Virus record (IMG/VR): IMGVR_UViG_3300035670_000048
Location: 64,001-122,612 of that record
Reading direction: 5' to 3' (one strand)
DNA length: 58,612 nt
Source of the DNA: a virus
Shown here piece after piece: positions 1 to 58,612 of the stretch. The position numbers were made by a program, and so were the translations under genes. Position 1 is the first letter of the stretch. Every line of letters starts with the position of its first letter. The notes below the pieces were generated by a model, which saw nothing but the letters and a program-made list of their open reading frames with translations, did no database searches and had not been told where the DNA came from.

Positions 1-643
1 TTAGCGTAGCAGTCATTGTATCGTTGTTTGTAACAAAGTACAATGATTTGTATCCTTTATCGATTTGAATACCTTCTACAATCTCTAATGATGTATCTCC
101 AGTACGTGATTCTTCTACTGTAACGATACCATCTACACCTACTGATTTCATTGCTTCAGAAATTAATGAACCAATCTCATCATCTCCATTAGCTGAAATA
201 ACTGCTACTTGCTTGATTTGATCGTCTGAAGTGATATCTTTAGATACACGTTTGATTTCAGCTACCACATCTTTAGTTGCTTGCTCAATGCCACGTTTTA
301 CTTCTACTGCATTTGATCCAGCTTTGATTGCGTTGAATCCATCTGAAATCATAGTTGATGCAAGTAATGTTGTTGTGGTAGTACCATCACCTGCTAAATC
401 AGCTGTTTTAATTGCTGCTTGCTTTAGAATCTGAGCACCAATGTTTTCGATTGGATTCTCTAATTCGATTGATTTAGCAACTGTAACACCGTCTTTAGTT
501 GATACTGGATTATCACCTTCATTGTCGATGATTACGTTACGGCCGTTTGGTCCTAATGTACACGTTACTGCGTCTGATAATTTGACGATACCCTTTAATA
601 ATTTGGTTTTTGCGTCTTGATTAAATACTATTTGCTTACTCAT
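1..643 (-). CDS. groEL: Chaperonin GroEL, N-terminal part (runs off window)
   Basis: Only the first ~214 residues are inside the window; the gene continues past position 1. The start is the ATG whose complement is at 641-643, eight bases inside the end of groES. Family signature seen: an N-terminal equatorial segment with TLGPNGRNV, then the ATP-binding AGDGTTTTTLLA, then VEVKRGIEQAT, all in the order of group I chaperonins. The protein would form a folding cage with the GroES encoded just upstream. Phage chaperonins are known in some large phages and may fold phage capsid or tail proteins; that role here is inference. Confidence 0.97.
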   Translation of the reverse strand, partial: MSKQIVFNQDAKTKLLKGIVKLSDAVTCTLGPNGRNVIIDNEGDNPVSTKDGVTVAKSIELENPIENIGAQILKQAAIKTADLAGDGTTTTTLLASTMISDGFNAIKAGSNAVEVKRGIEQATKDVVAEIKRVSKDITSDDQIKQVAVISANGDDEIGSLISEAMKSVGVDGIVTVEESRTGDTSLEIVEGIQIDKGYKSLYFVTNNDTMTATL

Positions 644-935
644 TGTCTTCTGTTTCGATTAATGCTAAAACGTTATTTTCTCCTGTAACAAGGTATTCTA
701 CCCCATCATACTCTACTCTTACTGGTCCGATTTTAGGTAAGATTACTTTATCACCTACTTTAAATGTTGGTGGAATTAAATTACCTTCACCATTTCTGCG
801 TCCAGGTCCTACTCCAATGATAGTTCCTACGTGAGGCATTTCCTTGCCCATATCAGGCACTACGATTGATCCGTAGAATTTTTCGCTTGAGTCTTCGTTT
901 TTTACTACGATGTTGTCAAATACTGCTTTGATCAT
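636..935 (-). CDS. groES: Co-chaperonin GroES
   Basis: 99 aa, the normal length of a bacterial GroES, and clearly longer and closer to bacterial GroES than the T4 gp31 type. It has the conserved start (KAVFDNIVVK), a mobile-loop region, and the GDKVILPKIG and EYLV.ENNVLALIE blocks of Cpn10 proteins. It caps the GroEL ring and overlaps the groEL start by 8 bases. Its own start overlaps the stop of the 98-aa gene before it (ATGA), so the three genes are probably translated from one message. Unlike T4, this phage carries both partners. Confidence 0.95.
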   Translation of the reverse strand: MIKAVFDNIVVKNEDSSEKFYGSIVVPDMGKEMPHVGTIIGVGPGRRNGEGNLIPPTFKVGDKVILPKIGPVRVEYDGVEYLVTGENNVLALIETEDNE

Positions 936-1228
936 ATTTCTAATAAGTTTTTAATGTTTTCTTTAGTTTCTTTATACTCATTCATAAATTCACTTAACGA
1001 GTAGGTATTGCGTTTGCTCGCTACTTTAAACTGAATCACTTTATTGATTGCACTTCCTAAATTAGTGAAGCTACCACAGAACCCGTTTGTGGGTTTTGTT
1101 GAATCTACAACTGTATAGCTATATTCATCAATTTGAATCTCGTATGGAGTTAATAACTCATCCGAAATGATTGATTGTGATTTGGTTTGACCCTTTACGC
1201 GGCCGAATGATTTTTTTTCTTCTGACAT
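932..1228 (-). CDS. Hypothetical protein upstream of groES
   Basis: 98 aa, not recognised. The N-terminus is lysine/serine-rich and polar; the middle has one cysteine in a TNGFCGSFTNLG segment; the C-terminal third is predicted helical and charged. The start is preceded by the A-rich leader AAAATAAAAGTT that recurs before small genes in this genome. The stop overlaps the groES start as ATGA, so it belongs to the chaperonin operon. A link to folding is suggested only by position. Confidence 0.75.
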   Translation of the reverse strand: MSEEKKSFGRVKGQTKSQSIISDELLTPYEIQIDEYSYTVVDSTKPTNGFCGSFTNLGSAINKVIQFKVASKRNTYSLSEFMNEYKETKENIKNLLEI

Positions 1229-1247
1229 AACTTTTATTTTCGTTTAC

Positions 1248-1267
1248 CGTAAAATTAATTAAGAAAA
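1248..1267 (-). promoter_or_regulatory. Promoter-like motif A before the chaperonin operon
   Basis: Reads TTTTCTTAATTAATTTTACG on the minus strand, a member of the recurring TTTCYTAATTATATTTAC family. It lies about 20 bases upstream of the 98-aa gene and runs directly out of a hairpin (1266-1286). Confidence 0.5.
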
Positions 1268-1286
1268 GGACGGGAACCACGTCCTT
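1266..1286 (-). terminator. Hairpin after hsp20
   Basis: AAGGACG pairs with CGTCCTT (7 bp, 7-base loop), followed on the minus strand by TTCTTAATTAATTTT. It starts right after the hsp20 stop. A rho-independent terminator is likely, although its T-tract doubles as motif A. Confidence 0.65.
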
Positions 1287-1291
1287 CTAAT

Positions 1292-1768
1292 TTATTTAAG
1301 TAATTTTTTCTTAGATGTAGATGAGATTTCTACGCGCTTAGATATTTTAGGTTCAGGTGTCTTCTTAACGATTTCGATATTTAAGATGCCTTCATTAAAT
1401 TCAGCTGATACGCTTTCCATATCGAATTTATCTCCGAATGTGAATGAACGTTTGAATGATGAGTGCTTTAATTCTTTGATTAAATAAATTCCTTTTTCAT
1501 CACTTTTAACTTGTGAATCACCTGAAATAGTCATAACATATTCATCGATATCGATTGCGATATCGTCTTTAGTTAGTCCAGCAATTTCTGCTACGATTCT
1601 AACTTTATCATCAAACTCGATAACATTAACTTTAGGATATGATCCTTGAGTAAATGATAGTCCGGTTTCTTTTTGTAATTCTGGGAATTGTTTTCTGAGT
1701 AATTCGTCAAATACTTTGTCGAATGTAGAAACAGAGTTGTTTCTCTCGTTTAGGAGTGTTAAATACAT
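1292..1768 (-). CDS. Small heat-shock protein, Hsp20/alpha-crystallin family
   Basis: 158 aa with a ~50-aa variable N-terminal arm, an alpha-crystallin domain of about 90 residues (from PKVNVIEFDDKVRIVAEIAGL through SFKRSFTFGDKFD to AEFNEGILNIEIVKK) and a short basic tail. These proteins are ATP-independent holdases that keep unfolding proteins soluble for GroEL-type refolding. It sits beside groES/groEL. The start is the ATG preceded by an A-rich stretch. The family is seen in some T4-like marine phages. Confidence 0.92.
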   Translation of the reverse strand: MYLTLLNERNNSVSTFDKVFDELLRKQFPELQKETGLSFTQGSYPKVNVIEFDDKVRIVAEIAGLTKDDIAIDIDEYVMTISGDSQVKSDEKGIYLIKELKHSSFKRSFTFGDKFDMESVSAEFNEGILNIEIVKKTPEPKISKRVEISSTSKKKLLK

Positions 1769-1809
1769 GGTTTTTAAATTTTAAAGTTATTAAATTAATC
1801 AACTTTTAA

Positions 1810-1836
1810 CGTCATACTCCAATTGGACCTATGACG
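1810..1836 (-). other. Stem-loop between clamp and hsp20
   Basis: CGTCATA pairs with TATGACG (7 bp) around an inner palindrome TCCAATTGGA. It lies in the 89-base gap before hsp20, downstream of a motif B copy (1846-1857). It may be a terminator for the clamp message or a structured hsp20 leader; the T-tract after it is poor. Confidence 0.45.
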
Positions 1837-1845
1837 GGTTCCATA

Positions 1846-1857
1846 ATATAAATATAG
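1846..1857 (-). promoter_or_regulatory. Promoter-like motif B before hsp20
   Basis: Reads CTATATTTATAT on the minus strand immediately after the clamp stop codon. It fits the TATATTTATA family found in front of the tail genes. Confidence 0.4.
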
Positions 1858-2574
1858 CTAGTTTACAGAAGCCATAATAAAGTATTGAGATACTGCATCT
1901 CCTTCTGTAAACATTAAATGCATTAATCCACCTCCATTAACTTTCATTTCAGCAACATCAAAGTTTTTATTAGCAACTAATATCTCTCTTAGCACATCTG
2001 ATGGAAACAATAATGGAATAAATGGCATTCCTTCCGTTTTAGCTGGAATTTCGAATTCTAGCTTATTGGCATATCCTGATGGATCACCTAATATAATGCG
2101 TGCTGATTCGTTTTGTGGCTCTAAGGTAAATGTTTTTACATCCGATCCAAGTGCTTTCTTACAATCAACGAATCGAGTAACGAAATCAGACTCCATAGCA
2201 TATACTAGATCGTAATTTACATCAATTACGTTTGGCGTTTTAGGAATTAATGATATGTCCGATACTGAAAACATCATTTTGTATTGGTTATCTTCAATCA
2301 ATAACTTCTCTACAATGTTGTACGTTTCCTTATACTGAATATCAATATTAGTATCTAGAATATTTAGTAATTTTAGCAATGGTGATGTTTCGAATATACC
2401 AAACTCGGCATTAGGTAATTCGATTGGTAGAGTAACTTCACCTACTACATCACGATTAGTAGTAGAGAATGGAATGTTTAGTACATTATTTTTGACATTG
2501 AACTTAACTGCTTCAGTTAGTCCGTTTAGATAATATTTTTCAATACTATCTACTAATTTACGTTTATCGATCAT
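1858..2574 (-). CDS. DNA polymerase sliding clamp, T4 gp45-like
   Basis: 238 aa, close to T4 gp45 (228 aa). The overall pattern of two gp45-type PCNA-like folds is recognisable: PLLKLLNILDTNIDIQYKET in the first half and ARIILGDPSGYANKLEFEI in the second. It should form a trimeric ring that tethers the family B polymerase encoded two genes downstream (3265-5907 is upstream on the message). In T4 the clamp also activates late transcription, which bears on how the promoter-like motifs here are used. Clamp-loader genes (gp44/62) are not in the window. Confidence 0.88.
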   Translation of the reverse strand: MIDKRKLVDSIEKYYLNGLTEAVKFNVKNNVLNIPFSTTNRDVVGEVTLPIELPNAEFGIFETSPLLKLLNILDTNIDIQYKETYNIVEKLLIEDNQYKMMFSVSDISLIPKTPNVIDVNYDLVYAMESDFVTRFVDCKKALGSDVKTFTLEPQNESARIILGDPSGYANKLEFEIPAKTEGMPFIPLLFPSDVLREILVANKNFDVAEMKVNGGGLMHLMFTEGDAVSQYFIMASVN

Positions 2575-2597
2575 AATATGAATTTAATGAAGAAATT

Positions 2598-3260
2598 TTA
2601 AATAACGAAGCTCTTTTCATGTCCTACAATTACTTCAGGATCGATCCAAATGTCATAACCCTTTTCTTTAATCATATGACAGAACGCTACGTCCTCCATA
2701 GTAAAATCTCTAATGATTTTACCATCGATTTCATATTCTTTCCATATAGGTTGAAACCACGGATATTGAAGTGATTCCACTACGCCTTTTTTCATTAGTA
2801 TCCATCCAAATCCAGTATAATCAACTACGAATGGTGCTTTCTTTGCTTTGACTAGTTCGCGATTCAGGAACTGAAAGTGACCGTTCTTCTTGAAGAAGTC
2901 ATTATCCCAATGCTCTACTGTAGCATAATGAGTATTGTCTGCCATCATGTATAGACCCGAAATAATGTCTTTATCTGCATCAAGTAAGCGAGTTAAGTGT
3001 GATGGATTAAATACTACGTCTGAATCAATCCACATTATGTAATCGTAATCGACTTGGCCCTGGAATGGTTTCTGATCAACTCCAGCTAAGTTATTTCCAC
3101 CTAAGCACATATTACGAACGTAATATAGTAAAGGCGAGTATGCATTACTCAGTAATGGTTGAATGTTATTTCGAGTACACCATAGAAGTATTTCACTCCA
3201 TGATTGTAAGAAATTGTTTGAGAACTCTCTGCCAGGTAAACAGAATACTATTTTTTTCAT
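2598..3260 (-). CDS. Glycosyltransferase-like protein (GT-A fold)
   Basis: 220 aa from the ATG at 3260; a longer reading from 3323 would overlap the end of the polymerase gene and add a poor 21-residue leader, so I prefer MKKIVFCLPG. A DxD-type motif is seen in YIMWIDSDVVF, followed by ISGLYMMADN and a late segment with FTMEDVAFCHMIKEKGYDIW, as in nucleotide-sugar transferases that recognise the sugar through an E-D pair near the C-terminus. The sugar and acceptor are unknown. It may work with the glycosyltransferase operon at 6-11 kb although separated from it by the polymerase. Confidence 0.75.
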   Translation of the reverse strand: MKKIVFCLPGREFSNNFLQSWSEILLWCTRNNIQPLLSNAYSPLLYYVRNMCLGGNNLAGVDQKPFQGQVDYDYIMWIDSDVVFNPSHLTRLLDADKDIISGLYMMADNTHYATVEHWDNDFFKKNGHFQFLNRELVKAKKAPFVVDYTGFGWILMKKGVVESLQYPWFQPIWKEYEIDGKIIRDFTMEDVAFCHMIKEKGYDIWIDPEVIVGHEKSFVI

Positions 3261-3264
3261 TGTA

Positions 3265-5907
3265 TTAATTAAATGTAAAGAATTTATTAAAGTTAGCGTT
3301 GAATATAGGCATACCCCATCCAATATCGGAATATAGTCCTTCGATTTTATTTTTCATTACTGAATCAAATAATAATCCTCTATCGATATATTTTTCAATA
3401 AAGTCGATAATTTCTTTAGGGTCATTATAGCCGTTAAATCCGATACAATCGATTTTAAATGGATTATCTTTTAGGTATGCAATCAGCATTTTATCACCAA
3501 TCTGGAATTTAGAGTATTGCTTATCTAATCCTTTAAATTGCAATAAATCATTATAGCGAATAGCTGCTTTAGTATTGATCGGACATTTTAGTTTTAATTT
3601 ACTAAATATTTCACCGTTTCTAGGACGCGAATCAACATATGATCCTAATTGTTTTAGGCCAGTCGGTTTCAGTAGCTGACGCCAATCGATTGTATTTACT
3701 TTGGTTTTAAATTCAAGTATTTGCTTATCGATATCTTGTTTTTGCTTTCCGAACATAATTTGGTTTAGAATCGACTCGCCAAATTCCCTAAATAATGGTG
3801 GGAAATTAGATTTCATTAGATCCAATCCTTTCATGTCTAGCTCCTCAACAGTAACGCCCTCCTTATTTACAATATACATTGCGTAACGACGTTTGCCCGA
3901 AAAGTACCCCCGTTCAATTACCACTTCCTGCTTTAATTCAAAGTAGTGAGGTCGATCATGTAGATTAAATAAATCAACTACTAGTGTATTTAGGTGATTA
4001 TTTGCTAGTGCTTGTATTTCGGTTGCAATCTCTAATGTAGCTGCGATACATGCTGCTTTATCTGTTAAATCAATACCTTTAGCACGTAGTAAATCCTTAA
4101 CGTGAATGAATAATGAGTCAGTATCTGAAGTAACGATATAATCTTTATTTGTAGTACCTAATTTTTCATTCATTACTTTATTACAGAATATAATCGATTC
4201 CTGAGTTAATCGTTGTCCTGTTAAAGTAATAGCTTTGGATATCATTTTATGGCCATCAGTGTAGCGCCACGAATTTAAAGCAAATACACCATAAACGTCA
4301 TTTAATTTAATTTTATATGCGTGTTGGCGTCGGTTATAAAATTCACCCATAGCAGGATCATTATCTACCTTATATGCTTTTTTCATTAGATTCTTATACT
4401 CGACACGTTTATTAAACCAGTCAGTTAGAATTTCACACACGACTGATTGTTTATTTTTATCAAATATCACACCTGGAGCTGATATAATTAGGTTATTGTT
4501 TTTAACAAAATTATACATAATACCTGCTGTGGTATCTGTTAGCTTTAATGTTTTATCTGGTAGTAGCTTTTCAACTGTAATTTTAGTATCTGGATCCATG
4601 TTTTTTAATTCATCCAAAGACCACTGATTATCAGTTTTGTGCTTATTTACAATGCGACCTACTAATGTTTCGATACCGATGTTTAAAGAACGAATAATTG
4701 ATGGATATAGTGATGTAAAGTCTAAGTCAATCACCCACTCGTATAATCCTGGTTCTGGATCCTTTAAATAGCCACCAGCATATTCAGATAATTCGATTAC
4801 TTCCTCGTATTGTTCTTTAGTAATACGTCCTGCTTTGTAATCGATTTCGGCTTTCTTACGTGATAAGCCAGCTAGCTGAGGATTAGATGTAGTAGGTTTA
4901 TTAGGCGATACTACATTCTTACGTTTTAGATAAGTTAAGATAGCGCCATCATTTAGAGCAGTTGAGTAGTAGATGTTATCATAAGTAGTATGACATAAGT
5001 GACCAACAGTAACTGTTAGATCGATAAATTTCATCTTCTCCTCTAACTTAACTAAAATTTCAACGTCGCGAATGTTATACTCGATAAATTTCTGTACGTC
5101 TTCCTTAAATAATTTATCTAATGATCCGTAATACTCAATTTTACCTAATTTAACGTATTTGGTTCCGATATTGCCTAACGCATATGACGGCTCTTGCTTA
5201 GTTACATATTTTTTAAATAGTAACATATAATCTAGGTGATTAATACCTGCAATTTTAATTACTTGATCACCTTCATATTCGGTAATTGCTACTTTTCTAA
5301 TCGGAGATAAGCGGTCAGCTTGCGATTTACCTAGCACTTTGGCAATTCTGTTGTACGTGTAAGGCACGTCGAAGAATTCGCTATTCCACCCCGAAATTAT
5401 CGTTGGATCCATTTGCTCCCACTTGTCGAGGAACATCTGCAATAGCACTTTTTCATTAACACATGAGATAACAAATGTACCGTCCTTTTCAGAATTTGTG
5501 AGTAATTGATCTTCATCTAGAATATAGCAATAATATTGCTTTAACGTATTATCATATAAAGCAATTGATGTAATTTTAGTTGGAGCATTAGCTACTGTTT
5601 GTGGCGTTAATGCACCTGCAATCTCGCACTCAATATCAAAGAATACTGTGTTGTGGTATTCTGGTGTATCGTCTGATTCTGAGTATAGATCAACTAGTAC
5701 TCGAGTGTGTTTGTCAACGTCTGTTTCGAAGCAATCACTTGAGTATGTTTTAGTTGGTGATACTTTATCGCCGAATAATGTTTGGAATTGACCTTGCGAG
5801 TCGGGTTTATAAAATGTGGGTTGGTACTCGAATGAGTTCCAACCCAATTTATCATCACGTAAGTGATATTTCTTTTCTCTAGAATCGTAATAGATTGATT
5901 GATACAT
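3265..5907 (-). CDS. Family B DNA polymerase, T4 gp43-like
   Basis: 880 aa, the normal size of gp43-type replicative polymerases (T4: 898). Motifs in order: exonuclease I FFDIECEIAG, exonuclease II with WNSEFFDVPY, the YNIRDVEIL exonuclease III region, polymerase motif A DLDFTSLYPSI, motif B around KIKLNDVYGVFALNS, and motif C VTSDTDSLF. All expected carboxylates are present, so it should be active in both synthesis and proofreading. The last segment (KFFTFN) may act as the clamp-binding tail, as in T4. It is the main replicase; a second, family-A-like polymerase lies at 43.5 kb. Confidence 0.97.
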   Translation of the reverse strand: MYQSIYYDSREKKYHLRDDKLGWNSFEYQPTFYKPDSQGQFQTLFGDKVSPTKTYSSDCFETDVDKHTRVLVDLYSESDDTPEYHNTVFFDIECEIAGALTPQTVANAPTKITSIALYDNTLKQYYCYILDEDQLLTNSEKDGTFVISCVNEKVLLQMFLDKWEQMDPTIISGWNSEFFDVPYTYNRIAKVLGKSQADRLSPIRKVAITEYEGDQVIKIAGINHLDYMLLFKKYVTKQEPSYALGNIGTKYVKLGKIEYYGSLDKLFKEDVQKFIEYNIRDVEILVKLEEKMKFIDLTVTVGHLCHTTYDNIYYSTALNDGAILTYLKRKNVVSPNKPTTSNPQLAGLSRKKAEIDYKAGRITKEQYEEVIELSEYAGGYLKDPEPGLYEWVIDLDFTSLYPSIIRSLNIGIETLVGRIVNKHKTDNQWSLDELKNMDPDTKITVEKLLPDKTLKLTDTTAGIMYNFVKNNNLIISAPGVIFDKNKQSVVCEILTDWFNKRVEYKNLMKKAYKVDNDPAMGEFYNRRQHAYKIKLNDVYGVFALNSWRYTDGHKMISKAITLTGQRLTQESIIFCNKVMNEKLGTTNKDYIVTSDTDSLFIHVKDLLRAKGIDLTDKAACIAATLEIATEIQALANNHLNTLVVDLFNLHDRPHYFELKQEVVIERGYFSGKRRYAMYIVNKEGVTVEELDMKGLDLMKSNFPPLFREFGESILNQIMFGKQKQDIDKQILEFKTKVNTIDWRQLLKPTGLKQLGSYVDSRPRNGEIFSKLKLKCPINTKAAIRYNDLLQFKGLDKQYSKFQIGDKMLIAYLKDNPFKIDCIGFNGYNDPKEIIDFIEKYIDRGLLFDSVMKNKIEGLYSDIGWGMPIFNANFNKFFTFN

Positions 5908-5920
5908 ATAACCTTTTTGT

Positions 5921-5940
5921 TGTAAACATAATTAAGAAAA
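5921..5940 (-). promoter_or_regulatory. Promoter-like motif A before DNA polymerase
   Basis: TTTTCTTAATTATGTTTACA on the minus strand. It overlaps the last codons and stop of the epimerase gene and lies about 15 bases before the polymerase start. Confidence 0.5.
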
Positions 5941-6954
5941 CATTTGAGATTGAATCCATTTATATGTTTTTTCCAAGCCAACTTCTAGAGGTTGGGACGG
6001 AGCCCATCCTAACTTTTCCTTAATTAATGCATTATCAGACGTTCTGCCTCTAACACCAGTAGGTCCTGAAATATTTTTGATTCCTGCTCGTTTGCCTGCT
6101 AATTTAATTACTAGTTTAGTTAGGTTATTAATAGAAATCATTTGATCGGATCCGATATTGACTGGACCTGTAAAATCTGATTCCATTAATTTACGAATAC
6201 CATCTAAACATTCATCAATATATAGGAATGAACGTGTTTGTTCGCCATCACCCCATACTTCGATTTCTTCATCCATTAATGAATCTGCTACTTTACGGCA
6301 TATTGCTGCTGGTGCTTTTTCTTTTCCACCAATCCAAGTTCCTTCTGGTCCAAATATATTATGGAAACGAGCAATTCGAACGTTTAATCCGTAATTACGA
6401 GCATATGCTAGATACAATCGCTCTGAGAATAATTTTTCCCATCCGTATTCTGAATCTGGATTAGCTGGGTATGCAGATGACTCTTCGCAGTTTGGATTTT
6501 CAGGGTCTAACTGATTGTGTTCAGGATACATACAAGCAGAAGACGAGTAGAATACCTTTTTAACTTTATTTTTAGCACATTCATTAACAACATTTAAATT
6601 AATTGTTGCAGAATTATGCATTACATTCGCATCGTTATCGCCTGTAAAAATATAACCAGCACCTCCCATGTCTGCAGCTAATTGATATACTTCGTCAAAT
6701 GCCATTTCTTCTGAGAATGGATGCTTAAAGTACTCACATGGTAATGGTAATCCATTTCTACCTTCTAATCTTACTACTGCTTCAACATGACGTGGATCTC
6801 TTAAATCATATCTTAGAAAATCATCTGCTTCTGATTTACCATATTCTGGGTATTTTAAATCAACTCCACGTACCCAATATCCTTCTGATTTTAATCTTTT
6901 AACTAGATGATTCCCAATAAAACCTCCAGCTCCTAATACTAATGCTGTTTTCAT
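5932..6954 (-). CDS. NAD-dependent sugar epimerase, GDP-mannose 3,5-epimerase-like
   Basis: 340 aa, extended short-chain dehydrogenase fold. Visible are the Rossmann motif GAGGFIGNHL at the N-terminus, a VYQLAADMGGAGYI segment, SSSACMYPE, the catalytic YGWEK (YxxxK), FHNIFGP, and QTRSFLYIDEC. The combination ADMGG..YI and SSACMYPE is typical of GDP-mannose 3,5-epimerase, which makes GDP-L-galactose (and GDP-L-gulose). That makes a phage-supplied activated L-sugar plausible for the GT11-type transferase next door. Substrate is inferred; another GDP- or UDP-sugar epimerase activity is possible. Confidence 0.85.
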   Translation of the reverse strand: MKTALVLGAGGFIGNHLVKRLKSEGYWVRGVDLKYPEYGKSEADDFLRYDLRDPRHVEAVVRLEGRNGLPLPCEYFKHPFSEEMAFDEVYQLAADMGGAGYIFTGDNDANVMHNSATINLNVVNECAKNKVKKVFYSSSACMYPEHNQLDPENPNCEESSAYPANPDSEYGWEKLFSERLYLAYARNYGLNVRIARFHNIFGPEGTWIGGKEKAPAAICRKVADSLMDEEIEVWGDGEQTRSFLYIDECLDGIRKLMESDFTGPVNIGSDQMISINNLTKLVIKLAGKRAGIKNISGPTGVRGRTSDNALIKEKLGWAPSQPLEVGLEKTYKWIQSQMFS

Positions 6955-6956
6955 AT

Positions 6957-7733
6957 TTATATCATTTTTTTAAAGTAAGGGCAATATATATCTTTAGTAT
7001 CGAAATGAAAGTAAGCAGGACCAAACCACATTGATGGAGATATAACTACTTTATCTGCTTTATTATTTAACCAAGCACCCCACCAACTGAATGTACTGTT
7101 TGCTATAATATTATGATTACATAAAGATTGAATACACATATCTACTGGAGATATCTTGTTTGTAAATACTATATTATCTTGTTGGAAATTTTCTTTACAC
7201 CATTCAATATCATCCGAACTTACAATGAATATAGTGTCATTACCATCGAATTCACTCATTGCTTTTTTATAATAAGACAACGGAATGATTGGATGATGAT
7301 TTTGGACTGCTAAGTAATCTGTTCGTCTAATATGAACTGATACTAATTGTTTATTTTGGTAAGGTAATAAAAATTCTTTTGCTTCCTGAATATATTGATC
7401 TTTAAATGTAAAATGATCTCTAATTAAGTCTTCGCAATGCATGAAATATTTTTCGGTTTGGAAATAACCTTCAAAATTAGTACGATCTGATACGTTAAAT
7501 ACTTTTCTATCAAAATGAAAGAATTGTTCATGATATGTTTCAGTATTAATATCACGTTCATTAAAGAAATGGATATCCTTAATTGAAAAATATTTAAATA
7601 CATCTACTTGATCTTTTCCTTCAGGAAATATTATATCATAATTAGTTTTAGCTTTTATACCTGCTAATAAGGCGTATTGAAACATTTGATTACCTAAGCG
7701 ACCATGTTCTCCAATTTTTCTAAAGGTTATCAT
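6957..7733 (-). CDS. Glycosyltransferase family 11 (alpha-1,2-fucosyltransferase-like)
   Basis: 258 aa. Family marks: GRLGNQMFQYA near the N-terminus, VSVHIRRTDYL in the centre (GDP-sugar binding), and ANSTFSWWGAWLN near the C-terminus. GT11 enzymes use GDP-beta-L-fucose to build alpha-1,2 linkages; GDP-L-galactose from the neighbouring epimerase has the same stereochemistry and is a possible donor (inference). Its start overlaps the stop of the upstream GT25-type gene by 4 bases. Shorter than many bacterial GT11 proteins (~290 aa) but all motifs are there. Confidence 0.9.
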   Translation of the reverse strand: MITFRKIGEHGRLGNQMFQYALLAGIKAKTNYDIIFPEGKDQVDVFKYFSIKDIHFFNERDINTETYHEQFFHFDRKVFNVSDRTNFEGYFQTEKYFMHCEDLIRDHFTFKDQYIQEAKEFLLPYQNKQLVSVHIRRTDYLAVQNHHPIIPLSYYKKAMSEFDGNDTIFIVSSDDIEWCKENFQQDNIVFTNKISPVDMCIQSLCNHNIIANSTFSWWGAWLNNKADKVVISPSMWFGPAYFHFDTKDIYCPYFKKMI

Positions 7734-9178
7734 TTAAATATATTTAGGGTGTTTTTGTATGAGTCTTTAATTACATCTTCATAGTTTACTTCTTTACCTT
7801 CAATGTCTGAAAATGATGATTTTTGTGTTGCTATTATAGGTAATACTGTATATGTTGTATAACGTTTATCTCGACAGATATCTAAATAAAATTGATCAGT
7901 AATTAAGTATTGATTCCAATTATAATTTAATATAGTATCATAAAAGTGTTTATTAACTACATAAGCATGATTACAGAATGCTGCTGTTAATTCTCCAACG
8001 TGTCCGCTTATTTGCTTGATAGTATCCATTGAATTAGCACCTAAATATAATACATCCCATCTAGGTAAATCTTTTAATTCAAGTAATGCTTGTTCTAGTA
8101 TATAAGGAGCATTATCTACGAATTTAACATCATCTTCTAAAATCAATACATTATCCCAATTATTATCTTTAGCTAATTGTACAGCACCTAAATGCGATTT
8201 TGAAGCACCAACTCTAGATGGAGCTAATTTTAGACTATGTTCATCTAAATCAGTACGATTACCCATACACTTTAGTGCTTCATCTAAATCAACTTTAAAA
8301 GCATTAAAGTGTTGAGCATTGATATTGAATTTAGCTAATTCGTCTTCGATTTCTTTTTTGCGATCTGTTCGTTCTTCTAAGTTTAAATAAACGATATTTT
8401 TAAAGTAATCGAATGATGGATTTTTTGTTAATATATCTGTAAATTCATATCTATATTCGTCTAATATAGTATTTGGAGAATACCCTTGAGATTTGCTTAC
8501 ATCAATTCTTTCACCCATCAAATACCTAGTACATAGAGCATAAGTTCCATATTCTATAATATCATCAGTTGAATAATTATCAACTCCAGATTCTGAATTG
8601 ACGCTATTAATAAAACATGGTGCTAATGGGAAGAAATATGTTTTTTGAGTATTAACGTCTTTATCATTAGCTAGAAATATCTTTCCAATACATGGATGAA
8701 TTAATGGAGCTGTTTCAAATGCTTCATTATTATTTTCTATATAATATAATTTATTATCTTGTTTCCATTTATGAGCATCGTATCTATATGTATTGTTTGT
8801 ATTTTTTTGTCTGTTTATTCCTTTAAATAAATCTAAAACACTATTATCGAAATCAATTGATCCAATTTCATATAGATCTAAAGGTAAAGTAAATAAAACA
8901 TTATCCGTTAGAAATAAATTTAATTCATCTTTAATAAAATACTCATGGATGTTAAATGTACTATCAAATTCTATATTTTTAAATTCGATATGTTCGTAGC
9001 TTGATTTTAATTTTCTATATGCATTTGGATTAAAAAAGTGATCATCATCTTTATCATTGTATAAAACTTTGATAGTTAATGGATAATACTTTTTAATGTT
9101 TAAAAATAAACTATCAATTAACGACTGGAATTGTAGAGATCGATTCTTTGATAATACAGTTATATATAGTTTTCTCAT
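7730..9178 (-). CDS. Two-domain glycosyltransferase with C-terminal GT25 domain
   Basis: 482 aa. The C-terminal half is a GT25 (LPS/glycoprotein galactosyltransferase type) domain: IVYLNLEERTDRKKEI, GASKSHLGAVQLAKDNNWDNVLILEDDV and WDVLYLGAN. The first ~240 residues look like a second GT-A-type module (LYITVLSKNRSLQFQSL, VLYNDKDDDHF, NLFLTDNVLFTLP) without a clear family match by eye. It is linked by 4-base overlaps to genes on both sides. The codon use is very AT-rich, even for this genome. Acceptor unknown: phage structural protein, DNA base or host surface are all possible. Confidence 0.85.
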   Translation of the reverse strand: MRKLYITVLSKNRSLQFQSLIDSLFLNIKKYYPLTIKVLYNDKDDDHFFNPNAYRKLKSSYEHIEFKNIEFDSTFNIHEYFIKDELNLFLTDNVLFTLPLDLYEIGSIDFDNSVLDLFKGINRQKNTNNTYRYDAHKWKQDNKLYYIENNNEAFETAPLIHPCIGKIFLANDKDVNTQKTYFFPLAPCFINSVNSESGVDNYSTDDIIEYGTYALCTRYLMGERIDVSKSQGYSPNTILDEYRYEFTDILTKNPSFDYFKNIVYLNLEERTDRKKEIEDELAKFNINAQHFNAFKVDLDEALKCMGNRTDLDEHSLKLAPSRVGASKSHLGAVQLAKDNNWDNVLILEDDVKFVDNAPYILEQALLELKDLPRWDVLYLGANSMDTIKQISGHVGELTAAFCNHAYVVNKHFYDTILNYNWNQYLITDQFYLDICRDKRYTTYTVLPIIATQKSSFSDIEGKEVNYEDVIKDSYKNTLNIFK

Positions 9179-10431
9179 AGTACGTTTTCAATTTTATTAC
9201 ACCATCCATGTTCTTTAGAATATGGCCATACAATATACTTATAAGGTGTTGGCCCATAATATTCTCTCCATATTTTACAATATCCTTCAGGATCGCTCTT
9301 TAATCGTTGAATTTCTTCTGGATCGGCATCTCTTCTATGTAATGAATTACCATCTTTATCTTCAAATATTACAGCCCAAAATTCATAGTCATTATAAGGT
9401 ACGCTATCGTATCCTAAGTCAATACAGTGTTTGAATCGTTGTAGGAAAGACGCTTCGTATTCTTGTGGATCTCTGATAATTGGATTTGGAGCAATCTTAT
9501 TATCTAAAGTATATTGTTGTGCTGCACGTTTTTTAAATGAAATGCCAGCGTATGCTTCATAATCTTGCAATGAGCGCTCAGTACCAAAATAGTATTTACC
9601 TAAGCTTTCTTTCATACATGGAGAACATTCTCCATCCATTCCAAATAATGCTCTATTTCTAGCATGTGATGCATTATTTCTAGCTACCCAATCAGGATCA
9701 TCATCCCATTGCTTAGTTCTACCTTTACGAGTGTATTCATGCCAAGCAACTACTTTATGAGGATGGAATAAATCATACCCCCAAGTATATGCTCTAACGG
9801 CAATTGAGATTTCCTCACCGTGGAAATAATAATTTGGATCGTGTTGTACTTCAACTGAGAATTGACCTAAAGTAAAGCAAAAATGGGCTGAATAAAATCT
9901 AGATGGGATAGGTTCTGTTCTAGTTTGCCAGTTTGGGATACTTGATGGAAGAAAGAATATAGCACCTTCAGGAATAAATCTATCAAAAGTCATCCACCAA
10001 GGTTCTAAAACACGCCCTTCAGGATCATTATCTGGATCAAATGAAGATATGTATGATGTTAATAATGGTTTTTTATGTCCCTTATCTTGTAATTGTTTAA
10101 TCATATTAATACATTCTTCATCCCAATTTTTAATAAATCGGTGATGTGAATCTATCTGTAATGTATATTCTTCTCCATCATACTTTTGTTGAATTTGGTT
10201 TCTAGCCCAACAAGCCCCAGTTGCTTCTTTATATGGAATATCTAATATTTTGAAGCGACTATCATCACGGTATTTATCTAAATCTTTAGAAAATACATCA
10301 TCATCACTAAATTGATGGGCAATACAGAATACTAAATTTTCAGGATATTTTGCATTATTAATAGCATCTTCAACTGTTAGAATTAATTGTGGATCCCTAT
10401 ATGATGCTATTTGAATGAATATTTTGCTCAT
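9175..10431 (-). CDS. Glycosyltransferase, GlcNAc (PF11397) family, copy 1
   Basis: 418 aa. N-terminal IFIQIASYRDPQLILTVEDA, then ATGACWARNQIQ and a D-H motif (LQIDSHHRFIKNWDEECI) match the family of UDP-GlcNAc-dependent hydroxyproline/polypeptide transferases (GT60-like). Later conserved blocks: YYFHGEEISIAVRAYTWGYDLF and a RNRALFG region, then about 100 extra C-terminal residues compared with copy 2. It is fused in an operon with its paralogue (their junction shares one base, TAATG). Substrate not deducible. Confidence 0.88.
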   Translation of the reverse strand: MSKIFIQIASYRDPQLILTVEDAINNAKYPENLVFCIAHQFSDDDVFSKDLDKYRDDSRFKILDIPYKEATGACWARNQIQQKYDGEEYTLQIDSHHRFIKNWDEECINMIKQLQDKGHKKPLLTSYISSFDPDNDPEGRVLEPWWMTFDRFIPEGAIFFLPSSIPNWQTRTEPIPSRFYSAHFCFTLGQFSVEVQHDPNYYFHGEEISIAVRAYTWGYDLFHPHKVVAWHEYTRKGRTKQWDDDPDWVARNNASHARNRALFGMDGECSPCMKESLGKYYFGTERSLQDYEAYAGISFKKRAAQQYTLDNKIAPNPIIRDPQEYEASFLQRFKHCIDLGYDSVPYNDYEFWAVIFEDKDGNSLHRRDADPEEIQRLKSDPEGYCKIWREYYGPTPYKYIVWPYSKEHGWCNKIENVL

Positions 10432-11354
10432 TATAAATAATTTAAATCTGGACGGCCTGTTCTTGCTCTGTCGGTTATAACTTTTTCTTTAAAATCTACT
10501 CCAGCGTATTGTTCGTATTGTTTTAAAGTACGTTCATTACCTAAACCATAAATCCCCATTTCGATTTCATTGGTTTCTAATAATATACTTTCTAAACGTT
10601 TTAAACTATAATCCATTAACTGCCCTACTTGCTTGTAGTGGTCATCACTGAATACTTTTCTGAATCCACGATCGTGTTTATGGTAAATCATGTTTTCAGT
10701 TGTTGCATAATGATCCCATCCGTGAGTGAATGATCTAACAGCCAATGTTATTTCTTCACCTAAAAAGAATAAATCTGGATCGTATTGTACATCTTTTATC
10801 CACTGAGAATGGCCAAATAAATTACATGCTGTAAGGAATGTATTTAATTCTGGTGATTCGGATTGATCTCTAACTTCATACATTTGGAGTAATATACTGC
10901 CATAAAAGTGATTAGCTACAGATACAGCCATTTTATTTGGATCTCCATGCCAATCTAAATTATCGGATGGTGGGTTCCATTGTGACGCAGCACACGATAG
11001 AATTGATTTAGGATTTGAAGTTTGATTATACATTTTGATTAACTTCTCATCCCAATTTTTAGTTGCAGTAATATGTGAATCAATTAGCCAAAAGTATTTT
11101 TCATCATCCCATAATTGAAATGCTAAATTTCTAGCCCAACACGCTCCCTTACTTTGTACAGCAGGTACACGAATAATTTTTACTTGGTCTTTATCGAATG
11201 GTAATTCTTTTGGTTCTTCATCTCCGTATTGCCAACAAAGCCCAATAACAACGTTATCGGGATTTGCTGCGTTTTTTAATACATTATCAATAGTATATGG
11301 AAGTAATGGGTCCCTATACGATGATACATTTACGAATATTTTATCGTTTTGCAT
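10431..11354 (-). CDS. Glycosyltransferase, GlcNAc (PF11397) family, copy 2
   Basis: 307 aa paralogue of the next gene on the message. Same blocks in the same order: VNVSSYRDPLLPYTIDNVL, SKGACWARNLA, FWLIDSHITATKNWDEKLI, FFLGEEITLAVRSFTHGWDHY and a closing YGLGNERTLKQYEQYAGVDF that copy 1 also carries. It lacks copy 1's C-terminal extension. The pair probably arose by tandem duplication and may add two successive sugars. Its start lies 14 bases inside the preceding MazG-like gene. Confidence 0.88.
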   Translation of the reverse strand: MQNDKIFVNVSSYRDPLLPYTIDNVLKNAANPDNVVIGLCWQYGDEEPKELPFDKDQVKIIRVPAVQSKGACWARNLAFQLWDDEKYFWLIDSHITATKNWDEKLIKMYNQTSNPKSILSCAASQWNPPSDNLDWHGDPNKMAVSVANHFYGSILLQMYEVRDQSESPELNTFLTACNLFGHSQWIKDVQYDPDLFFLGEEITLAVRSFTHGWDHYATTENMIYHKHDRGFRKVFSDDHYKQVGQLMDYSLKRLESILLETNEIEMGIYGLGNERTLKQYEQYAGVDFKEKVITDRARTGRPDLNYL

Positions 11355-11847
11355 TATTTAATTCGTCTTCAGTAAAGAATTGTCTTAAATTTGGTGGAAA
11401 ATACGATAACGCTTTTTGTACTTTACGATCTTCTGAGCGATATACTACATACTTATCACCACGTTTTTCAAAATGGCAAGGACGTTGTGATGCTGCTGCT
11501 CTAAATTTAGCTGTAGCGTCTGCTTCCTCTTCAGTTGAACATGATTTAGATAGATTCGATTCCTGTACTTCATTATATGCGTCAACGAATTTATCCTTTA
11601 AACCATAGGCCATAATACCCGCTGATAATACGTACATGATATCACAAAATGCATCTAATACTTCTACGATGTCTCCTTTTTCAGCTGCTGCTTTATACTC
11701 GTCTAATTCCTCTAGAATGAAATTATAGATAAAATCACGTTCCATTTTTTCGGGAATGGTGGGAGTGTAATTATTCAGTTTACCGAATAGGAAATTGAAT
11801 TTTTCTACTTCGTTAACGAAGTGTAATTTATAACCGTTGCTTGCCAT
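11341..11847 (-). CDS. MazG-like/PRA-PH all-alpha NTP pyrophosphohydrolase
   Basis: 168 aa. The metal-binding pattern of the all-alpha NTP-PPase superfamily is visible: EELDEYKAAAEKGD followed by VEVLDAFCDIMYVLSAGI (EExxE and DxxD). A second segment, AYNEVQESNLSKSCSTEEEA, and the basic KFRAA..Y.V.R region are typical of the phage version. Such enzymes hydrolyse (d)NTPs to NMPs and PPi; in phages the role may be pool cleaning, dNTP recycling or modifying ppGpp-like signalling. It heads the glycosyltransferase operon. Confidence 0.85.
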   Translation of the reverse strand: MASNGYKLHFVNEVEKFNFLFGKLNNYTPTIPEKMERDFIYNFILEELDEYKAAAEKGDIVEVLDAFCDIMYVLSAGIMAYGLKDKFVDAYNEVQESNLSKSCSTEEEADATAKFRAAASQRPCHFEKRGDKYVVYRSEDRKVQKALSYFPPNLRQFFTEDELNNAKR

Positions 11848-11852
11848 GTTAT

Positions 11853-12395
11853 TTATTTTGTGTTTATTGATATTTGTTTCTTTTCACCATTAGGCATCGA
11901 ATAAACAGCGTGAGTTGGTGTTAATTCAAATCCTTGCCCGTTTAACATATTAGCATATCTTTTACCAGTACCTGGAGTTAAATAAGCAATTGTCATATGG
12001 GGATGATAATTAGGAAAATTCTGAGTGTTCGGGTATTTACTTAATTCGGTATTGGCTTTAAATAAGTTATCACCGTTTACATCAAATTTTAATACATCAA
12101 AATTTTCATTTTCAAATAATGACGCATTTGAAATTTTACAAGTACCGAATGTAAATTTATCTAATACATTTTTTACATCTTGTTCTGAAACTCCATCATG
12201 TAATCCATATAACAATGTAGTATGAGGTTCTGTTTCTAATCCAAATGTGGGATTTGATGGATCATTATATATATCTTTAGGATCAATAGCGTCGTGTATT
12301 TTGTTTATTAATGGGAAATTAAAATACAACATAACGCAGCCATACTCATATTTTGGCTGCGCTTGTTCTTTAAGTATATCAAATAATTTGATCAT
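11853..12395 (-). CDS. 2H phosphoesterase family protein
   Basis: 180 aa with two HxT motifs, HTTLLYGL (about residue 58) and HPHMTIAYL (about residue 131), spaced as in 2H phosphoesterases (2'-5' RNA ligase/cyclic phosphodiesterase superfamily). The N-terminus MIKLFDILKEQ is an amphipathic decamer also seen, changed slightly, in the tail-region protein at 54.6 kb. Known phage members include the anti-CBASS cyclic-oligonucleotide phosphodiesterase Acb1 and RNA-repair-like enzymes; I cannot tell which from sequence alone. It lies between folE and the MazG-like gene. Confidence 0.8.
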   Translation of the reverse strand: MIKLFDILKEQAQPKYEYGCVMLYFNFPLINKIHDAIDPKDIYNDPSNPTFGLETEPHTTLLYGLHDGVSEQDVKNVLDKFTFGTCKISNASLFENENFDVLKFDVNGDNLFKANTELSKYPNTQNFPNYHPHMTIAYLTPGTGKRYANMLNGQGFELTPTHAVYSMPNGEKKQISINTK

Positions 12396-12396
12396 A

Positions 12397-13107
12397 TTAG
12401 CTATATGCTTGTAGATTTAATTTTAACATTTCTAATACTTCTTGTTTAGCTGTCTTTTGGTGATCAGCAAATACACCTGATACTTCTGATGTTACCATTG
12501 AAGCTCCCATATGCTTAACTCCACGACACGATACACAGTTGTGTGTTGCGTGCATCATTACCATAATACCTTCATTACCTTCAATTAAATTATTCATAGC
12601 ATTATGAATAGCCATAGTTAATTGTTCTTGAATAGCACCTCTACGTGAGAAATGTTCAACTACACGATTTAATTTTGATAATCCGATTACCTTTGATTCA
12701 GGACCTGGCACATATGCAATATGACATTTACCTAAGATCGTTTGGTGGTGGTGAGAACACATCGAAATTACTGGGATATCGCGCTCTAATACAATACCGT
12801 TGTAACCATCTGATGGGAATGCTGTAACATCACCTAATACTTCATAACGTCCACGCCATAAATCATTAACGTATGCTTTAGCAACACGTTTTGGTGTGTC
12901 AGATGAGTTTGGATCATTACGCCAATCAACGCCTAATGCGTCTAAGAATTGACCATATGCTTTAGTTGCATTGGTAATGACTGCTTGTTTTTCCTCTACA
13001 GTCAGAGAGCGTTCTTTACCTTCGGTTTCGATGATTTGTTGCAAATGTAATGAGATACCATTTGCATTACCTGAATTGGTAATTTCTAAATTGCTAATTT
13101 CGCACAT
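12397..13107 (-). CDS. folE: GTP cyclohydrolase I
   Basis: 236 aa. The zinc ligands are in place: MCSHHH (C117, H120) and, later, NCVSCRGV; between them GKCHIAYVPGPESKVIGLSKL and the RR.QIQEQL-like helix. It converts GTP to dihydroneopterin triphosphate, the first step towards queuosine precursors (and folate). Since QueD, QueE, QueC and a DpdA-like transglycosylase are also encoded here and no other folate gene is seen, its likely job is feeding 7-deazaguanine synthesis for DNA modification. The first ~35 residues are extra relative to a minimal FolE. Confidence 0.95.
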   Translation of the reverse strand: MCEISNLEITNSGNANGISLHLQQIIETEGKERSLTVEEKQAVITNATKAYGQFLDALGVDWRNDPNSSDTPKRVAKAYVNDLWRGRYEVLGDVTAFPSDGYNGIVLERDIPVISMCSHHHQTILGKCHIAYVPGPESKVIGLSKLNRVVEHFSRRGAIQEQLTMAIHNAMNNLIEGNEGIMVMMHATHNCVSCRGVKHMGASMVTSEVSGVFADHQKTAKQEVLEMLKLNLQAYS

Positions 13108-13130
13108 AACTTATTGTTTAAATTTATAAC

Positions 13131-13150
13131 TGAATTTAATTAGGAAAGAC
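13131..13150 (-). promoter_or_regulatory. Promoter-like motif A before folE
   Basis: GTCTTTCCTAATTAAATTCA on the minus strand, about 25 bases upstream of the folE start and overlapping the 3' arm of the hairpin at 13143-13168. Confidence 0.45.
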
Positions 13151-13168
13151 TTGATTGACAAGTCTTCC
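13143..13168 (-). terminator. Hairpin terminator before folE
   Basis: GGAAGACTTG pairs with CAAGTCTTTCC (10 bp with one bulge, 5-base loop), followed by TAATTAAATT. It stands just after the stop of the 104-aa gene and closes the exported-protein operon. Confidence 0.7.
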
Positions 13169-13176
13169 CATTTTAA

Positions 13177-13491
13177 TTATTTTACTTGGATTCCGGCAAT
13201 CTTATACCAGCGATATTCTTGTTCGCTAATTGCGTCTTGTTTTTCTTGCATATCGTCTTCGACTGCATTCATTCCTGAAGTATCGGCTCCATTTTCTTTA
13301 GAACCAACAATTTCATCGTATTGTTCCATTGTCATGATGTCTCCATCAGCACACAATTCGATTAATTTTTCAGCTATATCGTGTAACTGCATATCATCAG
13401 TTGAATCTTCGCGAGCAAATTCTAATAATCTGATGAATAATGGTACATCAACTGTGATGACGTCCATTTTATTTTCTTCTTGTTCTTCCAT
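13177..13491 (-). CDS. Conserved hypothetical acidic protein
   Basis: 104 aa, strongly acidic. The central part (VPLFIRLLEFAREDSTDDMQLHDIAEKLIELC, then ITMEQYDEIVG pattern) resembles a small helical protein that I recognise from T4-like cyanophages, where its function is unknown. The C-terminus is acidic and then ends in RWYKIAGIQVK. A motif B copy lies directly upstream, so it may be transcribed on its own as well as from the operon before it. Confidence 0.75.
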   Translation of the reverse strand: MEEQEENKMDVITVDVPLFIRLLEFAREDSTDDMQLHDIAEKLIELCADGDIMTMEQYDEIVGSKENGADTSGMNAVEDDMQEKQDAISEQEYRWYKIAGIQVK

Positions 13492-13500
13492 ATTGTTATT

Positions 13501-13512
13501 TAATATAAATAT
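13501..13512 (-). promoter_or_regulatory. Promoter-like motif B
   Basis: TTATATTTATATTA on the minus strand about 10 bases upstream of the 104-aa gene; contains the exact octamer TATAAATA on the plus strand. Confidence 0.35.
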
Positions 13513-13530
13513 AATAAAGAAATAAAACTC

Positions 13531-14991
13531 TTACAAGTTTAGTTTAGATCCTACAGTAAAGAATGTTAATACTGGTGATGCTGGATTAGTGCTTAATGAT
13601 GATTTAACATTAAAGTTAATTCTAAAACGTTTAGATAATGGTATGTCAAACGAGTTACCTAACATCATTGATAAATCTTTATTTATTGACATATCTTTAG
13701 TTGAAGTCATATACGAAAACGGAGACGTTAAAACGAATATTTCTGGTGTGAATTTTATTTTAGTTTTTGTCTTTAATGGTTTCATATAAAACACAGTAAA
13801 TGATGGTGCCAACATTATTGAACCATCAGATAGAAACGCTGATATAGCTGAAGTATTTGAGCCAATTACTCCCATTTCATCTAATAATTCTATGTAAGTA
13901 TAACCAAGAAATACTAAATGATCTGTAAATGTAGTAGCATAGGTTAATGAGTAGTTCTTTACGTGTGATATTTTACCTTCAGTAGCAAACATCTTAGTGT
14001 ATTTACCAGTTAGTGCTGCTTGCTTAAAGTTTAAGAATATCATCGAGGTAGCACCCCACGATTCATTTCCCATCAATGATGATTTAGACACTGATATACC
14101 TAGCACTGGTGTAAATGAATTATCTGCGTTTTGCATTGCTGCTAAATCCCCAGATACAATCATTGGGTTTGTTGTAGCTGCCTTTTGAGCTTTTTTATCT
14201 TCTTTCTTGCCGTCTTTTTTTGATTCAGACTTTGATTCTGATTTTTTTTCGTCTTTAGATTCAGATTTTGATTCGGACTTAGATTCGGATTTGGATTCTC
14301 CTCCTCCACCTTCAGATTTAGATTCTCCACCACCTCCACCACTATCGGATTTAGATTCGGACGAGCCTCCCCCGCCGCCTCCGCCACCACCTCCACCATC
14401 GCCACCTCCACTGCTTGATGAGCTACTGCTTGAAGACGACGCAGATCCACCGCTTGCTCCGCTAGCAGCTCCACCGGCAGCACCACCTGCAGCTGAACTA
14501 GCAGCACCACTAGCGGCTCCACTGGCTGCTGATGAAGCACCTGCTGATGCTGATGAGGCAGCAGTTGATGCTGCTGTATTTGATGCTGTAGATGCTGCAG
14601 TTGAAGCAGCAGTTGAAGCAGCGGTTGACGCCGCTGTTGATGCTGCTGTTTGTGCTGCAGTTTGAGCAGCCGTAGCAGCAGCTGCTTGAGCTACTACTGC
14701 CGATACTGTGTTTGCTACAGTTTGAGTTTGTGTTTGAGTAACTACTTCAGCTACTTTACATGGATAATTATTTGCTGTTTGATTTAGCCACTTTGATAAA
14801 TCACCATTTGCTACTTGAGCATAAGTAAATGATTGTGACATTGAACGATACACGACAAAGATTTGACCCCCGATCGGAACTTCATACGTTAGTACTTGTT
14901 TCGTGCAGGGATCAAAGTATGTGTGAATAATAGATTGAGATCTACTAGTAAATGAAACGATTATAAATAAAAGTACAAATACATATCTCAC
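13531..14991 (-). CDS. Exported protein: low-complexity stalk plus C-terminal beta-barrel-like domain
   Basis: 486 aa, no family recognised. Residues 1-18 form a Sec signal peptide ending near SRSQ. Residues ~20-90 are a small domain with two cysteines. About residues 100-190 are Ala/Thr/Ser repeats (QTAA, STAA units), 190-215 a Gly/Ser run, and 215-275 a Glu-Ser-Lys run. The last ~200 residues alternate polar and hydrophobic/aromatic positions and end in FFTVGSKLNL, as in outer-membrane barrels. I infer an envelope protein made during infection. It follows the endolysin gene by one base. Confidence 0.7.
   Translation of the reverse strand: MRYVFVLLFIIVSFTSRSQSIIHTYFDPCTKQVLTYEVPIGGQIFVVYRSMSQSFTYAQVANGDLSKWLNQTANNYPCKVAEVVTQTQTQTVANTVSAVVAQAAAATAAQTAAQTAASTAASTAASTAASTAASTASNTAASTAASSASAGASSAASGAASGAASSAAGGAAGGAASGASGGSASSSSSSSSSSGGGDGGGGGGGGGGGSSESKSDSGGGGGESKSEGGGGESKSESKSESKSESKDEKKSESKSESKKDGKKEDKKAQKAATTNPMIVSGDLAAMQNADNSFTPVLGISVSKSSLMGNESWGATSMIFLNFKQAALTGKYTKMFATEGKISHVKNYSLTYATTFTDHLVFLGYTYIELLDEMGVIGSNTSAISAFLSDGSIMLAPSFTVFYMKPLKTKTKIKFTPEIFVLTSPFSYMTSTKDMSINKDLSMMLGNSFDIPLSKRFRINFNVKSSLSTNPASPVLTFFTVGSKLNL
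14206..14700 (-). repeat. Low-complexity coding repeat
   Basis: Degenerate short repeats inside the exported-protein gene: GCTGCT/GCAGCA-type alanine codons (14460-14700), a GGTGGC-type glycine block (about 14370-14410) and a TCTGAATC/AAATCTGAA-type block coding ESKSESK (about 14220-14350). GC content is locally far above the rest of the genome, and slippage-driven length change is likely. Confidence 0.8.
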
Positions 14992-15840
14992 TTAAGCTAA
15001 TAGCTTGTAGTATTCTTTGAAATGTTTGATACGATCTGGTAAACCGATTGTACCACCATTAACGCGTTTTGTGATTTTAGTCACTACTTGATCTGATGCG
15101 CCTTCATCTGCCATCTTATGTAATCCGTTTTTAGAAAAAAACCAAGCAGCAGATAATAAAGCATATTGTGATGATACTTTATCTGGATTTGAGATGATAT
15201 CTTCACCGATTGATTTACCAAATGCAGTGTAGTTTTCTTTACCAGTTAATTGAATATAGCCACGTCCACGGAATTTATATCCTTCACCTGATGCTTCAGA
15301 TCCGTTACCCATACGATTAGCGTATACTTTAGAAGCAATTTTAGCTGGTTGGCGTGCATATGCAGCAGCTGCAGCTTCAGTAGGGAAGTACTTACGGAAG
15401 ATACCGTTTAATCCTTTAGCCGAGTAATTTAAGTTCTCTTGTGTTGCACGGAATCCACCTGATTCGTGTCCGCATTGTGCTAGAAAGTGAGCTAAACGCA
15501 ATGGTGTATTGATAGCAAACTTAGCTGCTGTATCTGGAATCATTGCAATTACTGCATCTGGAATATGTCCTTTTAGATTTTGTAATTTTAAAGCACCTGC
15601 GTTTGCGATTGGAGCAGCGGCAGCAGGAGCTGGAGCAGCAGCTGCTACTGGAGCAGCACCACCAAATAATTTAGCCCATGTACCATCACCTACAATACCG
15701 TCAGCAGTTAATCCGTTAATAGCTTGCCATGCTTTAACAGCAGCTTCAGTTTTAGGACCGAATTTACCGATTGGATCTACACCTAATTTTTCTTGGAGTT
15801 TTTTTACGTCTTCTCCCTCTGAACCTAATTTCAATAACAT
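14992..15840 (-). CDS. Endolysin: peptidoglycan-binding domain plus GH19 lysozyme/chitinase-like domain
   Basis: 282 aa. Residues 1-60 are a PG_binding_1 domain (LGSEGEDVKKLQEKLG ... FGPKTEAAVKAWQ ... GIVGDGTWAKLF). An Ala/Pro linker (about 62-85) leads to a GH19 domain: FLAQCGHESGGF with the catalytic Glu, RGRGYIQLTGKENY and a terminal KRVNGG..GLPDR. It should cut host peptidoglycan at lysis. There is no signal peptide, so it needs a holin; candidate small membrane proteins lie just upstream at 16.6-18.0 kb. Confidence 0.94.
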   Translation of the reverse strand: MLLKLGSEGEDVKKLQEKLGVDPIGKFGPKTEAAVKAWQAINGLTADGIVGDGTWAKLFGGAAPVAAAAPAPAAAAPIANAGALKLQNLKGHIPDAVIAMIPDTAAKFAINTPLRLAHFLAQCGHESGGFRATQENLNYSAKGLNGIFRKYFPTEAAAAAYARQPAKIASKVYANRMGNGSEASGEGYKFRGRGYIQLTGKENYTAFGKSIGEDIISNPDKVSSQYALLSAAWFFSKNGLHKMADEGASDQVVTKITKRVNGGTIGLPDRIKHFKEYYKLLA

Positions 15841-15853
15841 AATTAATTATTTA

Positions 15854-16564
15854 TTAATTTTTAAATACTTGTTTTTTAATCATACGTGATACGATCCGTG
15901 AAGCAGCTGTTTCAAGTGCTTTTTTAGTTGTAATACCGATTGTAGATTGATTGAATTTAATTTCATCAAATGAATCGGATAATGCTCCTTGCTTTACTGT
16001 ACTTGCTTCACCTAAGCCTGAACCAGTGAGATACTCAGCAGTTTCAGCGTTAACGAACTTAACTTGTAAGCCCAATCTGGTAGTTTGAGTTTGCTTAACA
16101 CCATCTTTCAATTTTAATTGTTCATCCTCAGAAACTGAGAAGTCGTATATCTCTACATATACGAAGTATTGTGCTAATTTAATCTTACCTCTACCATCTA
16201 ATTTATTTTCGGTGATGCCTGATTGAGACGCCTGGAATTGTTTTACCATTCGGTTTTTAATTTCGGCTTTGTCTTCGGTAAATGTAAAGCGATTAGTTTC
16301 CTCTAAAAATTCAACAACGATATTTGTTAAACCTAAACCAACGCGTTTATCCTTTAATTCAGGATACATAGCAAATACTTCTTCCGTAACACCGATTTGT
16401 AATAATTGAATCGGTATTTTAGGTCCTTCATAGTCAGACACTACTGCTATTGACTGTTTCTTTTCAAAATCAGCCACGTATGTTTCAGTCTTAACAGATC
16501 CGACTGTTTGGCCGAATACTGTTAGACTGCATAATGTTAGAAATGTAACTAATATATATTTCAT
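15854..16564 (-). CDS. CsgG-like exported protein
   Basis: 236 aa. Signal peptide MKYILVTFLTLCSLTVFGQ. The mature part follows the CsgG/curli-assembly pattern: IAVVSDYEG, a GVGLTNIVVEFLEETNRF-type helix, EIKNRMVKQFQASQSG, LAQYFVYVEIYDF, LGLQVKFVNAETAEYLTGSGLGEAS and a final helix AASRIVSRM. CsgG forms an outer-membrane secretion channel in bacteria but is a lipoprotein; here there is no lipobox cysteine. CsgG-like genes are known in some T4-like marine phages, with unknown role. Next to endolysin and holin-like genes, a role in lysis or envelope change is plausible. Confidence 0.8.
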   Translation of the reverse strand: MKYILVTFLTLCSLTVFGQTVGSVKTETYVADFEKKQSIAVVSDYEGPKIPIQLLQIGVTEEVFAMYPELKDKRVGLGLTNIVVEFLEETNRFTFTEDKAEIKNRMVKQFQASQSGITENKLDGRGKIKLAQYFVYVEIYDFSVSEDEQLKLKDGVKQTQTTRLGLQVKFVNAETAEYLTGSGLGEASTVKQGALSDSFDEIKFNQSTIGITTKKALETAASRIVSRMIKKQVFKN

Positions 16565-16565
16565 A

Positions 16566-16856
16566 TTATCCTTCTGATTCTGTTTCTGCTGGTTTAGTAC
16601 CTTCTGCTGTTTGCTTTTTTAATGACGTAAATTTGTCAAATGATGTCAAACCTAAAGCACCAAATGCTAACATTGCTACTGCATTCACTAATGAATCTGC
16701 TGGGGCTACGTCTACTGTTGAGAATGAATTATGATACATTGTAACACACAAAGTAACTGCAGCTAATAAACCAACAAATCGCTTTGATGATACTGCACCT
16801 TTTTCATCGGCCATTAATGACTTAACGCCATCCATAAATTTTTTTAATATTTCCAT
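16566..16856 (-). CDS. Small two-span membrane protein, holin candidate
   Basis: 96 aa from the ATG at 16856; a longer reading to 16964 would run through the upstream small gene and is rejected. Two hydrophobic segments (RFVGLLAAVTLCVTMYH and LVNAVAMLAFGALGLTSF) separated by a short acidic loop, with a charged tail (TAEGTKPAETESEG). Size, topology and placement two genes before the endolysin fit a holin, but no specific holin family is recognised. Confidence 0.65.
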   Translation of the reverse strand: MEILKKFMDGVKSLMADEKGAVSSKRFVGLLAAVTLCVTMYHNSFSTVDVAPADSLVNAVAMLAFGALGLTSFDKFTSLKKQTAEGTKPAETESEG

Positions 16857-16857
16857 T

Positions 16858-17010
16858 TTACCACGGTTGTTTTGAGATTCTAGCTGCGATTTTAGATGCT
16901 TTCTCATTTTGACCCGAAAAATGTAAATATGCAAAATACATCTGGGTACTGAAAGCAACTGCAATCCAAGCTAAAACCAGTTTTGAATATATTTTATATA
17001 CCTTTTCCAT
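16858..17010 (-). CDS. Small single-span membrane protein
   Basis: 50 aa. Starts MEKVYKIYSK, one membrane segment (LVLAWIAVAFSTQMYFAYL), then a basic tail (KASKIAARISKQ). It fills the gap between its two neighbours exactly (stop one base before the next start), which supports it being real. Could be part of the lysis set (pinholin or spanin-like) but nothing in the sequence proves it. Confidence 0.6.
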   Translation of the reverse strand: MEKVYKIYSKLVLAWIAVAFSTQMYFAYLHFSGQNEKASKIAARISKQPW

Positions 17011-17015
17011 TGTTA

Positions 17016-17648
17016 TTATCCTTCTATATCATCAGTAGCTTCTGGAGCAACTGGATCTTTGATTTTACCACATTTTAAACACTCTTCTTCGCCATCACCA
17101 TCTGCATCACCCCAAACGTGCTCGCATTGGCGGTGTGCAAAATATTCATCAATCTTCCCATCACCATCGAAATCTAAACCGTCCATTACGCCGTCACCGT
17201 CTTCGTCGATTTCGGTTCCTTTTTTAACTTCTGCAGGTGCTTCAGTTGATGAAGCAGATTCTGGAATTACTAATGGAGATACATCAGTAGGAACGATAGG
17301 AGTATCTTTCATGTCTGCTGTATTACTCATTGTTGTTCCATCTTCTTCGTCCATTTTCTGAACTAACATCTTATCTTTGTCAGTGTCTGAGAACCAGTAG
17401 TCGATAATTTTACCGTATGAGCCAATAAAAGCACCAAGTAATAATAATAATAATTCTTTCCATTCACCTGCAATTGCTGTGTTTTGTCCAATTGCAAAGA
17501 ATATACCAACAATTATTAACATAAAACCACCTAAAACCATAGCGGTAATATACCATCTACGTTTCATCATTGCGTTTAACAGGTCTCTAAATCCTGTAGG
17601 TACTGGAGCAGGTGCTGCCATATTTTCTTCGTCTTTAAATAACTTCAT
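17016..17648 (-). CDS. Membrane protein with calcium-binding (thrombospondin type 3-like) repeats
   Basis: 210 aa. Residues ~30-55 and ~65-85 are two membrane spans (YITAMVLGGFMLIIVGIFFAI; LLLLLLGAFIGSYGKII). After a Ser/Pro/Glu linker come three Asp-rich loops: DEDGDGVMDG, DFDGDGKIDEY and DADGDGEEE, the DxDxDG type that binds Ca2+, and a pair C-x-H ... CLKC that could bind a metal. The last part would face the periplasm or cytoplasm depending on topology. No known phage homologue comes to mind. Confidence 0.7.
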   Translation of the reverse strand: MKLFKDEENMAAPAPVPTGFRDLLNAMMKRRWYITAMVLGGFMLIIVGIFFAIGQNTAIAGEWKELLLLLLGAFIGSYGKIIDYWFSDTDKDKMLVQKMDEEDGTTMSNTADMKDTPIVPTDVSPLVIPESASSTEAPAEVKKGTEIDEDGDGVMDGLDFDGDGKIDEYFAHRQCEHVWGDADGDGEEECLKCGKIKDPVAPEATDDIEG

Positions 17649-17654
17649 TTTTAA

Positions 17655-17963
17655 TTACCATTTTGGAGCTTCTTCTAGCTCTTCTTTTTCAGTTTTTTTC
17701 TTAGGTGCTGGTGCTGCTGCTGGTGATGCTGCTGCTTTTTCTTTGATGATTACTGTTTTACCACCAGCTGGAGCTGCTGCTTGTTGCTGTTGTTGAGTAA
17801 TGTTAATTACTGGAGCGGGTGCTGATGTTGCTTGTGCTGGTTCATCACCATCTCCTGTTAGAGTCTTAGTTACGAAACCACCTACTGCTATCGCAACTGT
17901 GCTCGCTAATCCGATTAGAATGCTCTTTAATGAGCCTCCTCCGTTTTCTGCTTCTTCTGCCAT
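17655..17963 (-). CDS. Small membrane protein with Ala/Pro/Gln-rich tail
   Basis: 102 aa. One membrane span (SILIGLASTVAIAVGGFVTKTL) near the N-terminus, then a disordered tail with QQQQQ, Ala/Pro runs and a charged KKKTEKEELEE end. It lies between the lipoprotein and the calcium-repeat protein, with gaps of 6-8 bases. Possibly a spacer-type envelope or lysis protein; function unknown. Confidence 0.7.
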   Translation of the reverse strand: MAEEAENGGGSLKSILIGLASTVAIAVGGFVTKTLTGDGDEPAQATSAPAPVINITQQQQQAAAPAGGKTVIIKEKAAASPAAAPAPKKKTEKEELEEAPKW

Positions 17964-17971
17964 TTTGTTTT

Positions 17972-18337
17972 TTATTTTATTGTTAAGGGATATTTTGCTT
18001 CTTTTCCGTCTACGTCAATAAATATAAAGTCGTAGTCTCTCTTTGGTAAATCTGATAGGTCTAAATTCTTAGTCGTTAATGATTCTGTTGCAGTGAATTT
18101 TTCCTTTTTAACTGGTTGCTCACTTCCAAACGGAATTACCTGAATAGCATACTTAGACCCAACAGTAGTTTCAAATACTGCTGTTACTGTGTTTTCAGTT
18201 TGTTTAATTGATTTAATAGACGTTGATGTTGATTTTACGCCTAAATCAATTTGAGGTGCAATAACTTCTTGCTCATAATTAGTGCAAGCAGCTAATGTTA
18301 ATAATGATAATGCTGTATAAAATAATATTCGTTTCAT
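17972..18337 (-). CDS. Predicted lipoprotein
   Basis: 121 aa. Signal peptide with a lipobox, SLLTLAACTN, so the mature protein would start at Cys18 and be lipid-anchored. The rest is one predicted beta-sandwich domain (AVFETTVGSKYAIQVIPFG ... RDYDFIFIDVDGKEAKYPLTIK), similar in feel to short bacteroidotal Ig-like domains. One base separates it from the cohesin-like protein, so they are probably made together. Confidence 0.78.
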   Translation of the reverse strand: MKRILFYTALSLLTLAACTNYEQEVIAPQIDLGVKSTSTSIKSIKQTENTVTAVFETTVGSKYAIQVIPFGSEQPVKKEKFTATESLTTKNLDLSDLPKRDYDFIFIDVDGKEAKYPLTIK

Positions 18338-18338
18338 A

Positions 18339-20444
18339 TTAGAAGTTATTGTATCCTGTTAATTTAATTTTATCTGTATTTAAGTTAATACCTAATTGAT
18401 TACCTTTAGAATCATTAGCATCCATTGTTGGTGATACTTTAACTGATGTTAAGATATCTACCCCAGAACCAATCGAAGTGAATTTCAATTTAAACGGTAT
18501 TGAATTTATTGTTATTGGTGTTTTTAATGATTGATCTAAAGCACCAAACTTAATTACACCAGATTTTGCGTTTGCGAATACATACCAGTTAGCTGGTAAA
18601 TCTGTTTTTACTTCATTGAATTTTAATTTTGATGGATCGTAATTAAATTGAAATTGTAATCCACCTAATGAAGCACCGTTTGTATTTACAGCTATTGGTA
18701 TTACTATATCGTTTGATGTAACAGTTACGTTGGATAAGTTAACATCAATTGATGTAGGAGCTGCTACCGTGGAATTCATTGTTCTGAATGCTGTATTAGT
18801 TAACATGCTAGCTTTCGCGTTTGTTGCTACTGTGCTTGCTCCATTATCTACTACTATAACTTGTGATGAGTGTGAACGATTGACATCACCCCATAGTAAG
18901 TATTTTAAATTTAATACCTGGTTAGATCCTAAATCACTAGTAGTAAATGTTACTTTAGGAAATGTTATTGTTTTCCAGTTTAAAGCAGTAATTGTACTCC
19001 ATGAATTATCTACTGATGTATTAAATGCTACTTCTGCTTTAATTCCATAATCTCCACCTTGTATAAATCGTATAGATGATGCAAATACTGATGTTGGTAT
19101 AGTAGAGAAGTTTGTGAATACTTTATATGTAGCCCATGTAGCATCTTGGCTTACAAATTCTACTGGTCCTGAATATAAGTCTAGTAATTGAAGAGCCTTA
19201 ATAGATGTAGGATCTATATTACCAAATTCTCTCATATCTATTAAAACTTTACTTACACCTGCTGAATATGAGTTAACCGCAATAACAACCCATTCTACTT
19301 GTCCTGTAATAGTTGTTACATCAGTTGCTCTCCATGTTGGAACACTTCTCCATGATGTATTTGCTCCTTGAGATACATAATTTGCAGGCACAGTCACTAA
19401 CGTATCTAAACCAACTACTTGAGCTAGTAATCGAGGTAAGTCACCACCATCAATTGATTTATTTCTATTAATATCTGCAGCGTAAAGTGATTGGCCTGTT
19501 TTTAGAATTTGTCCGTTTGAACCATCCAGTCCCATTGATGTAAATTCACCTTGTGCTGTTGTAAAATCAGATAATGTAATTGCTGAATTATATACTGCGT
19601 TTGTTTTATCCATATCATGCATTACTGATACTTCGTATGTTGTATTTGCTGTAAGTAATGTTTGATCAATATCTACAGCTCCAGTTGATGTGACATTAAA
19701 TAATGCACCCGTATTTGTTGTTGGGTTTCTGAATGATACTCTTAAATCAGATAATGCAAGTAAATTTGAATTTACATCTACGTTTGCAGTTACATATTTG
19801 CCAATACTTTGATCAAATAAGATTTCAGTTGCTAATTGTTCAAATTGATAAGTTGCATCTTGAGCACCTTGTGCATTCCATCCCGCTACAAAGTTTAACT
19901 TAAATGGATTAAATGTTGTTGCTGTAGATGTAGTTTTAACTTTCATTCTAACAACAACGAATCTATCCCACCCACCAGCATATGGCATTCCGTTTGGTGA
20001 TGTCCATGTTAATGTTGCTCTTAAAATACCATTCTGACCGCCGTTTTGGTAGGTATAAGAGGTACTTGACCATCTGACATTACCATCAGTAGATACAGCA
20101 TTTGTAGCATTAGTATTAGTGTAAGTATATCCTGGGTATGGATTGTGAGATATGCTAATAGTTGATCCATAAGGTAAAATACCACCATTTCCACCAGTAC
20201 CTGTATGGTTTACTGAGATAATATCAAAGTTAGCAGCATCGTATTGGAAATCAAACATCAATTGACGTGTTGTTGTATTTCCATTTCCATCACCTTGAAT
20301 TACTACATCGAACTCATCACCTCTACCAATAGTTGTACCATCGATAGCAGTAGATAATCTTGGAGTTTCTAGTCTTAATTTAATTGGACCAGCAAATGAA
20401 CTAAAACCTATTAACGTAAATAATAGGAACAATAATTTTTTCAT
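18339..20444 (-). CDS. Secreted cohesin/dockerin-like protein
   Basis: 701 aa. Signal peptide MKKLLFLLFTLIGFSSFA. Residues ~20-205 and ~565-690 look like cohesin-type sandwiches; the second has the clear core NGASLGGLQFQFNYDPSKLKF and SIPFKLKFTSIG. Between them are two dockerin-like calcium loops: ADINRNKSIDGGDLPRLL (about 323-340) and GDVNRSHSSQVI (about 519-530). Cohesin-dockerin pairs hold together secreted multi-protein complexes and also occur in bacteroidotal surface proteins. No catalytic domain is evident. A phage gene of this kind is unusual. Its start overlaps the previous gene by 4 bases. Confidence 0.75.
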   Translation of the reverse strand: MKKLLFLLFTLIGFSSFAGPIKLRLETPRLSTAIDGTTIGRGDEFDVVIQGDGNGNTTTRQLMFDFQYDAANFDIISVNHTGTGGNGGILPYGSTISISHNPYPGYTYTNTNATNAVSTDGNVRWSSTSYTYQNGGQNGILRATLTWTSPNGMPYAGGWDRFVVVRMKVKTTSTATTFNPFKLNFVAGWNAQGAQDATYQFEQLATEILFDQSIGKYVTANVDVNSNLLALSDLRVSFRNPTTNTGALFNVTSTGAVDIDQTLLTANTTYEVSVMHDMDKTNAVYNSAITLSDFTTAQGEFTSMGLDGSNGQILKTGQSLYAADINRNKSIDGGDLPRLLAQVVGLDTLVTVPANYVSQGANTSWRSVPTWRATDVTTITGQVEWVVIAVNSYSAGVSKVLIDMREFGNIDPTSIKALQLLDLYSGPVEFVSQDATWATYKVFTNFSTIPTSVFASSIRFIQGGDYGIKAEVAFNTSVDNSWSTITALNWKTITFPKVTFTTSDLGSNQVLNLKYLLWGDVNRSHSSQVIVVDNGASTVATNAKASMLTNTAFRTMNSTVAAPTSIDVNLSNVTVTSNDIVIPIAVNTNGASLGGLQFQFNYDPSKLKFNEVKTDLPANWYVFANAKSGVIKFGALDQSLKTPITINSIPFKLKFTSIGSGVDILTSVKVSPTMDANDSKGNQLGINLNTDKIKLTGYNNF

Positions 20445-20932
20445 ATTTTGTCAAACAATTTAGTTGTTAATGAAACTGATGCTTTTTTCAATGCATTTGA
20501 TAATGATGTTTGATTAAAACCACCAGCCTCAGAAATAACTAAAGTTGACATCGATATTTCGGATGACTTTTCTGTTGCTGTTTTTTGCTTGATAACTTTA
20601 TCGCCTTTTAGTAAGCGTCCTACCATACTAATCACTACTGCTTGCTCATCCTGATGTAGGATACCAATACTCATGTTTGATGACTCAACGTCTAAAAATA
20701 CGATATCTACTTGTAATGTATAATCGGCATTATCTGCAGATGAAACTAAATCATATTTGTCTGATAGAGATTCATCCAATATGTTTTTAACTCCGAATGC
20801 TAGATTACGATTTCCTGCTAATTTACCTATTTGGATTTTATTTCCTACATTCTCGATGTATATCTTTTTAGGTGTTTGAGCCCATCCTGCTAAGGATACC
20901 AACATAAGTGTAAAGAAAAATATATATTTCAT
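20441..20932 (-). CDS. Exported protein of unknown function, first of the envelope block
   Basis: 163 aa. Signal peptide MKYIFFFTLMLVSLAGWAQ. The mature part begins PKKIYIENVGNKIQIGKL and has alternating strands and helices (LQVDIVFLDVESSNMSIGI, AVVISMVGRLLKGDKVI, ALKKASVSLTTKLF) much like the CsgG/TolB-N-like fold of the 15.9-kb protein, to which its signal peptide is also similar. It may be a partner or shorter relative of that protein; this is inference. A motif B copy is 15-30 bases upstream. Confidence 0.7.
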   Translation of the reverse strand: MKYIFFFTLMLVSLAGWAQTPKKIYIENVGNKIQIGKLAGNRNLAFGVKNILDESLSDKYDLVSSADNADYTLQVDIVFLDVESSNMSIGILHQDEQAVVISMVGRLLKGDKVIKQKTATEKSSEISMSTLVISEAGGFNQTSLSNALKKASVSLTTKLFDKI

Positions 20933-20948
20933 ATTTACTAGTTAATTC

Positions 20949-20964
20949 TATAATAAATATTATA
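20949..20964 (-). promoter_or_regulatory. Promoter-like motif B before the exported-protein block
   Basis: TATAATATTTATTATA on the minus strand, 17 bases upstream of the 20932 start. It is the only candidate promoter for the long run of genes down to 13.2 kb. Confidence 0.4.
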
Positions 20965-21051
20965 AAGTTTACTAGTAGTGGTTGAGTATGGTAGGCGTTG
21001 TGTGGATTAGTCTACGAGTATGATGGCTTTTTGTCGTTTTCGTAGAAATGT

Positions 21052-21065
21052 ACTATACGTATAGT
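21052..21065. promoter_or_regulatory. Perfect 14-bp palindrome in the divergent intergenic region
   Basis: ACTATACGTATAGT, self-complementary, 36 bases upstream of the plus-strand gene at 21101. A second inverted repeat, TCTACGA and TCGTAGA, lies just before it (about 21011-21046). The 168-base gap holds no gene. The palindrome could be an operator for a dimeric repressor. Confidence 0.4.
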
Positions 21066-21100
21066 TGGATTTAAAATTAAACCTAACATAAACCCAAAAC

Positions 21101-21424
21101 ATGAAAACTACAATTTTCACATTATTGTTTGCCTTAACTGTATCTGCTGCTAATGCTTCTGATGGAGTTAAAATCGAGAAGACTAATAACTTAAAGTTCT
21201 TAGTTAGCGTTCCTACGGGATCTAAATTAACTGCTATTGTATTAGATGCGGATAACAACGTTATTCACACAGAATTTTTAACTAAGCACAAAGCATTTGA
21301 TTTCAGCAACTTAGTTGATGGTAATTATAAGCTTAAAGTAGTTGATTCGACTAGAAAAGTAATCGAAATTAAAGATTTCGCTATCAATACAGAAGTTAAA
21401 AGAGATTTAGTTACAATTAAGTAA
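21101..21424 (+). CDS. Exported beta-sandwich protein on the plus strand
   Basis: 107 aa. Signal peptide MKTTIFTLLFALTVSAANA. The mature part (NNLKFLVSVPTGSKLTAIVLDADNNVIHTEF, FDFSNLVDGNYKLKVV) has the look of short secreted proteins common in Bacteroidota, with the DLSNL.DG.Y.. turn. It is one of only two genes on the plus strand, is divergent from the envelope block, and has its own terminator, so it looks like an autonomously expressed cargo gene (moron) of host origin. It would be exported to the periplasm or beyond. Confidence 0.82.
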   Translation: MKTTIFTLLFALTVSAANASDGVKIEKTNNLKFLVSVPTGSKLTAIVLDADNNVIHTEFLTKHKAFDFSNLVDGNYKLKVVDSTRKVIEIKDFAINTEVKRDLVTIK

Positions 21425-21461
21425 TAACTCGTAATATAGTTATATCTTATTATCAAATTGT

Positions 21462-21491
21462 GAAGTGAATCCATAACGGTTCACTTCTTTT
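21462..21491 (+). terminator. Terminator after the plus-strand exported gene
   Basis: GAAGTGAATC pairs with GGTTCACTTC (10 bp with one G-T, 6-base loop) followed by TTTTAC on the plus strand. Confidence 0.75.
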
Positions 21492-21513
21492 ACAAACATA
21501 AACATATAAAATT

Positions 21514-21663
21514 ATGCCTTTATTATTTATTTTATTATCAATCAGCACATTATTTGGAACAGTATTACATAAGAGTATAAGTAATACAAAGCAACCAATT
21601 TCTCACCGTCGTCATGCTGGTAAGCCTGGTTTGTTGGATATAAATAGAGATTTATCTATTTAA
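21514..21663 (+). CDS. Small membrane protein on the plus strand
   Basis: 49 aa. One membrane span at the N-terminus (LLFILLSISTLFGTVLH) and a polar, basic tail (HRRHAGKPGLLDINRDLSI). It follows the terminator of the exported gene by 22 bases with an A-rich leader (ATATAAAATT) and its stop abuts the stop of the convergent minus-strand gene. Short, so real but not certain. Confidence 0.5.
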   Translation: MPLLFILLSISTLFGTVLHKSISNTKQPISHRRHAGKPGLLDINRDLSI

Positions 21664-21792
21664 TTATCCTTTTAGTAATTGTTTTTTATCTTCTTTGCAG
21701 CAATCACATTTAGGGCATTCATACGCTAGCATTCCGCTAATTGCCCCTACGGAGAATCCTATTGATAGTGAAATTAAAATTGCTGATACCAT
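21664..21792 (-). CDS. Small membrane protein with Cys cluster
   Basis: 42 aa. One span (AILISLSIGFSVGAISGML) followed by YECPKCDCCKEDKK, a C-x2-C-x-C-C group that could bind a metal, and a lysine-rich end. It converges tail to tail with the plus-strand gene with no gap and lies just downstream of the tRNA array (it is the first gene after the array's last tRNA on this strand). Confidence 0.5.
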   Translation of the reverse strand: MVSAILISLSIGFSVGAISGMLAYECPKCDCCKEDKKQLLKG

Positions 21793-21807
21793 AGTAATAA
21801 ATTTTGG

Positions 21808-21879
21808 AGGGAATGGAGAATTACGATATCTCGACCTGACGATTAACAGTCGTCTGCTCTGCCTCTGAGCTACAAACCC
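21808..21879 (-). tRNA. tRNA-Asn (GTT), divergent
   Basis: Anticodon arm GACGA-CTGTTAA-TCGTC is clear and the D-arm is normal. The acceptor stem (GGGTTTG/CATTCCC) has T-T mismatches at 4:69 and 5:68, and the T-loop is ATCGTAA rather than TTCRANY. Either decayed or dependent on unusual processing. Confidence 0.6.
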
Positions 21880-21888
21880 TTATAAATG

Positions 21889-21959
21889 TTATCCGAGCTG
21901 GATTCGAACCAACCCTAAACGCACCAAAAACGTTTGTGCTACCGCTACACCATCGGACA
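21889..21959 (-). tRNA. tRNA-Gln (TTG)
   Basis: Acceptor TGTCCGA/TCGGATA, anticodon arm AACGT-TTTTGGT-GCGTT, T-arm GTTGG-TTCGAAT-CCAGC. Complete cloverleaf. Confidence 0.85.
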
Positions 21960-21964
21960 ATATG

Positions 21965-22036
21965 AGCAGGTAGTCAGATTCGAACTGACGTCTCCGGTTT
22001 GGAAGACCAGAGCACTAACCACTGTGCTATACCTGC
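21965..22036 (-). tRNA. tRNA-Gly (TCC)
   Basis: Acceptor GCAGGTA/TACCTGC, anticodon arm CTGGT-CTTCCAA-ACCGG, T-arm GTCAG-TTCGAAT-CTGAC. Complete cloverleaf. Confidence 0.93.
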
Positions 22037-22041
22037 TTATG

Positions 22042-22113
22042 AGCTCTCATCCGGAATCGAACCGAATTATCCAGATTACAAATCTGGCGCATCGCCTGCA
22101 ATGCTTTGAGAGC
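22042..22113 (-). tRNA. tRNA-Thr (TGT)
   Basis: Acceptor GCTCTCA/TGAGAGC, anticodon arm CCAGA-TTTGTAA-TCTGG, normal D- and T-arms. The next ~52 bases upstream (22114-22165) hold no gene, only a 6-bp stem GAGGGA/TCCCTC. Confidence 0.93.
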
Positions 22114-22165
22114 ATAGAGAGGGACAGGTTATTTATTCCTTTTCGGGACTCCCTCAGACCCATCG

Positions 22166-22237
22166 TATCAACATCAAGATTCGAACTTGAAATAAAGCCT
22201 TATGAGAGCTCTGTGATCACCATTTCACTATGTTGAC
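22166..22237 (-). tRNA. tRNA-Met or tRNA-Ile2 (CAT), first copy
   Basis: Acceptor GTCAACA/TGTTGAT (G-T at 1:72), anticodon loop CTCATAA, T-arm TCAAG-TTCGAAT-CTTGA. No GGG/CCC anticodon-stem triplet, so not a classic initiator; elongator Met or lysidine-type Ile. Confidence 0.85.
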
Positions 22238-22246
22238 ATTTATTCG

Positions 22247-22318
22247 TAGCAGGGACCAGAATCGAACTGGCGTAGACCTGGCTTATGAGACCGGTGGGCG
22301 ACCAACAACCTCCCTGCT
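22247..22318 (-). tRNA. tRNA-Met or tRNA-Ile2 (CAT), second copy
   Basis: Acceptor AGCAGGG/CCCTGCT, anticodon loop CTCATAA on a stem with one C-A mismatch, T-arm GCCAG-TTCGATT-CTGGT. D-arm is irregular. The two CAT tRNAs differ widely and probably serve Met and AUA-Ile. Confidence 0.8.
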
Positions 22319-22331
22319 ACCAATAATTAAG

Positions 22332-22403
22332 TACCCCCAACGGGATTCGAACCCGTGACTCATCCGTGAAAGGGATGTGACTTAACCGCTTGTCGATAGG
22401 GGC
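22332..22403 (-). tRNA. tRNA-Glu (TTC)
   Basis: Acceptor GCCCCTA/TGGGGGT, anticodon arm CATCC-CTTTCAC-GGATG, T-arm ACGGG-TTCGAAT-CCCGT. First tRNA after the RNase H-fold gene on the message. Confidence 0.93.
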
Positions 22404-22416
22404 GTTTATTTCTTAC

Positions 22417-22434
22417 TATAATATAATTAAGAAA
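22417..22434 (-). promoter_or_regulatory. Promoter-like motif A before the second half of the tRNA array
   Basis: TTTCTTAATTATATTATA on the minus strand, 14 bases upstream of tRNA-Glu and 10 bases after the stop of the preceding gene. Confidence 0.55.
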
Positions 22435-22444
22435 TATTCATTAC

Positions 22445-22903
22445 CTACATTTTTACTAAATTATCTGCAGCATAAGTCATCATAGGTGAATGTCCTTTAT
22501 GTCTTACTGTATAGCCCATTCCTGTTACAATACCCACAGCACTTGTTAATGCTTGGTTTGATCGGTATTTTGGATCTGGATTTAAGTCAATATCAATAAA
22601 TTTAGCTCTAATATCTAATTCTGTTCTAATTTGTTCTGCTACTTCGACTGAAAACCAAACTTCGTTGATTAATCGAGTAACGTGTTCTTTTTCTCTAGGT
22701 ACTTCGAACTTAGTATAAAGAACGTGGGCACCTTTTTTAGGAGTATATAAACCGATTACAATAGCGTAAAACGTTTCTTTTTTCCTATTCTGTGAATCAC
22801 ACCCAATTAATAATTCTAAATCGGGATGTGTCTGCTTGTACTCGTTAATGTAGCCAATCAACTCAATCGGAGTTTTATTAGCCAGTGTTTTGAATTTTCT
22901 CAT
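22445..22903 (-). CDS. RNase H-fold nuclease-like protein, DUF458/YkuK family
   Basis: 152 aa from the ATG at 22903; a reading from 22930 would begin inside tRNA-Leu. Blocks seen: LLIGCDSQNR (first acidic position), FYAIVIGLYTPKKGAHVLYT, EVWFSVEVAEQI, KFIDIDLNPDPKYRSNQALTSAVG (second acid, DxN) and a final HKGHSPMMTYAADNLVK. These match the RNase H-like DUF458 family, whose biochemical role is unproven. It splits the tRNA array, as homing genes do, but has no homing-endonuclease features; a role in tRNA or RNA processing is only a guess. Confidence 0.82.
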   Translation of the reverse strand: MRKFKTLANKTPIELIGYINEYKQTHPDLELLIGCDSQNRKKETFYAIVIGLYTPKKGAHVLYTKFEVPREKEHVTRLINEVWFSVEVAEQIRTELDIRAKFIDIDLNPDPKYRSNQALTSAVGIVTGMGYTVRHKGHSPMMTYAADNLVKM

Positions 22904-22922
22904 ATCCCATTTATTTAAATTG

Positions 22923-23005
22923 TGCACCAAGCAGGAATCGAACCTGCACTCCCTACGGGAATAGCATTTTAAGTGCTACGGGTCTACCTATTCCCCCATT
23001 GGCGC
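22923..23005 (-). tRNA. tRNA-Leu (TAA)
   Basis: Class II. Acceptor GCGCCAA/TTGGTGC, anticodon arm TAGCA-CTTAAAA-TGCTA, long variable arm TTCCCGTAGGGAG, T-arm normal. Confidence 0.94.
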
Positions 23006-23013
23006 GTTTACAG

Positions 23014-23103
23014 TAGAGAGTGAGGGACTCGAACCCTCGCACCGGTTTTATCCGATCTACCTCGTTAGCAATGAGGCCCCTTCACCAACTTGGGTAACTC
23101 TCT
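23014..23103 (-). tRNA. tRNA-Ser (GCT)
   Basis: Class II, 90 bases. Acceptor AGAGAGT/ACTCTCT, anticodon loop TTGCTAA, long variable arm, T-arm GAGGG-TTCGAGT-CCCTC. The 57 bases upstream (23104-23160) contain a small imperfect stem CCTC.AA/TTGAGG and no gene. Confidence 0.92.
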
Positions 23104-23160
23104 ATAAGGGCCCGATACCTCAACTCTCACCTGCTCGAGCCGACACAGGATTGGAGGATG

Positions 23161-23248
23161 AAGAGGGTGTGAGATTCGAACTCACGGATCGCTTTCACGA
23201 TCGCTGGTTTTCAAGACCAGTCCAATAATCCATCTCTGGCAACCCTCC
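23161..23248 (-). tRNA. tRNA-Ser (TGA)
   Basis: Class II. Acceptor GGAGGGT/ACCCTCT, anticodon arm CTGGT-CTTGAAA-ACCAG, variable arm CGATCGTGAAAGCGATC, T-arm GTGAG-TTCGAAT-CTCAC. Confidence 0.94.
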
Positions 23249-23256
23249 TTATAATT

Positions 23257-23331
23257 GCGGTACTGACGGGGATCGAACCCGCTCCAAACTCCGTGACAGG
23301 GAGATATCTTAACCATTTGACCTCAGCACCG
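23257..23331 (-). tRNA. tRNA-Asp (GTC)
   Basis: Acceptor CGGTGCT/AGTACCG, anticodon loop CTGTCAC on a CTCC/GGAG stem, T-arm GCGGG-TTCGATC-CCCGT. Confidence 0.9.
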
Positions 23332-23333
23332 TA

Positions 23334-23353
23334 TTAAATATAATTTGGAAATC
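23334..23353 (-). promoter_or_regulatory. Promoter-like motif A inside the tRNA array
   Basis: GATTTCCAAATTATATTTAA on the minus strand between tRNA-His and tRNA-Asp. Same core TTTCC.AATTATATTTA as the gene-associated copies. A 6-bp hairpin GGAAAT/ATTTCC overlaps it. Confidence 0.5.
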
Positions 23354-23370
23354 TTATATTTCCGTATTGG

Positions 23371-23442
23371 TGTGATTGAAGAGAATCGAACTCTTATTTA
23401 AGGCACCACAAACCTTAGTCTTAACCATTAGACCACAATCAC
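23371..23442 (-). tRNA. tRNA-His (GTG)
   Basis: Acceptor GTGATTG/CAATCAC with a G at the -1 position, anticodon arm AAGGT-TTGTGGT-GCCTT, T-arm AAGAG-TTCGATT-CTCTT. Confidence 0.92.
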
Positions 23443-23444
23443 CG

Positions 23445-23518
23445 AGGTCAATACAGGATTCGAACCTGTGATCGGGCTTTTGCAGAGCCCAGCCTTAAAC
23501 CAACTTGGCTAATCGACC
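23445..23518 (-). tRNA. tRNA-Cys (GCA)
   Basis: Acceptor GGTCGAT/ATTGACC, anticodon arm GGGCT-CTGCAAA-AGCCC, T-arm ACAGG-TTCGAAT-CCTGT. Confidence 0.93.
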
Positions 23519-23528
23519 TTATTAAATG

Positions 23529-23600
23529 TACTCTCTTAGAGACTCGAACTCCAATCTCTTCATCCGTAGTGAAGTGTTCTATCCATTGAACTAAAAGAGC
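23529..23600 (-). tRNA. tRNA-Arg (ACG)
   Basis: Acceptor GCTCTTT/AGAGAGT (G-T at two positions), anticodon arm CTTCA-CTACGGA-TGAAG, T-arm TGGAG-TTCGAGT-CTCTA. A34 would need deamination to inosine by the host enzyme. Confidence 0.9.
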
Positions 23601-23606
23601 AAATCG

Positions 23607-23677
23607 CACAAATGCAAGGATTCGAACCCTGAACAACGCTTTTGGAGAGCGGTATGATACCATTTCACCACAAATGT
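23607..23677 (-). tRNA. tRNA-Trp (CCA), acceptor stem mismatched
   Basis: Anticodon loop CTCCAAA on a CGCT/AGCG stem, T-arm CAGGG-TTCGAAT-CCTTG. Acceptor ACATTTG/CATTTGT has T-T at 4:69 and 5:68, exactly as in tRNA-Asn of this array. Confidence 0.75.
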
Positions 23678-23683
23678 GTATTA

Positions 23684-23756
23684 GAAGTAACATCCTGAGC
23701 TCCTCAGGTATCGCGCCGCTTATTGGAATAATTCCATCTGCTGTCCATATTACTTC
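23684..23756 (-). other. tRNA-sized structured element without tRNA arms
   Basis: 73 bases closed by a perfect 7-bp stem (GAAGTAA/TTACTTC), placed between tRNA-Ile and tRNA-Trp at normal array spacing. Inside are two hairpins, GGAA-TTA-TTCC and CCTGAG-GAG-CTCAGG. There is no D-arm, anticodon arm or TTCRANY loop. Length and end-stem match a tRNA acceptor, so it may be cut out by tRNA-processing enzymes. Not a ribozyme class I can recognise. Confidence 0.5.
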
Positions 23757-23758
23757 TG

Positions 23759-23832
23759 TAGGAATAACAGAATTCGAATCTGTAACCTTCTGCGTATCAG
23801 GCAGATGCTCTAACCAGTTGAGCTATATTCCT
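23759..23832 (-). tRNA. tRNA-Ile (GAT)
   Basis: Acceptor AGGAATA/TATTCCT, anticodon arm TCTGC-CTGATAC-GCAGA, T-arm ACAGA-TTCGAAT-TCTGT. Confidence 0.94.
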
Positions 23833-23838
23833 ATATGG

Positions 23839-23914
23839 TCGGGTGAGCAGGATTCGAACCTGCGTGCTCTCGCGTCCAAGGCGAGCGAGATAAACCTGAC
23901 TCCTCTACCACCCG
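23839..23914 (-). tRNA. tRNA-Pro (TGG)
   Basis: Acceptor CGGGTGG/TCACCCG, anticodon arm CTCGC-CTTGGAC-GCGAG, T-arm GCAGG-TTCGAAT-CCTGC. Followed by an encoded CCA (23836-23838), unusual in this array. The 48-base spacer upstream (23915-23962) contains only a short CG-rich stem. Confidence 0.92.
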
Positions 23915-23962
23915 TTGATCGGCTCCGATTTTTATATAGAACGTTGCCGAAGTAAACTATTG

Positions 23963-24036
23963 TGACCCCGATGCGACTCGAACGCATAACCCCTACATTA
24001 AAAGTGTAGTGCTCTGACCAATTGAGCTACGGAGTC
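23963..24036 (-). tRNA. tRNA-Lys (TTT)
   Basis: Acceptor GACTCCG/CGGGGTC, anticodon arm CTACA-CTTTTAA-TGTAG, T-arm ATGCG-TTCGAGT-CGCAT. Confidence 0.94.
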
Positions 24037-24039
24037 GTT

Positions 24040-24118
24040 TAGGAGATGTTTTGCCCGTTATTACTACCGGGGTAGCTTCTGGCTCCCCAGGTCGGATTCG
24101 AACCGACATTTTCTCCTA
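24040..24118 (-). other. tRNA-like element with a 7-bp end stem and a 5'-placed T-arm
   Basis: 79 bases closed by TAGGAGA/TCTCCTA. A perfect T-arm (GTCGG-TTCGAAT-CCGAC, 24091-24107) lies near the 5' end, where a D-arm would be, followed by CTGGGG/CCCCGG with a 12-base loop. No anticodon arm. It sits between tRNA-Phe and tRNA-Lys at normal spacing. It could be a decayed or rearranged tRNA, or an RNA that uses a T-arm to engage tRNA-processing enzymes. Confidence 0.5.
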
Positions 24119-24121
24119 TAG

Positions 24122-24194
24122 TGGGAAAGATTGGTTTCGAACCAATTCCTCTGGATTTTCAGTCCAGCGCTTCTACCAAGTTAGCTTCATCCCC
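24122..24194 (-). tRNA. tRNA-Phe (GAA)
   Basis: Acceptor GGGGATG/CTTTCCC with one T-T mismatch (6:67), anticodon arm CTGGA-CTGAAAA-TCCAG, T-arm ATTGG-TTCGAAA-CCAAT. Confidence 0.9.
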
Positions 24195-24202
24195 AATTAA
24201 AT

Positions 24203-24284
24203 GTGCCTGCAGATGGACTCGAACCACCGAACCCGAAGGAGAGCGTTTACAGCGCCCCGCAATTGCCGCTATGCGATACAGGCA
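24203..24284 (-). tRNA. tRNA-Tyr (GTA)
   Basis: Class II. Acceptor TGCCTGT/GCAGGCA, anticodon arm GGGCG-CTGTAAA-CGCTC, variable arm with TCCTTCGGGT, T-arm GGTGG-TTCGAGT-CCATC. Confidence 0.92.
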
Positions 24285-24292
24285 TGTTACTG

Positions 24293-24365
24293 TACTCTAT
24301 ACAGGACTCGAACCTGTAATAACTGGAGTCTAAGGCCAGTGTGTCTTCCGTTCCACCAATAGAGC
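24293..24365 (-). tRNA. tRNA with anticodon TAG (Leu), class I shape
   Basis: Acceptor GCTCTAT/ATAGAGT, anticodon loop CTTAGAC on CTGG/CCAG, T-arm ACAGG-TTCGAGT-CCTGT. Reads CUA (and CUG). The variable loop is only ~4-5 bases, unlike bacterial tRNA-Leu, so aminoacid identity is not certain. Confidence 0.75.
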
Positions 24366-24371
24366 ATTATG

Positions 24372-24443
24372 TATGTCTTAAGGGAATCGAACCCCTACTG
24401 TCTCATTAGAAGTGAGGAGTTCTATCCGTTAAACTAAAGACAC
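24372..24443 (-). tRNA. tRNA-Arg (TCT)
   Basis: Acceptor GTGTCTT/AAGACAT, anticodon loop CTTCTAA on a CTCA/TGAG stem, T-arm TAGGGG-type with TTCGATT. Reads AGA/AGG. Confidence 0.92.
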
Positions 24444-24449
24444 ATATCG

Positions 24450-24521
24450 TACATTCTGAGGGATTCGAACCCCCAACCTCTGCCATGTAAAGACAGCACT
24501 CTGCCATTGAGTTAAGAATGC
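24450..24521 (-). tRNA. tRNA-Val (TAC)
   Basis: Acceptor GCATTCT/AGAATGT, anticodon arm CTGTC-TTTACAT-GGCAG, T-arm TGGGGG-type with TTCGAAT. Confidence 0.93.
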
Positions 24522-24552
24522 ATTTTGCCAATAAATCAAAGAACAACTACTG

Positions 24553-24624
24553 TGGACAAGATGGGATTCGAACCCACATCCTCTTCATTGCAAATGAAGC
24601 GCTCAGCCGTTGAGCTACGAGCCC
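24553..24624 (-). tRNA. tRNA-Ala (TGC), acceptor stem mismatched
   Basis: First tRNA of the array. Anticodon arm CTTCA-TTTGCAA-TGAAG, T-arm GTGGG-TTCGAAT-CCCAT. Acceptor GGGCTCG/CTTGTCC has T-T at 5:68 and C-T at 6:67. Confidence 0.85.
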
Positions 24625-24640
24625 ATATATAAATTAAAAA

Positions 24641-24666
24641 AGCCCCTAATCTTGCGGTTAGGGGCT
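24641..24666 (-). terminator. Strong terminator upstream of the tRNA array
   Basis: AGCCCCTAA pairs perfectly with TTAGGGGCT (9 bp, 8-base loop), followed on the minus strand by TTTTTTAATTT. It insulates the tRNA array from the small genes before it. The plus strand also has an adjoining weaker T-run. Confidence 0.88.
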
Positions 24667-24689
24667 GAATTTTATGTATTAGATACTTA

Positions 24690-24821
24690 TTATCTCATAT
24701 TCATATTCTTACCCCTGTCATTCTTATAATCACTCGCCGGTGTGCCAATAAACAGACATGCTCCCTGCCACGATCTCGTGTTGCGATTTAATTCGACAGT
24801 ATGTAAAAATGTATTTTGCAT
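24690..24821 (-). CDS. Small protein of unknown function
   Basis: 43 aa: begins MQNTFLHTVELN, contains TRSWQGACLFIGTPASDYK and ends in a basic methionine-rich tail. Its codon use is fairly GC-rich in the middle. It lies between the tRNA terminator and the motif B/A copies at 24836-24893, where a transcript would be expected; otherwise this 230-base stretch would be empty. Not recognised. Confidence 0.45.
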   Translation of the reverse strand: MQNTFLHTVELNRNTRSWQGACLFIGTPASDYKNDRGKNMNMR

Positions 24822-24872
24822 TGTTGCTTTTATGTTAATAAATATATACAAATCAGGTTTCCCTTAACTTTC

Positions 24873-24893
24873 CTTAAATATAATTGAGAAATC
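24873..24893 (-). promoter_or_regulatory. Promoter-like motif A
   Basis: GATTTCTCAATTATATTTAA on the minus strand just after the stop of the 66-aa gene; a motif B copy (TATATATTTATTA, 24836-24848) lies 30 bases further on, before the 43-aa gene. Confidence 0.5.
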
Positions 24894-24902
24894 TTTAATT
24901 TC

Positions 24903-25103
24903 CTAATCTTTTTGCAATTCTTGTTTTAATTTTTCGAGATATAAAATACCATCCATTAACTCTTCTTGTGCATGATTCACCCATGATAATTTATCCAAGT
25001 CAGTACGATCTAAATCAGTACCATACTTTTCTTTACCCATACGAGCTCTACGCTCAAATTTAGCAATAATACTTGCTACTACTGTGTCTACTTTAAATTC
25101 CAT
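24903..25103 (-). CDS. Small helical protein, possibly MazG-like
   Basis: 66 aa. The pattern RARMGKEKYGTDLDRTDL followed by WVNHAQEELMDGILYLEKLKQEL is a widespread small phage protein; the EE.MD..LYLEKL helix resembles one metal-binding helix of MazG-type enzymes, but only one of the two acidic clusters is visible. It could be a subunit that completes its active site as a multimer. Function not established. Confidence 0.65.
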   Translation of the reverse strand: MEFKVDTVVASIIAKFERRARMGKEKYGTDLDRTDLDKLSWVNHAQEELMDGILYLEKLKQELQKD

Positions 25104-25142
25104 ATTATAACTTTTATTTAATTGAATATACGAAGGAAATAT

Positions 25143-25781
25143 TTAAGGAACAAATTTAATGCCAGTCATTAATGAAATTTGTTCAACTTTTACTTCGTTG
25201 TTTGCAATACCGTCTTTATTTACTGTACTAGTGTTATTATCGAATAAATACGCTAGCCATTTTTTAGTTGATTTTACATATATTACTTTCCAGCATTTTT
25301 CAGGTACTGATACGGTACCGATTTTCTTTAATTCACCAATGTTTCCGGTCCATATTTTTAAATCACCATGTTCCTCAGCTAATTTACGTTCCATTGTTTC
25401 TACTGCTTTCCAATCACCTGCATTTAAAGTATGGTATTGGGCTGACATATTAGACATGTAGAAGCATTCGTCTTGTATTGATTGGGATTGGCATAAGTTA
25501 TCTGCTGCAGGCATCATATGGCCTCTATCAGTGCCTGATCCAACGTAATCTTTTAATGTATTTGTTTTATCTGGTAATAATGGATCTGGTTTGAATGTAT
25601 TTTTACGTTTTAAAGGCACGGGACATGTTACCATTGCTTTAGTTAGGTAATATTCTACAATTACTGGGTAACGCTTTGAGATTGAAAAGTGTGATGTGTA
25701 ATTGGTGTGTTTTAGAATTGAAATGTCTTGTGCTAAAGTACCAAACGATACTAGCAATAATAATAGTAATAATTTTTTCAT
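25143..25781 (-). CDS. Secreted DNA/RNA non-specific endonuclease (His-Me finger)
   Basis: 212 aa. Signal peptide MKKLLLLLLLVSFGTLAQ. The catalytic motif DRGHMMPAADN is intact, followed by the metal-ligand asparagine region (FYMSNMSAQYHTLNAGDW) and LKIWTGNIG, as in Serratia/NucA-type nucleases. It would act in the periplasm or outside the cell. A phage-made exported nuclease could digest incoming DNA (superinfection exclusion) or host DNA after lysis; both are inferences. Confidence 0.9.
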   Translation of the reverse strand: MKKLLLLLLLVSFGTLAQDISILKHTNYTSHFSISKRYPVIVEYYLTKAMVTCPVPLKRKNTFKPDPLLPDKTNTLKDYVGSGTDRGHMMPAADNLCQSQSIQDECFYMSNMSAQYHTLNAGDWKAVETMERKLAEEHGDLKIWTGNIGELKKIGTVSVPEKCWKVIYVKSTKKWLAYLFDNNTSTVNKDGIANNEVKVEQISLMTGIKFVP

Positions 25782-25784
25782 GTT

Positions 25785-25862
25785 TTAATATATTTTAGAT
25801 AATTTGTACATTATATACACACATATAAATACACCAACTACTACTCCTATTTTATACAGCAT
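25785..25862 (-). CDS. Very small membrane protein
   Basis: 25 aa, nearly all one hydrophobic span (IGVVVGVFICVYIMY) with Lys at both ends. Start overlaps the end of the previous gene by 11 bases and stop is 3 bases from the nuclease start, so it is placed as a coupled gene. Too short to be sure. Confidence 0.4.
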   Translation of the reverse strand: MLYKIGVVVGVFICVYIMYKLSKIY

Positions 25863-26022
25863 TGTCCTCTGATTTAATTAATGATGGATTTTTTTCTAAT
25901 ATGTTTGCAATCGCATATACGATTTCTTCTGGTCCAAAATGTGTTTTCCAATCTAATTCATCGGCTACTTGATTTACCCACTCCATATATAATCTATGTA
26001 ATTCTTCTTTATCTATTTGCAT
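25852..26022 (-). CDS. Small hypothetical protein
   Basis: 56 aa, mostly helical: starts MQIDKEELHRLYMEWVNQVADEL and ends in a short polar tail. It fits the gap between the 58-aa gene and the 25-aa gene with minimal spacing and is preceded by an A-rich leader (AAAATAT). Not recognised. Confidence 0.6.
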   Translation of the reverse strand: MQIDKEELHRLYMEWVNQVADELDWKTHFGPEEIVYAIANILEKNPSLIKSEDNAV

Positions 26023-26025
26023 ATT

Positions 26026-26202
26026 TTATTTTTTGTAAATGTCCATATGTTTGATTACGAATCCTAATCCAAGTACTACTTTATTTGATCCAATAAATAC
26101 ATCCCAATCTTCATCGTACGTATAAATGATAGGATCGCTACTTCTTGTTTTCCATTGCTTAGGCATTAATGATGGAAATACAGTATATAATATTTTTTTC
26201 AT
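26026..26202 (-). CDS. Small hypothetical protein after thyA
   Basis: 58 aa. MKKILYTVFPSLMPKQW start, then an acidic/aromatic middle (YTYDEDWDVFIG) and a basic end. It is one base after the thyA stop and 3 bases before the next start, consistent with one operon. The first residues are not hydrophobic enough for a signal peptide. Not recognised. Confidence 0.55.
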   Translation of the reverse strand: MKKILYTVFPSLMPKQWKTRSSDPIIYTYDEDWDVFIGSNKVVLGLGFVIKHMDIYKK

Positions 26203-26203
26203 A

Positions 26204-27346
26204 TTAATTTGATAATGGTGCTTTAATTCCTGAATGTGACTCGTATCCGATTAACTCGAAGCAATCTGGACGATATGATAATATTTTTTCACTAAATGTT
26301 TTTGGTCCTAATCGTTCTTTAACTAACTCATGTTGGTACCAATTACGTTCAGTAATGTTTACTTTAGGTAAGTTAAATGGTTTGCGTAGAATCTGCATTT
26401 TGGCTTGTTCAATGTGATTTGAATATAAATGCACGTCGCCTAAATTTCCAATCAATTCATCAGGTACCATATTCACTTCTTTAGCTAGTATTTCAAGTAA
26501 TAGAGCATATGAAGCAATATTAAATGGTAATCCTAAGAACGTATCTACTGAACGTTGATTCCACATTAGAGAGATTGCTCGAGTTGGTAGATTGAATTTA
26601 TCCAAATATGAATGCGATGGGTATGCCATTCTATCCCAAGGAATAGGTTCATCTGATCTATAATATTTAAGTCTTGATTCCCATCGTTCCTTAATATCCA
26701 ACTCTCTCGTATAAATTTGAAATCCATAATGACAAGGTGGAAGAATCATTTCGTCTAATTGGCCCACATTCCAAGCACTTACCATTAATCTTCTACTATC
26801 TGGATTTGTTTTAAGTTCGTTTATTAGATTTTGGATTTGGTCTATTTCTTCACCTACTTTTAGCCAACTTCTCCATTGTTTACCATAGATTGGTCCTAAT
26901 TCACCCCATCGTTCGGCAAACTCTTTATCGGTTTTAATATTTTTGATAAATTCTTCTTTTGTTAGTGGTGTAAGTTCATCGGAGTTACTAAACCATTTTT
27001 CAATATGAGGTTGCATTCCCATAATATCACCACTTTTGTAACCATCAATTACATTATCAATTGTTTTACTATAATTCTTATATGCATCACCATCCCAAAT
27101 ATGGCAATCGTAATCCAATAGGAATTTGATATTAGTATCTCCACGTAAAAACCATAGTAATTCAGCTACGATTGATTTCCACGCCATCTTTTTAGTGGTT
27201 AAAAGTGGAAACCCATCAGACATTTTATGGCGAATCTGACGTCCAAATACAGATATTGTACCGGTACCTGTTCTATCAGATTTAACTATACCGTTATCTA
27301 AAATGTCTTGTAATAATGCTTGATATGATTTATCAATATTGTTCAT
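26204..27346 (-). CDS. thyA: Thymidylate synthase (ThyA) with internal insertion
   Basis: 380 aa against the usual 264-290. Core motifs are intact: SDRTGTGTISVFG, FPLLTTKK, ELLWFLRGDTN, the RRLMVSAWNVGQLDEMILPPCHYGFQIY block with the catalytic cysteine, then MWNQRSVDTFLGLPFNIASYALL and DVHLYSNH. Two stretches are extra: about 50 residues around GYKSGDIMGMQPHIEKWF and about 45 between FQIYTREL and PTRAISLMW. It makes dTMP from dUMP for phage DNA and works with the NrdAB/thioredoxin genes at 34-37 kb. Confidence 0.95.
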   Translation of the reverse strand: MNNIDKSYQALLQDILDNGIVKSDRTGTGTISVFGRQIRHKMSDGFPLLTTKKMAWKSIVAELLWFLRGDTNIKFLLDYDCHIWDGDAYKNYSKTIDNVIDGYKSGDIMGMQPHIEKWFSNSDELTPLTKEEFIKNIKTDKEFAERWGELGPIYGKQWRSWLKVGEEIDQIQNLINELKTNPDSRRLMVSAWNVGQLDEMILPPCHYGFQIYTRELDIKERWESRLKYYRSDEPIPWDRMAYPSHSYLDKFNLPTRAISLMWNQRSVDTFLGLPFNIASYALLLEILAKEVNMVPDELIGNLGDVHLYSNHIEQAKMQILRKPFNLPKVNITERNWYQHELVKERLGPKTFSEKILSYRPDCFELIGYESHSGIKAPLSN

Positions 27347-27653
27347 AACGGGATTGTTGTTTTAATGTTTCTTTGTATTTTTGACGTCTAAATCTACGTT
27401 GGTGTTCGCAATCATATATGATTTGTTCATATATTTGTTCTTTATGATCGCATCCATCAATATAAAGTCGTAATTCATTTTGTAACGAGTCATTTGCTTG
27501 TTTTAATGAATCAACTTGTAATTCAGACATTGATTTTTGTGCTACACCATTGGGTTTAATTACTAAATGAAATAATAATTGAAATGAAATAAATCCTACA
27601 ATAAATGCTATTACTGCTTTTGTTTTACCTCCAAACGGTTGTGTATCTGCCAT
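27333..27653 (-). CDS. Small membrane protein with coiled-coil tail
   Basis: 106 aa. One span (AVIAFIVGFISFQLLFHLVI), then a likely coiled coil (QVDSLKQANDSLQNELRLYI) and a very basic, Gln/Arg-rich end. It overlaps both neighbours (29 bases before, 14 bases into thyA). The topology, a single span followed by a coiled coil, recalls i-spanins, but the endolysin is far away; this is a weak suggestion. Confidence 0.65.
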   Translation of the reverse strand: MADTQPFGGKTKAVIAFIVGFISFQLLFHLVIKPNGVAQKSMSELQVDSLKQANDSLQNELRLYIDGCDHKEQIYEQIIYDCEHQRRFRRQKYKETLKQQSRYEQY

Positions 27654-27912
27654 GTCTGTATACTGATTTTGGTTTTTTTGCTCTAGGTTGTTTTAATGAT
27701 CGCGTTACTCGATTATCGTCTTCGGGTGGCACTCGCCTATAATCATCTTTAGTATCGTATGAATAGCGTATATCACTGTCGGTAAGCCAAGTTTCGTATG
27801 AGTGTGTGTTGTTGGATGGAAATTCAATATACACGTAGTATCTCTCGTGTTCTATGCGTAATATATCACCAACACCTAAATCCGTAACTATACGTTGTCC
27901 AACTTCGTACAT
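27625..27912 (-). CDS. Hypothetical protein with small beta-domain
   Basis: 95 aa. N-terminal VGQRIVTDLGVGDILRIEHERYYVYIEF resembles a short beta-barrel (SH3/Tudor-like) segment; the C-terminal half is acidic then basic (KQPRAKKPKSVYRHGRY), suggesting a nucleic-acid contact. Its last 29 bases overlap the start of the membrane-protein gene. Not recognised. Confidence 0.6.
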   Translation of the reverse strand: MYEVGQRIVTDLGVGDILRIEHERYYVYIEFPSNNTHSYETWLTDSDIRYSYDTKDDYRRVPPEDDNRVTRSLKQPRAKKPKSVYRHGRYTTVWR

Positions 27913-27915
27913 TGC

Positions 27916-28140
27916 TTATCCTAATAATTGTTCTAAATCGATATTGCGTTCATTCATCATTTCGATGAACTTTTGTCTGTATTCGTATGCTTCTGGCTTA
28001 TCACCATGTTTGTATTCTGATCGTAGATGTTGATCATATTCCCATAGCATCAGTACTAGATCTAAAGACATAGTTGCTCGTAAATGTGCCATTCTATCGT
28101 CGGCATCATTTAAATCATACGTTAATGTTGCTGTTGCCAT
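27916..28140 (-). CDS. Conserved small phage protein
   Basis: 74 aa. The segment LVLMLWEYDQHLRSEYKHG and the end EMMNERNIDLEQLL match a small protein that I recognise from several T4-like phages; function unknown there. Preceded by the recurring AAAATAAAAGTT leader and a motif A copy. Confidence 0.7.
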   Translation of the reverse strand: MATATLTYDLNDADDRMAHLRATMSLDLVLMLWEYDQHLRSEYKHGDKPEAYEYRQKFIEMMNERNIDLEQLLG

Positions 28141-28156
28141 AACTTTTATTTTACTC

Positions 28157-28177
28157 TTAAATATAATCAGGAAAGGA
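28157..28177 (-). promoter_or_regulatory. Promoter-like motif A
   Basis: CTTTCCTGATTATATTTAAG on the minus strand, 17-37 bases upstream of the 74-aa gene, and directly downstream of the hairpin at 28175-28192. Confidence 0.5.
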
Positions 28178-28192
28178 CCGAATTAACGGCCC
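28175..28192 (-). terminator. Hairpin overlapping a stop codon
   Basis: GGGCCG pairs with CGGTCC (6 bp, one G-T) with loop TTAATT; the TAA stop of the 49-aa gene is in the loop. Followed by TTTCC. Probable terminator. Confidence 0.55.
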
Positions 28193-28332
28193 TGTCCAAC
28201 ATTTAGTTTAACATAGTTTTTACTATGCTTATGTGATGATGTTTTTGTTTTAGCATGAACACCTGGTCTTCTTTTTTTAGATTTGTATTTGTAAATACTT
28301 GAAGACGATACTGAAGATTTAGCTTTAGCCAT
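28183..28332 (-). CDS. Small basic Lys/Ser/His-rich protein
   Basis: 49 aa, strongly basic: MAKAKSSVSSSSIYKYK, then KKRRPGVHAKTKTSSHKH and an ending VKLNVGQGR. The KKRRPGVHAK.K and GQGR pieces recall a tiny basic protein present in other T4-like phages of marine bacteria, with unknown function; nucleic-acid binding is likely from charge. It is bounded by a hairpin on each side, so it may be its own transcription unit. Confidence 0.7.
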   Translation of the reverse strand: MAKAKSSVSSSSIYKYKSKKRRPGVHAKTKTSSHKHSKNYVKLNVGQGR

Positions 28333-28347
28333 TTGTATAACAAGTTA

Positions 28348-28376
28348 AGGGTTTAGTATAAATATACTAAATCCCT
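28348..28376. terminator. Long hairpin between queE and the basic-protein gene
   Basis: AGGGTTTAGTATA pairs with TATACTAAATCCCT around a 2-base centre (12-13 bp, G-T pairs). A T-run follows on the plus strand (CCCTTTTTCTC), and an A-run precedes it on the minus strand; it can terminate in either direction and also contains TATATTTATA. Confidence 0.6.
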
Positions 28377-28387
28377 TTTTCTCATTA

Positions 28388-29170
28388 TTACACACCTCTT
28401 TGGTCTGCGTAAGCTATAATGTGGTCTCTACCTGAGAAATTATATGCATTTTTCGTGCAGAAATCTAATACCATAGGATAAGTACGAATTAATTCATCGC
28501 GTGAATCTCCTGGAGGCATCAGCCACGTTTTGTGTTTTGGTATATTAAAACGCTTACGGAATGATTCAACTTCAGCCCATATTTCCGGTTGTTCTACTGG
28601 ATTTACTACGGGTTTGAAGTGATAGTTCTTGTGGTATGCTAGTAATTGACGAATTGCATCGTATTTTCCTCTAAATTTATTATGTTGATCGATAAATTTC
28701 TGATCAACGATTTTCTCAGTATTAATAATTTTAGTACCTAATACTGGAACCGAATTAGAGAATTTAGGCGATAATGAAATAACATCAATGCGGTGATCTG
28801 TAATTAGTGGATGTGATCCTTCAGTCTCCATCGTTACAATACCTTTCTTAGCATGTAATGCTTTAAATAGATTGATAATCTCATTACATAATTCAGGATG
28901 CATCGTTGGTGATCCACCAGTTAACATCAAGTGATTGATATCCCAGTTATCGGCAAAGAATTGTTTAATGTCTTGTAATGTAAATTTACCTTTTTCTGGT
29001 GTAATCGATGTATAAAATGAATCACACCATCCACCTTCACCAAAGTAACAACGGTGAGTACACCCTGTAGTACGTACAATAATGTGTGGTCTGCCGGCTA
29101 ATGAGCCTTCAGTCTGCACACATCTATACATTTCTACAATAGGCTGATTTTTAGTATAATCTAGTGCCAT
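28388..29170 (-). CDS. queE: QueE: 7-carboxy-7-deazaguanine synthase (radical SAM)
   Basis: 260 aa. The radical-SAM cysteines are C37, C41 and C49 in TTGCTHRCYFGEGGWCDS, i.e. CX3CX7C, an unusual spacing (the common one is CX3CX2C; variants exist in QueE). Next come TGGSPTMHPE (the GGEP-like SAM motif) and ETEGSHPL. The enzyme turns 6-carboxy-tetrahydropterin, the product of QueD, into 7-carboxy-7-deazaguanine, the substrate of QueC. It ends the cluster that starts with the DpdA-like gene and is close to the 77-aa gene (20-base overlap). Confidence 0.9.
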   Translation of the reverse strand: MALDYTKNQPIVEMYRCVQTEGSLAGRPHIIVRTTGCTHRCYFGEGGWCDSFYTSITPEKGKFTLQDIKQFFADNWDINHLMLTGGSPTMHPELCNEIINLFKALHAKKGIVTMETEGSHPLITDHRIDVISLSPKFSNSVPVLGTKIINTEKIVDQKFIDQHNKFRGKYDAIRQLLAYHKNYHFKPVVNPVEQPEIWAEVESFRKRFNIPKHKTWLMPPGDSRDELIRTYPMVLDFCTKNAYNFSGRDHIIAYADQRGV

Positions 29171-29384
29171 CTTGTTTTTCTTTTAGTTTTTGACGTTTAG
29201 CTAATTTTTTATCTATAACTACTTCTGCATTAATATCCACCTCAATGGTTTTCTTATTTGCATCGCGTACTTTAGTTTTCCATTCCGATTTAGGAACGAA
29301 TGACCATCCATGTACTTTTACTTTGTTATCAGCGTCTTGGTCTGATACTCTACGGATTTCATCTCCTTTTTTGATACACTTCAT
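29151..29384 (-). CDS. Small basic hypothetical protein
   Basis: 77 aa. IKKGDEIRRVSDQDADNKV followed by GWSFVPKSEWK is a pattern I recognise in small proteins of T4-like phages; the C-terminal half is lysine-rich. It overlaps queE by 20 bases. Function unknown. Confidence 0.65.
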   Translation of the reverse strand: MKCIKKGDEIRRVSDQDADNKVKVHGWSFVPKSEWKTKVRDANKKTIEVDINAEVVIDKKLAKRQKLKEKQDGTRLY

Positions 29385-29385
29385 A

Positions 29386-29592
29386 TTATTTTATTATTTT
29401 ATGTTCTATATTATTTTCAGTTAGCATTTTAGAGAATATATCAGCTAATTTTAATATATCTTCACCGTTTACTAATTCAACTTTAATAGCATTACCTTGC
29501 CAACTAAATGTTATGCTGAATGGAGTTGGGGTTAATGTAATTATTGGTTGTAAGTCTGTTGTTAATTTAAAATTATCATTTGTATCTTCCAT
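29386..29592 (-). CDS. Small hypothetical protein
   Basis: 68 aa; beta-rich N-terminal half (LQPIITLTPTPFSITFSWQG) and an amphipathic C-terminal helix (ILKLADIFSKMLTENN). Close-packed with genes on either side (1-base gaps). Not recognised. Confidence 0.55.
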   Translation of the reverse strand: MEDTNDNFKLTTDLQPIITLTPTPFSITFSWQGNAIKVELVNGEDILKLADIFSKMLTENNIEHKIIK

Positions 29593-29593
29593 A

Positions 29594-29845
29594 TTATTTT
29601 ATTCTATATTGTAATGATGACATTCCACCGTTTACTCTTCTTGTTACTTTTAAAATTTGTTTCGGATTTAATACACCCATTCCAACATTACCACTAGATG
29701 TTATTCGCATACGTTCATATGGATGTGGATATCCTATACCTTCAAATCCAGTAGAAGTAATTCTAAGTGGTGATGATTTTGATTCGGGTATAAATGCAGC
29801 ACCTACTAATACACCTAATGATTTGATAAAGCTACTACGTTTCAT
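29594..29845 (-). CDS. Small protein with Tat-like N-terminus and a tail-fibre-like repeat
   Basis: 83 aa. The N-terminus (MKRSSFIKSLGVLVGAAF) looks like a twin-arginine-type export signal, though only one Arg is present. It then contains two near-copies of ITSTG/ITSSGNVGMG, a phrase common in phage tail-fibre and peptidase S74-linked proteins (RITSSGNVGIG). It is not itself long enough for a fibre. Start overlaps the stop of the upstream 45-aa gene (ATGA). Confidence 0.6.
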   Translation of the reverse strand: MKRSSFIKSLGVLVGAAFIPESKSSPLRITSTGFEGIGYPHPYERMRITSSGNVGMGVLNPKQILKVTRRVNGGMSSLQYRIK

Positions 29846-29979
29846 TTGAATTTTAATTTAATTACTTGTTGAATGTAAGTAAGAAAGTGCAAATCACCAG
29901 CAAGTAATGTTAAAATGTTAGGGTGGGCGTCTCCACACCCACCTAACAAATGACTAATAATGTGTCTAATTTCCTCCAT
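29842..29979 (-). CDS. Small hypothetical protein
   Basis: 45 aa, MEEIRHIISHLLGGCGDAHP then a hydrophobic half (ILTLLAGDLHFLTYIQQVI). Supported by the leader AAAATAAGTT in front, an ATGA overlap with the following gene, and lack of any other gene in this 137-base gap. A stem GTTAGG.TGGG/CCCACCTAAC within the coding sequence could be a structured RNA or a coincidence. Confidence 0.55.
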   Translation of the reverse strand: MEEIRHIISHLLGGCGDAHPNILTLLAGDLHFLTYIQQVIKLKFK

Positions 29980-29982
29980 AAC

Positions 29983-30438
29983 TTATTTTAAGTATTCTTC
30001 TAATGTAATGTTATTTTGTTTTTCTAAATGGTGGAATTCTCTATGACAATTTGAACATAAAGGAATGCATTTTTTAATTTCTTTAAAAGTATCTTCTATA
30101 GATTTGTACTGCCATGCATTACCTATTGCTATAGATTTAGTGGTTGGATCAATGTGATGAAAATCTAAAAGATAATATCTAGTTTCTTTACATTTAGAAC
30201 AGCATAATGTTTGTTTATATTCATTTACTGTTTCTTTGTATTTTCGTTTGAATTCTTTTTGATATTCTCTCCATTGATCCTTATTCTTATTATAATTAGC
30301 TTTAGTAGTTTCTCTTACACATGCTTTACAATAATATTCCCACCCATCTTTTTTACTTTTTCTGTGATGCCAAAATTCTTTAGTTAATGGTTTATCACTA
30401 TTACACTTAGTACAATGTTTTGTTTCCATGATTATCAT
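29983..30438 (-). CDS. HNH homing endonuclease-like protein
   Basis: 151 aa (ATG at 30429 is an equally possible start). First a zinc-finger-like CTKC...CKAC region, then a lysine-rich linker, then a second C-x2-C (CCSKC) and the HNH core LLDFHHIDP ... CIPLCSNCHREFHH. The His-Asn-His layout is intact. Free-standing endonucleases of this type spread into phage genomes. It is inserted in the queuosine cluster between queE's small neighbours and queC, and a motif B copy is directly upstream. Confidence 0.88.
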   Translation of the reverse strand: MIIMETKHCTKCNSDKPLTKEFWHHRKSKKDGWEYYCKACVRETTKANYNKNKDQWREYQKEFKRKYKETVNEYKQTLCCSKCKETRYYLLDFHHIDPTTKSIAIGNAWQYKSIEDTFKEIKKCIPLCSNCHREFHHLEKQNNITLEEYLK

Positions 30439-30439
30439 T

Positions 30440-30454
30440 TATAATAAATATGTG
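30440..30454 (-). promoter_or_regulatory. Promoter-like motif B before the HNH gene
   Basis: ACATATTTATTATAA on the minus strand, immediately upstream of the HNH start. Confidence 0.35.
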
Positions 30455-30481
30455 ACAATCTTAGAAGAATAATGGTCGCTA

Positions 30482-31288
30482 TTATTTATTTTTCCATTCC
30501 TCCAAAACACTTTCAGCATGTGCTTTAGCAACATCCCAACTAACAGGACCCGTCTCATCTTCGTACTGAACAGGATCAGGGCGTCCTAATCGAATAAAAG
30601 CTTCAATTCGTTCTACTGATGCTGCTGATTTGTAATCACTGTTTCCTGAAGGATAGGGTTTGTAAGAAGTATTTGTACGTTTATATACTTTATCAAAATC
30701 TAATCCTAATGCTTCACATGATACTAAACCATCTTCTAGAATATCATACTTCATAACTTCTAAATATGGAGTATAATATGTTACTAATTCAGAATCCCAA
30801 TTCCCAACTTTAAAAGCATGTAAATCAGCATCGCGAAATTCAGCTCTGCAGTCGGGGTAAACACTCTCATCTCCTTTATGAATACCCATCGCGATTGCTA
30901 CTTCTTGCTTATCGCCTTTGGTTGCAACTGACAATGCTGCTGCTTGAATCAATGAAGCAAAAATTTTATTACGATTAGGTACAACAGTTTCTTTCATGTT
31001 GTCTTGTTCGTAATGTCCTTCTGGTACATCGTTTCCACCTGTAACTAATGCTGAATGGAGTAAGTTCTGCAATCCATCTAATTTAATAATTTGATGTGTT
31101 ACTGGTTGTCCTTTACTTTGTAGATAATCAACTAATGAAGCGGCACGTTCTAATTCAACACGGTGTTTTTGGCCGTAATCGAATCCTAATGCTGTAACTT
31201 CATAGCCATTAGCTAATAAGTGAAGTAATAATGTTGAGGAATCCATTCCTCCGGATAGTGATAAAACTGCTTTTTTTGTACTAGACAT
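30482..31288 (-). CDS. queC: QueC-like: 7-cyano-7-deazaguanine synthase without zinc cysteines
   Basis: 268 aa. N-terminal PP-loop LSLSGGMDSSTLL (about residues 11-22) and FDYGQKH are intact, as are VPNRN and the adenylation-domain end. In bacterial QueC the C-terminal end has C..C..C..C (typically WSCY ... CGKCDSC) binding zinc; here the equivalent stretch reads RTNTSYKPYPSGNSDYKSAASVERIEAF, with no cysteine. QueC turns 7-carboxy-7-deazaguanine into preQ0 with ATP and ammonia. The change suggests a diverged, possibly structurally rewired phage form, or altered substrate. Confidence 0.88.
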   Translation of the reverse strand: MSSTKKAVLSLSGGMDSSTLLLHLLANGYEVTALGFDYGQKHRVELERAASLVDYLQSKGQPVTHQIIKLDGLQNLLHSALVTGGNDVPEGHYEQDNMKETVVPNRNKIFASLIQAAALSVATKGDKQEVAIAMGIHKGDESVYPDCRAEFRDADLHAFKVGNWDSELVTYYTPYLEVMKYDILEDGLVSCEALGLDFDKVYKRTNTSYKPYPSGNSDYKSAASVERIEAFIRLGRPDPVQYEDETGPVSWDVAKAHAESVLEEWKNK

Positions 31289-31326
31289 AATATTATAAAA
31301 TATAAGATTGGAACGTATTAGTTTAT

Positions 31327-31530
31327 TTATCGATTAGTTCCGATAACCGATTTTATTTTAAAGAACTCGTCTAAAAATGTTTTTTCGTATAACATAACTT
31401 TTCCAGTATATCGTGGATTAGATACATCACGAGTTTCAATTTTAGTTTTTTTAAATGCAGCATAATCAGCTACTTGTTTACCTAATTCAGCACCAGCTGC
31501 GCGACCTAAATAATCATATAATGATAACAT
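31327..31530 (-). CDS. Small hypothetical protein between queC and queD
   Basis: 67 aa. LYDYLGRAAGAELGKQVADYA is a short pattern I recall from small proteins of T4-like phages. It has the AAAATAAAAGTT leader in front and a motif A copy 21-40 bases upstream. Its function is unknown; location suggests, but does not show, a link to deazaguanine synthesis. Confidence 0.65.
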   Translation of the reverse strand: MLSLYDYLGRAAGAELGKQVADYAAFKKTKIETRDVSNPRYTGKVMLYEKTFLDEFFKIKSVIGTNR

Positions 31531-31550
31531 AACTTTTATTTTGTTTATAC

Positions 31551-31570
31551 TATAAATGTAACTAAGAAAT
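31551..31570 (-). promoter_or_regulatory. Promoter-like motif A
   Basis: ATTTCTTAGTTACATTTATA on the minus strand, right after the queD stop and before the 67-aa gene and queC. Confidence 0.5.
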
Positions 31571-32049
31571 TATAGTGCTGTATATTCTTCTTCGTATGAA
31601 GCTGAATTACGTCCGTTTTCAAATACTTCTACTTTAGCTACTCTAACTCGATAATGTGTTTCGTCTTGAACGAATTCATTGATCTTTTTAAATAGGTACT
31701 CAGCAAAACGTTCAGCACCAACACTAGGTAAAATACGTAACTGGATAATTCCGTCTTCTGCCATTTGTTTGAATTGCTCTAAATATGGATCATCTTCAGA
31801 AATGATTGTTGTGTGGTCTAATAAATAATCGAACCACTGTTTTGGATTCATTCCATCGATATTGCCGTTAGCACGTTTCATACCGCCGAAATCCCATACC
31901 CAATTGCGTTCGTCTAAATCCCCTTCGAAATCAACTTTAAAGGATACTGCATATCCATGTAAGAATCTACAGTGAGTACCTTCTGCTCTCCATTGTCTAA
32001 ATACTGTAGAAAATCCATCATATAGTTTTGATGATTTAAATGTAATCAT
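31570..32049 (-). CDS. queD: QueD: 6-carboxy-5,6,7,8-tetrahydropterin synthase
   Basis: 159 aa. Catalytic Cys and zinc His in HCRFLHGYAV (usual CxxxHGH has become CxxxHGY), a WDFGGMK motif, LLDHTTII with the catalytic Asp-His, and VEVFENGRNSASY with the substrate Glu. The HGY variant is found in other alpha-proteobacterial and phage QueDs. It converts 7,8-dihydroneopterin triphosphate, made by FolE, into the QueE substrate. Overlaps the DpdA-like gene by 4 bases (ATGA). Confidence 0.92.
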   Translation of the reverse strand: MITFKSSKLYDGFSTVFRQWRAEGTHCRFLHGYAVSFKVDFEGDLDERNWVWDFGGMKRANGNIDGMNPKQWFDYLLDHTTIISEDDPYLEQFKQMAEDGIIQLRILPSVGAERFAEYLFKKINEFVQDETHYRVRVAKVEVFENGRNSASYEEEYTAL

Positions 32050-32840
32050 GATAGTAATGATTTAAAATGTTTAACGTTATATAATACGTCAGAAACTTGT
32101 TGAGGAGTTAATCGCTGATCAAAGAATGTTTCTAACTTTTCTTTCGGTTTGTCTAATAATACTTCAGATGGATATCTACCATGTTTTAAACCATAGATAA
32201 CTGGATTTGATGTATCGATTGTTTTAATAAATTCGTATTGTTTTCCTTTGTAATTGGAAAATTCATTAGGTAATGTAGCACCTAATAAGTGGTGATGGAT
32301 ATTGCTACTAAATCCTTTTAATGACGGAAGCATATTAACGAATCTAATACGTCCATTCATTAAGCTAAGTAACTCGTTTTGATGCTGATATAATTCCTTG
32401 TAAAATACACCAGCGTGATTTAATGCAATATGTGTGTAGCCTAACTCAATAAATTTACTATATGTTAGCATAGCATCAGATACTGTTTTAGCTTGCACTA
32501 CTGCCATTAATTTCGTTGTTGAGGGAATTTTATCTGCATAGTAGTCGATCCACTTCTTAGCATTTTTAACTGTTGTTTCAGGATCATTCCAAGCATCAGG
32601 AGTAATGAATATACTTGGTTTAATATCGTTGATTTTCTCGAGTAAATCCTCGATCGTATGCGATACTCCTTCAAATAAACCATTGTCCATGATGATTAAA
32701 TCACCACGTTCTGATGCGCTTTTAAAGAATTGATGGTACTGTTCGTTTTCTAATAAATGAGGTAAGCAATAATGATAATCATTAAATTTTAACGATGCAT
32801 CTAATAGATCTAATGGTACTTCATGTGAAATAAGGGCCAT
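32046..32840 (-). CDS. DpdA-like DNA 7-deazaguanine transglycosylase (TGT superfamily)
   Basis: 264 aa. TIM-barrel of the tRNA-guanine transglycosylase type: IIMDNGLFEGV with Asp52, ITPDAWNDPETT with Asp82, ALNHAG, and SSNIHHHLLGAT, which corresponds to the HLLG turn. Phage DpdA proteins replace guanine in DNA with preQ0 or a derivative; this protein is in the size range of phage forms and stands in the same operon as queD. It is the only transglycosylase seen. Alternative: a true tRNA transglycosylase, less likely because it lacks the zinc-binding C-terminal end. Confidence 0.83.
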   Translation of the reverse strand: MALISHEVPLDLLDASLKFNDYHYCLPHLLENEQYHQFFKSASERGDLIIMDNGLFEGVSHTIEDLLEKINDIKPSIFITPDAWNDPETTVKNAKKWIDYYADKIPSTTKLMAVVQAKTVSDAMLTYSKFIELGYTHIALNHAGVFYKELYQHQNELLSLMNGRIRFVNMLPSLKGFSSNIHHHLLGATLPNEFSNYKGKQYEFIKTIDTSNPVIYGLKHGRYPSEVLLDKPKEKLETFFDQRLTPQQVSDVLYNVKHFKSLLS

Positions 32841-32842
32841 AA

Positions 32843-33337
32843 CTATTTATTATAATTTTTTAAGTATTCGTAGAATTCAATAGTAGTACCATCGAATTCA
32901 GCTGCTAATTCATGTATTAAATCTATACGAGACAATCTATCTGGGCCCAAATGTCTGAATTCATTGGCTAGTTCTCTAACTAAGTCATCCCATAATTTGG
33001 GTTCTTCCTTATCGAATGCATTCATTAATTTGTGATAGCGGTCGTATTGTTGTTTTTCAATTACTTCACGGCGATTTAGCCATGCTTCATGAGATGGATA
33101 TTTAGAGCGTTCAGTTTTTAAACGCTCATCTAATAGCCATAATTCATAGAATGCCTGCAATCGATAATCCGATACTTCAAAATCCCCGTTTTTAATACGT
33201 GTTTCTAATAAGTTATACTTATGCATTGGTTGACGCATTTGGAATCGTCTCCAATAATAGAATACGTTAAATTTCGCTGGTTGGAATTTGTTCTCCACTA
33301 AGCTCTGAATATTGCTCGGATAACGGGACTGTTGCAT
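32843..33337 (-). CDS. Hypothetical helical protein before the DpdA-like gene
   Basis: 164 aa, rich in Arg/Tyr/Glu and almost entirely helical (YKYHKLMNAFD-type segments, ELANEFRHLG). The start at 33337 overlaps the previous gene by 71 bases; ATG at 33238 (MRQPMHKYNLLE), which follows a GGAG, is an alternative. It is 2 bases from the DpdA-like gene and may be its partner in DNA modification. Not recognised. Confidence 0.6.
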   Translation of the reverse strand: MQQSRYPSNIQSLVENKFQPAKFNVFYYWRRFQMRQPMHKYNLLETRIKNGDFEVSDYRLQAFYELWLLDERLKTERSKYPSHEAWLNRREVIEKQQYDRYHKLMNAFDKEEPKLWDDLVRELANEFRHLGPDRLSRIDLIHELAAEFDGTTIEFYEYLKNYNK

Positions 33338-33467
33338 TGTCTAATGTTGTTAAAACCTTTTCAGCGAGGGCAGTAACTGCTGCCTCTCGCTGGTCTTCCG
33401 GTAATTGATTTAGTGCCTCTACTTCACTTTTTAGAGTATATAGATCATTAAGTAATTCCTTTAACAT
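33267..33467 (-). CDS. Small coiled-coil protein
   Basis: 66 aa. Acidic, leucine-heptad helix (LLNDLYTLKSEVEALNQL) and a polar tail. First gene of the deazaguanine cluster after the GIY-YIG endonuclease, with motif A at its upstream edge. Not recognised. Confidence 0.55.
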   Translation of the reverse strand: MLKELLNDLYTLKSEVEALNQLPEDQREAAVTALAEKVLTTLDNATVPLSEQYSELSGEQIPTSEI

Positions 33468-33468
33468 A

Positions 33469-33487
33469 GTAAATTTAATTAAGACAT
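33469..33487 (-). promoter_or_regulatory. Promoter-like motif A before the deazaguanine cluster
   Basis: ATGTCTTAATTAAATTTAC on the minus strand; overlaps the end of the GIY-YIG gene and touches the start of the 66-aa gene. Confidence 0.45.
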
Positions 33488-34093
33488 TTTATTTTTGTAT
33501 TTAAATTTATATCCTCTAACTTGAGTGATAGGAGTACCACTTCTATTTATGAAGTTATTCAATACATTCCATATCATTTCTTTTCTTACTCCTACAAATT
33601 CAGCTGCTTGTTGTTGATTGGGAAACTCTGTAATGTATTTTCCATCTAAATCATACATTAAAATAGGACAACGAGGAGCGTTTTTTATTTTTTCTTTAAA
33701 TTCATCTGTTGATTGCCATTTTACTCGTTTTTTCCCGAAATCAGCTGGTTTTGGTTTATTTTTTAAAGCAGATGATATTTTTTGTTTGGATTGGGAAGTG
33801 TGGGAACCAGGCCCACACCCTCCTCTATTATCATTAAGACCATTTATATTACTTTGGTAATAATTAATCCAGTATCTCTCTCGTTCTCGTAATAATTTAT
33901 TATCATTTATAACTTCTTCTATGACTTCAAATATATGATCTTCATGTTTATATTTATCTAATGATAATTTAAATGTAGAAGTTTTATTCATTCCCGATTT
34001 ACTTCTATAAGATTTCCATCTTAATTCTATATTCTTAGATAAACCGATATATATTTTACCTTCGGGATTTGTTATTTTATATATTCCAACCAT
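33479..34093 (-). CDS. GIY-YIG homing endonuclease
   Basis: 204 aa. GIY-YIG domain at the N-terminus (VGIYKITNPEGKIYIGLSKNIELRW; later ERYWINYYQS with the catalytic Glu) followed by NUMOD-type DNA-binding modules (SQSKQKISSALK; PILMYDLDGKYITEFPNQQQAAEFVGV). A free-standing mobile gene lying between nrdA and the deazaguanine cluster. Motif B (34111-34124) precedes it. Confidence 0.92.
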   Translation of the reverse strand: MVGIYKITNPEGKIYIGLSKNIELRWKSYRSKSGMNKTSTFKLSLDKYKHEDHIFEVIEEVINDNKLLRERERYWINYYQSNINGLNDNRGGCGPGSHTSQSKQKISSALKNKPKPADFGKKRVKWQSTDEFKEKIKNAPRCPILMYDLDGKYITEFPNQQQAAEFVGVRKEMIWNVLNNFINRSGTPITQVRGYKFKYKNKMS

Positions 34094-34110
34094 AATTTAT
34101 TATTTTATTC

Positions 34111-34124
34111 GATAATAAATATAC
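34111..34124 (-). promoter_or_regulatory. Promoter-like motif B before the GIY-YIG gene
   Basis: GCGTATATTTATTA on the minus strand, about 20 bases upstream of the start; also follows the nrdA stop by 7 bases. Confidence 0.35.
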
Positions 34125-34130
34125 GCTCGT

Positions 34131-35855
34131 TTAACTTTCGCAACTAACACAATCTGATAGACGATCTAAATTATCACCTCTTAATACTGATTCTGTACGT
34201 AAGTAATACAATGTTTTAACTCCGGATTTATGTGCTTCTTTATGTACTTCAGACATCCAACGTGGAGAATCATCTGGATCAAAACATAAATTCAATGATA
34301 CAGTTTGATCAACGTATTGCTGGCGAATACCAGCTTGGCGTACGATTTCTAACTGATTGATTTCTTTGAATGTTTTGAATATTTCTTTTTCTTCATCTGT
34401 TAGGATATGTTCTGCTAATCCATAAACCGATCCTTTATCTCTAGCGATTTGTTCCCATACTGATGGAATATTAAATCCTTTAGATTCAAGTAATGCTTCT
34501 AGTATTGCATTCTTTTTAATGAATACGCCTTTAGCGGTTTTTAGATTATAGATATTAGCTGGTAATGGCTCAATTGATGGAGAAACACCACCTGAAATGT
34601 GTGCGTTCGATACTGTAGGAGCAATTGCCATTCTGTGTGAATGTCTTACACCTGTACCTTTACACCATTCTGGCTCGCCATATTCCTTAGCCATATCTTG
34701 AGATGCTTTCAATGACTCAGAATTAATGAATGAGAATATTTCACGTGTATAAGCATTTGCTTGAATACCAACAAATGGAACACCTTTTGATTGCAGGAAT
34801 GTATGCCATCCTAAAGCACCAATACCAACTGCTCTACCTTTCATTGCTGAACGTACTGTGTTTTCCATTGATTTGATGTGTTTTGCTCTATCAATGAATT
34901 CTTGCAGCACACCTTCTAAGAACCACATTGTTAATTCTGGAACTGACATACCATTATCGAAACGATATTCTTTCCATTCATCATAACGAGCAAAATTTAA
35001 TGATGATAAGCAACAGATAAACGAGTGTAATGGATCTGTATATAATACAATTTCAGAACAAATATTTGTCATTGTAACTTCTAAGTTCAATTTCTTATAT
35101 CCTTCAGGATTTGCTTTATTTACATTATCTTTAAACATAATGTATGGCTCGCCTGTTTCTAAACGTGTACGTAAAATTTCACCCCATAATTTTAATGAAT
35201 GTGGATCGCGATCTTCTACTTTTTGCATAAATACATCATCAATAACAACGCAGTGGTGTGTATTTAAACATTGGCGATTAACGTCACCTTTTGGACGGCG
35301 CATCATTAAAAATTCTTCAATGTCTGGGTGATTAATATCTAAATTGAATGATGCAGCTCCACGACGTACTGATCCTTGATTTGTAGCTAGAATTGTTGAA
35401 TCATAAATCTTAGCCCAAGGAATAACACCTTCAGATACACCATTATCTTTAATAGCTTTACCTCTACCTCTAATACGAGATAGCGACATACCAACACCAC
35501 CACCTTGTGATGATAATTTCATCAATTCTGATTGTGATTCTGAGATACCATCTACTGAATCATCAACATCAATTCCGTAACATGAAATTGGCAATCCTCG
35601 CTCAGTGCCCATATTTGAGAGTACTGGCGATGCCAAACATAACCAGTTTTTCACCATTGCTTCCATGAAGAATGGTTGTAAATCTTTACGACGTAACCTA
35701 CGAGCTGATGCTTTAGATACGCGTTTAAACGCATCAAATACGTTTTCATCAGGTAGTAGATATCCTTTGGATATCATACTAATTCCAATATCATCTAACC
35801 ATTCGGGGTAATCTTTTCCTACCACCCATTTACGGGTATCCACTGTAATGCTCAT
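34131..35855 (-). CDS. nrdA: Ribonucleotide reductase large subunit, class I (NrdA)
   Basis: 574 aa, shorter than bacterial NrdA (~750): the N-terminal ATP-cone is missing, so the usual dATP activity control should be absent. Seen are LASPVLSNMG and SCYG with the first active-site Cys, SSQGGGVGMSLSRIRGRG, TNICSEIVLYT with the catalytic NxCxE, and a C-terminal redox pair CVSCES. It reduces NDPs to dNDPs with NrdB next to it. The gap to nrdB is 19 bases. Confidence 0.96.
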   Translation of the reverse strand: MSITVDTRKWVVGKDYPEWLDDIGISMISKGYLLPDENVFDAFKRVSKASARRLRRKDLQPFFMEAMVKNWLCLASPVLSNMGTERGLPISCYGIDVDDSVDGISESQSELMKLSSQGGGVGMSLSRIRGRGKAIKDNGVSEGVIPWAKIYDSTILATNQGSVRRGAASFNLDINHPDIEEFLMMRRPKGDVNRQCLNTHHCVVIDDVFMQKVEDRDPHSLKLWGEILRTRLETGEPYIMFKDNVNKANPEGYKKLNLEVTMTNICSEIVLYTDPLHSFICCLSSLNFARYDEWKEYRFDNGMSVPELTMWFLEGVLQEFIDRAKHIKSMENTVRSAMKGRAVGIGALGWHTFLQSKGVPFVGIQANAYTREIFSFINSESLKASQDMAKEYGEPEWCKGTGVRHSHRMAIAPTVSNAHISGGVSPSIEPLPANIYNLKTAKGVFIKKNAILEALLESKGFNIPSVWEQIARDKGSVYGLAEHILTDEEKEIFKTFKEINQLEIVRQAGIRQQYVDQTVSLNLCFDPDDSPRWMSEVHKEAHKSGVKTLYYLRTESVLRGDNLDRLSDCVSCES

Positions 35856-35874
35856 ATTTTATTATTTTTAAATT

Positions 35875-36822
35875 TTATAAATCAGACCAATCTGCTGTTG
35901 ACTTCGAATATGATGAAGGTCGTTGTGCAAAGAAATCTTGTTGTTCTACTCCTGATGTAATTTGACCAAACCAAGCAATTTCGTCTAATAAATTTTCATC
36001 AATTACATACACTGGCTTATAACCCAATTCTACCATTTTTTCATTTGCTCTAGCCCAAATGAAGTTCTTTAGTTGTTCCTTAGTTAAATTATCTAAGTTC
36101 CCCATCTCGAATACTTTGTCGATAAATGCAAATTCTAAATCAACAGATATTTGACAAGCTTCTGTAACCTTTAAACGTAAATCAATTGTATCTAGTTCAG
36201 GACGTTCCTTTAACAATTGAGTAAATAACCAACATCCTGCTTTCGAATGCAGTGATTCATCTCTAACACTCCACGCAACAATTTGTCCCATGCCTTTCAT
36301 CAAATTTCTCATTTGGAAAGACATCAAAATAGCAAATGATGAAAATAAATTAACACCTTCTGTAAATGCTGAAAATATAGCAAGTGATTGTGCAATTTCT
36401 TCCATTGTACCTGCGTTTACTTGTTGTAGACGCTCAATTTTATTTCTAGCTTCTTCATCATCCATAAATGCTTCAAAATCATCTAATCCTAATGATTCGT
36501 TTAGCAATGAATATGCTTCAGCATGAATTGATTCAAATGAACCAAATGTAACGGCCATTGATTGAATCTCTGGCTTTGGAAACCATTTAGATACATACGA
36601 TGACCAATAATCTTCAACGTGTGTTTCAGTCTGAGCAAATGATTTTAGGATTTGGCCGATCAAATTCTTTTCTGATTCGGTTAATTTCAATTTAAAATCA
36701 TTAACGTCAGCAGCTAATGTAACTTCTTCAGGTAGCCAATGCACGCGTTGTTGTGCTTTTAAGAATTCGTGTGCTTGAGTGTACTCGAATGGTTTGTAAT
36801 ATAAACGCTTATCAGTAATCAT
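35875..36822 (-). CDS. nrdB: Ribonucleotide reductase small subunit (NrdB)
   Basis: 315 aa. Di-iron ligands visible: ETHVEDYW, ESIHAEAY and DESLHSKAGCW; the C-terminus ends FFAQRPSSYSKSTADWSDL, like the peptide that docks on NrdA. It generates the tyrosyl radical or metal cofactor. One base separates it from the thioredoxin gene. Confidence 0.95.
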   Translation of the reverse strand: MITDKRLYYKPFEYTQAHEFLKAQQRVHWLPEEVTLAADVNDFKLKLTESEKNLIGQILKSFAQTETHVEDYWSSYVSKWFPKPEIQSMAVTFGSFESIHAEAYSLLNESLGLDDFEAFMDDEEARNKIERLQQVNAGTMEEIAQSLAIFSAFTEGVNLFSSFAILMSFQMRNLMKGMGQIVAWSVRDESLHSKAGCWLFTQLLKERPELDTIDLRLKVTEACQISVDLEFAFIDKVFEMGNLDNLTKEQLKNFIWARANEKMVELGYKPVYVIDENLLDEIAWFGQITSGVEQQDFFAQRPSSYSKSTADWSDL

Positions 36823-36823
36823 A

Positions 36824-37084
36824 TTATTTAAACGAGTTAATAGTTGAAGTTAATAATGCTTGTGTAGTTCCGCCTACAATACGTTTTACCTCTTGGCCGT
36901 CTTTTTCAATAACGATTGTAGGTACGCCACGTACTTTGTATTGAATAGCTAATGATGATTCTGCGTCAACATCAACTTCTTGGAATGCTACATCAGATAC
37001 TTCTGACTTAACTTGTTCAAATATTGGTGCCAGCTGCTTGCAGGGCTGACACCAGCTTGCAGAGAATTTTGTTACTTTTATCAT
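36824..37084 (-). CDS. trx: Thioredoxin
   Basis: 86 aa, slightly shorter than bacterial thioredoxin (~105). Active site WCQPC at 11-15 (usual WCGPC; glycine replaced by glutamine), cis-Pro in VPTIVIEKDG. It can regenerate NrdA's C-terminal cysteines. It precedes nrdB and nrdA on the message, giving a trx-nrdB-nrdA set. Confidence 0.94.
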   Translation of the reverse strand: MIKVTKFSASWCQPCKQLAPIFEQVKSEVSDVAFQEVDVDAESSLAIQYKVRGVPTIVIEKDGQEVKRIVGGTTQALLTSTINSFK

Positions 37085-37132
37085 AAATTTTATTTTAATT
37101 TTTTAAGGTGCAGATATAAATACAGTATATAC

Positions 37133-37150
37133 TAACGATAATTAAGAAGA
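37133..37150 (-). promoter_or_regulatory. Promoter-like motif A before thioredoxin
   Basis: CTTCTTAATTATCGTTAG on the minus strand, overlapping the helicase stop codon and about 50 bases upstream of the thioredoxin start. Confidence 0.4.
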
Positions 37151-38533
37151 AGTTGACAGCTCGAAAAACTTCTTTGCTAGATATTCTCTATCGTCTGGAT
37201 CAATATCTTGTTTAGTTCTTTGTTGCTGTTTTGGTGCACCATTCGACTCGTCTTCATCCTCGACATACTCTCCTGTAATACGAGTCACTCCAGTTGATCC
37301 TTCAAAATCACAATTGAATGTAATACCATCTGTACCGTAACGATTTTTAATAATGTGCCAACGAGAAGTATTATCTACTTTATCTTTTCGTAGACGAGAT
37401 GTAGAAATGATAATATCGCCAATCATAATTTTATCATATGATCCTGCTGCTTTATCTCCTTCAACTACTTTCTCGCCTGCACCTGAACGATTTACTTGTG
37501 ATGGCGATACAATTGGAATACCTAATTCCTTAGCTAATCCTTTAGCGTCTGTATAGATATCATCTAAATCATCTTTACGTTCGTTTCTAGCGCGTTGACG
37601 GTTCTTTAATAAATCTAGATAATCAATAAAGATAACATCTGGTTTAAAGTTATGTTGTGTCCACATTTGATCCAAATGGCGCTCAATATCATCTAATGAT
37701 GCGCGTTTTGGTGGGTATTCTTTAATGATTAATTTACCAGCTAATCCACGAGTTGCTTCCTCAATTTTAACACGATGTAATGGTAATTGATCAACTGGAA
37801 TTTTAAGTAAATTAGCATCAAAACGTTGTCCAACATATCCTTCACCTAATTCAAGTGAGTAATATACTACATTACCACCTAATTTAGCTGCCTCTAGCGC
37901 CATCGAAATTGCTGCCCATGACTTACCAGAACCAGGACCACCAAAGAATATAACTAAATCGCCCTTACCATAACCTCCTTGAGTAATTGAATTAATCTGT
38001 GGCCAAGGAGTAGGTATAACACGCCTATCATCTGGTCTGTAACGTGCTTCAACGTCTAATGCAAAATCGTGTCCAGTATTTTTTTCTTGTGCTGTGACGA
38101 TTGCTTTAGAAATCAATGTACGGATTGATTCATAGTCGCCATCGTTTAGTAAATCAACAGATGTCATAATTGCTTTCTTCATCTGTTGGTTTTGGCAGAA
38201 TTTTGAGAATTCCTGCTCGATGTATTCTTTATCGTGTGATTGATCCGCCATTTTATAGGCTTCTTTTAATTCCTCAATCACAGCAATCTTTAATACATCA
38301 TTATCTTCTTTTTTTACTTCGATCTGAAGTGCCTCCATTGTAGGAGTAGTGTGAAATTCGTCAAAGTACTTCTGTAGACGACTTACGATCCATTTTCTGG
38401 CTGTATTTTCGAAATACTCGTCTGTAACTGAATCTGATACGTCTACTAGAAATTTCCTATCCGTTAGAAGCAAACCTAGTACTTTGGTTTGGAACGAATT
38501 ACCGTATTTCTCTAAATTTTCTAATGAAGTCAA
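37142..38533 (-). CDS. Replicative DNA helicase, DnaB/T4 gp41-like
   Basis: 463 aa. N-terminal helical domain, then the RecA-fold: Walker A FFGGPGSGKSWAAIS (about 198-208), VVYYSLELGEGYVGQR, Walker B DVIFIDYLDLL, and a SPSQVNRSG (sensor) segment. It should unwind DNA at the phage fork. No primase is seen in this window. It follows the NUMOD-HNH homing gene. Confidence 0.95.
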   Translation of the reverse strand: MTSLENLEKYGNSFQTKVLGLLLTDRKFLVDVSDSVTDEYFENTARKWIVSRLQKYFDEFHTTPTMEALQIEVKKEDNDVLKIAVIEELKEAYKMADQSHDKEYIEQEFSKFCQNQQMKKAIMTSVDLLNDGDYESIRTLISKAIVTAQEKNTGHDFALDVEARYRPDDRRVIPTPWPQINSITQGGYGKGDLVIFFGGPGSGKSWAAISMALEAAKLGGNVVYYSLELGEGYVGQRFDANLLKIPVDQLPLHRVKIEEATRGLAGKLIIKEYPPKRASLDDIERHLDQMWTQHNFKPDVIFIDYLDLLKNRQRARNERKDDLDDIYTDAKGLAKELGIPIVSPSQVNRSGAGEKVVEGDKAAGSYDKIMIGDIIISTSRLRKDKVDNTSRWHIIKNRYGTDGITFNCDFEGSTGVTRITGEYVEDEDESNGAPKQQQRTKQDIDPDDREYLAKKFFELSTSS

Positions 38534-38560
38534 CTTATATAACCTTTAAAATGTGATAAT

Positions 38561-38580
38561 GTAAATATGATTAGGAAATT
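38561..38580 (-). promoter_or_regulatory. Promoter-like motif A before the helicase
   Basis: AATTTCCTAATCATATTTAC on the minus strand; contains the stop codon of the HNH gene and lies about 30 bases upstream of the helicase start. Confidence 0.5.
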
Positions 38581-39326
38581 TTAAATTTCCATATATAACC
38601 ATATGCTTGTTTTTTAATACCATTACAGCATTCTGATAATGCTGATGGTGGTTTATTTAATGATTTAGCAGCATCTGATATACTATTCCATTCTTTAATA
38701 AATGTATTATCTAATGTATACTGTGTGATAGGAGTAGATCTAGTTTCTATAATTTTATGTCTATTATTAGAAATGTTTTGATTCCATTCTTCACTTCGCT
38801 TTACTTTCTTCATAGCTTCAGAACGTTTTCTTTTATGTTCTTCAGTATGTGTCTTTCCTATTAAAGATTTACTAATTTTTTCTCTCCACTCATCATTATA
38901 CATCGAATGTCCTTTTCTATTATCTGACATTTTCTGTTTTGTTTCTTCTGATTTGGATTTACCTAGACTGGATTTACTGATTTTCTGTTTAGTATCCTCA
39001 GTACGACTTACTCCAGTAAGAAATACAGAATGTTCTAATTTGAGTCGTTCATACATTCTACTACTTATAACATAATGATTATTCTTATGTTTTCTTTTAC
39101 CTGTTGCCATCAGGAATAAAGCATATTTTAATTTTTCATTATGTGGGTATATTTCACATAATAATAAATGACACAGAAAATGCTCTCTTGCTGTTAATCT
39201 AACAATGTTATTTTTATCTTTTCCACCTAAACATTTTGGAAGGATATGGTGATTCTCTCCATACCCTTCTAATGTTCTGTTTTGGGCTCGTTCTACTATT
39301 TGGTTGTATATTTTATTATAATTCAT
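38571..39326 (-). CDS. HNH homing endonuclease with NUMOD repeats
   Basis: 251 aa. The HNH-like core is YGENHHILPKCLGG then LTAREHFLCHLLL; the middle has three NUMOD3-like units (TKQKISKSSLGKSKSEETKQK, EWREKISKSLIGKTHTEEHK) and the C-terminus a NUMOD1-like domain (ISDAAKSLNKPPSALSECCNG ... AYGYIWKF). A mobile endonuclease inserted before the helicase gene. Motif B is directly upstream (39331-39345). Confidence 0.9.
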   Translation of the reverse strand: MNYNKIYNQIVERAQNRTLEGYGENHHILPKCLGGKDKNNIVRLTAREHFLCHLLLCEIYPHNEKLKYALFLMATGKRKHKNNHYVISSRMYERLKLEHSVFLTGVSRTEDTKQKISKSSLGKSKSEETKQKMSDNRKGHSMYNDEWREKISKSLIGKTHTEEHKRKRSEAMKKVKRSEEWNQNISNNRHKIIETRSTPITQYTLDNTFIKEWNSISDAAKSLNKPPSALSECCNGIKKQAYGYIWKFKIS

Positions 39327-39330
39327 ATCG

Positions 39331-39345
39331 ACAATAAATATATGA
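39331..39345 (-). promoter_or_regulatory. Promoter-like motif B before the HNH-NUMOD gene
   Basis: GTCATATATTTATTG on the minus strand, 5 bases before the start. Confidence 0.35.
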
Positions 39346-39374
39346 CAACACTAGATAAATTAAAATAATATTAT

Positions 39375-39614
39375 TTATTTTCCATATGTTTCATTATAAT
39401 AATCTTCTTCATCTCTGTGCTCTAAAATAGAATCAATTCCTTGTAGATAATCATTCATTATCTGCTCTTTCTCACATAATACTGCTACTTCTTCTCGTTC
39501 ACATAGGTGATCCAAAATGTTAGCATATGTATCATCACCAGAATCTCTCATAACCTTACTCATTGTCTTAAATTCTAAAAACAACGATTGCATTGCTGTT
39601 TGTTTCTTTTCCAT
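39375..39614 (-). CDS. Hypothetical acidic helical protein
   Basis: 79 aa from the ATG at 39614, which avoids a 52-base overlap with the nuclease gene required by an upstream ATG at 39677. Helical and acidic: SLFLEFKTMSKVMRDSG, ILDHLCEREEVAVLCEKEQI. Not recognised. Confidence 0.6.
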   Translation of the reverse strand: MEKKQTAMQSLFLEFKTMSKVMRDSGDDTYANILDHLCEREEVAVLCEKEQIMNDYLQGIDSILEHRDEEDYYNETYGK

Positions 39615-39625
39615 ATTTGTAAATT

Positions 39626-40657
39626 TTATTGCTTCCAATCTAACGAAGAAAAATTTTCTATCAACCATGATTGCCAATTTACTCGCTCATTTAGTTGGTC
39701 ATTCTCCGTCATTTCAACGAAATTCCCTATGTTTAGGGATGGTGGCGCCATTTCAATTGTTGCGTCAATGATGCGCTTATCTTCGTTGCTTATATTTGGA
39801 TCTTTTAGTGACATTAATTGGTAGTTAATACCCAATTGGTGCTCAAACTGCAACACTTTAGTGTATAATGGATTTGTTGATTCATTATCACGTGCTTTTT
39901 TAAGCAAATCCTCAATCTCCAGTTGTTTTGGAAGTAACAATTCTGGAAATAATTTAATTAATTTTTTAGGGCCTAATCCTTGTACTCCAGGTACGTTATC
40001 TCCAGCATCACCCATCAATAATTTATAATTGATAAAGTTATGTGAATGGATTTGGTATTCTTCTAGTACGTCTTCTGGTCTATATGTTTTCTTTTTAGTT
40101 GGAGAATATATAGATGTTTTCTTAGATACTAATTGTAGGAAATCCTTATCAGCCGACATAATCGTTACTTCATCTACTTCAGAATCTGCTTCGAATTTCT
40201 GTACTAGATAACCCATTACATCATCGGCTTCAATTTTTGGAATCGAAATCATCGATACTGGTAGTTGAGTGCAGTATTCGATTAATCGTCCCATTTGATT
40301 AGCCATTGATTCGCTTTCCTCGTTTTTAGTATCGAATACTTTCCAATTGGTTACTTTTAAATTAGTACGGTTTGCTTTATAATCAGCATATAAGTACTTT
40401 TTATTAGTAGAATTGCCTTGTCCATCAAACACTAAAACAACCCTAGTCGGTTGGTATAGCTTAATAGCATAACCAACCGATTTAAGGAAGCCCACTAATC
40501 CACCAACGTGATGTCCATTAGGGTTTAAGTGCTGAATAATAGCAAATGAACGGAGGAATGTATTCATTGAGTCTACAATGAGTACTCTAGCGTTCTTTGA
40601 ATTATTTTTATCAGCGTTTAATTCTGATAATAACTTATTTAGAAAGTCTTTATCCAT
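39626..40657 (-). CDS. 5'-3' exonuclease/RNase H, T4 Rnh-like FEN family
   Basis: 343 aa from ATG at 40657 (40681 would overlap the previous gene by 32 bases). Blocks: LIVDSMNTFLRSF, VLVFDGQGN, KIEADDVMGYLV, IMSADKDFLQLV (acidic cluster), and the helix-hairpin segment LLMGDAGDNVPGVQGLGPKKLI. As in T4 it should remove RNA primers and 5' flaps. It lies between the recombinase genes and the helicase. Confidence 0.92.
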   Translation of the reverse strand: MDKDFLNKLLSELNADKNNSKNARVLIVDSMNTFLRSFAIIQHLNPNGHHVGGLVGFLKSVGYAIKLYQPTRVVLVFDGQGNSTNKKYLYADYKANRTNLKVTNWKVFDTKNEESESMANQMGRLIEYCTQLPVSMISIPKIEADDVMGYLVQKFEADSEVDEVTIMSADKDFLQLVSKKTSIYSPTKKKTYRPEDVLEEYQIHSHNFINYKLLMGDAGDNVPGVQGLGPKKLIKLFPELLLPKQLEIEDLLKKARDNESTNPLYTKVLQFEHQLGINYQLMSLKDPNISNEDKRIIDATIEMAPPSLNIGNFVEMTENDQLNERVNWQSWLIENFSSLDWKQ

Positions 40658-41057
40658 TGTTTTGTTCTTTAACTCGATCAATTAGTTCATTTATACAATC
40701 ATTCTCGATTTCCTCGTATGTTCCTCTGAATCTCATAAATGAATTATCTTCGTCTTTATAAAACTCTCCTACTAAATAATTACTTCCACCACTTAACATT
40801 CTTACGCCGCCTATCCAGTTATGATTTTCTCTAAACCATCTAAATACTTGTTGTTTAAGTGGTAATGGAATTGGTGTAATAGTTTTATCTATTGTACAAT
40901 CAGGATAGCCACAATGCAGATTATGTAATTGACATCCTCCAGGTCTTTCTTTCTCCATACATTTTTTAGTATGTTCAGATTTTATCAAACATCTTTCATC
41001 AAACCCTAATTCCTTTAAGGCTAATGCTTGCTCGTAGGTTACAAATTCAATATCCAT
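40650..41057 (-). CDS. Hypothetical protein of a Bacteroidota phage/prophage family
   Basis: 135 aa from ATG at 41057 (41078 would overlap the recombinase gene). N-terminal IEFVTYEQALALKELGFDE is a start I recognise from many small proteins in bacteroidotal genomes and prophages. The centre has several Cys (KKCMEKERPGGCQLHNLHCGYPDC), and the end has VFRWFRENHNWIGGVRM. Function unknown. It is useful as a host clue. Confidence 0.7.
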   Translation of the reverse strand: MDIEFVTYEQALALKELGFDERCLIKSEHTKKCMEKERPGGCQLHNLHCGYPDCTIDKTITPIPLPLKQQVFRWFRENHNWIGGVRMLSGGSNYLVGEFYKDEDNSFMRFRGTYEEIENDCINELIDRVKEQNNG

Positions 41058-41058
41058 T

Positions 41059-42141
41059 TTATTCTGGTTCTTGATCAAACATTACTGATGTATCGATTCC
41101 GTCTTCGCCTGCTTCTTCTACAATATCGAAATCAGCTGTTCCCAAGATACGTAACCATTCTTCGGAGTGGTCTTTCTTGTAGTTGTCGATTGCCTTTTTA
41201 TCGTCATCAATAAAACCGTGTACTGTCATAATGACCGATCCTTTAGTTTGTACACCTGTAATGTGATTTTTATCCACTGCTACTTTAGTACGTTTAGCAA
41301 ATTCAACGTCCTTGCCGCCTTTAGTTGCTTTAATCTTATTAGTACCAGCATTTGTGATATTGCCGAATGTAACTACAACTGATGAATCAAAGAACATCGT
41401 GTTTCCACCTTTATTCTTCATTTTTGGTTGTTCCATCGGCATCGATGGTTTATCTACCCAAATCTTATTTACTGCCACTAACGTATTAGTGTATGGGTAA
41501 TTTTCTTTGCGTGATAATACAATCTTTTGATTGATAAAGTTACCAAAGGATTGAGACATAGCTCCAGCATTCCATTCATTGTTGTTCTTATTTGATTCAA
41601 CAGATAACTTACATGGAATCGATCCAACTGAATCCCATAGAAATAATAAATCGTATGGTAATCGATTCTGTGATTGCTCGTGTAGTAAGTCTGCAATAAA
41701 TGCTGCTACATCTTCAACTGTATTTAATGTACCTCTATCAATATAGATAAAATCACCCTCATAGTCGATTAATTCCCCTGTATTTTCATCCCATACTTCA
41801 TTTAATTTGAATCCCATCTGCTTGACGTGATCCCAATTCCATTTCATCTCGGTGATAATGAATACTGGTAATACACCTGCTTTCTGAGCTGCTACTGCAC
41901 ACTCTAGCATTGCGGTTGTTTTACCTGTATCGGAATGTCCTCGAAGTAAGGTAATATGGCCCATTGGAATACCTGGTAATGATAATACTTCATTAAACGC
42001 AGGAGATAGTGGTAGCCATTTCTGTGCTTTAAACTTTACTGACTGATCTAAAAACTTGGACTTCTTAAAAGAAGCCAAGTTAAATTTAGATTTGTCGCCT
42101 AGTACAGTTGATACTGTTTCCGAAACTGATTTTTTTGCCAT
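41059..42141 (-). CDS. RecA/UvsX-like recombinase
   Basis: 360 aa. Walker A TLLRGHSDTGKTTAML (about 65-80), PVFIITEMKWNWDHVKQMG, LLFLWDSVGSIPC (Walker B-like) and a FINQKIVLSRKE region. This is the UvsX type with GHSDTGKT in place of bacterial GPESSGKT. It forms filaments on SSB-coated DNA for strand exchange and recombination-dependent replication. Its start codon overlaps the stop of the SSB gene (TAATG). Confidence 0.92.
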   Translation of the reverse strand: MAKKSVSETVSTVLGDKSKFNLASFKKSKFLDQSVKFKAQKWLPLSPAFNEVLSLPGIPMGHITLLRGHSDTGKTTAMLECAVAAQKAGVLPVFIITEMKWNWDHVKQMGFKLNEVWDENTGELIDYEGDFIYIDRGTLNTVEDVAAFIADLLHEQSQNRLPYDLLFLWDSVGSIPCKLSVESNKNNNEWNAGAMSQSFGNFINQKIVLSRKENYPYTNTLVAVNKIWVDKPSMPMEQPKMKNKGGNTMFFDSSVVVTFGNITNAGTNKIKATKGGKDVEFAKRTKVAVDKNHITGVQTKGSVIMTVHGFIDDDKKAIDNYKKDHSEEWLRILGTADFDIVEEAGEDGIDTSVMFDQEPE

Positions 42142-42986
42142 TATTGAAATAATTCGTCGAATTTATCTGATGAGTTTGTATTCAAAGAGAACGCAGCACG
42201 TTCTTGTTCTGTTACTTGGTTTTCATTTACCCAATCTGATTGAGCAGCCGGAGCAGCAGGAGCAGCTTCAGTTGTAGTTGCTGTAGTTGTTGTTTGCTCT
42301 GCTTCAGCATCTGGATTTAGCCATTTAGCTAATAATTCTTTAATGTCGTTGTATTCGCGTTTGCGATTAATCGTCATAATATCTGGTTGTTCTTCTAACC
42401 ATTTATTTACTAGATTAGCATCATCAGAAATTGGAGATGATTTTGGACGAGGACGTAATGTACAGCTAACTACCTTACGGCCAGCTACTTCAGAATTTAC
42501 GGCATCGATTTTAAAATCGAATCCATCTTGGATATCAGTGAAATCACCGTAATCCTCATCAGCAGCAAATCCTAGTAATGATTTGTATACTTCCTTACCG
42601 AATTCCCATAAACGAACACCTAAATGTTCTTCACCACGAACGATAACAGGAACAAATACACGCATTTTTGGATCTAACTTCTTAGCTAATGCCCAGTTGT
42701 CGCGATCTTTTGATTGACGTAATTTTGCTGCAAATTCCATAATTGGATCTGCTTCACCCCAGTTGTTTAAAGCCAATACTGGTCCTTTAGCGAATCCATA
42801 GTGGAAATATACCTCGCGGAATGGGTTTTGTTTATTGAATTTTGATGGTACGATGCGAATCGTATGATTACCTACTTGAGGCTTCCAGAACACTTTCGTG
42901 TAGTCGATTTTTTCGTAAGTCTTACCTCCCGATTTCTGTGGAGCGTTAAGATTACCTAATTTTTGCTTTAACAAAGCTAAATCCAT
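42141..42986 (-). CDS. Single-stranded DNA-binding protein, T4 gp32-like
   Basis: 281 aa. FWKPQVGNHTIRIVPSKFNKQNPFREVYFHYGF and the following RVFVPVIVRGEEHLGVRLWEFGKEVY are the OB-fold signature of phage gp32-type proteins. A middle acidic/Ala/Thr linker (QTTTTATTTEAAPAAPAAQ) and an acidic tail (DKFDELFQ) that would bind replication partners. Unlike T4 gp32, no zinc-binding Cys cluster is visible. Confidence 0.88.
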   Translation of the reverse strand: MDLALLKQKLGNLNAPQKSGGKTYEKIDYTKVFWKPQVGNHTIRIVPSKFNKQNPFREVYFHYGFAKGPVLALNNWGEADPIMEFAAKLRQSKDRDNWALAKKLDPKMRVFVPVIVRGEEHLGVRLWEFGKEVYKSLLGFAADEDYGDFTDIQDGFDFKIDAVNSEVAGRKVVSCTLRPRPKSSPISDDANLVNKWLEEQPDIMTINRKREYNDIKELLAKWLNPDAEAEQTTTTATTTEAAPAAPAAQSDWVNENQVTEQERAAFSLNTNSSDKFDELFQ

Positions 42987-43020
42987 AATATAACTATTTA
43001 AGTTTTAAAAATTGTACTCG

Positions 43021-43040
43021 GTAAATGTAATTGAGAAATC
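43021..43040 (-). promoter_or_regulatory. Promoter-like motif A before SSB/recombinase
   Basis: GATTTCTCAATTACATTTAC on the minus strand, ending 35 bases upstream of the SSB start, directly after the previous stop. Confidence 0.55.
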
Positions 43041-43475
43041 CTACAGATTAATTATCTTGTGGATTTTAGTTTTGATGATATTTAAATCATTGCTTTGGAT
43101 CAACAATATTGAATTCTTGTAATCGATCCAGTTAATTCTGTAGTTGGTGTCTAATACACCATTGTTCAAAGACTTGATTAATGCATTTAGTGCATTTATT
43201 GTATATAACGTATTTGACTCTTTCTTACGATGCAGCAATATCGTATTAGGTAGCACGGATTGTTGCTCCATATTGAATGTATCGATATTATACGTGCAAA
43301 CATACTCTTCAGTAGACAACGATTCTAATACAAATATCTTAGAATATAAAATAGTGTATTTGGTCTGTAAAGTATTTAGAGTATTGTCTAATTCTTCAGG
43401 AGCCGTGAATGTACAGAATAGCTTATTCGCCATTAAAAACGTGCTGTTAAATAAATCGTAACTTAAGTCTGCCAT
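43041..43475 (-). CDS. Hypothetical protein between SSB and the family-A-like polymerase
   Basis: 144 aa. Alternating strands; VLPNTILLHRKKESNTLYTINALNALI and INWIDYKNSILLI are the best candidates for a family pattern, which I half-recognise from T4-like phages without a function. The start codon adjoins a TATATTTATG sequence (motif B-like). Confidence 0.65.
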   Translation of the reverse strand: MADLSYDLFNSTFLMANKLFCTFTAPEELDNTLNTLQTKYTILYSKIFVLESLSTEEYVCTYNIDTFNMEQQSVLPNTILLHRKKESNTLYTINALNALIKSLNNGVLDTNYRINWIDYKNSILLIQSNDLNIIKTKIHKIINL

Positions 43476-43486
43476 AAATATATGAT

Positions 43487-44785
43487 TTATTTTATTTCTG
43501 CATAATTTCCACCCATTTTCGTGGAGTAATTAAACTTTAGCAACGCAGTTATGCTATCTAATAAATTCTCTGACGAATCGTAATCCAATAATATAGAATC
43601 GTATGTGTATAGGATAATTTTTGTTTTCTTATCTTTAAGCAAATTCATCACAGCAGAAAACTGAACTACGTTAAATATCGTTTCTGTATTTTGGACAATA
43701 TAATTGAGAAGTTTCTGTGGTGTTGCGTTTTCTATTATTTGTTTTGTGAATCGTTTACCGAATTGAGCACCAATTGCACCATTTTCTGCGTCTTTCCACA
43801 ACTGATTTGTATAGTTATTTACTTCAGCAAAGAATGGTTTGTCTTGGAAATCCTTTCTAACGCCTCCATATAATTGCTGAAATACTAGTTCCTTAATTGT
43901 TTCAGGTGTTGATCCAGGAAATTGAAGCGATAATTGTTCATATATGTTTCCTTTAAATTCGTATCCAGCTAATTTAGCGATGATAGTTGGGTGGTATGCT
44001 TTAAAATCAATTTCAACTAATGTATCATTTTCTGGAATGAATGCAGCACGTTCGCCATTTGTTTTATTTAGAGCAGCAAAATTAACACCATTAAATGCAT
44101 TTGATGGTCTTCCAGTTAATGTATTTAAATTATATTGTGTATATATTTTACCTTTAGATACTGAAAATTTAGGGTTAGGTAATGTTTTAAAGTACTCAAT
44201 AAATGGTTCCTTGCTTAATTTAATACCTTGCTTTTCAATATTATAAAATAATGGAATCATGTAATGATTCAAGAATGCGTACTCGTCTATATTTTCACTA
44301 ATTTTATTTATAGTTTGCTCAATATGATCATATACGTTTTCCCATTTTTCATAATGTTTCGCTATTGGAATTAATGTTGATGGTGCTTCAGTATAGTATT
44401 TGCGTTTAAAATCCGCTTCAACTTTTGATTCGTATTGATCAATGTTAATGTCTTGAATCGAATAGTATGAGCTAATCAGTTGTGCATCAATTAATTGAGG
44501 ACTCAACGTGGGAAAGTGGTGTAACACCGCTTTCTTATCTAATGTGTATAGTTTATCGGCTTTAGATAGCTTAGCGAGTACATCCGCTAATTGTAGTGAT
44601 AGCGATTCGGAGTGGTTTAAACACAGAATGTATCCTTTATGTGATTTAATCCAACGAACATAAATTAGGCTAATATTTTGTAAAGCAGGATGATAGTTTT
44701 CATTCGTTGGAATAATATGAATGAATACATCTTCGCCAATATGTAACTGATCTAGCTGATCTTGTTTTTCAATAATATAAAACAT
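43487..44785 (-). CDS. Family-A-like DNA polymerase, truncated and with changed active-site residues
   Basis: 432 aa. From about residue 220 it shows family A motifs: TLTGRPSN (as TATGRLSS), motif A VEIDFKAYHP with Asp260, motif B K298-ELVF302-QQLYG307 (as K..NF..IYG) and motif C LYTYD396SILLDY. The acidic residue five places after the motif A Asp, a steric-gate Glu in Pol I, is His265, and the second acid in motif C is Ser397. There is no recognisable exonuclease domain; the first ~200 residues are unassigned. It could be a second polymerase (repair, translesion, primer synthesis). The main replicase is at 3.3 kb. Confidence 0.75.
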   Translation of the reverse strand: MFYIIEKQDQLDQLHIGEDVFIHIIPTNENYHPALQNISLIYVRWIKSHKGYILCLNHSESLSLQLADVLAKLSKADKLYTLDKKAVLHHFPTLSPQLIDAQLISSYYSIQDINIDQYESKVEADFKRKYYTEAPSTLIPIAKHYEKWENVYDHIEQTINKISENIDEYAFLNHYMIPLFYNIEKQGIKLSKEPFIEYFKTLPNPKFSVSKGKIYTQYNLNTLTGRPSNAFNGVNFAALNKTNGERAAFIPENDTLVEIDFKAYHPTIIAKLAGYEFKGNIYEQLSLQFPGSTPETIKELVFQQLYGGVRKDFQDKPFFAEVNNYTNQLWKDAENGAIGAQFGKRFTKQIIENATPQKLLNYIVQNTETIFNVVQFSAVMNLLKDKKTKIILYTYDSILLDYDSSENLLDSITALLKFNYSTKMGGNYAEIK

Positions 44786-44800
44786 AATATAACCTTTTAC

Positions 44801-44820
44801 GTAATTATAATTAGGAAATT
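44801..44820 (-). promoter_or_regulatory. Promoter-like motif A before the family-A-like polymerase
   Basis: AATTTCCTAATTATAATTAC on the minus strand, 15-35 bases upstream of the start and overlapping the previous stop. Confidence 0.45.
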
Positions 44821-45340
44821 ATAAATTAACAAATGTAGTAATGCCTGGTATTATTTTTTCTGCGTTTATTAATTGTTCATCTAAATTATCTGCTGAAAAG
44901 TCGATTGATATTACTTTATTGATTGGATCTTTTGATAAATGATATGCTTCCTCGTATGATATCTTTTTTACAATATAATTAGGATCATTTGATTTTTGAA
45001 AGTAATAACTAACTCCTGTTTTAAGTGATAAATCAGTTCTAATAATATGTGGATTTATAGATATAGGAGATAAATTACGTGCTGTATTTTTATTACGAAT
45101 TGCTAAATTATATGCGGCACTACCTAATCCAGTAGTACTAATTACATTAGCTAAAGCGTTGTTTTGTGGTTTTTCAATTGGAACTGGTTGCGTGTATGTT
45201 TTTTCATTAGCACCAGCATATGTTTTTCCACTTATAATATGATAAGATCCAGAAAATGCCAAACCCGAATCAACGTATACAAATTCGTTAAGACGAGCTT
45301 GTTGATCTGTAATTATCTGATTTTTTGGTATTCTTGCCAT
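44819..45340 (-). CDS. Baseplate-region protein of unknown function
   Basis: 173 aa. Beta-rich (FVYVDSGLAFSGSYHIISGKTYAG) with a polar linker and a C-terminal segment KKISYEEAYHLSKDPINKV. It is the last gene of the tail operon, one base after the 1187-aa baseplate protein. Presumably a tail/baseplate component. Confidence 0.65.
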   Translation of the reverse strand: MARIPKNQIITDQQARLNEFVYVDSGLAFSGSYHIISGKTYAGANEKTYTQPVPIEKPQNNALANVISTTGLGSAAYNLAIRNKNTARNLSPISINPHIIRTDLSLKTGVSYYFQKSNDPNYIVKKISYEEAYHLSKDPINKVISIDFSADNLDEQLINAEKIIPGITTFVNL

Positions 45341-45341
45341 T

Positions 45342-48300
45342 TTATTTAGTTATAAATCTAGTAACAGCATCAACATCAATTACTTTTCTTCCATATATAA
45401 ATCTTGTACTATCTGCTGCTATACCTGAGTTATCATTAGCGATTTCGAATTTCCAATTAGGATCTTTATCTTCACTTCCAAGTATAAAATTACCTGGTTT
45501 TCCTTTTGCTGCTGGATAAAATGTAGCTAAATACATATCCGTTAAAGATAATGGTTTGTTTCCTCTATATCCTTGACTTTGGAAATATTCTTGAACAACA
45601 TCCATTTGTTGGATACGATTCATTCTTGCTAAATCTGCTATTCTATATTTTTTATTACCTATTGTTTTGATAACTTTTTGACCTCTATCAGGACAGAATT
45701 GAATCAATCCAACACATCCAATATTATTTATAATTCCTGGATTTAAAGTTCTATTTGATTCAATAAACATAATTTTTAATAAATCATTTTCATTAGCGCC
45801 AATTGATTTAGCTACTGATCGTACTTTTTCTCTAAATCCTGGGTTTGATTTTTCGGCGTTATCTGCTGCTTTTTGAATACTACCAAATGATGGACCTGGA
45901 TTTATATTAGTTGTTCTAGTATTGTTTATAGCATCGTATATTACGATTAATTTAAGTCTGTTTTGGTATTGATCTATTTTAAATAAATCTTCATTCTTAT
46001 CTATAATAAATGGATATCCTTGAACTGTAGTGTTCCAAACATTACTCGAAATTGAATGAGCTACATTTACTACTATATATCCTAAATCTCGTCCTTGTGG
46101 GTTTCCTTTATAGAATTTAGGAATAAATGTTTTATCCACATCAAATAAATTACCAATTACAATTCCAGCTAATCCATCTATAGTTAATGATATTTTAGAT
46201 GGTAAAAATGCTTTATTTGAATTTGGTGAGTTTTGAGTTACAGCAAAGAAGGTAATAATTTCTCGTAATGCATTTTTATTTGAATTTGCATTCTGTGCTT
46301 CAAATGTACCAGGTACATCTGGGGATGTTCCCCCAAATGTTTGGAAAAATTTAGCAATTACTGATATTGCCGATATAAATCCTTCAATTTGAACTCCTCG
46401 ATCTACTATTTTTCCATTTTGGGAATATATTGGTGAATCTTTTTTAGGAATCATTCTATCTAAAACACCAACATTATAAGACAGTAATGTACTATTATCC
46501 AAACCTAAAGTACCAGCACTTGATTGTGCTGAAACAGCCATCATCGATATCATATCATTTGATATCTCTGATTCTATTTTTATATCTTTAATAATTGAAT
46601 TATTACTGCCTATTTCAAATTTGAATAAATCTTCTTTATCTGAATTAATGTAGTTTAGGTCAACAATACGTCCCACACCATCTCTATCATCAATTATAAT
46701 TTCAAAGTTATTGATATTACCTAGTGATGTTTGAATTTCATGCATTACTGCTTTCAGGTAATTCAATACTAATAGGCTTTGCTTACCTGAAATATCTTGT
46801 TGTTGTAGAGATGAATCTTTAGCCATTTTATATAAGAACTTAGTGTTCAAATATATATTGCCTATATTTCCAAATATTTTGTTACCTTTTTCTACTATAA
46901 ATGTTTGGGTTAGTTTATTGAATACATTTTCTCTCCACCATTCGCCTGCTTTACTTGAAGCTAAATTTATATCTCTTTGGGTTTGATTTAATTTATTTTT
47001 ATCTTCCCATAATTTTTGTTCAGCATCAAATTTAGATTCAAGACTAGATAATGATGCTTTATTATATGCAAATACAGATTTAGTATATGATGCTATATCT
47101 GTACCAAAACTAGAATTAAATTCTGCTTTTTGAAGATAATTTGTCCATAATGTATCAAAATTTTTAGTATATGAACTTCCTAATTTTGAAAGTGTTGATG
47201 GAGCTCCATCCCAATTTTTAAAAGTATATGTATTTGATGATGATATTAATCCTGATCTTAAATAAATGTAATTTTCGTTAAACGATTTAGCAAATGCGGA
47301 CGGTGTTAATTTTGATTTAATACCTTCTTCATTTATTAAATTTATAATGCTAACCTCGGTTGATTCACCACTTAATAATGTTTTTTCTAATGTTCCACCT
47401 TTAGTTATTATTTCATTTATGACACGTTGTACAGTGCCAATCATTTGGTCATTTTTTACAAATCCAATATCTTGTCCTATATTATCACTTCCTACCCATT
47501 GAGTTCCAAAATCAACTTCTGATAATAGATTTACCCATTGGTTATTATTGATTAAACAAGCATCAGGATTAACTGATGTCATTAATGGATGAAATAAACA
47601 ATATAATGGATCTTCTCCTTTACCTAAGTACCCTCTATCATGTACTGATAATTTTGTTAGTGCATTATTTGGTTGGGATGGGTTAGTTAATACTAAATAC
47701 TTATTAATTAAATCTACAAAGCTACTTAATGTAATGTATATATCTCCGTACTCGTCTGAGCTTTTTATAGTTTTATAATCAGGATCATCTTGATTAGTAG
47801 AATTATATTTTACAGCAGCATAATGAAGTGGTTTGGTAATTGAAAAAAGTGAATCTCTAGTATTTAACACACCTAAATTAGTTGTTGTTCCATTAGTTTC
47901 ACTTCCTTGAGTTAATGAATTTATAGCATTTTCTTTTTCTAACTCAGTACATAATCTAAAGAATTCATATATTAATCCTGATAATACATTCTGAGAATAT
48001 TCTTCATTTATACGAGAATAAGTAATTAAATAATCGTATATTAATTTACCATTATATGCATTGTTAACAGAATCATGCAATAGACCAGTAAATTTAGGTA
48101 AATTACTTTCTATAGCTCTTACTAATGGAGCCGGTTCTGGAGTTGATTTTATAGCTAATTTTTCAAAATTAACTAATCCAACTGTATAGTTTACTTTTAA
48201 CGATTCTAAAATTTCACCAGTAGTTACTATTTCAGTTTTACAATCATATCCACCATCATTGCGAGCAGACCATCCGTAATTTATAATGTATCCAAATAAT

Positions 48301-48905
48301 GCATCATAATTACCACCTGAATTTGTAGAGCGTTTATATAAATCGTTTAAGTAATCAAATAATACAATATCTTTCTTTGTAAAGAAATCATCAGTTGGAC
48401 TTACTTGTTTTAAATTACCTTTAGCATCTAAATAATTGTTACGTCCAAATTCAAGTAATACTGTATAGCCAGGACGCATATATAATGCCTCTAATATATT
48501 TAGTTGCTCTACATCCCAGCATTGGAAGTTGATTGTAGCAATACGAGTTGAACCATATGCACCTTTATTATGTACTTCGATTGAAGTAATACCAGGCATT
48601 GGTCTTATACCTAAAACATGTTTAGCACCTGATGATGTTTTCAGTGAGTAAGCACCGTCTCCAGCATCATCAACTCCGTATCGTAATTTTCCATTATTTA
48701 AAGTACCACCAATTAGAACATTTGTTTTGGCTAATGTTCCTCCATCATTATTTACATCAACTGATGATTTTAGTGATACCCAGTTTGTATTTGAATTTAA
48801 AAATGTTAATTCTTGGGGAGTACGATTTGACTTACCTATCAAGTTTTGACGGGTCTCTAATGAATTTTGTACATCAGCGTTAAACGACTCTTTAAATATA
48901 GACAT
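45342..48905 (-). CDS. Large baseplate protein with C-terminal lytic-transglycosylase-like domain
   Basis: 1187 aa. N-terminal part (to ~170) with IEVHNKGAYGSTRIATINFQCWDVEQLNILEALYMRPGYTVLLEFG resembles T4-like baseplate proteins of marine phages. A long middle region is beta-rich and unassigned. The C-terminal ~150 residues resemble a goose-lysozyme/SLT fold: NDLLKIMFIESNRTLNPGIINNIGCVGLIQFCPD (catalytic Glu and GLIQF) and a later DMYLATFYPAA. It probably combines a structural role with peptidoglycan digestion during injection. Confidence 0.82.
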   Translation of the reverse strand: MSIFKESFNADVQNSLETRQNLIGKSNRTPQELTFLNSNTNWVSLKSSVDVNNDGGTLAKTNVLIGGTLNNGKLRYGVDDAGDGAYSLKTSSGAKHVLGIRPMPGITSIEVHNKGAYGSTRIATINFQCWDVEQLNILEALYMRPGYTVLLEFGRNNYLDAKGNLKQVSPTDDFFTKKDIVLFDYLNDLYKRSTNSGGNYDALFGYIINYGWSARNDGGYDCKTEIVTTGEILESLKVNYTVGLVNFEKLAIKSTPEPAPLVRAIESNLPKFTGLLHDSVNNAYNGKLIYDYLITYSRINEEYSQNVLSGLIYEFFRLCTELEKENAINSLTQGSETNGTTTNLGVLNTRDSLFSITKPLHYAAVKYNSTNQDDPDYKTIKSSDEYGDIYITLSSFVDLINKYLVLTNPSQPNNALTKLSVHDRGYLGKGEDPLYCLFHPLMTSVNPDACLINNNQWVNLLSEVDFGTQWVGSDNIGQDIGFVKNDQMIGTVQRVINEIITKGGTLEKTLLSGESTEVSIINLINEEGIKSKLTPSAFAKSFNENYIYLRSGLISSSNTYTFKNWDGAPSTLSKLGSSYTKNFDTLWTNYLQKAEFNSSFGTDIASYTKSVFAYNKASLSSLESKFDAEQKLWEDKNKLNQTQRDINLASSKAGEWWRENVFNKLTQTFIVEKGNKIFGNIGNIYLNTKFLYKMAKDSSLQQQDISGKQSLLVLNYLKAVMHEIQTSLGNINNFEIIIDDRDGVGRIVDLNYINSDKEDLFKFEIGSNNSIIKDIKIESEISNDMISMMAVSAQSSAGTLGLDNSTLLSYNVGVLDRMIPKKDSPIYSQNGKIVDRGVQIEGFISAISVIAKFFQTFGGTSPDVPGTFEAQNANSNKNALREIITFFAVTQNSPNSNKAFLPSKISLTIDGLAGIVIGNLFDVDKTFIPKFYKGNPQGRDLGYIVVNVAHSISSNVWNTTVQGYPFIIDKNEDLFKIDQYQNRLKLIVIYDAINNTRTTNINPGPSFGSIQKAADNAEKSNPGFREKVRSVAKSIGANENDLLKIMFIESNRTLNPGIINNIGCVGLIQFCPDRGQKVIKTIGNKKYRIADLARMNRIQQMDVVQEYFQSQGYRGNKPLSLTDMYLATFYPAAKGKPGNFILGSEDKDPNWKFEIANDNSGIAADSTRFIYGRKVIDVDAVTRFITK

Positions 48906-48911
48906 AACTTA

Positions 48912-49211
48912 TTATAGGTTATTTAATTCATCAAACAACTGCATAACTGCGTTTTTGTTTATCGGAACACGTAATTGAGTACCTGGAGTAGGAAACATAG
49001 ATCCTTTAGTTATGTTATTATTTGCAACAGAAATAATCCACCACAATTCAGCATCACCATAATAGCTATATGCTATTGAATCTAAACGATCACCTGCAGT
49101 AGTAATAATGTATTCATCAGTTACTGAGTAAGGAATATTTGGGTATATTTTTCCCTTATAATATGGTTTATTATTTGAGGTTTTATATGTTATATTCTTA
49201 TCGTATCTCAT
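48912..49211 (-). CDS. LysM-containing baseplate protein (gp53-like)
   Basis: 99 aa. VTDEYIITTAGDRLDSIAYSYYGDAELWWIISVANN and the end PGTQLRVP are the LysM-type pattern (DRLDxIA.xYYGD..LWW.I...N) of T4 gp53 or tail protein X. It may bind baseplate proteins or peptidoglycan. It overlaps the next gene by one base and sits between two big baseplate genes. Confidence 0.85.
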   Translation of the reverse strand: MRYDKNITYKTSNNKPYYKGKIYPNIPYSVTDEYIITTAGDRLDSIAYSYYGDAELWWIISVANNNITKGSMFPTPGTQLRVPINKNAVMQLFDELNNL

Positions 49212-51358
49212 TAGAACGTAGGTGTAATTAATGCTTTAGTTTGATCTTGTAGTATTTGCGCTTCAACAGCTTGTGATGCTTCTTGTTTACCTTGTAATTT
49301 AAGCTGTAGTTGGTTTGTAAGACCTGTAGTATTGCTATTTGATATTGATTCATTTTCTGTTGGTGCATCTGCAGCTATTACTTTATCGTATGCTTGAGCT
49401 GGCTTGTTATTTCCTTGATCTATTAATGTAAAATTATTTACTCTACTTACATTAGTAAAATAATTAGGGATATTTTCATTAAATGCATCAGTAGCAGCAC
49501 CTGTTCCTATTAATGCTTGTTCTGATGATATAAAGAAGTTAGCTCCGTTTGCTATTGTTTTATTAAAGAATCCACCTTCGCGTTGGTACGTTGGTAATTC
49601 ATTATGAATAACTGTAAAGTTAACTGAGACATTTATATTATGTGCTAGTTTTTCATCAATATCCCAACTTGATTCATTAGGTATATCATATGATAGGCTA
49701 TTTATAATACCAGTTTCTCCTTTTAAGTAATTACCAAAGTATAGTCTAGTTAAAATACCACCTAATTTATTTTTATCATTATACTTACCTGCTAATGATG
49801 ATTCTAAAGCACCTAATGCACGATGGCGTTCACGTAGTTCTACTATATTAAAGCATGGTATTTGGAATCCAAACGATACTTGACGTTTGAATTTAGTATA
49901 CACATATAAATTTTCAGAACGTCCAATGTATGACACATCATTCCAAGTAGCATCTGAATTAACTCTAAAATTATTAATATATGCTGGAAATATTATACGA
50001 TGTAAGTTTTTAGCTGTAAATGGATCTACTAATTGGAATAGAATAGACATATTTTCACCGTCATTTCTATCGAATTGATCACTATTTGCTAATTTACCAT
50101 TGTTTTTTAAGTATTTAAATGGAGTAGATGGGTTTCTTTCAAATCCTAAACTTTCAACATCTTTATACTTTACAAATGCAGGCAAATAACTATATTGTGT
50201 TTTTGCTCCATTAACTCTAACTTCTGCTCCTCCATATATTGGATGAGGTTTTGTTTTTTGTTTAAATAGTTTTGTAAAATCAGTAGCAACTTCAGATACT
50301 GGTTTTTGTGGAGTGGGAGGAAATAATACATTTTGATTACCGTATAATACAGTAGCAGGAGCATAAAATTCAGCTGATTTGAAAAGTAACCCACCCGTTC
50401 TTCCAACAATTGACTGATATCGTTTGCGGGAATCATCTTTAGCATTTATTGTTTCATCTTTATTAGTGAAATCAAATCGTCTAATATTAGTTACTCCTAA
50501 TCCGTTTACTGATCCTGGACCGCCAACGTATTGATCAATCATTGGGTCCAAAAATGGTACTGTAATTCTTGAAATTTGATTAATTTTATTATTAATCTTA
50601 TTTAATGTTGGATTACCACCAAATATATTAGCTACTGAAGTAGCAGTGTTGAATAATGATGTAACACCACCTAATAATGTTTTTAATTTAGATTTAAATT
50701 TACTTACAGTATTACTTCTAAATGTACTTAATGAAACTGTTCCTGATTCTTCTAATCCTAAACTAAATTTATTACGTAATCCTACTAAACGATTATTTGA
50801 AGAATCAATCCCTGAATTATTGGATTTAGCTATATTAATGTATTTTAAGTTATCATTAATATAAGGTGTTAATCCGAAACGATCTAAATGTTCACCTTGT
50901 AAAGCACCTACCTGAGTGATAGTATTATCTGGATTATATGGGAGTAGTTCAGTTGTTTTAAAGCGTTGATTTGCTGTTTTATTAAATGTACTAGTGGCTG
51001 TATTCACAGCATCAATACTTTTATTTAATATTTTAGCAATTTCAGTACCGAATCCACCATTTTCACCAAATCTATTTAATGTAGGTCCAGTTGATAATTC
51101 TAATCGTGTATTTGATAATTGAAGTCCTCTTTGTATTGATACAAAGTTTAAACCACGTGGGGTGGATTTTAATAAAGCATCAATACGTGCTTTGCTTTCA
51201 GCAGCTTTATCCTTGAATGTAGGTATTGTACCTACAGTGTTATCATCTCGGATAGGCTTTATAACGATCGGTTCAGGACCGGTTCCTCCTCCAGGCTTAT
51301 CATACCCATACTTTAATGACTTTAGTTGGGTGTCCTTCAATTTGTCAAATAATGACAT
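49211..51358 (-). CDS. Large baseplate/tail structural protein
   Basis: 715 aa, no clear family by eye. N-terminal ~130 residues are Gly/Asn rich and poorly ordered. The middle contains GGPGSVNGLGVTNIRRFDFTN and VLYGNQNVLFPPTPQK, and the C-terminal third has repeated beta strands (FKRQVSFGFQIPCFNIVELRERHRALG, LTRLYFGNYLKGETGIINSLSYDIPNE). This last block resembles phage tail proteins that bind the tube end or hub. It follows the 75-aa gene by 2 bases. Confidence 0.72.
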   Translation of the reverse strand: MSLFDKLKDTQLKSLKYGYDKPGGGTGPEPIVIKPIRDDNTVGTIPTFKDKAAESKARIDALLKSTPRGLNFVSIQRGLQLSNTRLELSTGPTLNRFGENGGFGTEIAKILNKSIDAVNTATSTFNKTANQRFKTTELLPYNPDNTITQVGALQGEHLDRFGLTPYINDNLKYINIAKSNNSGIDSSNNRLVGLRNKFSLGLEESGTVSLSTFRSNTVSKFKSKLKTLLGGVTSLFNTATSVANIFGGNPTLNKINNKINQISRITVPFLDPMIDQYVGGPGSVNGLGVTNIRRFDFTNKDETINAKDDSRKRYQSIVGRTGGLLFKSAEFYAPATVLYGNQNVLFPPTPQKPVSEVATDFTKLFKQKTKPHPIYGGAEVRVNGAKTQYSYLPAFVKYKDVESLGFERNPSTPFKYLKNNGKLANSDQFDRNDGENMSILFQLVDPFTAKNLHRIIFPAYINNFRVNSDATWNDVSYIGRSENLYVYTKFKRQVSFGFQIPCFNIVELRERHRALGALESSLAGKYNDKNKLGGILTRLYFGNYLKGETGIINSLSYDIPNESSWDIDEKLAHNINVSVNFTVIHNELPTYQREGGFFNKTIANGANFFISSEQALIGTGAATDAFNENIPNYFTNVSRVNNFTLIDQGNNKPAQAYDKVIAADAPTENESISNSNTTGLTNQLQLKLQGKQEASQAVEAQILQDQTKALITPTF

Positions 51359-51360
51359 AA

Positions 51361-51588
51361 TTATTTAGGTAATTTATCGTTGTATTTTTGTCCTTTACCG
51401 CTCTTGAATTTATTATTATTCAATGCGTCTGTTTCATCTAAAATAGATGCCTTGCGAGAAATTGCTGGTTTACCTATTGTTGATGATTGGTTGTGTAAAG
51501 TTGATGTTGCTGATTCGCCTGAGAAATTAGTAGGTTTTTTACCACCTAATCCTAATGTCATTTTTGCGATGCTATCTAATAATCCCAT
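51361..51588 (-). CDS. Small structural-region protein
   Basis: 75 aa, basic, Ser/Lys/Asn-rich and probably disordered (NFSGESATSTLHNQSSTIGKPAISRKASIL). Preceded by a motif B copy (51601-51612) about 14 bases upstream. Likely a tail accessory protein. Not recognised. Confidence 0.6.
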   Translation of the reverse strand: MGLLDSIAKMTLGLGGKKPTNFSGESATSTLHNQSSTIGKPAISRKASILDETDALNNNKFKSGKGQKYNDKLPK

Positions 51589-51600
51589 AGTTGTGTTTTG

Positions 51601-51612
51601 TTATAAATATTA
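51601..51612 (-). promoter_or_regulatory. Promoter-like motif B
   Basis: TTAATATTTATA on the minus strand (exact TATAAATA on the plus strand) upstream of the 75-aa gene, between it and the tape-measure gene. Confidence 0.4.
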
Positions 51613-51615
51613 AAA

Positions 51616-53547
51616 TTACATACTTATTCTTTGGTCTCTGATTATTTTCCCACCAATTGGAGATGCAAATTCAGAAGGACGAGCATATGTAACCATTTGT
51701 ACCTTACCCATTGCTGAAGCTAATTTGTCGTAATCGATTGATCCGCCTAAATTTATTGAGTCTTTAGGGCCAGAATATACATCATTACCTCTAAATAAGT
51801 TAGTGCCTGCAATTACTGTATCGTTATTATTTAATGCGTATGCGCCTTGTGGGGTGACTAATGTGCGATCACCATATCCAGACATTAAATCGTCTGATTT
51901 TATTAATGTTCCTACTAATCCAACAGCAGCTGCTGCGGCAGCAATACCACCTAAAGCAACTAATGGATTTGAGAATGCTGAAAATATAGCAGCGGCTTTT
52001 GCTAATTGAGCAAATTGATTAATTATCCCAACAATTTGCATTCCTGCTATTAATCCAATTCCAGTATAAACAGCAACTGAACTTTCTGCTAATTTTGCCA
52101 TCATATCAACAAATGTACCTAATGGACCTGCCATTATATTACCTAATAAATCAGACATTTTTTCAATAGCAGCATTGAATTTTTCTTGTGCATTTAATGT
52201 TTGTGCACGTTCGTATGCTTCTTTACCGTACAAGGCAACAATTTCTGATTGTGATTTATTTTGTACTGCTACTTTTAATAATTGATCAGCTAATATATCT
52301 CGAGATAGACCTAAAGCTTTAGCAAATCCATCTTGCTGGATTCGATTCATTCTTTGGAATCCGTTGAAATCCATTTGCTGATTAGCTAATTCTTTAGCTA
52401 CTCCAGTTAAATCATTATTTAAAGCTAATTCACGTGCTTTTTCTAGATTTATTTGTCTTCCAGTTAGTAAAGAAGCATTTAATTGATTTTCAATCGATGT
52501 TTGAAAATCTAATAATGATGCTGATTGTTGGTCTACTTGAGCTAAACTAGTACCTAATGCTTTCATTTGGGCTACTCCCTGAACTAAAGCATCTGTACTT
52601 CCTTTAAAGTTAGACAACATTATAGCCGAAGACGATCCAGCCTCAGTTAATACATCTTTTATATTTAACTGAATACCATATTGTGATGATACAGACGATA
52701 CTATACCAGCAGCTGATTCAGCTGTTGATTTTAATGTTTTACCTGATAATATACTTGCTCTAGCAAATCCAGCTGCTGATTCTTCTGATAATCCAACGCG
52801 TTTAGTTAAATTAACGAACTCGGTGTTTAAATCAGCACCGAAATTTTTACCAAATCCTAATTGCTTACTTAAAGCAGTATTTGCTTCAATTAATTTATTA
52901 GTAGTAATGAATGTATCGTTACTAGCGTTAGCAGTAGCAACAAATTCTTGACGTAATGTTTTAGCTTGGTCTGCTGATAGTAATAATGATTTTTGGAAAT
53001 TAGCTGTTTGTTCGCTAATTTTTAGCATCTGTAATCCAAAAAAGGAAATAGATAATTTATCATTTAATCCTTTTATTTTGGAAAATGCATCTTTTATCTT
53101 TTCAAAACTATCAGTTTGATTTTTTGATACTTCTAATAATTCATTTGCTGATGCAACTAATAATTTAGCATTGTCTAATTGATCGGCTTTTAAACGAAGA
53201 ATTTTATCAATTTCAATCTTTTCAGCTTTAGTAGATTTCAATCTCCTTTGAGTAAAAACACTAATTTCAGTTGTTATTTTCTGAATTTCCTTTTGTGTTT
53301 TTTGAGTAGCGCTTTCTAATTGATTTAATTCTTTTTTAGATTTTAATGTTTTTTCATTAGTTTTTAATAATTCATTCGCTAATGAATTTGAGGCTGAAGT
53401 AGATGAAACAAATGATTTTAATTCCTCTGCAATGCTAGATGATTTTTTTTTCATTTCTTCTAACTTTGTATTTATAGATGTAAATGCATTATTAGCAAAT
53501 CCTGCACTTTCATTTATCTCATTAAAATTGATATTGTTATCAGCCAT
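51616..53547 (-). CDS. Tape-measure protein
   Basis: 643 aa. Long helical N-terminal half with heptads (LEEMKKKSSSIAEELKSF, LNQLESATQKTQKEIQKITTE), then a central helical region and two hydrophobic segments near the C-terminus (AVYTGIGLIAGMQIVGIINQF; NPLVALGGIAAAAAAVGLVGTLI), and a final beta part with GYGDRTLVTPQGAYALNNNDTVIAG. Placement after the hub genes and the size support it being the tail-length ruler, shorter than siphophage tape measures. Confidence 0.85.
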   Translation of the reverse strand: MADNNINFNEINESAGFANNAFTSINTKLEEMKKKSSSIAEELKSFVSSTSASNSLANELLKTNEKTLKSKKELNQLESATQKTQKEIQKITTEISVFTQRRLKSTKAEKIEIDKILRLKADQLDNAKLLVASANELLEVSKNQTDSFEKIKDAFSKIKGLNDKLSISFFGLQMLKISEQTANFQKSLLLSADQAKTLRQEFVATANASNDTFITTNKLIEANTALSKQLGFGKNFGADLNTEFVNLTKRVGLSEESAAGFARASILSGKTLKSTAESAAGIVSSVSSQYGIQLNIKDVLTEAGSSSAIMLSNFKGSTDALVQGVAQMKALGTSLAQVDQQSASLLDFQTSIENQLNASLLTGRQINLEKARELALNNDLTGVAKELANQQMDFNGFQRMNRIQQDGFAKALGLSRDILADQLLKVAVQNKSQSEIVALYGKEAYERAQTLNAQEKFNAAIEKMSDLLGNIMAGPLGTFVDMMAKLAESSVAVYTGIGLIAGMQIVGIINQFAQLAKAAAIFSAFSNPLVALGGIAAAAAAVGLVGTLIKSDDLMSGYGDRTLVTPQGAYALNNNDTVIAGTNLFRGNDVYSGPKDSINLGGSIDYDKLASAMGKVQMVTYARPSEFASPIGGKIIRDQRISM

Positions 53548-53579
53548 AAATTAATTATATAATATAAATATCAAAAGCA

Positions 53580-53831
53580 TCACTTTTGTGGTGATGCTTT
53601 GAATGAATAATCGGGTTTAATATTTGGTCGTGCTATTTCGTTTTTTGAAGAAGAATCTAATGAGCTTTTTTGTTGTCTCTTTTCAATTTCTTCTTGTTGT
53701 TTTTCATTAAATTCTTTAATTTTTTCAAACGTAAATTTACGAAGCCACAACGGCATATTATAAACTGTATGCCAATCATATCCTCCATTCCCATGATATA
53801 CTATTTCATGGATTTGAGAGAATATAATCAT
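53580..53831 (-). CDS. Baseplate hub-associated small protein (gp51-like position)
   Basis: 83 aa. IVYHGNGGYDWHTVYNMPLWLRKFTFEKIKEFNEKQQEE has the pattern of short proteins that lie between the gp26-like hub protein and the tape measure in T4-like phages of marine bacteria. It starts 2 bases after the stop of the hub gene. The second half is Gln/Lys/Ser rich. Probable hub assembly factor (inference from place). Confidence 0.7.
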   Translation of the reverse strand: MIIFSQIHEIVYHGNGGYDWHTVYNMPLWLRKFTFEKIKEFNEKQQEEIEKRQQKSSLDSSSKNEIARPNIKPDYSFKASPQK

Positions 53832-53832
53832 T

Positions 53833-54597
53833 CTATAGGCTGGAGTCAGGCCAAAAAAAGTTTAGCCCAATAGGCAATGCTACACCCTCCTGTGTGTATC
53901 CATCTTTATCAATCGTTATTGACATATCCACTCCGGGTGATACTTGCGAATAATACTGGCGTAAAGCACGCGCATCTTGTGCGGTAAGGTAGTTATCAAC
54001 GAAATCGCGGATGTCTTTCTTTTCGCGGTTTCCCCCAACAGATGTTATTAGGTGTTTCAAACGAGTAGTTGTATCGAATGATTTATCTGGATAGATTTTT
54101 GATAATCCTTTTAATTCCTGATCAATCGCTTTTTCATCACCGTGTGTGAGGATTTTGAATGTAATATCGTTTTTTGATTGTGGTAATGAAAACGAAAATT
54201 CATTTACTCCTGGAGTGATTAATGATTGATCGATTTGTTTTTCTTTTAATTCTGTCAAATCTACTATGTAATCTTCTTCAGATTTAGTATTTTCGTTAGT
54301 GAATTTAATTGGATAATCTTTACCGTATCCTAAAATACGAGCAGCAATCATAATTGCATCTTTATCGCCTGATAATAATTCATTATAATTGATTGGTGTA
54401 ACGATTAGTTCCTGAAGTAATTTATCGATTACTGTTCCGTTTTTAATGAAGTTAACATTGGTTAGGATATCTTCATGTTTTGCGGACATATACGACATTT
54501 CTAATTCACCCTTAGATAATGGATTTTCTTTAGGATATAATAAGCCTTTTGAGGGTAGAGTTACCGTTTCGGTAGGTAATTTGAATTTTGATTCCAT
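53833..54597 (-). CDS. Baseplate hub protein, T4 gp26-like (T4 base-plate family, PF12322)
   Basis: 254 aa. The start VTLPSKGLLYPKENPLSKGELEMSYMSAKHEDILTN is the clear family signature, followed by LLQELIVTPIN, a ILTHGDEKAIDQEL segment and a C-terminal RQYYSQVSPGVDMSITIDKDG. Similar proteins are hub or tail-assembly proteins next to the tape-measure gene. Motif B is directly upstream (54615-54630). Confidence 0.88.
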   Translation of the reverse strand: MESKFKLPTETVTLPSKGLLYPKENPLSKGELEMSYMSAKHEDILTNVNFIKNGTVIDKLLQELIVTPINYNELLSGDKDAIMIAARILGYGKDYPIKFTNENTKSEEDYIVDLTELKEKQIDQSLITPGVNEFSFSLPQSKNDITFKILTHGDEKAIDQELKGLSKIYPDKSFDTTTRLKHLITSVGGNREKKDIRDFVDNYLTAQDARALRQYYSQVSPGVDMSITIDKDGYTQEGVALPIGLNFFWPDSSL

Positions 54598-54614
54598 ATA
54601 ACAATTTTATTGTG

Positions 54615-54630
54615 CGTATATAAATATATA
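54615..54630 (-). promoter_or_regulatory. Promoter-like motif B before the hub gene
   Basis: TATATATTTATATACG on the minus strand, 20-35 bases upstream of the gp26-like gene. Confidence 0.4.
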
Positions 54631-54635
54631 ACTGA

Positions 54636-55166
54636 TTAGTTTTTTGTAATAATTATAGATTGTGGTTTATTGTATGTTATTTGTAATTTATCTAATAGAG
54701 TAAATTTATCTACCATTCGTACACTGAATTGGTATCGTTTTATTTCTAGTGGTTTTATTATTAATGTATTAGTTAATGTTTGGTCTAAAAAGTATGGTAT
54801 AACTTCATCACGGTATATTTTAGCCATTGTATTGCTGCGTTTATCCCAATCTTTTACTGTCGATGATTCAGGAACAGCGGGATCGTATTGTGGTTTTCCA
54901 TCAGAATTAAAATATCCTGTTTTTAATTCATAATATGGATTTTTAGTTGGTTGGTATGTTATTCTAACAAAATAATTATTATTTGATGAATCTACATACT
55001 GCCATAATCCTTTGATACTTTGTTCATATGAATAGGCATTGTCTGGATCTAGTAATTCACCTAATATAGTATATGATTCAAATAGATTTTGATCACCAAA
55101 ATGAGACAATGACTTATAGTCAGAATCATGTTCGATTTGATTTAGAATATCTATTAATTTTATCAT
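54636..55166 (-). CDS. Tail-region protein of a T4-like phage family
   Basis: 176 aa. Starts MIKLIDILNQI, the amphipathic decamer shared in changed form by the 2H phosphoesterase at 11.9 kb. The later part has RSNTMAKIYRDEVIPYFLDQT, LIIKPLEIKRYQFSVRMV, a pattern I recall from neighbours of tail tube genes in marine T4-like phages. Sits between the tube and hub genes; function unknown. Confidence 0.7.
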   Translation of the reverse strand: MIKLIDILNQIEHDSDYKSLSHFGDQNLFESYTILGELLDPDNAYSYEQSIKGLWQYVDSSNNNYFVRITYQPTKNPYYELKTGYFNSDGKPQYDPAVPESSTVKDWDKRSNTMAKIYRDEVIPYFLDQTLTNTLIIKPLEIKRYQFSVRMVDKFTLLDKLQITYNKPQSIIITKN

Positions 55167-55170
55167 ATTA

Positions 55171-55190
55171 TTAATGTAAATAAGAAATCC
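55171..55190 (-). promoter_or_regulatory. Promoter-like motif A downstream of the tube gene
   Basis: GGATTTCTTATTTACATTAA on the minus strand, 5 bases upstream of the 176-aa gene and directly continuing the hairpin at 55187-55219. Confidence 0.45.
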
Positions 55191-55219
55191 CTCTCCGATA
55201 ACAAGTATTGAAGAGGGAT
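55187..55219 (-). terminator. Terminator after the tail tube gene
   Basis: ATCCCTCT pairs with AGAGGGAT (8 bp, 17-base loop), followed by TTCTTATTT. Would reduce read-through from the abundant tube gene into the next. Confidence 0.7.
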
Positions 55220-55238
55220 AAAATATAAATAATGTTTA

Positions 55239-55724
55239 CTAGTAATTCAATACGCAGTAGTCCATAGCGATTGTTAAGTCAATCGAAACAGCTGCTTCGT
55301 TTGACCAATCATATGCACCAAAGTTAGCAGTTTTAGCATATGCACCTTTGATAATCCATTCAGAAACTACATCACCAACTGGTCCTAATACGTTGATAAC
55401 GATATCTTTTTTATAGAAATCTGAATATCCGTCACGTCCAGTTACTGATTCGTGTGCTAAACGAGCCCACTCCATAATTGATTGTGCACCAGATGGTGTT
55501 ACTGGATCATATAAAGTGAAAGACATATCTTGCCATCTTACTTTACCTTTAACTTTACGGTAAGTGTTAATGTGGTCTAATACGATTTCGCCAGCATCAA
55601 ATGATGGAGACTGAACTGATTTAATTAGGTATGCTGGGATACCATCTATATATGCTATGAAACGGTTTTGAACTTTTGGTTCAAAAGCCGAAAACATTAT
55701 CTCTGAAGGATCTAATACTGCCAT
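55239..55724 (-). CDS. Tail tube protein, T4 gp19-like
   Basis: 161 aa, the normal size (T4 gp19: 163). FMVP-type start LDPSEIMFSAFEPKVQNRFIAYIDGIPAYLIKSVQSPSF, then LYDPVTPSGAQSIMEWAR and VISEWIIKGAYAKTANFGAYDWSNEA are the conserved tube blocks. It forms the inner tube of the contractile tail together with the sheath protein. Motif B (55741-55757) is 17 bases upstream. Confidence 0.96.
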   Translation of the reverse strand: MAVLDPSEIMFSAFEPKVQNRFIAYIDGIPAYLIKSVQSPSFDAGEIVLDHINTYRKVKGKVRWQDMSFTLYDPVTPSGAQSIMEWARLAHESVTGRDGYSDFYKKDIVINVLGPVGDVVSEWIIKGAYAKTANFGAYDWSNEAAVSIDLTIAMDYCVLNY

Positions 55725-55740
55725 TTGTTATATTATTGTT

Positions 55741-55757
55741 TATTATAAATATATATC
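55741..55757 (-). promoter_or_regulatory. Promoter-like motif B before the tube gene
   Basis: ATGATATATATTTATAATA on the minus strand. With the plus-strand octamer TATAAATA it is one of the best examples of the motif. Confidence 0.45.
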
Positions 55758-55770
55758 ATTTAAATTTTTA

Positions 55771-57489
55771 TTATGCTGGAAATGCTGCTCCTGTTGGTTG
55801 AAGTGTGAAATCCAAGATAATAAATTCAGCAGTTTTAGTAGGTTGAACATAAATCTGACCAATTAATTGGTTACGATCAATTACGTCTGCTGTATTATTT
55901 GTTTCGTCCATTACTACTTTGTAAGCGTATAATCCTTGTTTTGAAACGATTTGTTCCATATATGGATTAACGATTGATAAGAAGCGATTACGAGTTACTG
56001 TTGTGTTTTGTTCAAATACTAACTGACGAGAAACTGAAGATACGTAGCGCTTCAAGTTGATCAATAAACGACGTACGTTTACGCGATCTAATGATGTAGC
56101 ACGTTTTTGTAAAGTTTTCTGTCCAAATGCTACAACTCCCTCACCTGGGAATGTTGCTAATGGATTTACGTTAGCTGAATATAAATCGTCACGATCAGTT
56201 GCTGCTAATTTACGTTCTGCACGAATTACAGATCCGATTCCACCACGATTTAAACCTGCTGGAGCGAACCATTCAGCACCTACATTATCGTTAAATGCAT
56301 AAACACCTGCCATCACTACTGATGCTGGAGTCCATACTGATTTTCCTAATGTTGAGCTAAATGTTTGAACCCATGGCCAGTAAGTAGCTGCGTAATTTGA
56401 AGTCGAACCTGCGGCTGCTGAAATTGCTGCTGTTTTAGTTGAGCCATAAGCAACTGGATCTACAATAGCGAATGCATCACCTCTATTTTCGCAAGTCGAA
56501 ATTACTGATGTATTCATGAATGTACCTGGAGCAAGTAATAAGTTGAAATCGAATTCTTCTTTATTTGCTAATAATGATAATGCTGCTGTGTAGTCGTCTG
56601 CTGGTGAGAATCCTTGAGCATTATTTGCTGTAATGTTTTCGAAATATAAGCCTTCGCGAGTTGTGTCTGCAACACCACCTGCGAATGTACCACCGAATGA
56701 ACCTGAACCAATTGCTGGTAATGATCCTGAGTAAGTAGCTGCTTTAAATACACCTTCGTTATCGATTGAGTCAACGTGTAAAGTTGAAACACCAGCAACA
56801 CGAATATATTCACTTGCTACTGGATAAGAACCAGTTACTTGTAAATATCCACCATCAGTTGATGTGTATACAAATTTCTGATCACCAATTACACGTGAGA
56901 TAAAGTTTGGTTGTTGTGGGTCTAACGATAAGTTAGAGAATGTTTCTAATATATTTTTATTTGATGTTGTATCATCACCTCTACGTACTACTAAAGTAAA
57001 TGTACCTTTTGTATAGTCTGTATTTGTTACTTCCCAACGAACGTTGTCTGCAGTACCTGATCCTAAAGCATTTGCTGCTGAAATTGAACCAGTGTTATTT
57101 GCTTGAGTACCGAATGATAATACTTCTAAAGTAAATGAAGCAGAAGCAGCAGCAGATAAAGCAGAACCTGATTTATTTACGTATGCTTGTGAGTATGTGT
57201 TATAAACAGAACCAGATACGATACGAGTTACTAATAATGATTGTCCACCACCTGAAAAATATTCCTTAGCAGTTAATGATGTTAAGTATTCGTAGTATTG
57301 GCTACCTGATTTGAAAGTTTCACCAAATTTTGATTGATATTCTGAATATGAAGTAACTACAGTCGGAACTAATGGTTGTCCTTTAACCGTTGGTCCAACG
57401 ATTGCAGCACCAGTTACAACAGGTCCTCTTGAAACTAATGACTTATCGCTTTCACGAGTAAATACATTAGGTGATATAATTTTTTCCAT
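55771..57489 (-). CDS. Tail sheath protein, T4 gp18-like
   Basis: 572 aa. N-terminal FTRESDKSLVSRGPVVTGAAIVGPTVKGQPLVPTVVTSYSEY is the conserved opening; a central part (CENRGDAFAIVDPV) and the C-terminal DRVNVRRLLINLKRYVSSVSRQLVFEQNT ... NTADVIDRNQLIGQIYVQPTKTAEFI are the contractile-sheath core. Defines the phage as a myovirus-type. Its gene is the first of the tail operon with a motif B copy 39-56 bases upstream. Confidence 0.97.
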   Translation of the reverse strand: MEKIISPNVFTRESDKSLVSRGPVVTGAAIVGPTVKGQPLVPTVVTSYSEYQSKFGETFKSGSQYYEYLTSLTAKEYFSGGGQSLLVTRIVSGSVYNTYSQAYVNKSGSALSAAASASFTLEVLSFGTQANNTGSISAANALGSGTADNVRWEVTNTDYTKGTFTLVVRRGDDTTSNKNILETFSNLSLDPQQPNFISRVIGDQKFVYTSTDGGYLQVTGSYPVASEYIRVAGVSTLHVDSIDNEGVFKAATYSGSLPAIGSGSFGGTFAGGVADTTREGLYFENITANNAQGFSPADDYTAALSLLANKEEFDFNLLLAPGTFMNTSVISTCENRGDAFAIVDPVAYGSTKTAAISAAAGSTSNYAATYWPWVQTFSSTLGKSVWTPASVVMAGVYAFNDNVGAEWFAPAGLNRGGIGSVIRAERKLAATDRDDLYSANVNPLATFPGEGVVAFGQKTLQKRATSLDRVNVRRLLINLKRYVSSVSRQLVFEQNTTVTRNRFLSIVNPYMEQIVSKQGLYAYKVVMDETNNTADVIDRNQLIGQIYVQPTKTAEFIILDFTLQPTGAAFPA

Positions 57490-57527
57490 TTATGCTATGA
57501 AATTTAATGATGACAATTGAGTATTTC

Positions 57528-57545
57528 TATAATAAATATATAATA
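57528..57545 (-). promoter_or_regulatory. Promoter-like motif B before the sheath gene
   Basis: TTATATATTTATTATAG on the minus strand, about 40-55 bases upstream of the sheath start and just downstream of the terminator at 57563. Confidence 0.45.
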
Positions 57546-57562
57546 CCTATTTAAAAACGAAA

Positions 57563-57583
57563 GGAGAGCTATGATAGCTCCCC
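57563..57583 (-). terminator. Terminator before the sheath gene
   Basis: GGGGAGCT pairs with AGCTCTCC (8 bp, one G-T, 5-base loop) followed by TTTCGTTTTTAAATA. The last codons and stop of the 88-aa gene form the upstream arm. Confidence 0.82.
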
Positions 57584-57835
57584 TGTTTCGAAATTGATTT
57601 TTTGATCTGGATATGTCGTCTGGAGCGTTTCTAAAAGTGCTTTCTCCTTATCCTGAAGTGTTTTATACGTTGATACGTAGTTTTCTATATCTTCGTCTAG
57701 TTTTGCTAATTCTTTTTGAAGTAGATTACGCGTTAGCGATAATTCTCCAAATTCGAATGTGACTAACTGGAAGTTCTGTCGGAGGTCTTTTACTTGTTGT
57801 AACTGCTCGTCTGTGATTTTGCTTGATTTGATCAT
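57569..57835 (-). CDS. Small coiled-coil protein
   Basis: 88 aa, nearly all helical with heptads (DLRQNFQLVTFEFGELSLTRNLLQKELAKLDEDIENYV). The AAAATAAAAGTT leader precedes its start. Similar small coiled-coil proteins occur just before the tail genes in T4-like marine phages; role unknown. Confidence 0.7.
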   Translation of the reverse strand: MIKSSKITDEQLQQVKDLRQNFQLVTFEFGELSLTRNLLQKELAKLDEDIENYVSTYKTLQDKEKALLETLQTTYPDQKINFETGELS

Positions 57836-57845
57836 AACTTTTATT

Positions 57846-58076
57846 TTATACGTCCCACTTTCCTTCGGGACATGATTTTTCTACTGGTGAATATATTTTG
57901 CCCTTTAATGGGCACCCGCACTTTCCACAAAAAAAGAAGTCACCCACGTCATTGTATTTTCTGAATGGGCATTCATTACAGACAGCAATCCGCTGATCAG
58001 CAATACGTTGTTGCTCATCAGACGGATTTATTGCTGTAATCCATGATTTGGTTATTTCTAGAAACTTAGATAACAT
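57846..58076 (-). CDS. Small zinc-ribbon protein
   Basis: 76 aa. AVCNECPFRKY and FFCGKCGCPLKGKIYSPVEKSCPEGKW: pairs of C-x2-C, with a final Cys, as in the small zinc-ribbon proteins of T4-like phages. The first 25 residues are helical. The start overlaps the stop of the 163-aa gene by one base. Function unknown. Confidence 0.8.
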   Translation of the reverse strand: MLSKFLEITKSWITAINPSDEQQRIADQRIAVCNECPFRKYNDVGDFFFCGKCGCPLKGKIYSPVEKSCPEGKWDV

Positions 58077-58567
58077 TACTTTACTTCTTCAGCGCTAACT
58101 TCTTCAACTGGAGCTTCAATTAAGTACTTCAATACTAGATTGTAGTTTTCTTCTGTTTCGATTTTATCTAATTCAGATAATTTGATTTGTGGAACTTTAA
58201 TGTCTTTTGACTCGCCCAATAACGCACTATATTCAGTATTGAATTCAACGTATTTTGGATTAACGGCAGATAATGCGTTTCCTTCAGCGTCTTTTTCGCC
58301 AGTTTCAACATACATCGAAATACCGATATTTCCATCAGCATCTGCTGTACCGTGTTTTTTGATTAGCTCGTCGCGTAATGCTTCGATTGCTTTCTTTTCA
58401 GCACCTAACGTTTCAACTAATCCGTTTAGCCAGTATTTAGTTGTTAATGTTAGTTTTTGAGATAATAAACCTTCAAGTACGCGTTCGCCTGTTTTTTGAT
58501 TCGAAACGCCAGCTAATTCAGCTTCTAATTGTAGTAATTCAAATAATTTGAATGATTGTGTTTTCAT
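58076..58567 (-). CDS. Hypothetical protein upstream of the tail operon
   Basis: 163 aa. Helical, acidic, with a distinctive N-terminal KTQSFKLFELLQLEAELAGVSN and a C-terminal acidic tail (APVEEVSAEEVK). A pattern like LFELLQLEAEL(A/N)G is known from small proteins in tail-proximal regions of marine T4-like phages, whose function is unproven. Upstream of its start lies a combined motif A/B sequence. Confidence 0.65.
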   Translation of the reverse strand: MKTQSFKLFELLQLEAELAGVSNQKTGERVLEGLLSQKLTLTTKYWLNGLVETLGAEKKAIEALRDELIKKHGTADADGNIGISMYVETGEKDAEGNALSAVNPKYVEFNTEYSALLGESKDIKVPQIKLSELDKIETEENYNLVLKYLIEAPVEEVSAEEVK

Positions 58568-58590
58568 ATTGTAACTTCTATTTTGTTATT

Positions 58591-58610
58591 TGTATATAAA
58601 TATATAAGAA
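58591..58610 (-). promoter_or_regulatory. Promoter-like motif, A/B hybrid
   Basis: TTCTTATATATTTATATACA on the minus strand, 24-43 bases upstream of the 163-aa gene; has the TTCTTA start of motif A and the TATATTTATA core of motif B. Confidence 0.45.
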
Positions 58611-58612
58611 AG

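Follow-up and report, generated by a model that had tools for sequence, protein, structure and literature searches.

Does a phage that encodes both the synthesis of preQ0 and a candidate enzyme for inserting it exchange this base for guanine in its own DNA, a swap known from other phages as a kind of anti-restriction system? The stretch of DNA that raises this question (the window, 58,612 nucleotides) comprises bases 64001–122612 of a 122,612-base virus record that is possibly incomplete and that contains phage-type genes, including those for a tail sheath, a DNA polymerase, and homing endonucleases; the host is probably a member of the Bacteroidota. An earlier note on this DNA had reported genes for QueE, QueC, QueD, and a transglycosylase lying together, with FolE at about 12.4 kb, and we confirmed all five at these places by Pfam or PHROG matches or, for the transglycosylase, by fold and homology. 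Specifically, the minus strand encodes QueE, a radical-SAM 7-carboxy-7-deazaguanine synthase (260 aa, 28388–29170; phrog_2076, 4e-42), a variant QueC (268 aa, 30482–31288; PF06508, 2e-39), a variant QueD (159 aa, 31570–32049; phrog_2389, 3e-40), a DpdA-type guanine transglycosylase (264 aa, 32046–32840) whose gene overlaps that of QueD by 4 bases, and FolE, a GTP cyclohydrolase I (12397–13107; PF01227, 5e-45). A MazG-like nucleotide pyrophosphohydrolase, a probable accessory, is encoded on the same strand near FolE (11341–11847), as it is in Flavobacterium phage vB_FspM_immuto_2-6A (immuto) and in two related loci (L118 and L121); FolE and MazG lie 15–20 kb from the cluster in the window and close to it in these three. 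We note that a block of glycosyltransferase and epimerase genes is also found near FolE (5932–11354), and that mobile genes flank or interrupt the cluster, namely an HNH-like ORF between QueE and QueC (29983–30438; recognized by eye, with no Pfam match) and a gene for a GIY-YIG-type homing endonuclease upstream of the cluster (33479–34093).

FolE, QueD, QueE, and QueC together make up the full pathway from GTP to preQ0, and the DpdA-type transglycosylase would remove guanine from the phage DNA and put preQ0 there. The product, which would be 2'-deoxy-7-cyano-7-deazaguanosine (dPreQ0), would probably take the place of a large fraction of the Gs; such replacement should block many restriction enzymes. 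We think it likely that preQ0 is both synthesized by the phage and swapped for guanine in the phage DNA. The suggestion of the earlier note that the DNA carries preQ0 or a derivative is supported by the complete pathway, by the TGT/DpdA fold and catalytic residues of the transglycosylase, and by kinship to Campylobacter phage CP220, with the chemistry of the DNA itself being predicted.

We assigned the transglycosylase because of its fold and its homology to phage proteins, one of which is annotated as DpdA. The protein has no Pfam or NCBIfam match, its PHROG matches are two families that are both of unknown function, and sequence searches against solved structures, with the single sequence and with a profile, returned nothing relevant; the fold search alone found matches. 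An AlphaFold2 model made with 40 of the IMG/VR relatives as input (mean pLDDT 94.5, pTM 0.91) shows the TGT-like barrel of the DpdA/TGT superfamily when compared with the PDB by Foldseek: the 50 matches listed comprise 49 tRNA-guanine transglycosylases (best 1.4e-9) and a single DpdA (7UI4, 8.6e-9). Residues D52, N53, D82, Q116, H184, G187, and D209 are invariant in 85 transglycosylase sequences, distant isolates included, with D52, D82, Q116, and D209 covering the two catalytic aspartates and the base-pocket glutamine. In order and context the invariant residues appear to fit the TGT motifs DSGG, FDE, VQG, MGVG, and FDCVxPTR, a mapping made by motif order that has partial hhalign support (the profile gave weak matches to the single sequences of E. 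coli Tgt and CAjan DpdA) and that leans on the fold match. The predicted structure thus supports a TGT/DpdA fold with the catalytic residues kept. This fold is shared with the bacterial and phage DpdA proteins that exchange guanine in DNA (7UI4; phages 9g and CAjan), from which the transglycosylase studied here differs in being smaller and not detectable by plain sequence search.

A tblastn search of 50,697 phage records found the transglycosylase in 23 of them (14 Campylobacter, 5 Cellulophaga, and 4 Flavobacterium phages) at 24–33% identity over the whole length; the CP220 and immuto proteins are 32–34% identical across 98% of the length, and a Flavobacterium phage copy is annotated as a DNA guanine transglycosylase. 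Full-length homology to the proteins of CP220 and Cellulophaga phage phiST, seen by tblastn and in the alignment, places the protein in a CP220/immuto/phiST subgroup that is presumably the DpdA3 of the literature; Cui et al. in 2023 reportedly assigned the insertion enzyme of CP220 and of phage CPt10 to the DpdA3 subfamily. Chryseobacterium phage MA9V-3 has a more distant copy, and a profile scan of IMG/VR found at least 440 viral stretches that encode a relative. One short contig from a Spirochaetia MAG (L173) carries a transglycosylase (34%), a QueF-like gene, and a cysteine-keeping QueC.

In the DNA of CP220 and CPt10, 100% of dG is replaced by dADG (PMC8306585), and in 2019 the insertion enzyme of these phages had yet to be identified, a route through nucleotides having been suggested (PMC6884629). 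These Campylobacter phages have a 33% identical transglycosylase together with QueC and QueD, as here, but their genes are scattered, their QueC keeps its zinc motif, and their DNA is fully dADG. From the DNA chemistry of CP220 we infer that DNA would also be the substrate of the transglycosylase of the window. An alternative is that the phage boosts the supply of preQ0 for queuosine in its 23 tRNAs, with the transglycosylase acting on tRNA. Indeed, the window contains an array of 23 tRNA genes (21805–24624) that includes all four GUN anticodons (Asn, Asp, His, and Tyr), the transglycosylase has a TGT fold, and cells use the QueC and QueD variants described below, apparently for queuosine. This alternative nevertheless seems improbable, given that the nearest characterized phages of the transglycosylase carry modified DNA, that the protein has 264 aa as compared to 375 for E. 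coli Tgt, and that, extending what the earlier note had stated for the window, the whole 122,612-base record yields no QueF above the cut-off (the weak QueF match being FolE) and no Pfam match to the TGT family.

The operon, far beyond chance, recurs in 84 uncultured viral loci, usually in the order QueD, transglycosylase, p67 (a 67-aa protein; minus strand, 31327–31530), QueC, QueE, and FolE, and often downstream of genes for a DnaB-like helicase and ribonucleotide reductase (RNR). In these loci, which were selected by the transglycosylase and many of which are truncated where the contig or the flank stops, we found QueC in 74, QueD in 60, p67 in 53, QueE in 51, FolE in 34, and homologs of a 164-aa gene in 28. 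The gene neighborhood bears on a second alternative, namely that preQ0 is converted to dNTPs by a phosphoribosyltransferase, MazG, and the phage RNR and is then inserted by the polymerase. The record encodes an HGPRT-like protein outside the window (record bases 42774–43310), phosphoribosyltransferase genes lie beside FolE in relatives, MazG is near FolE, and the RNR genes adjoin the cluster here as in relatives. The phosphoribosyltransferases and MazG also fit salvage of displaced guanine and control of the nucleotide pool, however, and the transglycosylase occupies the center of the cluster in 84 of 84 loci, though it was the basis on which the loci were selected; we therefore regard insertion at the nucleotide level as a remote prospect and continue with exchange by the transglycosylase.

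Among isolates, immuto encodes counterparts with identities of 62% for FolE, 61% for QueD, 58% for QueC, 52% for QueE, 59% for MazG, 57% for p67, and 34% for the transglycosylase, and its QueC likewise lacks the zinc cysteines. Immuto has QueF and a formyltransferase-like gene, neither of which was found in this record, and for this reason it probably carries a derivative of preQ1 as its base. Phage phiST encodes QueD, QueE, FolE, and a MazG-like protein near a transglycosylase of 24% identity; no QueC was found in it, so that it is expected to carry another base.

The QueC of the window, whose best fold match is QueC 2pg3, lacks all four of the zinc cysteines (C188, C197, C200, and C203) in an alignment with E. 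coli QueC, and these are missing in 71 of 71 relatives with an intact C-terminus. We compared the protein with the catalytic signature given in PMC13329287, in which the zinc motif is treated as a QueC hallmark. The catalytic motifs SGGxDS, YxQxHxxE, VPxRN, and YPDC are present in the window QueC and in 71–74 of the 74 relatives, and the equivalent of Y189, the tyrosine beside the first zinc cysteine, is kept. These motifs are common to canonical QueC (PF06508 cluster 1 of PMC13329287), whereas the C(x)8CxxCxxC zinc motif occurs in none of the 74 relatives. One relative (L009:2581–3615) has a long in-frame insertion with respect to the window QueC. In QueD, F and Y replace H16 and H33 (in 60 and 61 of 64 sequences) and H31 is kept, which means that two of the three histidines that we take to be the zinc ligands of E. 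coli QueD are lost; equivalents of the catalytic Cys27, the Asp-His pair (DH motif), and Glu110 are retained. QueE has its three radical-SAM cysteines spaced as Cx3Cx7C instead of the usual way. FolE keeps its Cys-His-Cys zinc site (37 of 37 aligned), and we accordingly rejected the idea of a fully zinc-free pathway.

Zinc-less QueC is also found in planctomycete, marine archaeal, and gammaproteobacterial contigs, specifically in Pirellulaceae, in Poseidoniales and marine group III archaea, and in Cysteiniphilum-type gammaproteobacteria (L116–L172). In the gammaproteobacteria it is adjoined by the F/Y form of QueD, and four genomes, that of Fangia among them, each have a single full-length match to QueC, a single match to PTPS, and a QueF. 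The F/Y residues of QueD were inspected in Cysteiniphilum, Facilibium, and a Thiotrichales genome; in these three the variants are the only full-length QueC and the only PTPS found, and QueF is present. The QueC and QueD variants probably work, because no other copies were found in some gammaproteobacteria in which QueF is present as well, and the simplest reading of these sequences is that they probably make preQ0. Both variants look undescribed in the literature that we surveyed.

Neither a formyltransferase nor a DUF6884 protein of the type found in relatives was detected in the virus record and, with QueF missing as well, dPreQ0 is the simplest product predicted; from its genes, it is the likeliest end product of the phage. 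The end product may differ from dPreQ0, since CP220 carries the amide and not the nitrile. Pathway and DNA exchange would then be the same and the base would be the amide (dADG), formed either when the variant QueC goes no further than its 7-amido intermediate or when an unrecognized phage or host enzyme hydrates the nitrile. We hold this to be rather unlikely, though CP220 and CPt10 provide a precedent and a DUF6884 (DpdC-like) gene is present in 8 of the 84 related loci, between the helicase and RNR genes (for example at L069:3610–4098); DpdC, of the DUF6884 family, is needed for dADG formation in Salmonella. Set against these points, DUF6884 is a broad family of which the record lacks the relatives' type, and the dADG of CP220 does not stem from zinc loss, since the QueC of that phage has the motif. 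Moreover, cells whose single full-length QueC is the zinc-less form also have QueF, an enzyme that requires preQ0. On these grounds we dropped the version in which QueC stops at the amide through zinc loss. We infer that the base would be preQ0 rather than its amide, and the extent of replacement and any protection are likewise predictions.

The small genes of the cluster had been proposed as candidates for accessory or tailoring steps. Only the 67-aa gene lies inside the coordinates that the earlier note gave for the cluster (28388–32840); the 164-aa gene (32843–33337), directly upstream of the transglycosylase gene with 2 bases between them, and the 66-aa ORF that overlaps it (33267–33467) are on the minus strand just outside (32843–33467). 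None of the three proteins matches a known enzyme, which gives no support to a role in tailoring. The 67-aa protein recurs with QueC and the 164-aa protein has homologs in related loci; the 66-aa ORF is seen in near relatives only and is probably not part of the pathway. p67 has no Pfam match and accompanies zinc-less QueC in many uncultured phages: QueC lies within 3 kb at 59 of the best 80 p67 loci. A search of ten p67 loci without a nearby QueC found one elsewhere in the record in 2 and none in the other 8, which are incomplete contigs. We rejected a strict pairing of p67 with QueC because the best 80 loci include ones that have no QueC nearby. In one group (L225–L234), p67 homologs occur in another gene context, with neither QueC nor the transglycosylase nearby.

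Because base exchange must release guanine, we also considered guanine recycling. In addition to the HGPRT-like protein, a different, xanthine/guanine-type phosphoribosyltransferase is encoded at most three genes downstream of FolE in 15 of the 28 loci with enough sequence. This enzyme occurs in 13 of 50,697 phage records, comprising all nine Flavobacterium and Cellulophaga phages with the transglycosylase and four distant records. It is suggestive only that guanine phosphoribosyltransferases recycle the displaced guanine, as the nine records come from few lineages. A joint reading that we put forward tentatively, as one that may well not hold, is a distinct version of the pathway: QueD and QueC without their zinc sites would make preQ0, p67 would replace the zinc lobe or steer the product to the transglycosylase, phosphoribosyltransferases would return displaced guanine to GMP, and the resulting guanine-to-preQ0 loop would allow near-complete replacement of G.

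Four-base palindromes containing G/C are under-represented in the genome (mean z −2.8, versus −0.35 for A/T-only palindromes). Considered as support for protection, palindrome avoidance came out mildly the opposite way: it does not favor complete, long-standing protection and argues mildly against complete guanine replacement.

Taken together, our analyses extend the set of phages in which guanine replacement in DNA is expected by a large group of aquatic phages, most of them uncultured, and show that whole lineages of phages, bacteria, and archaea lack the zinc motif treated as a hallmark of QueC (PMC13329287). They provide concrete cases for testing how QueC functions without zinc and how a phage handles the guanine that is freed by base exchange.

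What the first reader, a model, noticed from the sequence alone, without database searches (positions are those of the whole stretch)
43487..44785. Second polymerase: family-A-like with His in the steric-gate position
TLTGRPSN, motif A (Asp260), motif B (K298, F302, Y306-G307) and motif C (Asp396) are recognisable, so the fold is likely. The residue five places after the motif A aspartate is His instead of Glu, and the second acid of motif C is Ser. The Glu normally blocks ribonucleotides and holds template alignment; its loss could permit rNTP use (primase-like or translesion role). There is no primase in this window, and a family B replicase is already present.
Basis: partly seen in the sequence, partly recalled or inferred. 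Interest (0 to 1): 0.7.

Follow-up and report, generated by a model that had tools for sequence, protein, structure and literature searches.

The report
Accessory phage polymerase with histidine gate
A stripped-down extra copy of a common DNA-copying enzyme, already described in outline in 2024, sits in the replication gene cluster of many aquatic phages; in every copy checked the residue that normally keeps RNA building blocks out has been swapped for another one, and the gene travels with a small unknown partner gene, but nobody has tested what it makes.

Summary
Window 43487-44785 (-) encodes a 432-aa polymerase with Asp260, Lys298, Phe302, Tyr306-Gly307, Asp396 and His265 where family A has the steric-gate Glu. 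AlphaFold (pLDDT 93.8) gives a Pol I large-fragment fold (Z 26.7) without the thumb. It belongs to divPolA1, described in 2024 from 14 phages (PMC11348598). New here: His265 is invariant (187 of 187 covered unique relatives; Glu in 144 of 144 canonical phage PolAs), with three further pocket changes (fingers Arg lost, motif C His to Tyr, a new invariant Glu368), strong purifying selection (median dN/dS 0.12) and a small partner ORF never seen without it where enough DNA was held. Best reading: an accessory polymerase for short-patch DNA synthesis in the gp32/UvsX/FEN/DnaB module, with a dedicated subunit. A two-subunit primase like CcPol-MP is the bold alternative. Activity is untested.

The parts
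43487..44785 (-). divPolA1-type accessory family-A polymerase, 432 aa
   Evidence: ORF; 33% identical to Flavobacterium phage immuto gp001 'DNA polymerase family A', which passes PF00476 at 4.6e-11; fold Z 26.7 to Pol I large fragment
44291..44785 (-). N-terminal part, residues 1-165: vestige of the 3'-5' exonuclease domain
   Evidence: model aligns from residue 1 to Bacillus Pol I residue 300 onward; candidate positions for the exonuclease acids vary freely (the assignment is by eye); PMC11348598 reports the aspartates replaced in divPolA1
44141..44194 (-). residues 198-215: where the thumb of Pol I (about 87 residues) is missing
   Evidence: profile alignment jumps from Klenow chain residue 237 to 325 while the profile goes from 204 to 208; spacing 15-39 residues in the family against 126 between roughly corresponding points in one canonical PolA
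44099..44122 (-). TLTGRPSN, with the invariant Arg226 (Pol I R668 position)
   Evidence: 60 of 60, 186 of 188 with 2 gaps
43988..44008 (-). motif A D260-F-K-A-Y-H265-P; His265 at the steric-gate position
   Evidence: D260 and H265 187 of 188, 1 gap; Glu in 144 of 144 canonical phage PolAs
43865..43894 (-). motif B K298...F302...Y306-G307; the fingers Arg four residues before Lys is lost
   Evidence: K298, Y306, G307 187 of 188, 1 gap; Arg only 5 of 188 at that column; Arg 144 of 144 in canonical PolAs
43682..43693 (-). Q365-N-T-E368: invariant Gln (Pol I Q849) and a new invariant Glu three residues on
   Evidence: 186 of 188 each, 2 gaps; canonical PolAs have Ala or Gly there, 144 of 144
43583..43603 (-). 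motif C Y395-D396-S397...D401
   Evidence: D396 185 of 188, 3 gaps; position 397 Ser 109, Ala 76, 3 gaps; position 395 Tyr 185, Phe 1, 2 gaps
43041..43475 (-). 144-aa partner ORF ('dn144'), no known family; predicted alpha/beta fold
   Evidence: found in 173 of 179 polymerase loci with at least 700 nt downstream; 71 of 80 partner loci hold the polymerase, the other 9 have too little upstream DNA; model pLDDT 87.6
42141..42986 (-). gp32-like single-strand binding protein
   Evidence: PF08804 1.8e-10, phrog_1192 6.2e-20
41059..42141 (-). UvsX-like recombinase
   Evidence: phrog_97 4.1e-21
39626..40681 (-). 5'-3' exonuclease (FEN type)
   Evidence: PF02739 4.2e-33
37142..38533 (-). DnaB-like replicative helicase
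   Evidence: phrog_19 2.2e-83
3265..5907 (-). family B replicase, 880 aa
   Evidence: PF00136 4.8e-33 and exonuclease PF03104 1.2e-17

Best explanation
The ORF is a divPolA1: an accessory family-A polymerase that has lost proofreading and the thumb but keeps the two-metal catalytic core. I propose that it does short, distributive DNA synthesis at gp32-coated recombination and lagging-strand intermediates (gap filling after the FEN nuclease, D-loop extension or lesion bypass), with its 144-aa partner as a dedicated subunit, while family B (or full-length family A) and a DnaG-type primase do bulk replication and priming. Shown: homology, fold, missing thumb, invariant catalytic residues, His gate, purifying selection, conserved module, co-occurrence with the partner. 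Inferred: activity, substrate, partnership, pathway.
For: Family-A homology and fold. Catalytic D260 and D396, K298, Y306, R226, Q365 invariant in all covered relatives; median dN/dS 0.12, so an active enzyme is likely. Module pol - partner - gp32 - UvsX - FEN - DnaB seen across loci. All 10 records of at least 150 kb also have a replicase and a primase, so its role is additional. PMC11348598 reached the same view of retained DNAP activity, lost exonuclease and truncated thumb. PMC10061031 states that E. coli Pol I keeps activity with a truncated thumb but with less processivity and fidelity.
Against: No activity is known. The fingers Arg, motif C His and gate Glu are all lost, so the nucleotide pocket is unlike any canonical PolA checked; this could mean another substrate or no catalysis. 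Nothing ties it to a given pathway beyond gene neighbourhood.
Confidence: 0.5

Rival explanations
1. A two-subunit primase: the thumbless family-A polymerase plus its small partner start chains de novo on single-stranded DNA, working like the SCCmec CcPol-MP pair, as a second (repriming) primase next to DnaG.
For: Same general build: shortened thumb, truncated or vestigial exonuclease, small partner encoded next door; CcPol-MP is an experimentally shown primase (PMC7581432 passages; PMC10061031 passages). Partner never seen without the polymerase where enough DNA was held. gp32 and DnaB in the same module.
Against: A DnaG-type primase is present in 10 of 10 large records. The partner model is not an obvious OB fold; its best matches include ACT, EF-G and PII-like domains at Z about 6, not significant. 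CcPol-MP prefers dNTPs, so a His gate is not needed for priming.
Confidence: 0.22
2. Gate loss makes it an rNTP-using polymerase (RNA or mixed primers, or a short-transcript RNA polymerase).
For: Pol I E710 is the steric gate (PMC13228545 passage); here it is His in all covered relatives; solved Bacillus E658A structures with rCTP exist among the matches (titles).
Against: His760 is the presumptive steric gate of E. coli Pol III alpha (PMC8485763 passages). F302, which helps place the sugar, is kept in 185 of 188. No promoter-binding domain seen.
Confidence: 0.13
3. A catalytically dead scaffold that recruits FEN, helicase or recombinase.
For: Loss of thumb, fingers Arg and motif C His.
Against: All metal ligands and Lys/Tyr of motif B invariant down to about 25% identity.
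Confidence: 0.12

Closest known systems
divPolA1 (Yutin et al. 2024, Virol J 21:200, PMC11348598; first author recalled)
   Same: Homologous to the type member (immuto phages, 33% identity); extra to a regular replicase; truncated thumb; replaced exonuclease acids; replication-gene neighbourhood
   Different: Nothing that excludes membership. The paper's main text does not contain the word 'steric', and the section I read does not name the gate residue or the partner ORF
Bacterial DNA polymerase I large fragment (Klenow, Bacillus)
   Same: Fold, catalytic Asp pair, motif B Lys/Phe/Tyr-Gly, TGR Arg, Gln849 position
   Different: No thumb; Glu gate to His; fingers Arg lost; motif C His to Tyr; new Glu368
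SCCmec CcPol-MP primase (PMC7581432, PMC10061031)
   Same: Family-A catalytic subunit with shortened thumb and truncated exonuclease plus small partner gene
   Different: Partner fold not an obvious OB fold by model; host group and helicase differ; DnaG present here; no activity data
divPolA2 of barbaviruses and Vibrio phage 1.063.O
   Same: Extra, thumbless PolA relative in phages
   Different: The one member I read (AUR84708) keeps Glu at the gate position (DFKAFE, read by eye); no profile similarity found (probability 2.8)

Membership tests
divPolA1 | homology to immuto gp001 and relatives | tested here: met
   tblastn 33% identity over 98%, 1e-62
divPolA1 | present beside a regular replicase | tested here: met
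   PF00136 at window 3265-5907; 10 of 10 large records have one
divPolA1 | truncated thumb | tested here: met
   model
divPolA1 | inactivated 3'-5' exonuclease | tested here: inconclusive
   candidate positions vary freely, but mapped by eye, without coordinates
Family A DNA polymerase (PF00476) | profile and fold homology | tested here: met
   immuto homologue 4.6e-11 over cut-off; 12 of 60 members at E 0.01 or better, the window protein itself not; Z 26.7
Family A DNA polymerase (PF00476) | two catalytic Asp, motif B Lys and Tyr-Gly | tested here: met
Family A DNA polymerase (PF00476) | Glu steric gate and fingers Arg (usual, in my view not defining) | tested here: not met
   His 187 of 188, 1 gap; Arg 5 of 188
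CcPol-MP primase | OB-fold ssDNA-binding partner | tested here: inconclusive
   partner model shows an alpha/beta fold, no significant match
CcPol-MP primase | primer-independent synthesis | not testable with these tools
   needs purified proteins
divPolA2 | homology to AUR84708 | tested here: inconclusive
   no profile similarity found; gate residue differs
T7-like single-subunit RNA polymerase | promoter-binding N-terminal domain | tested here: inconclusive
   the N-terminal part aligns with the Pol I exonuclease region; RNA polymerases not compared directly

The most novel reading that the evidence does not exclude
divPolA1 and its 144-aa partner form a previously unrecognised two-subunit phage enzyme whose nucleotide pocket was rebuilt as a unit (gate Glu to His, fingers Arg lost, motif C His to Tyr, new Glu368), so that it starts chains or uses ribo- or otherwise unusual nucleotides at recombination forks: a further independent route to a primase from a DNA polymerase, running beside DnaG.
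Probability: 0.18. Interest if true: 0.75.

Novelty: new member of a known kind. Interest (0 to 1): 0.45.

Why it matters
The gate Glu was invariant in every canonical phage PolA checked here, so a large natural family that replaced it with His, kept the catalytic core and dropped the thumb is a ready test of what the gate does. The partner ORF gives that test a second component. If the pair primes or uses rNTPs, it would be another independent origin of priming from a DNA polymerase; if it only fills gaps, it shows a minimal repair polymerase in phages that already have a replicase.

Tried and rejected
Primase by elimination: rejected. DnaG-type primase found in 10 of 10 records of at least 150 kb (13 of 18 records of all sizes, one of the 13 weak at 1.2e-4; the five without a hit are 99-136 kb, linear). 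The first query, immuto DnaG against the own record, gave nothing, explained: positions 1763-6648 of the own record are collinear with a relative in which DnaG follows shortly after; the own contig ends there.

Ser in motif C as a sign of altered function: rejected (Glu in only 2 of 144 canonical PolAs).

A first gate count by regular expression failed for 81 of 85 sequences and was replaced by alignment. One search replaces: 164 loci, 144 unique proteins, 51 clusters at 70%; the sample is skewed to the immuto replicase clade and Muddy-like phages.

Family B relation: motif A reads like a family B motif A (D-F-x-A-Y-H-P); this comparison is from memory. I judged it superficial, because motif B spacing and whole-fold matches are family A.

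Partner strictly adjacent: in the first set it is present in 106 of 106 loci with at least 700 nt downstream, but in the wider set only 116 of 173 are directly adjacent and 57 lie 0.46-4.3 kb downstream; 6 of 179 lack it, with 725-2049 nt downstream, so they are undecided. The 80 partner loci overlap in contigs with the polymerase loci and are not independent.

Partner function by fold: no significant match. No OB-fold single-strand-binding protein was noticed among the listed rows.

Ascertainment: one of six peptide patterns covers motif A; those do not, though 29 covers Gln365-Glu368, and 30 and 74 cover motif C, so the invariance of those columns is partly selected. In one search, 208 of 210 loci gave an ORF (L152 and L041 did not), 188 unique proteins.

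Not done: complex prediction, distances in the model (coordinates not given), a family tree.

Full report
Observation. Alone it has no significant Pfam or PHROG match. Its relatives decide the matter: Flavobacterium phage immuto gp001, 33% identical, is annotated 'DNA polymerase family A' and passes PF00476 at 4.6e-11; 12 of 60 aligned relatives match PF00476 at 0.01 or better; a 17-sequence profile hits Klenow at 1.2e-6; profile-profile comparison with four canonical phage PolAs gives 3.6e-12. In the last two alignments His265 stands in the column of the Pol I gate Glu.

Fold. AlphaFold on 60 sequences gives mean pLDDT 93.8, pTM 0.91. The best solved match is the Bacillus Pol I large fragment, Z 26.7, 389 residues, rmsd 3.5, 16% identity; Foldseek agrees. 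The thumb is missing: the profile alignment skips Klenow chain residues 238-324, and the spacing is short throughout the family. The N-terminal part is a vestige of the 3'-5' exonuclease domain.

The pocket. Over 188 unique relatives (of 208 loci with an ORF out of 210 examined), D260, H265, K298, Y306 and G307 are kept in 187 with 1 gap; R226, Q365 and E368 in 186 with 2 gaps; D396 in 185 with 3 gaps; F302 in 185, with 2 Trp and 1 gap. In 144 unique canonical phage PolAs the gate is Glu in 144, the fingers Arg is kept in 144, the motif C His in 144, and the position of E368 is Ala or Gly in 144. In this family the fingers Arg is seen in 5 of 188 and the motif C His is Tyr in 185 of 188 (1 Phe, 2 gaps). 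So four pocket changes go together. The second acid of motif C is not one of them: Ser 109, Ala 76, 3 gaps here, while canonical PolAs have Ala 65, Gln 65, Ser 11, Glu 2, Gly 1. The same phage type can carry both: immuto's full-length PolA keeps Glu (DYTSLE).

Selection. Among 27 close sequences median dN/dS is 0.12 (5-95%: 0.08-0.17; 320 pairs used), and the His265 codon varies only synonymously. A working, constrained protein is therefore likely.

Neighbourhood. The order pol - partner - gp32 - UvsX - FEN - DnaB recurs across the loci; immuto has one further ORF between partner and gp32. In Microcystis phage Mel-JY01 the polymerase and partner are followed by further ORFs, a RecA-type recombinase, a gene labelled DNA polymerase I that I took as the 5'-3' exonuclease, and a helicase. 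The partner (43041-43475) was found in 173 of 179 polymerase loci with at least 700 nt downstream. A search that started from the partner gave 80 loci, 71 with the polymerase; the other 9 have at most 2.5 kb upstream. In the annotated phage collection the partner's six records are the same as the six convincing polymerase records (two further weak Rhizobium phage hits at E 0.2 are set aside). Its model (pLDDT 87.6) is alpha/beta, without a significant match.

Replisome of the carriers. All 10 divPolA1-bearing records of at least 150 kb have a DnaG-type primase and a regular replicase: family B in 8, family A in 2. The window's own record (122,612 bases) shows no DnaG, but its first kilobases are collinear with a relative in which DnaG follows shortly after, and the contig ends there.

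Literature. The family is divPolA1 of PMC11348598 (section 13 read whole; passages): 14 phages, truncated thumb, replaced exonuclease aspartates, conserved replication neighbours. 'Steric' does not occur in its main text. A search for the name found only that paper and its preprint among relevant hits. PMC7581432 and PMC10061031 (passages; abstract of the latter) describe CcPol-MP, a family-A polymerase with a small partner that acts as a primase. PMC2579912 (passages) describes TV-Pol with an RxxxK fingers motif, whose Arg is lost here. PMC8485763 (passages) gives His760 as the presumptive gate of E. coli Pol III alpha. PMC13228545 (passages) names Glu710 as the gate of Pol I. PMC7824862 (passages) and PMC6302109 (no passage found for my terms) added nothing that decides.

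Interpretation. The simplest reading is an accessory polymerase for short DNA synthesis within a recombination and replication module, with a dedicated subunit. The primase-pair reading keeps a real precedent and stays open. None of the functional steps has been shown.

Noticed in passing
43041-43475 (-): 144-aa ORF of no known family, more conserved between distant phages than the polymerase (35-43% against 24-28% identity to the Mel-JY01 member), with a central HRKKESNTLYTINALN stretch.
   Followed up: partly
44291-44785 (-), residues 1-165: Invariant H32, Y42, H58 and D100 in the vestigial exonuclease domain; they could form a new site.
   Followed up: no
G000:C1:1-6648 (locus L397): The record that holds the window ends just before the expected DnaG gene, so it is incomplete.
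   Followed up: yes
38571-39326 and 33479-34093 (-): Homing-endonuclease-like ORFs placed among the replication and nucleotide genes.
   Followed up: no
12397-13107, 28388-29170, 30482-31288 (-): GTP cyclohydrolase I, QueE-like and QueC-like genes, pointing to deazaguanine DNA modification.
   Followed up: no
26204-27346 (-): Thymidylate synthase ORF of 380 aa covering only 279 profile positions, so about 100 residues may be an insertion.
   Followed up: no
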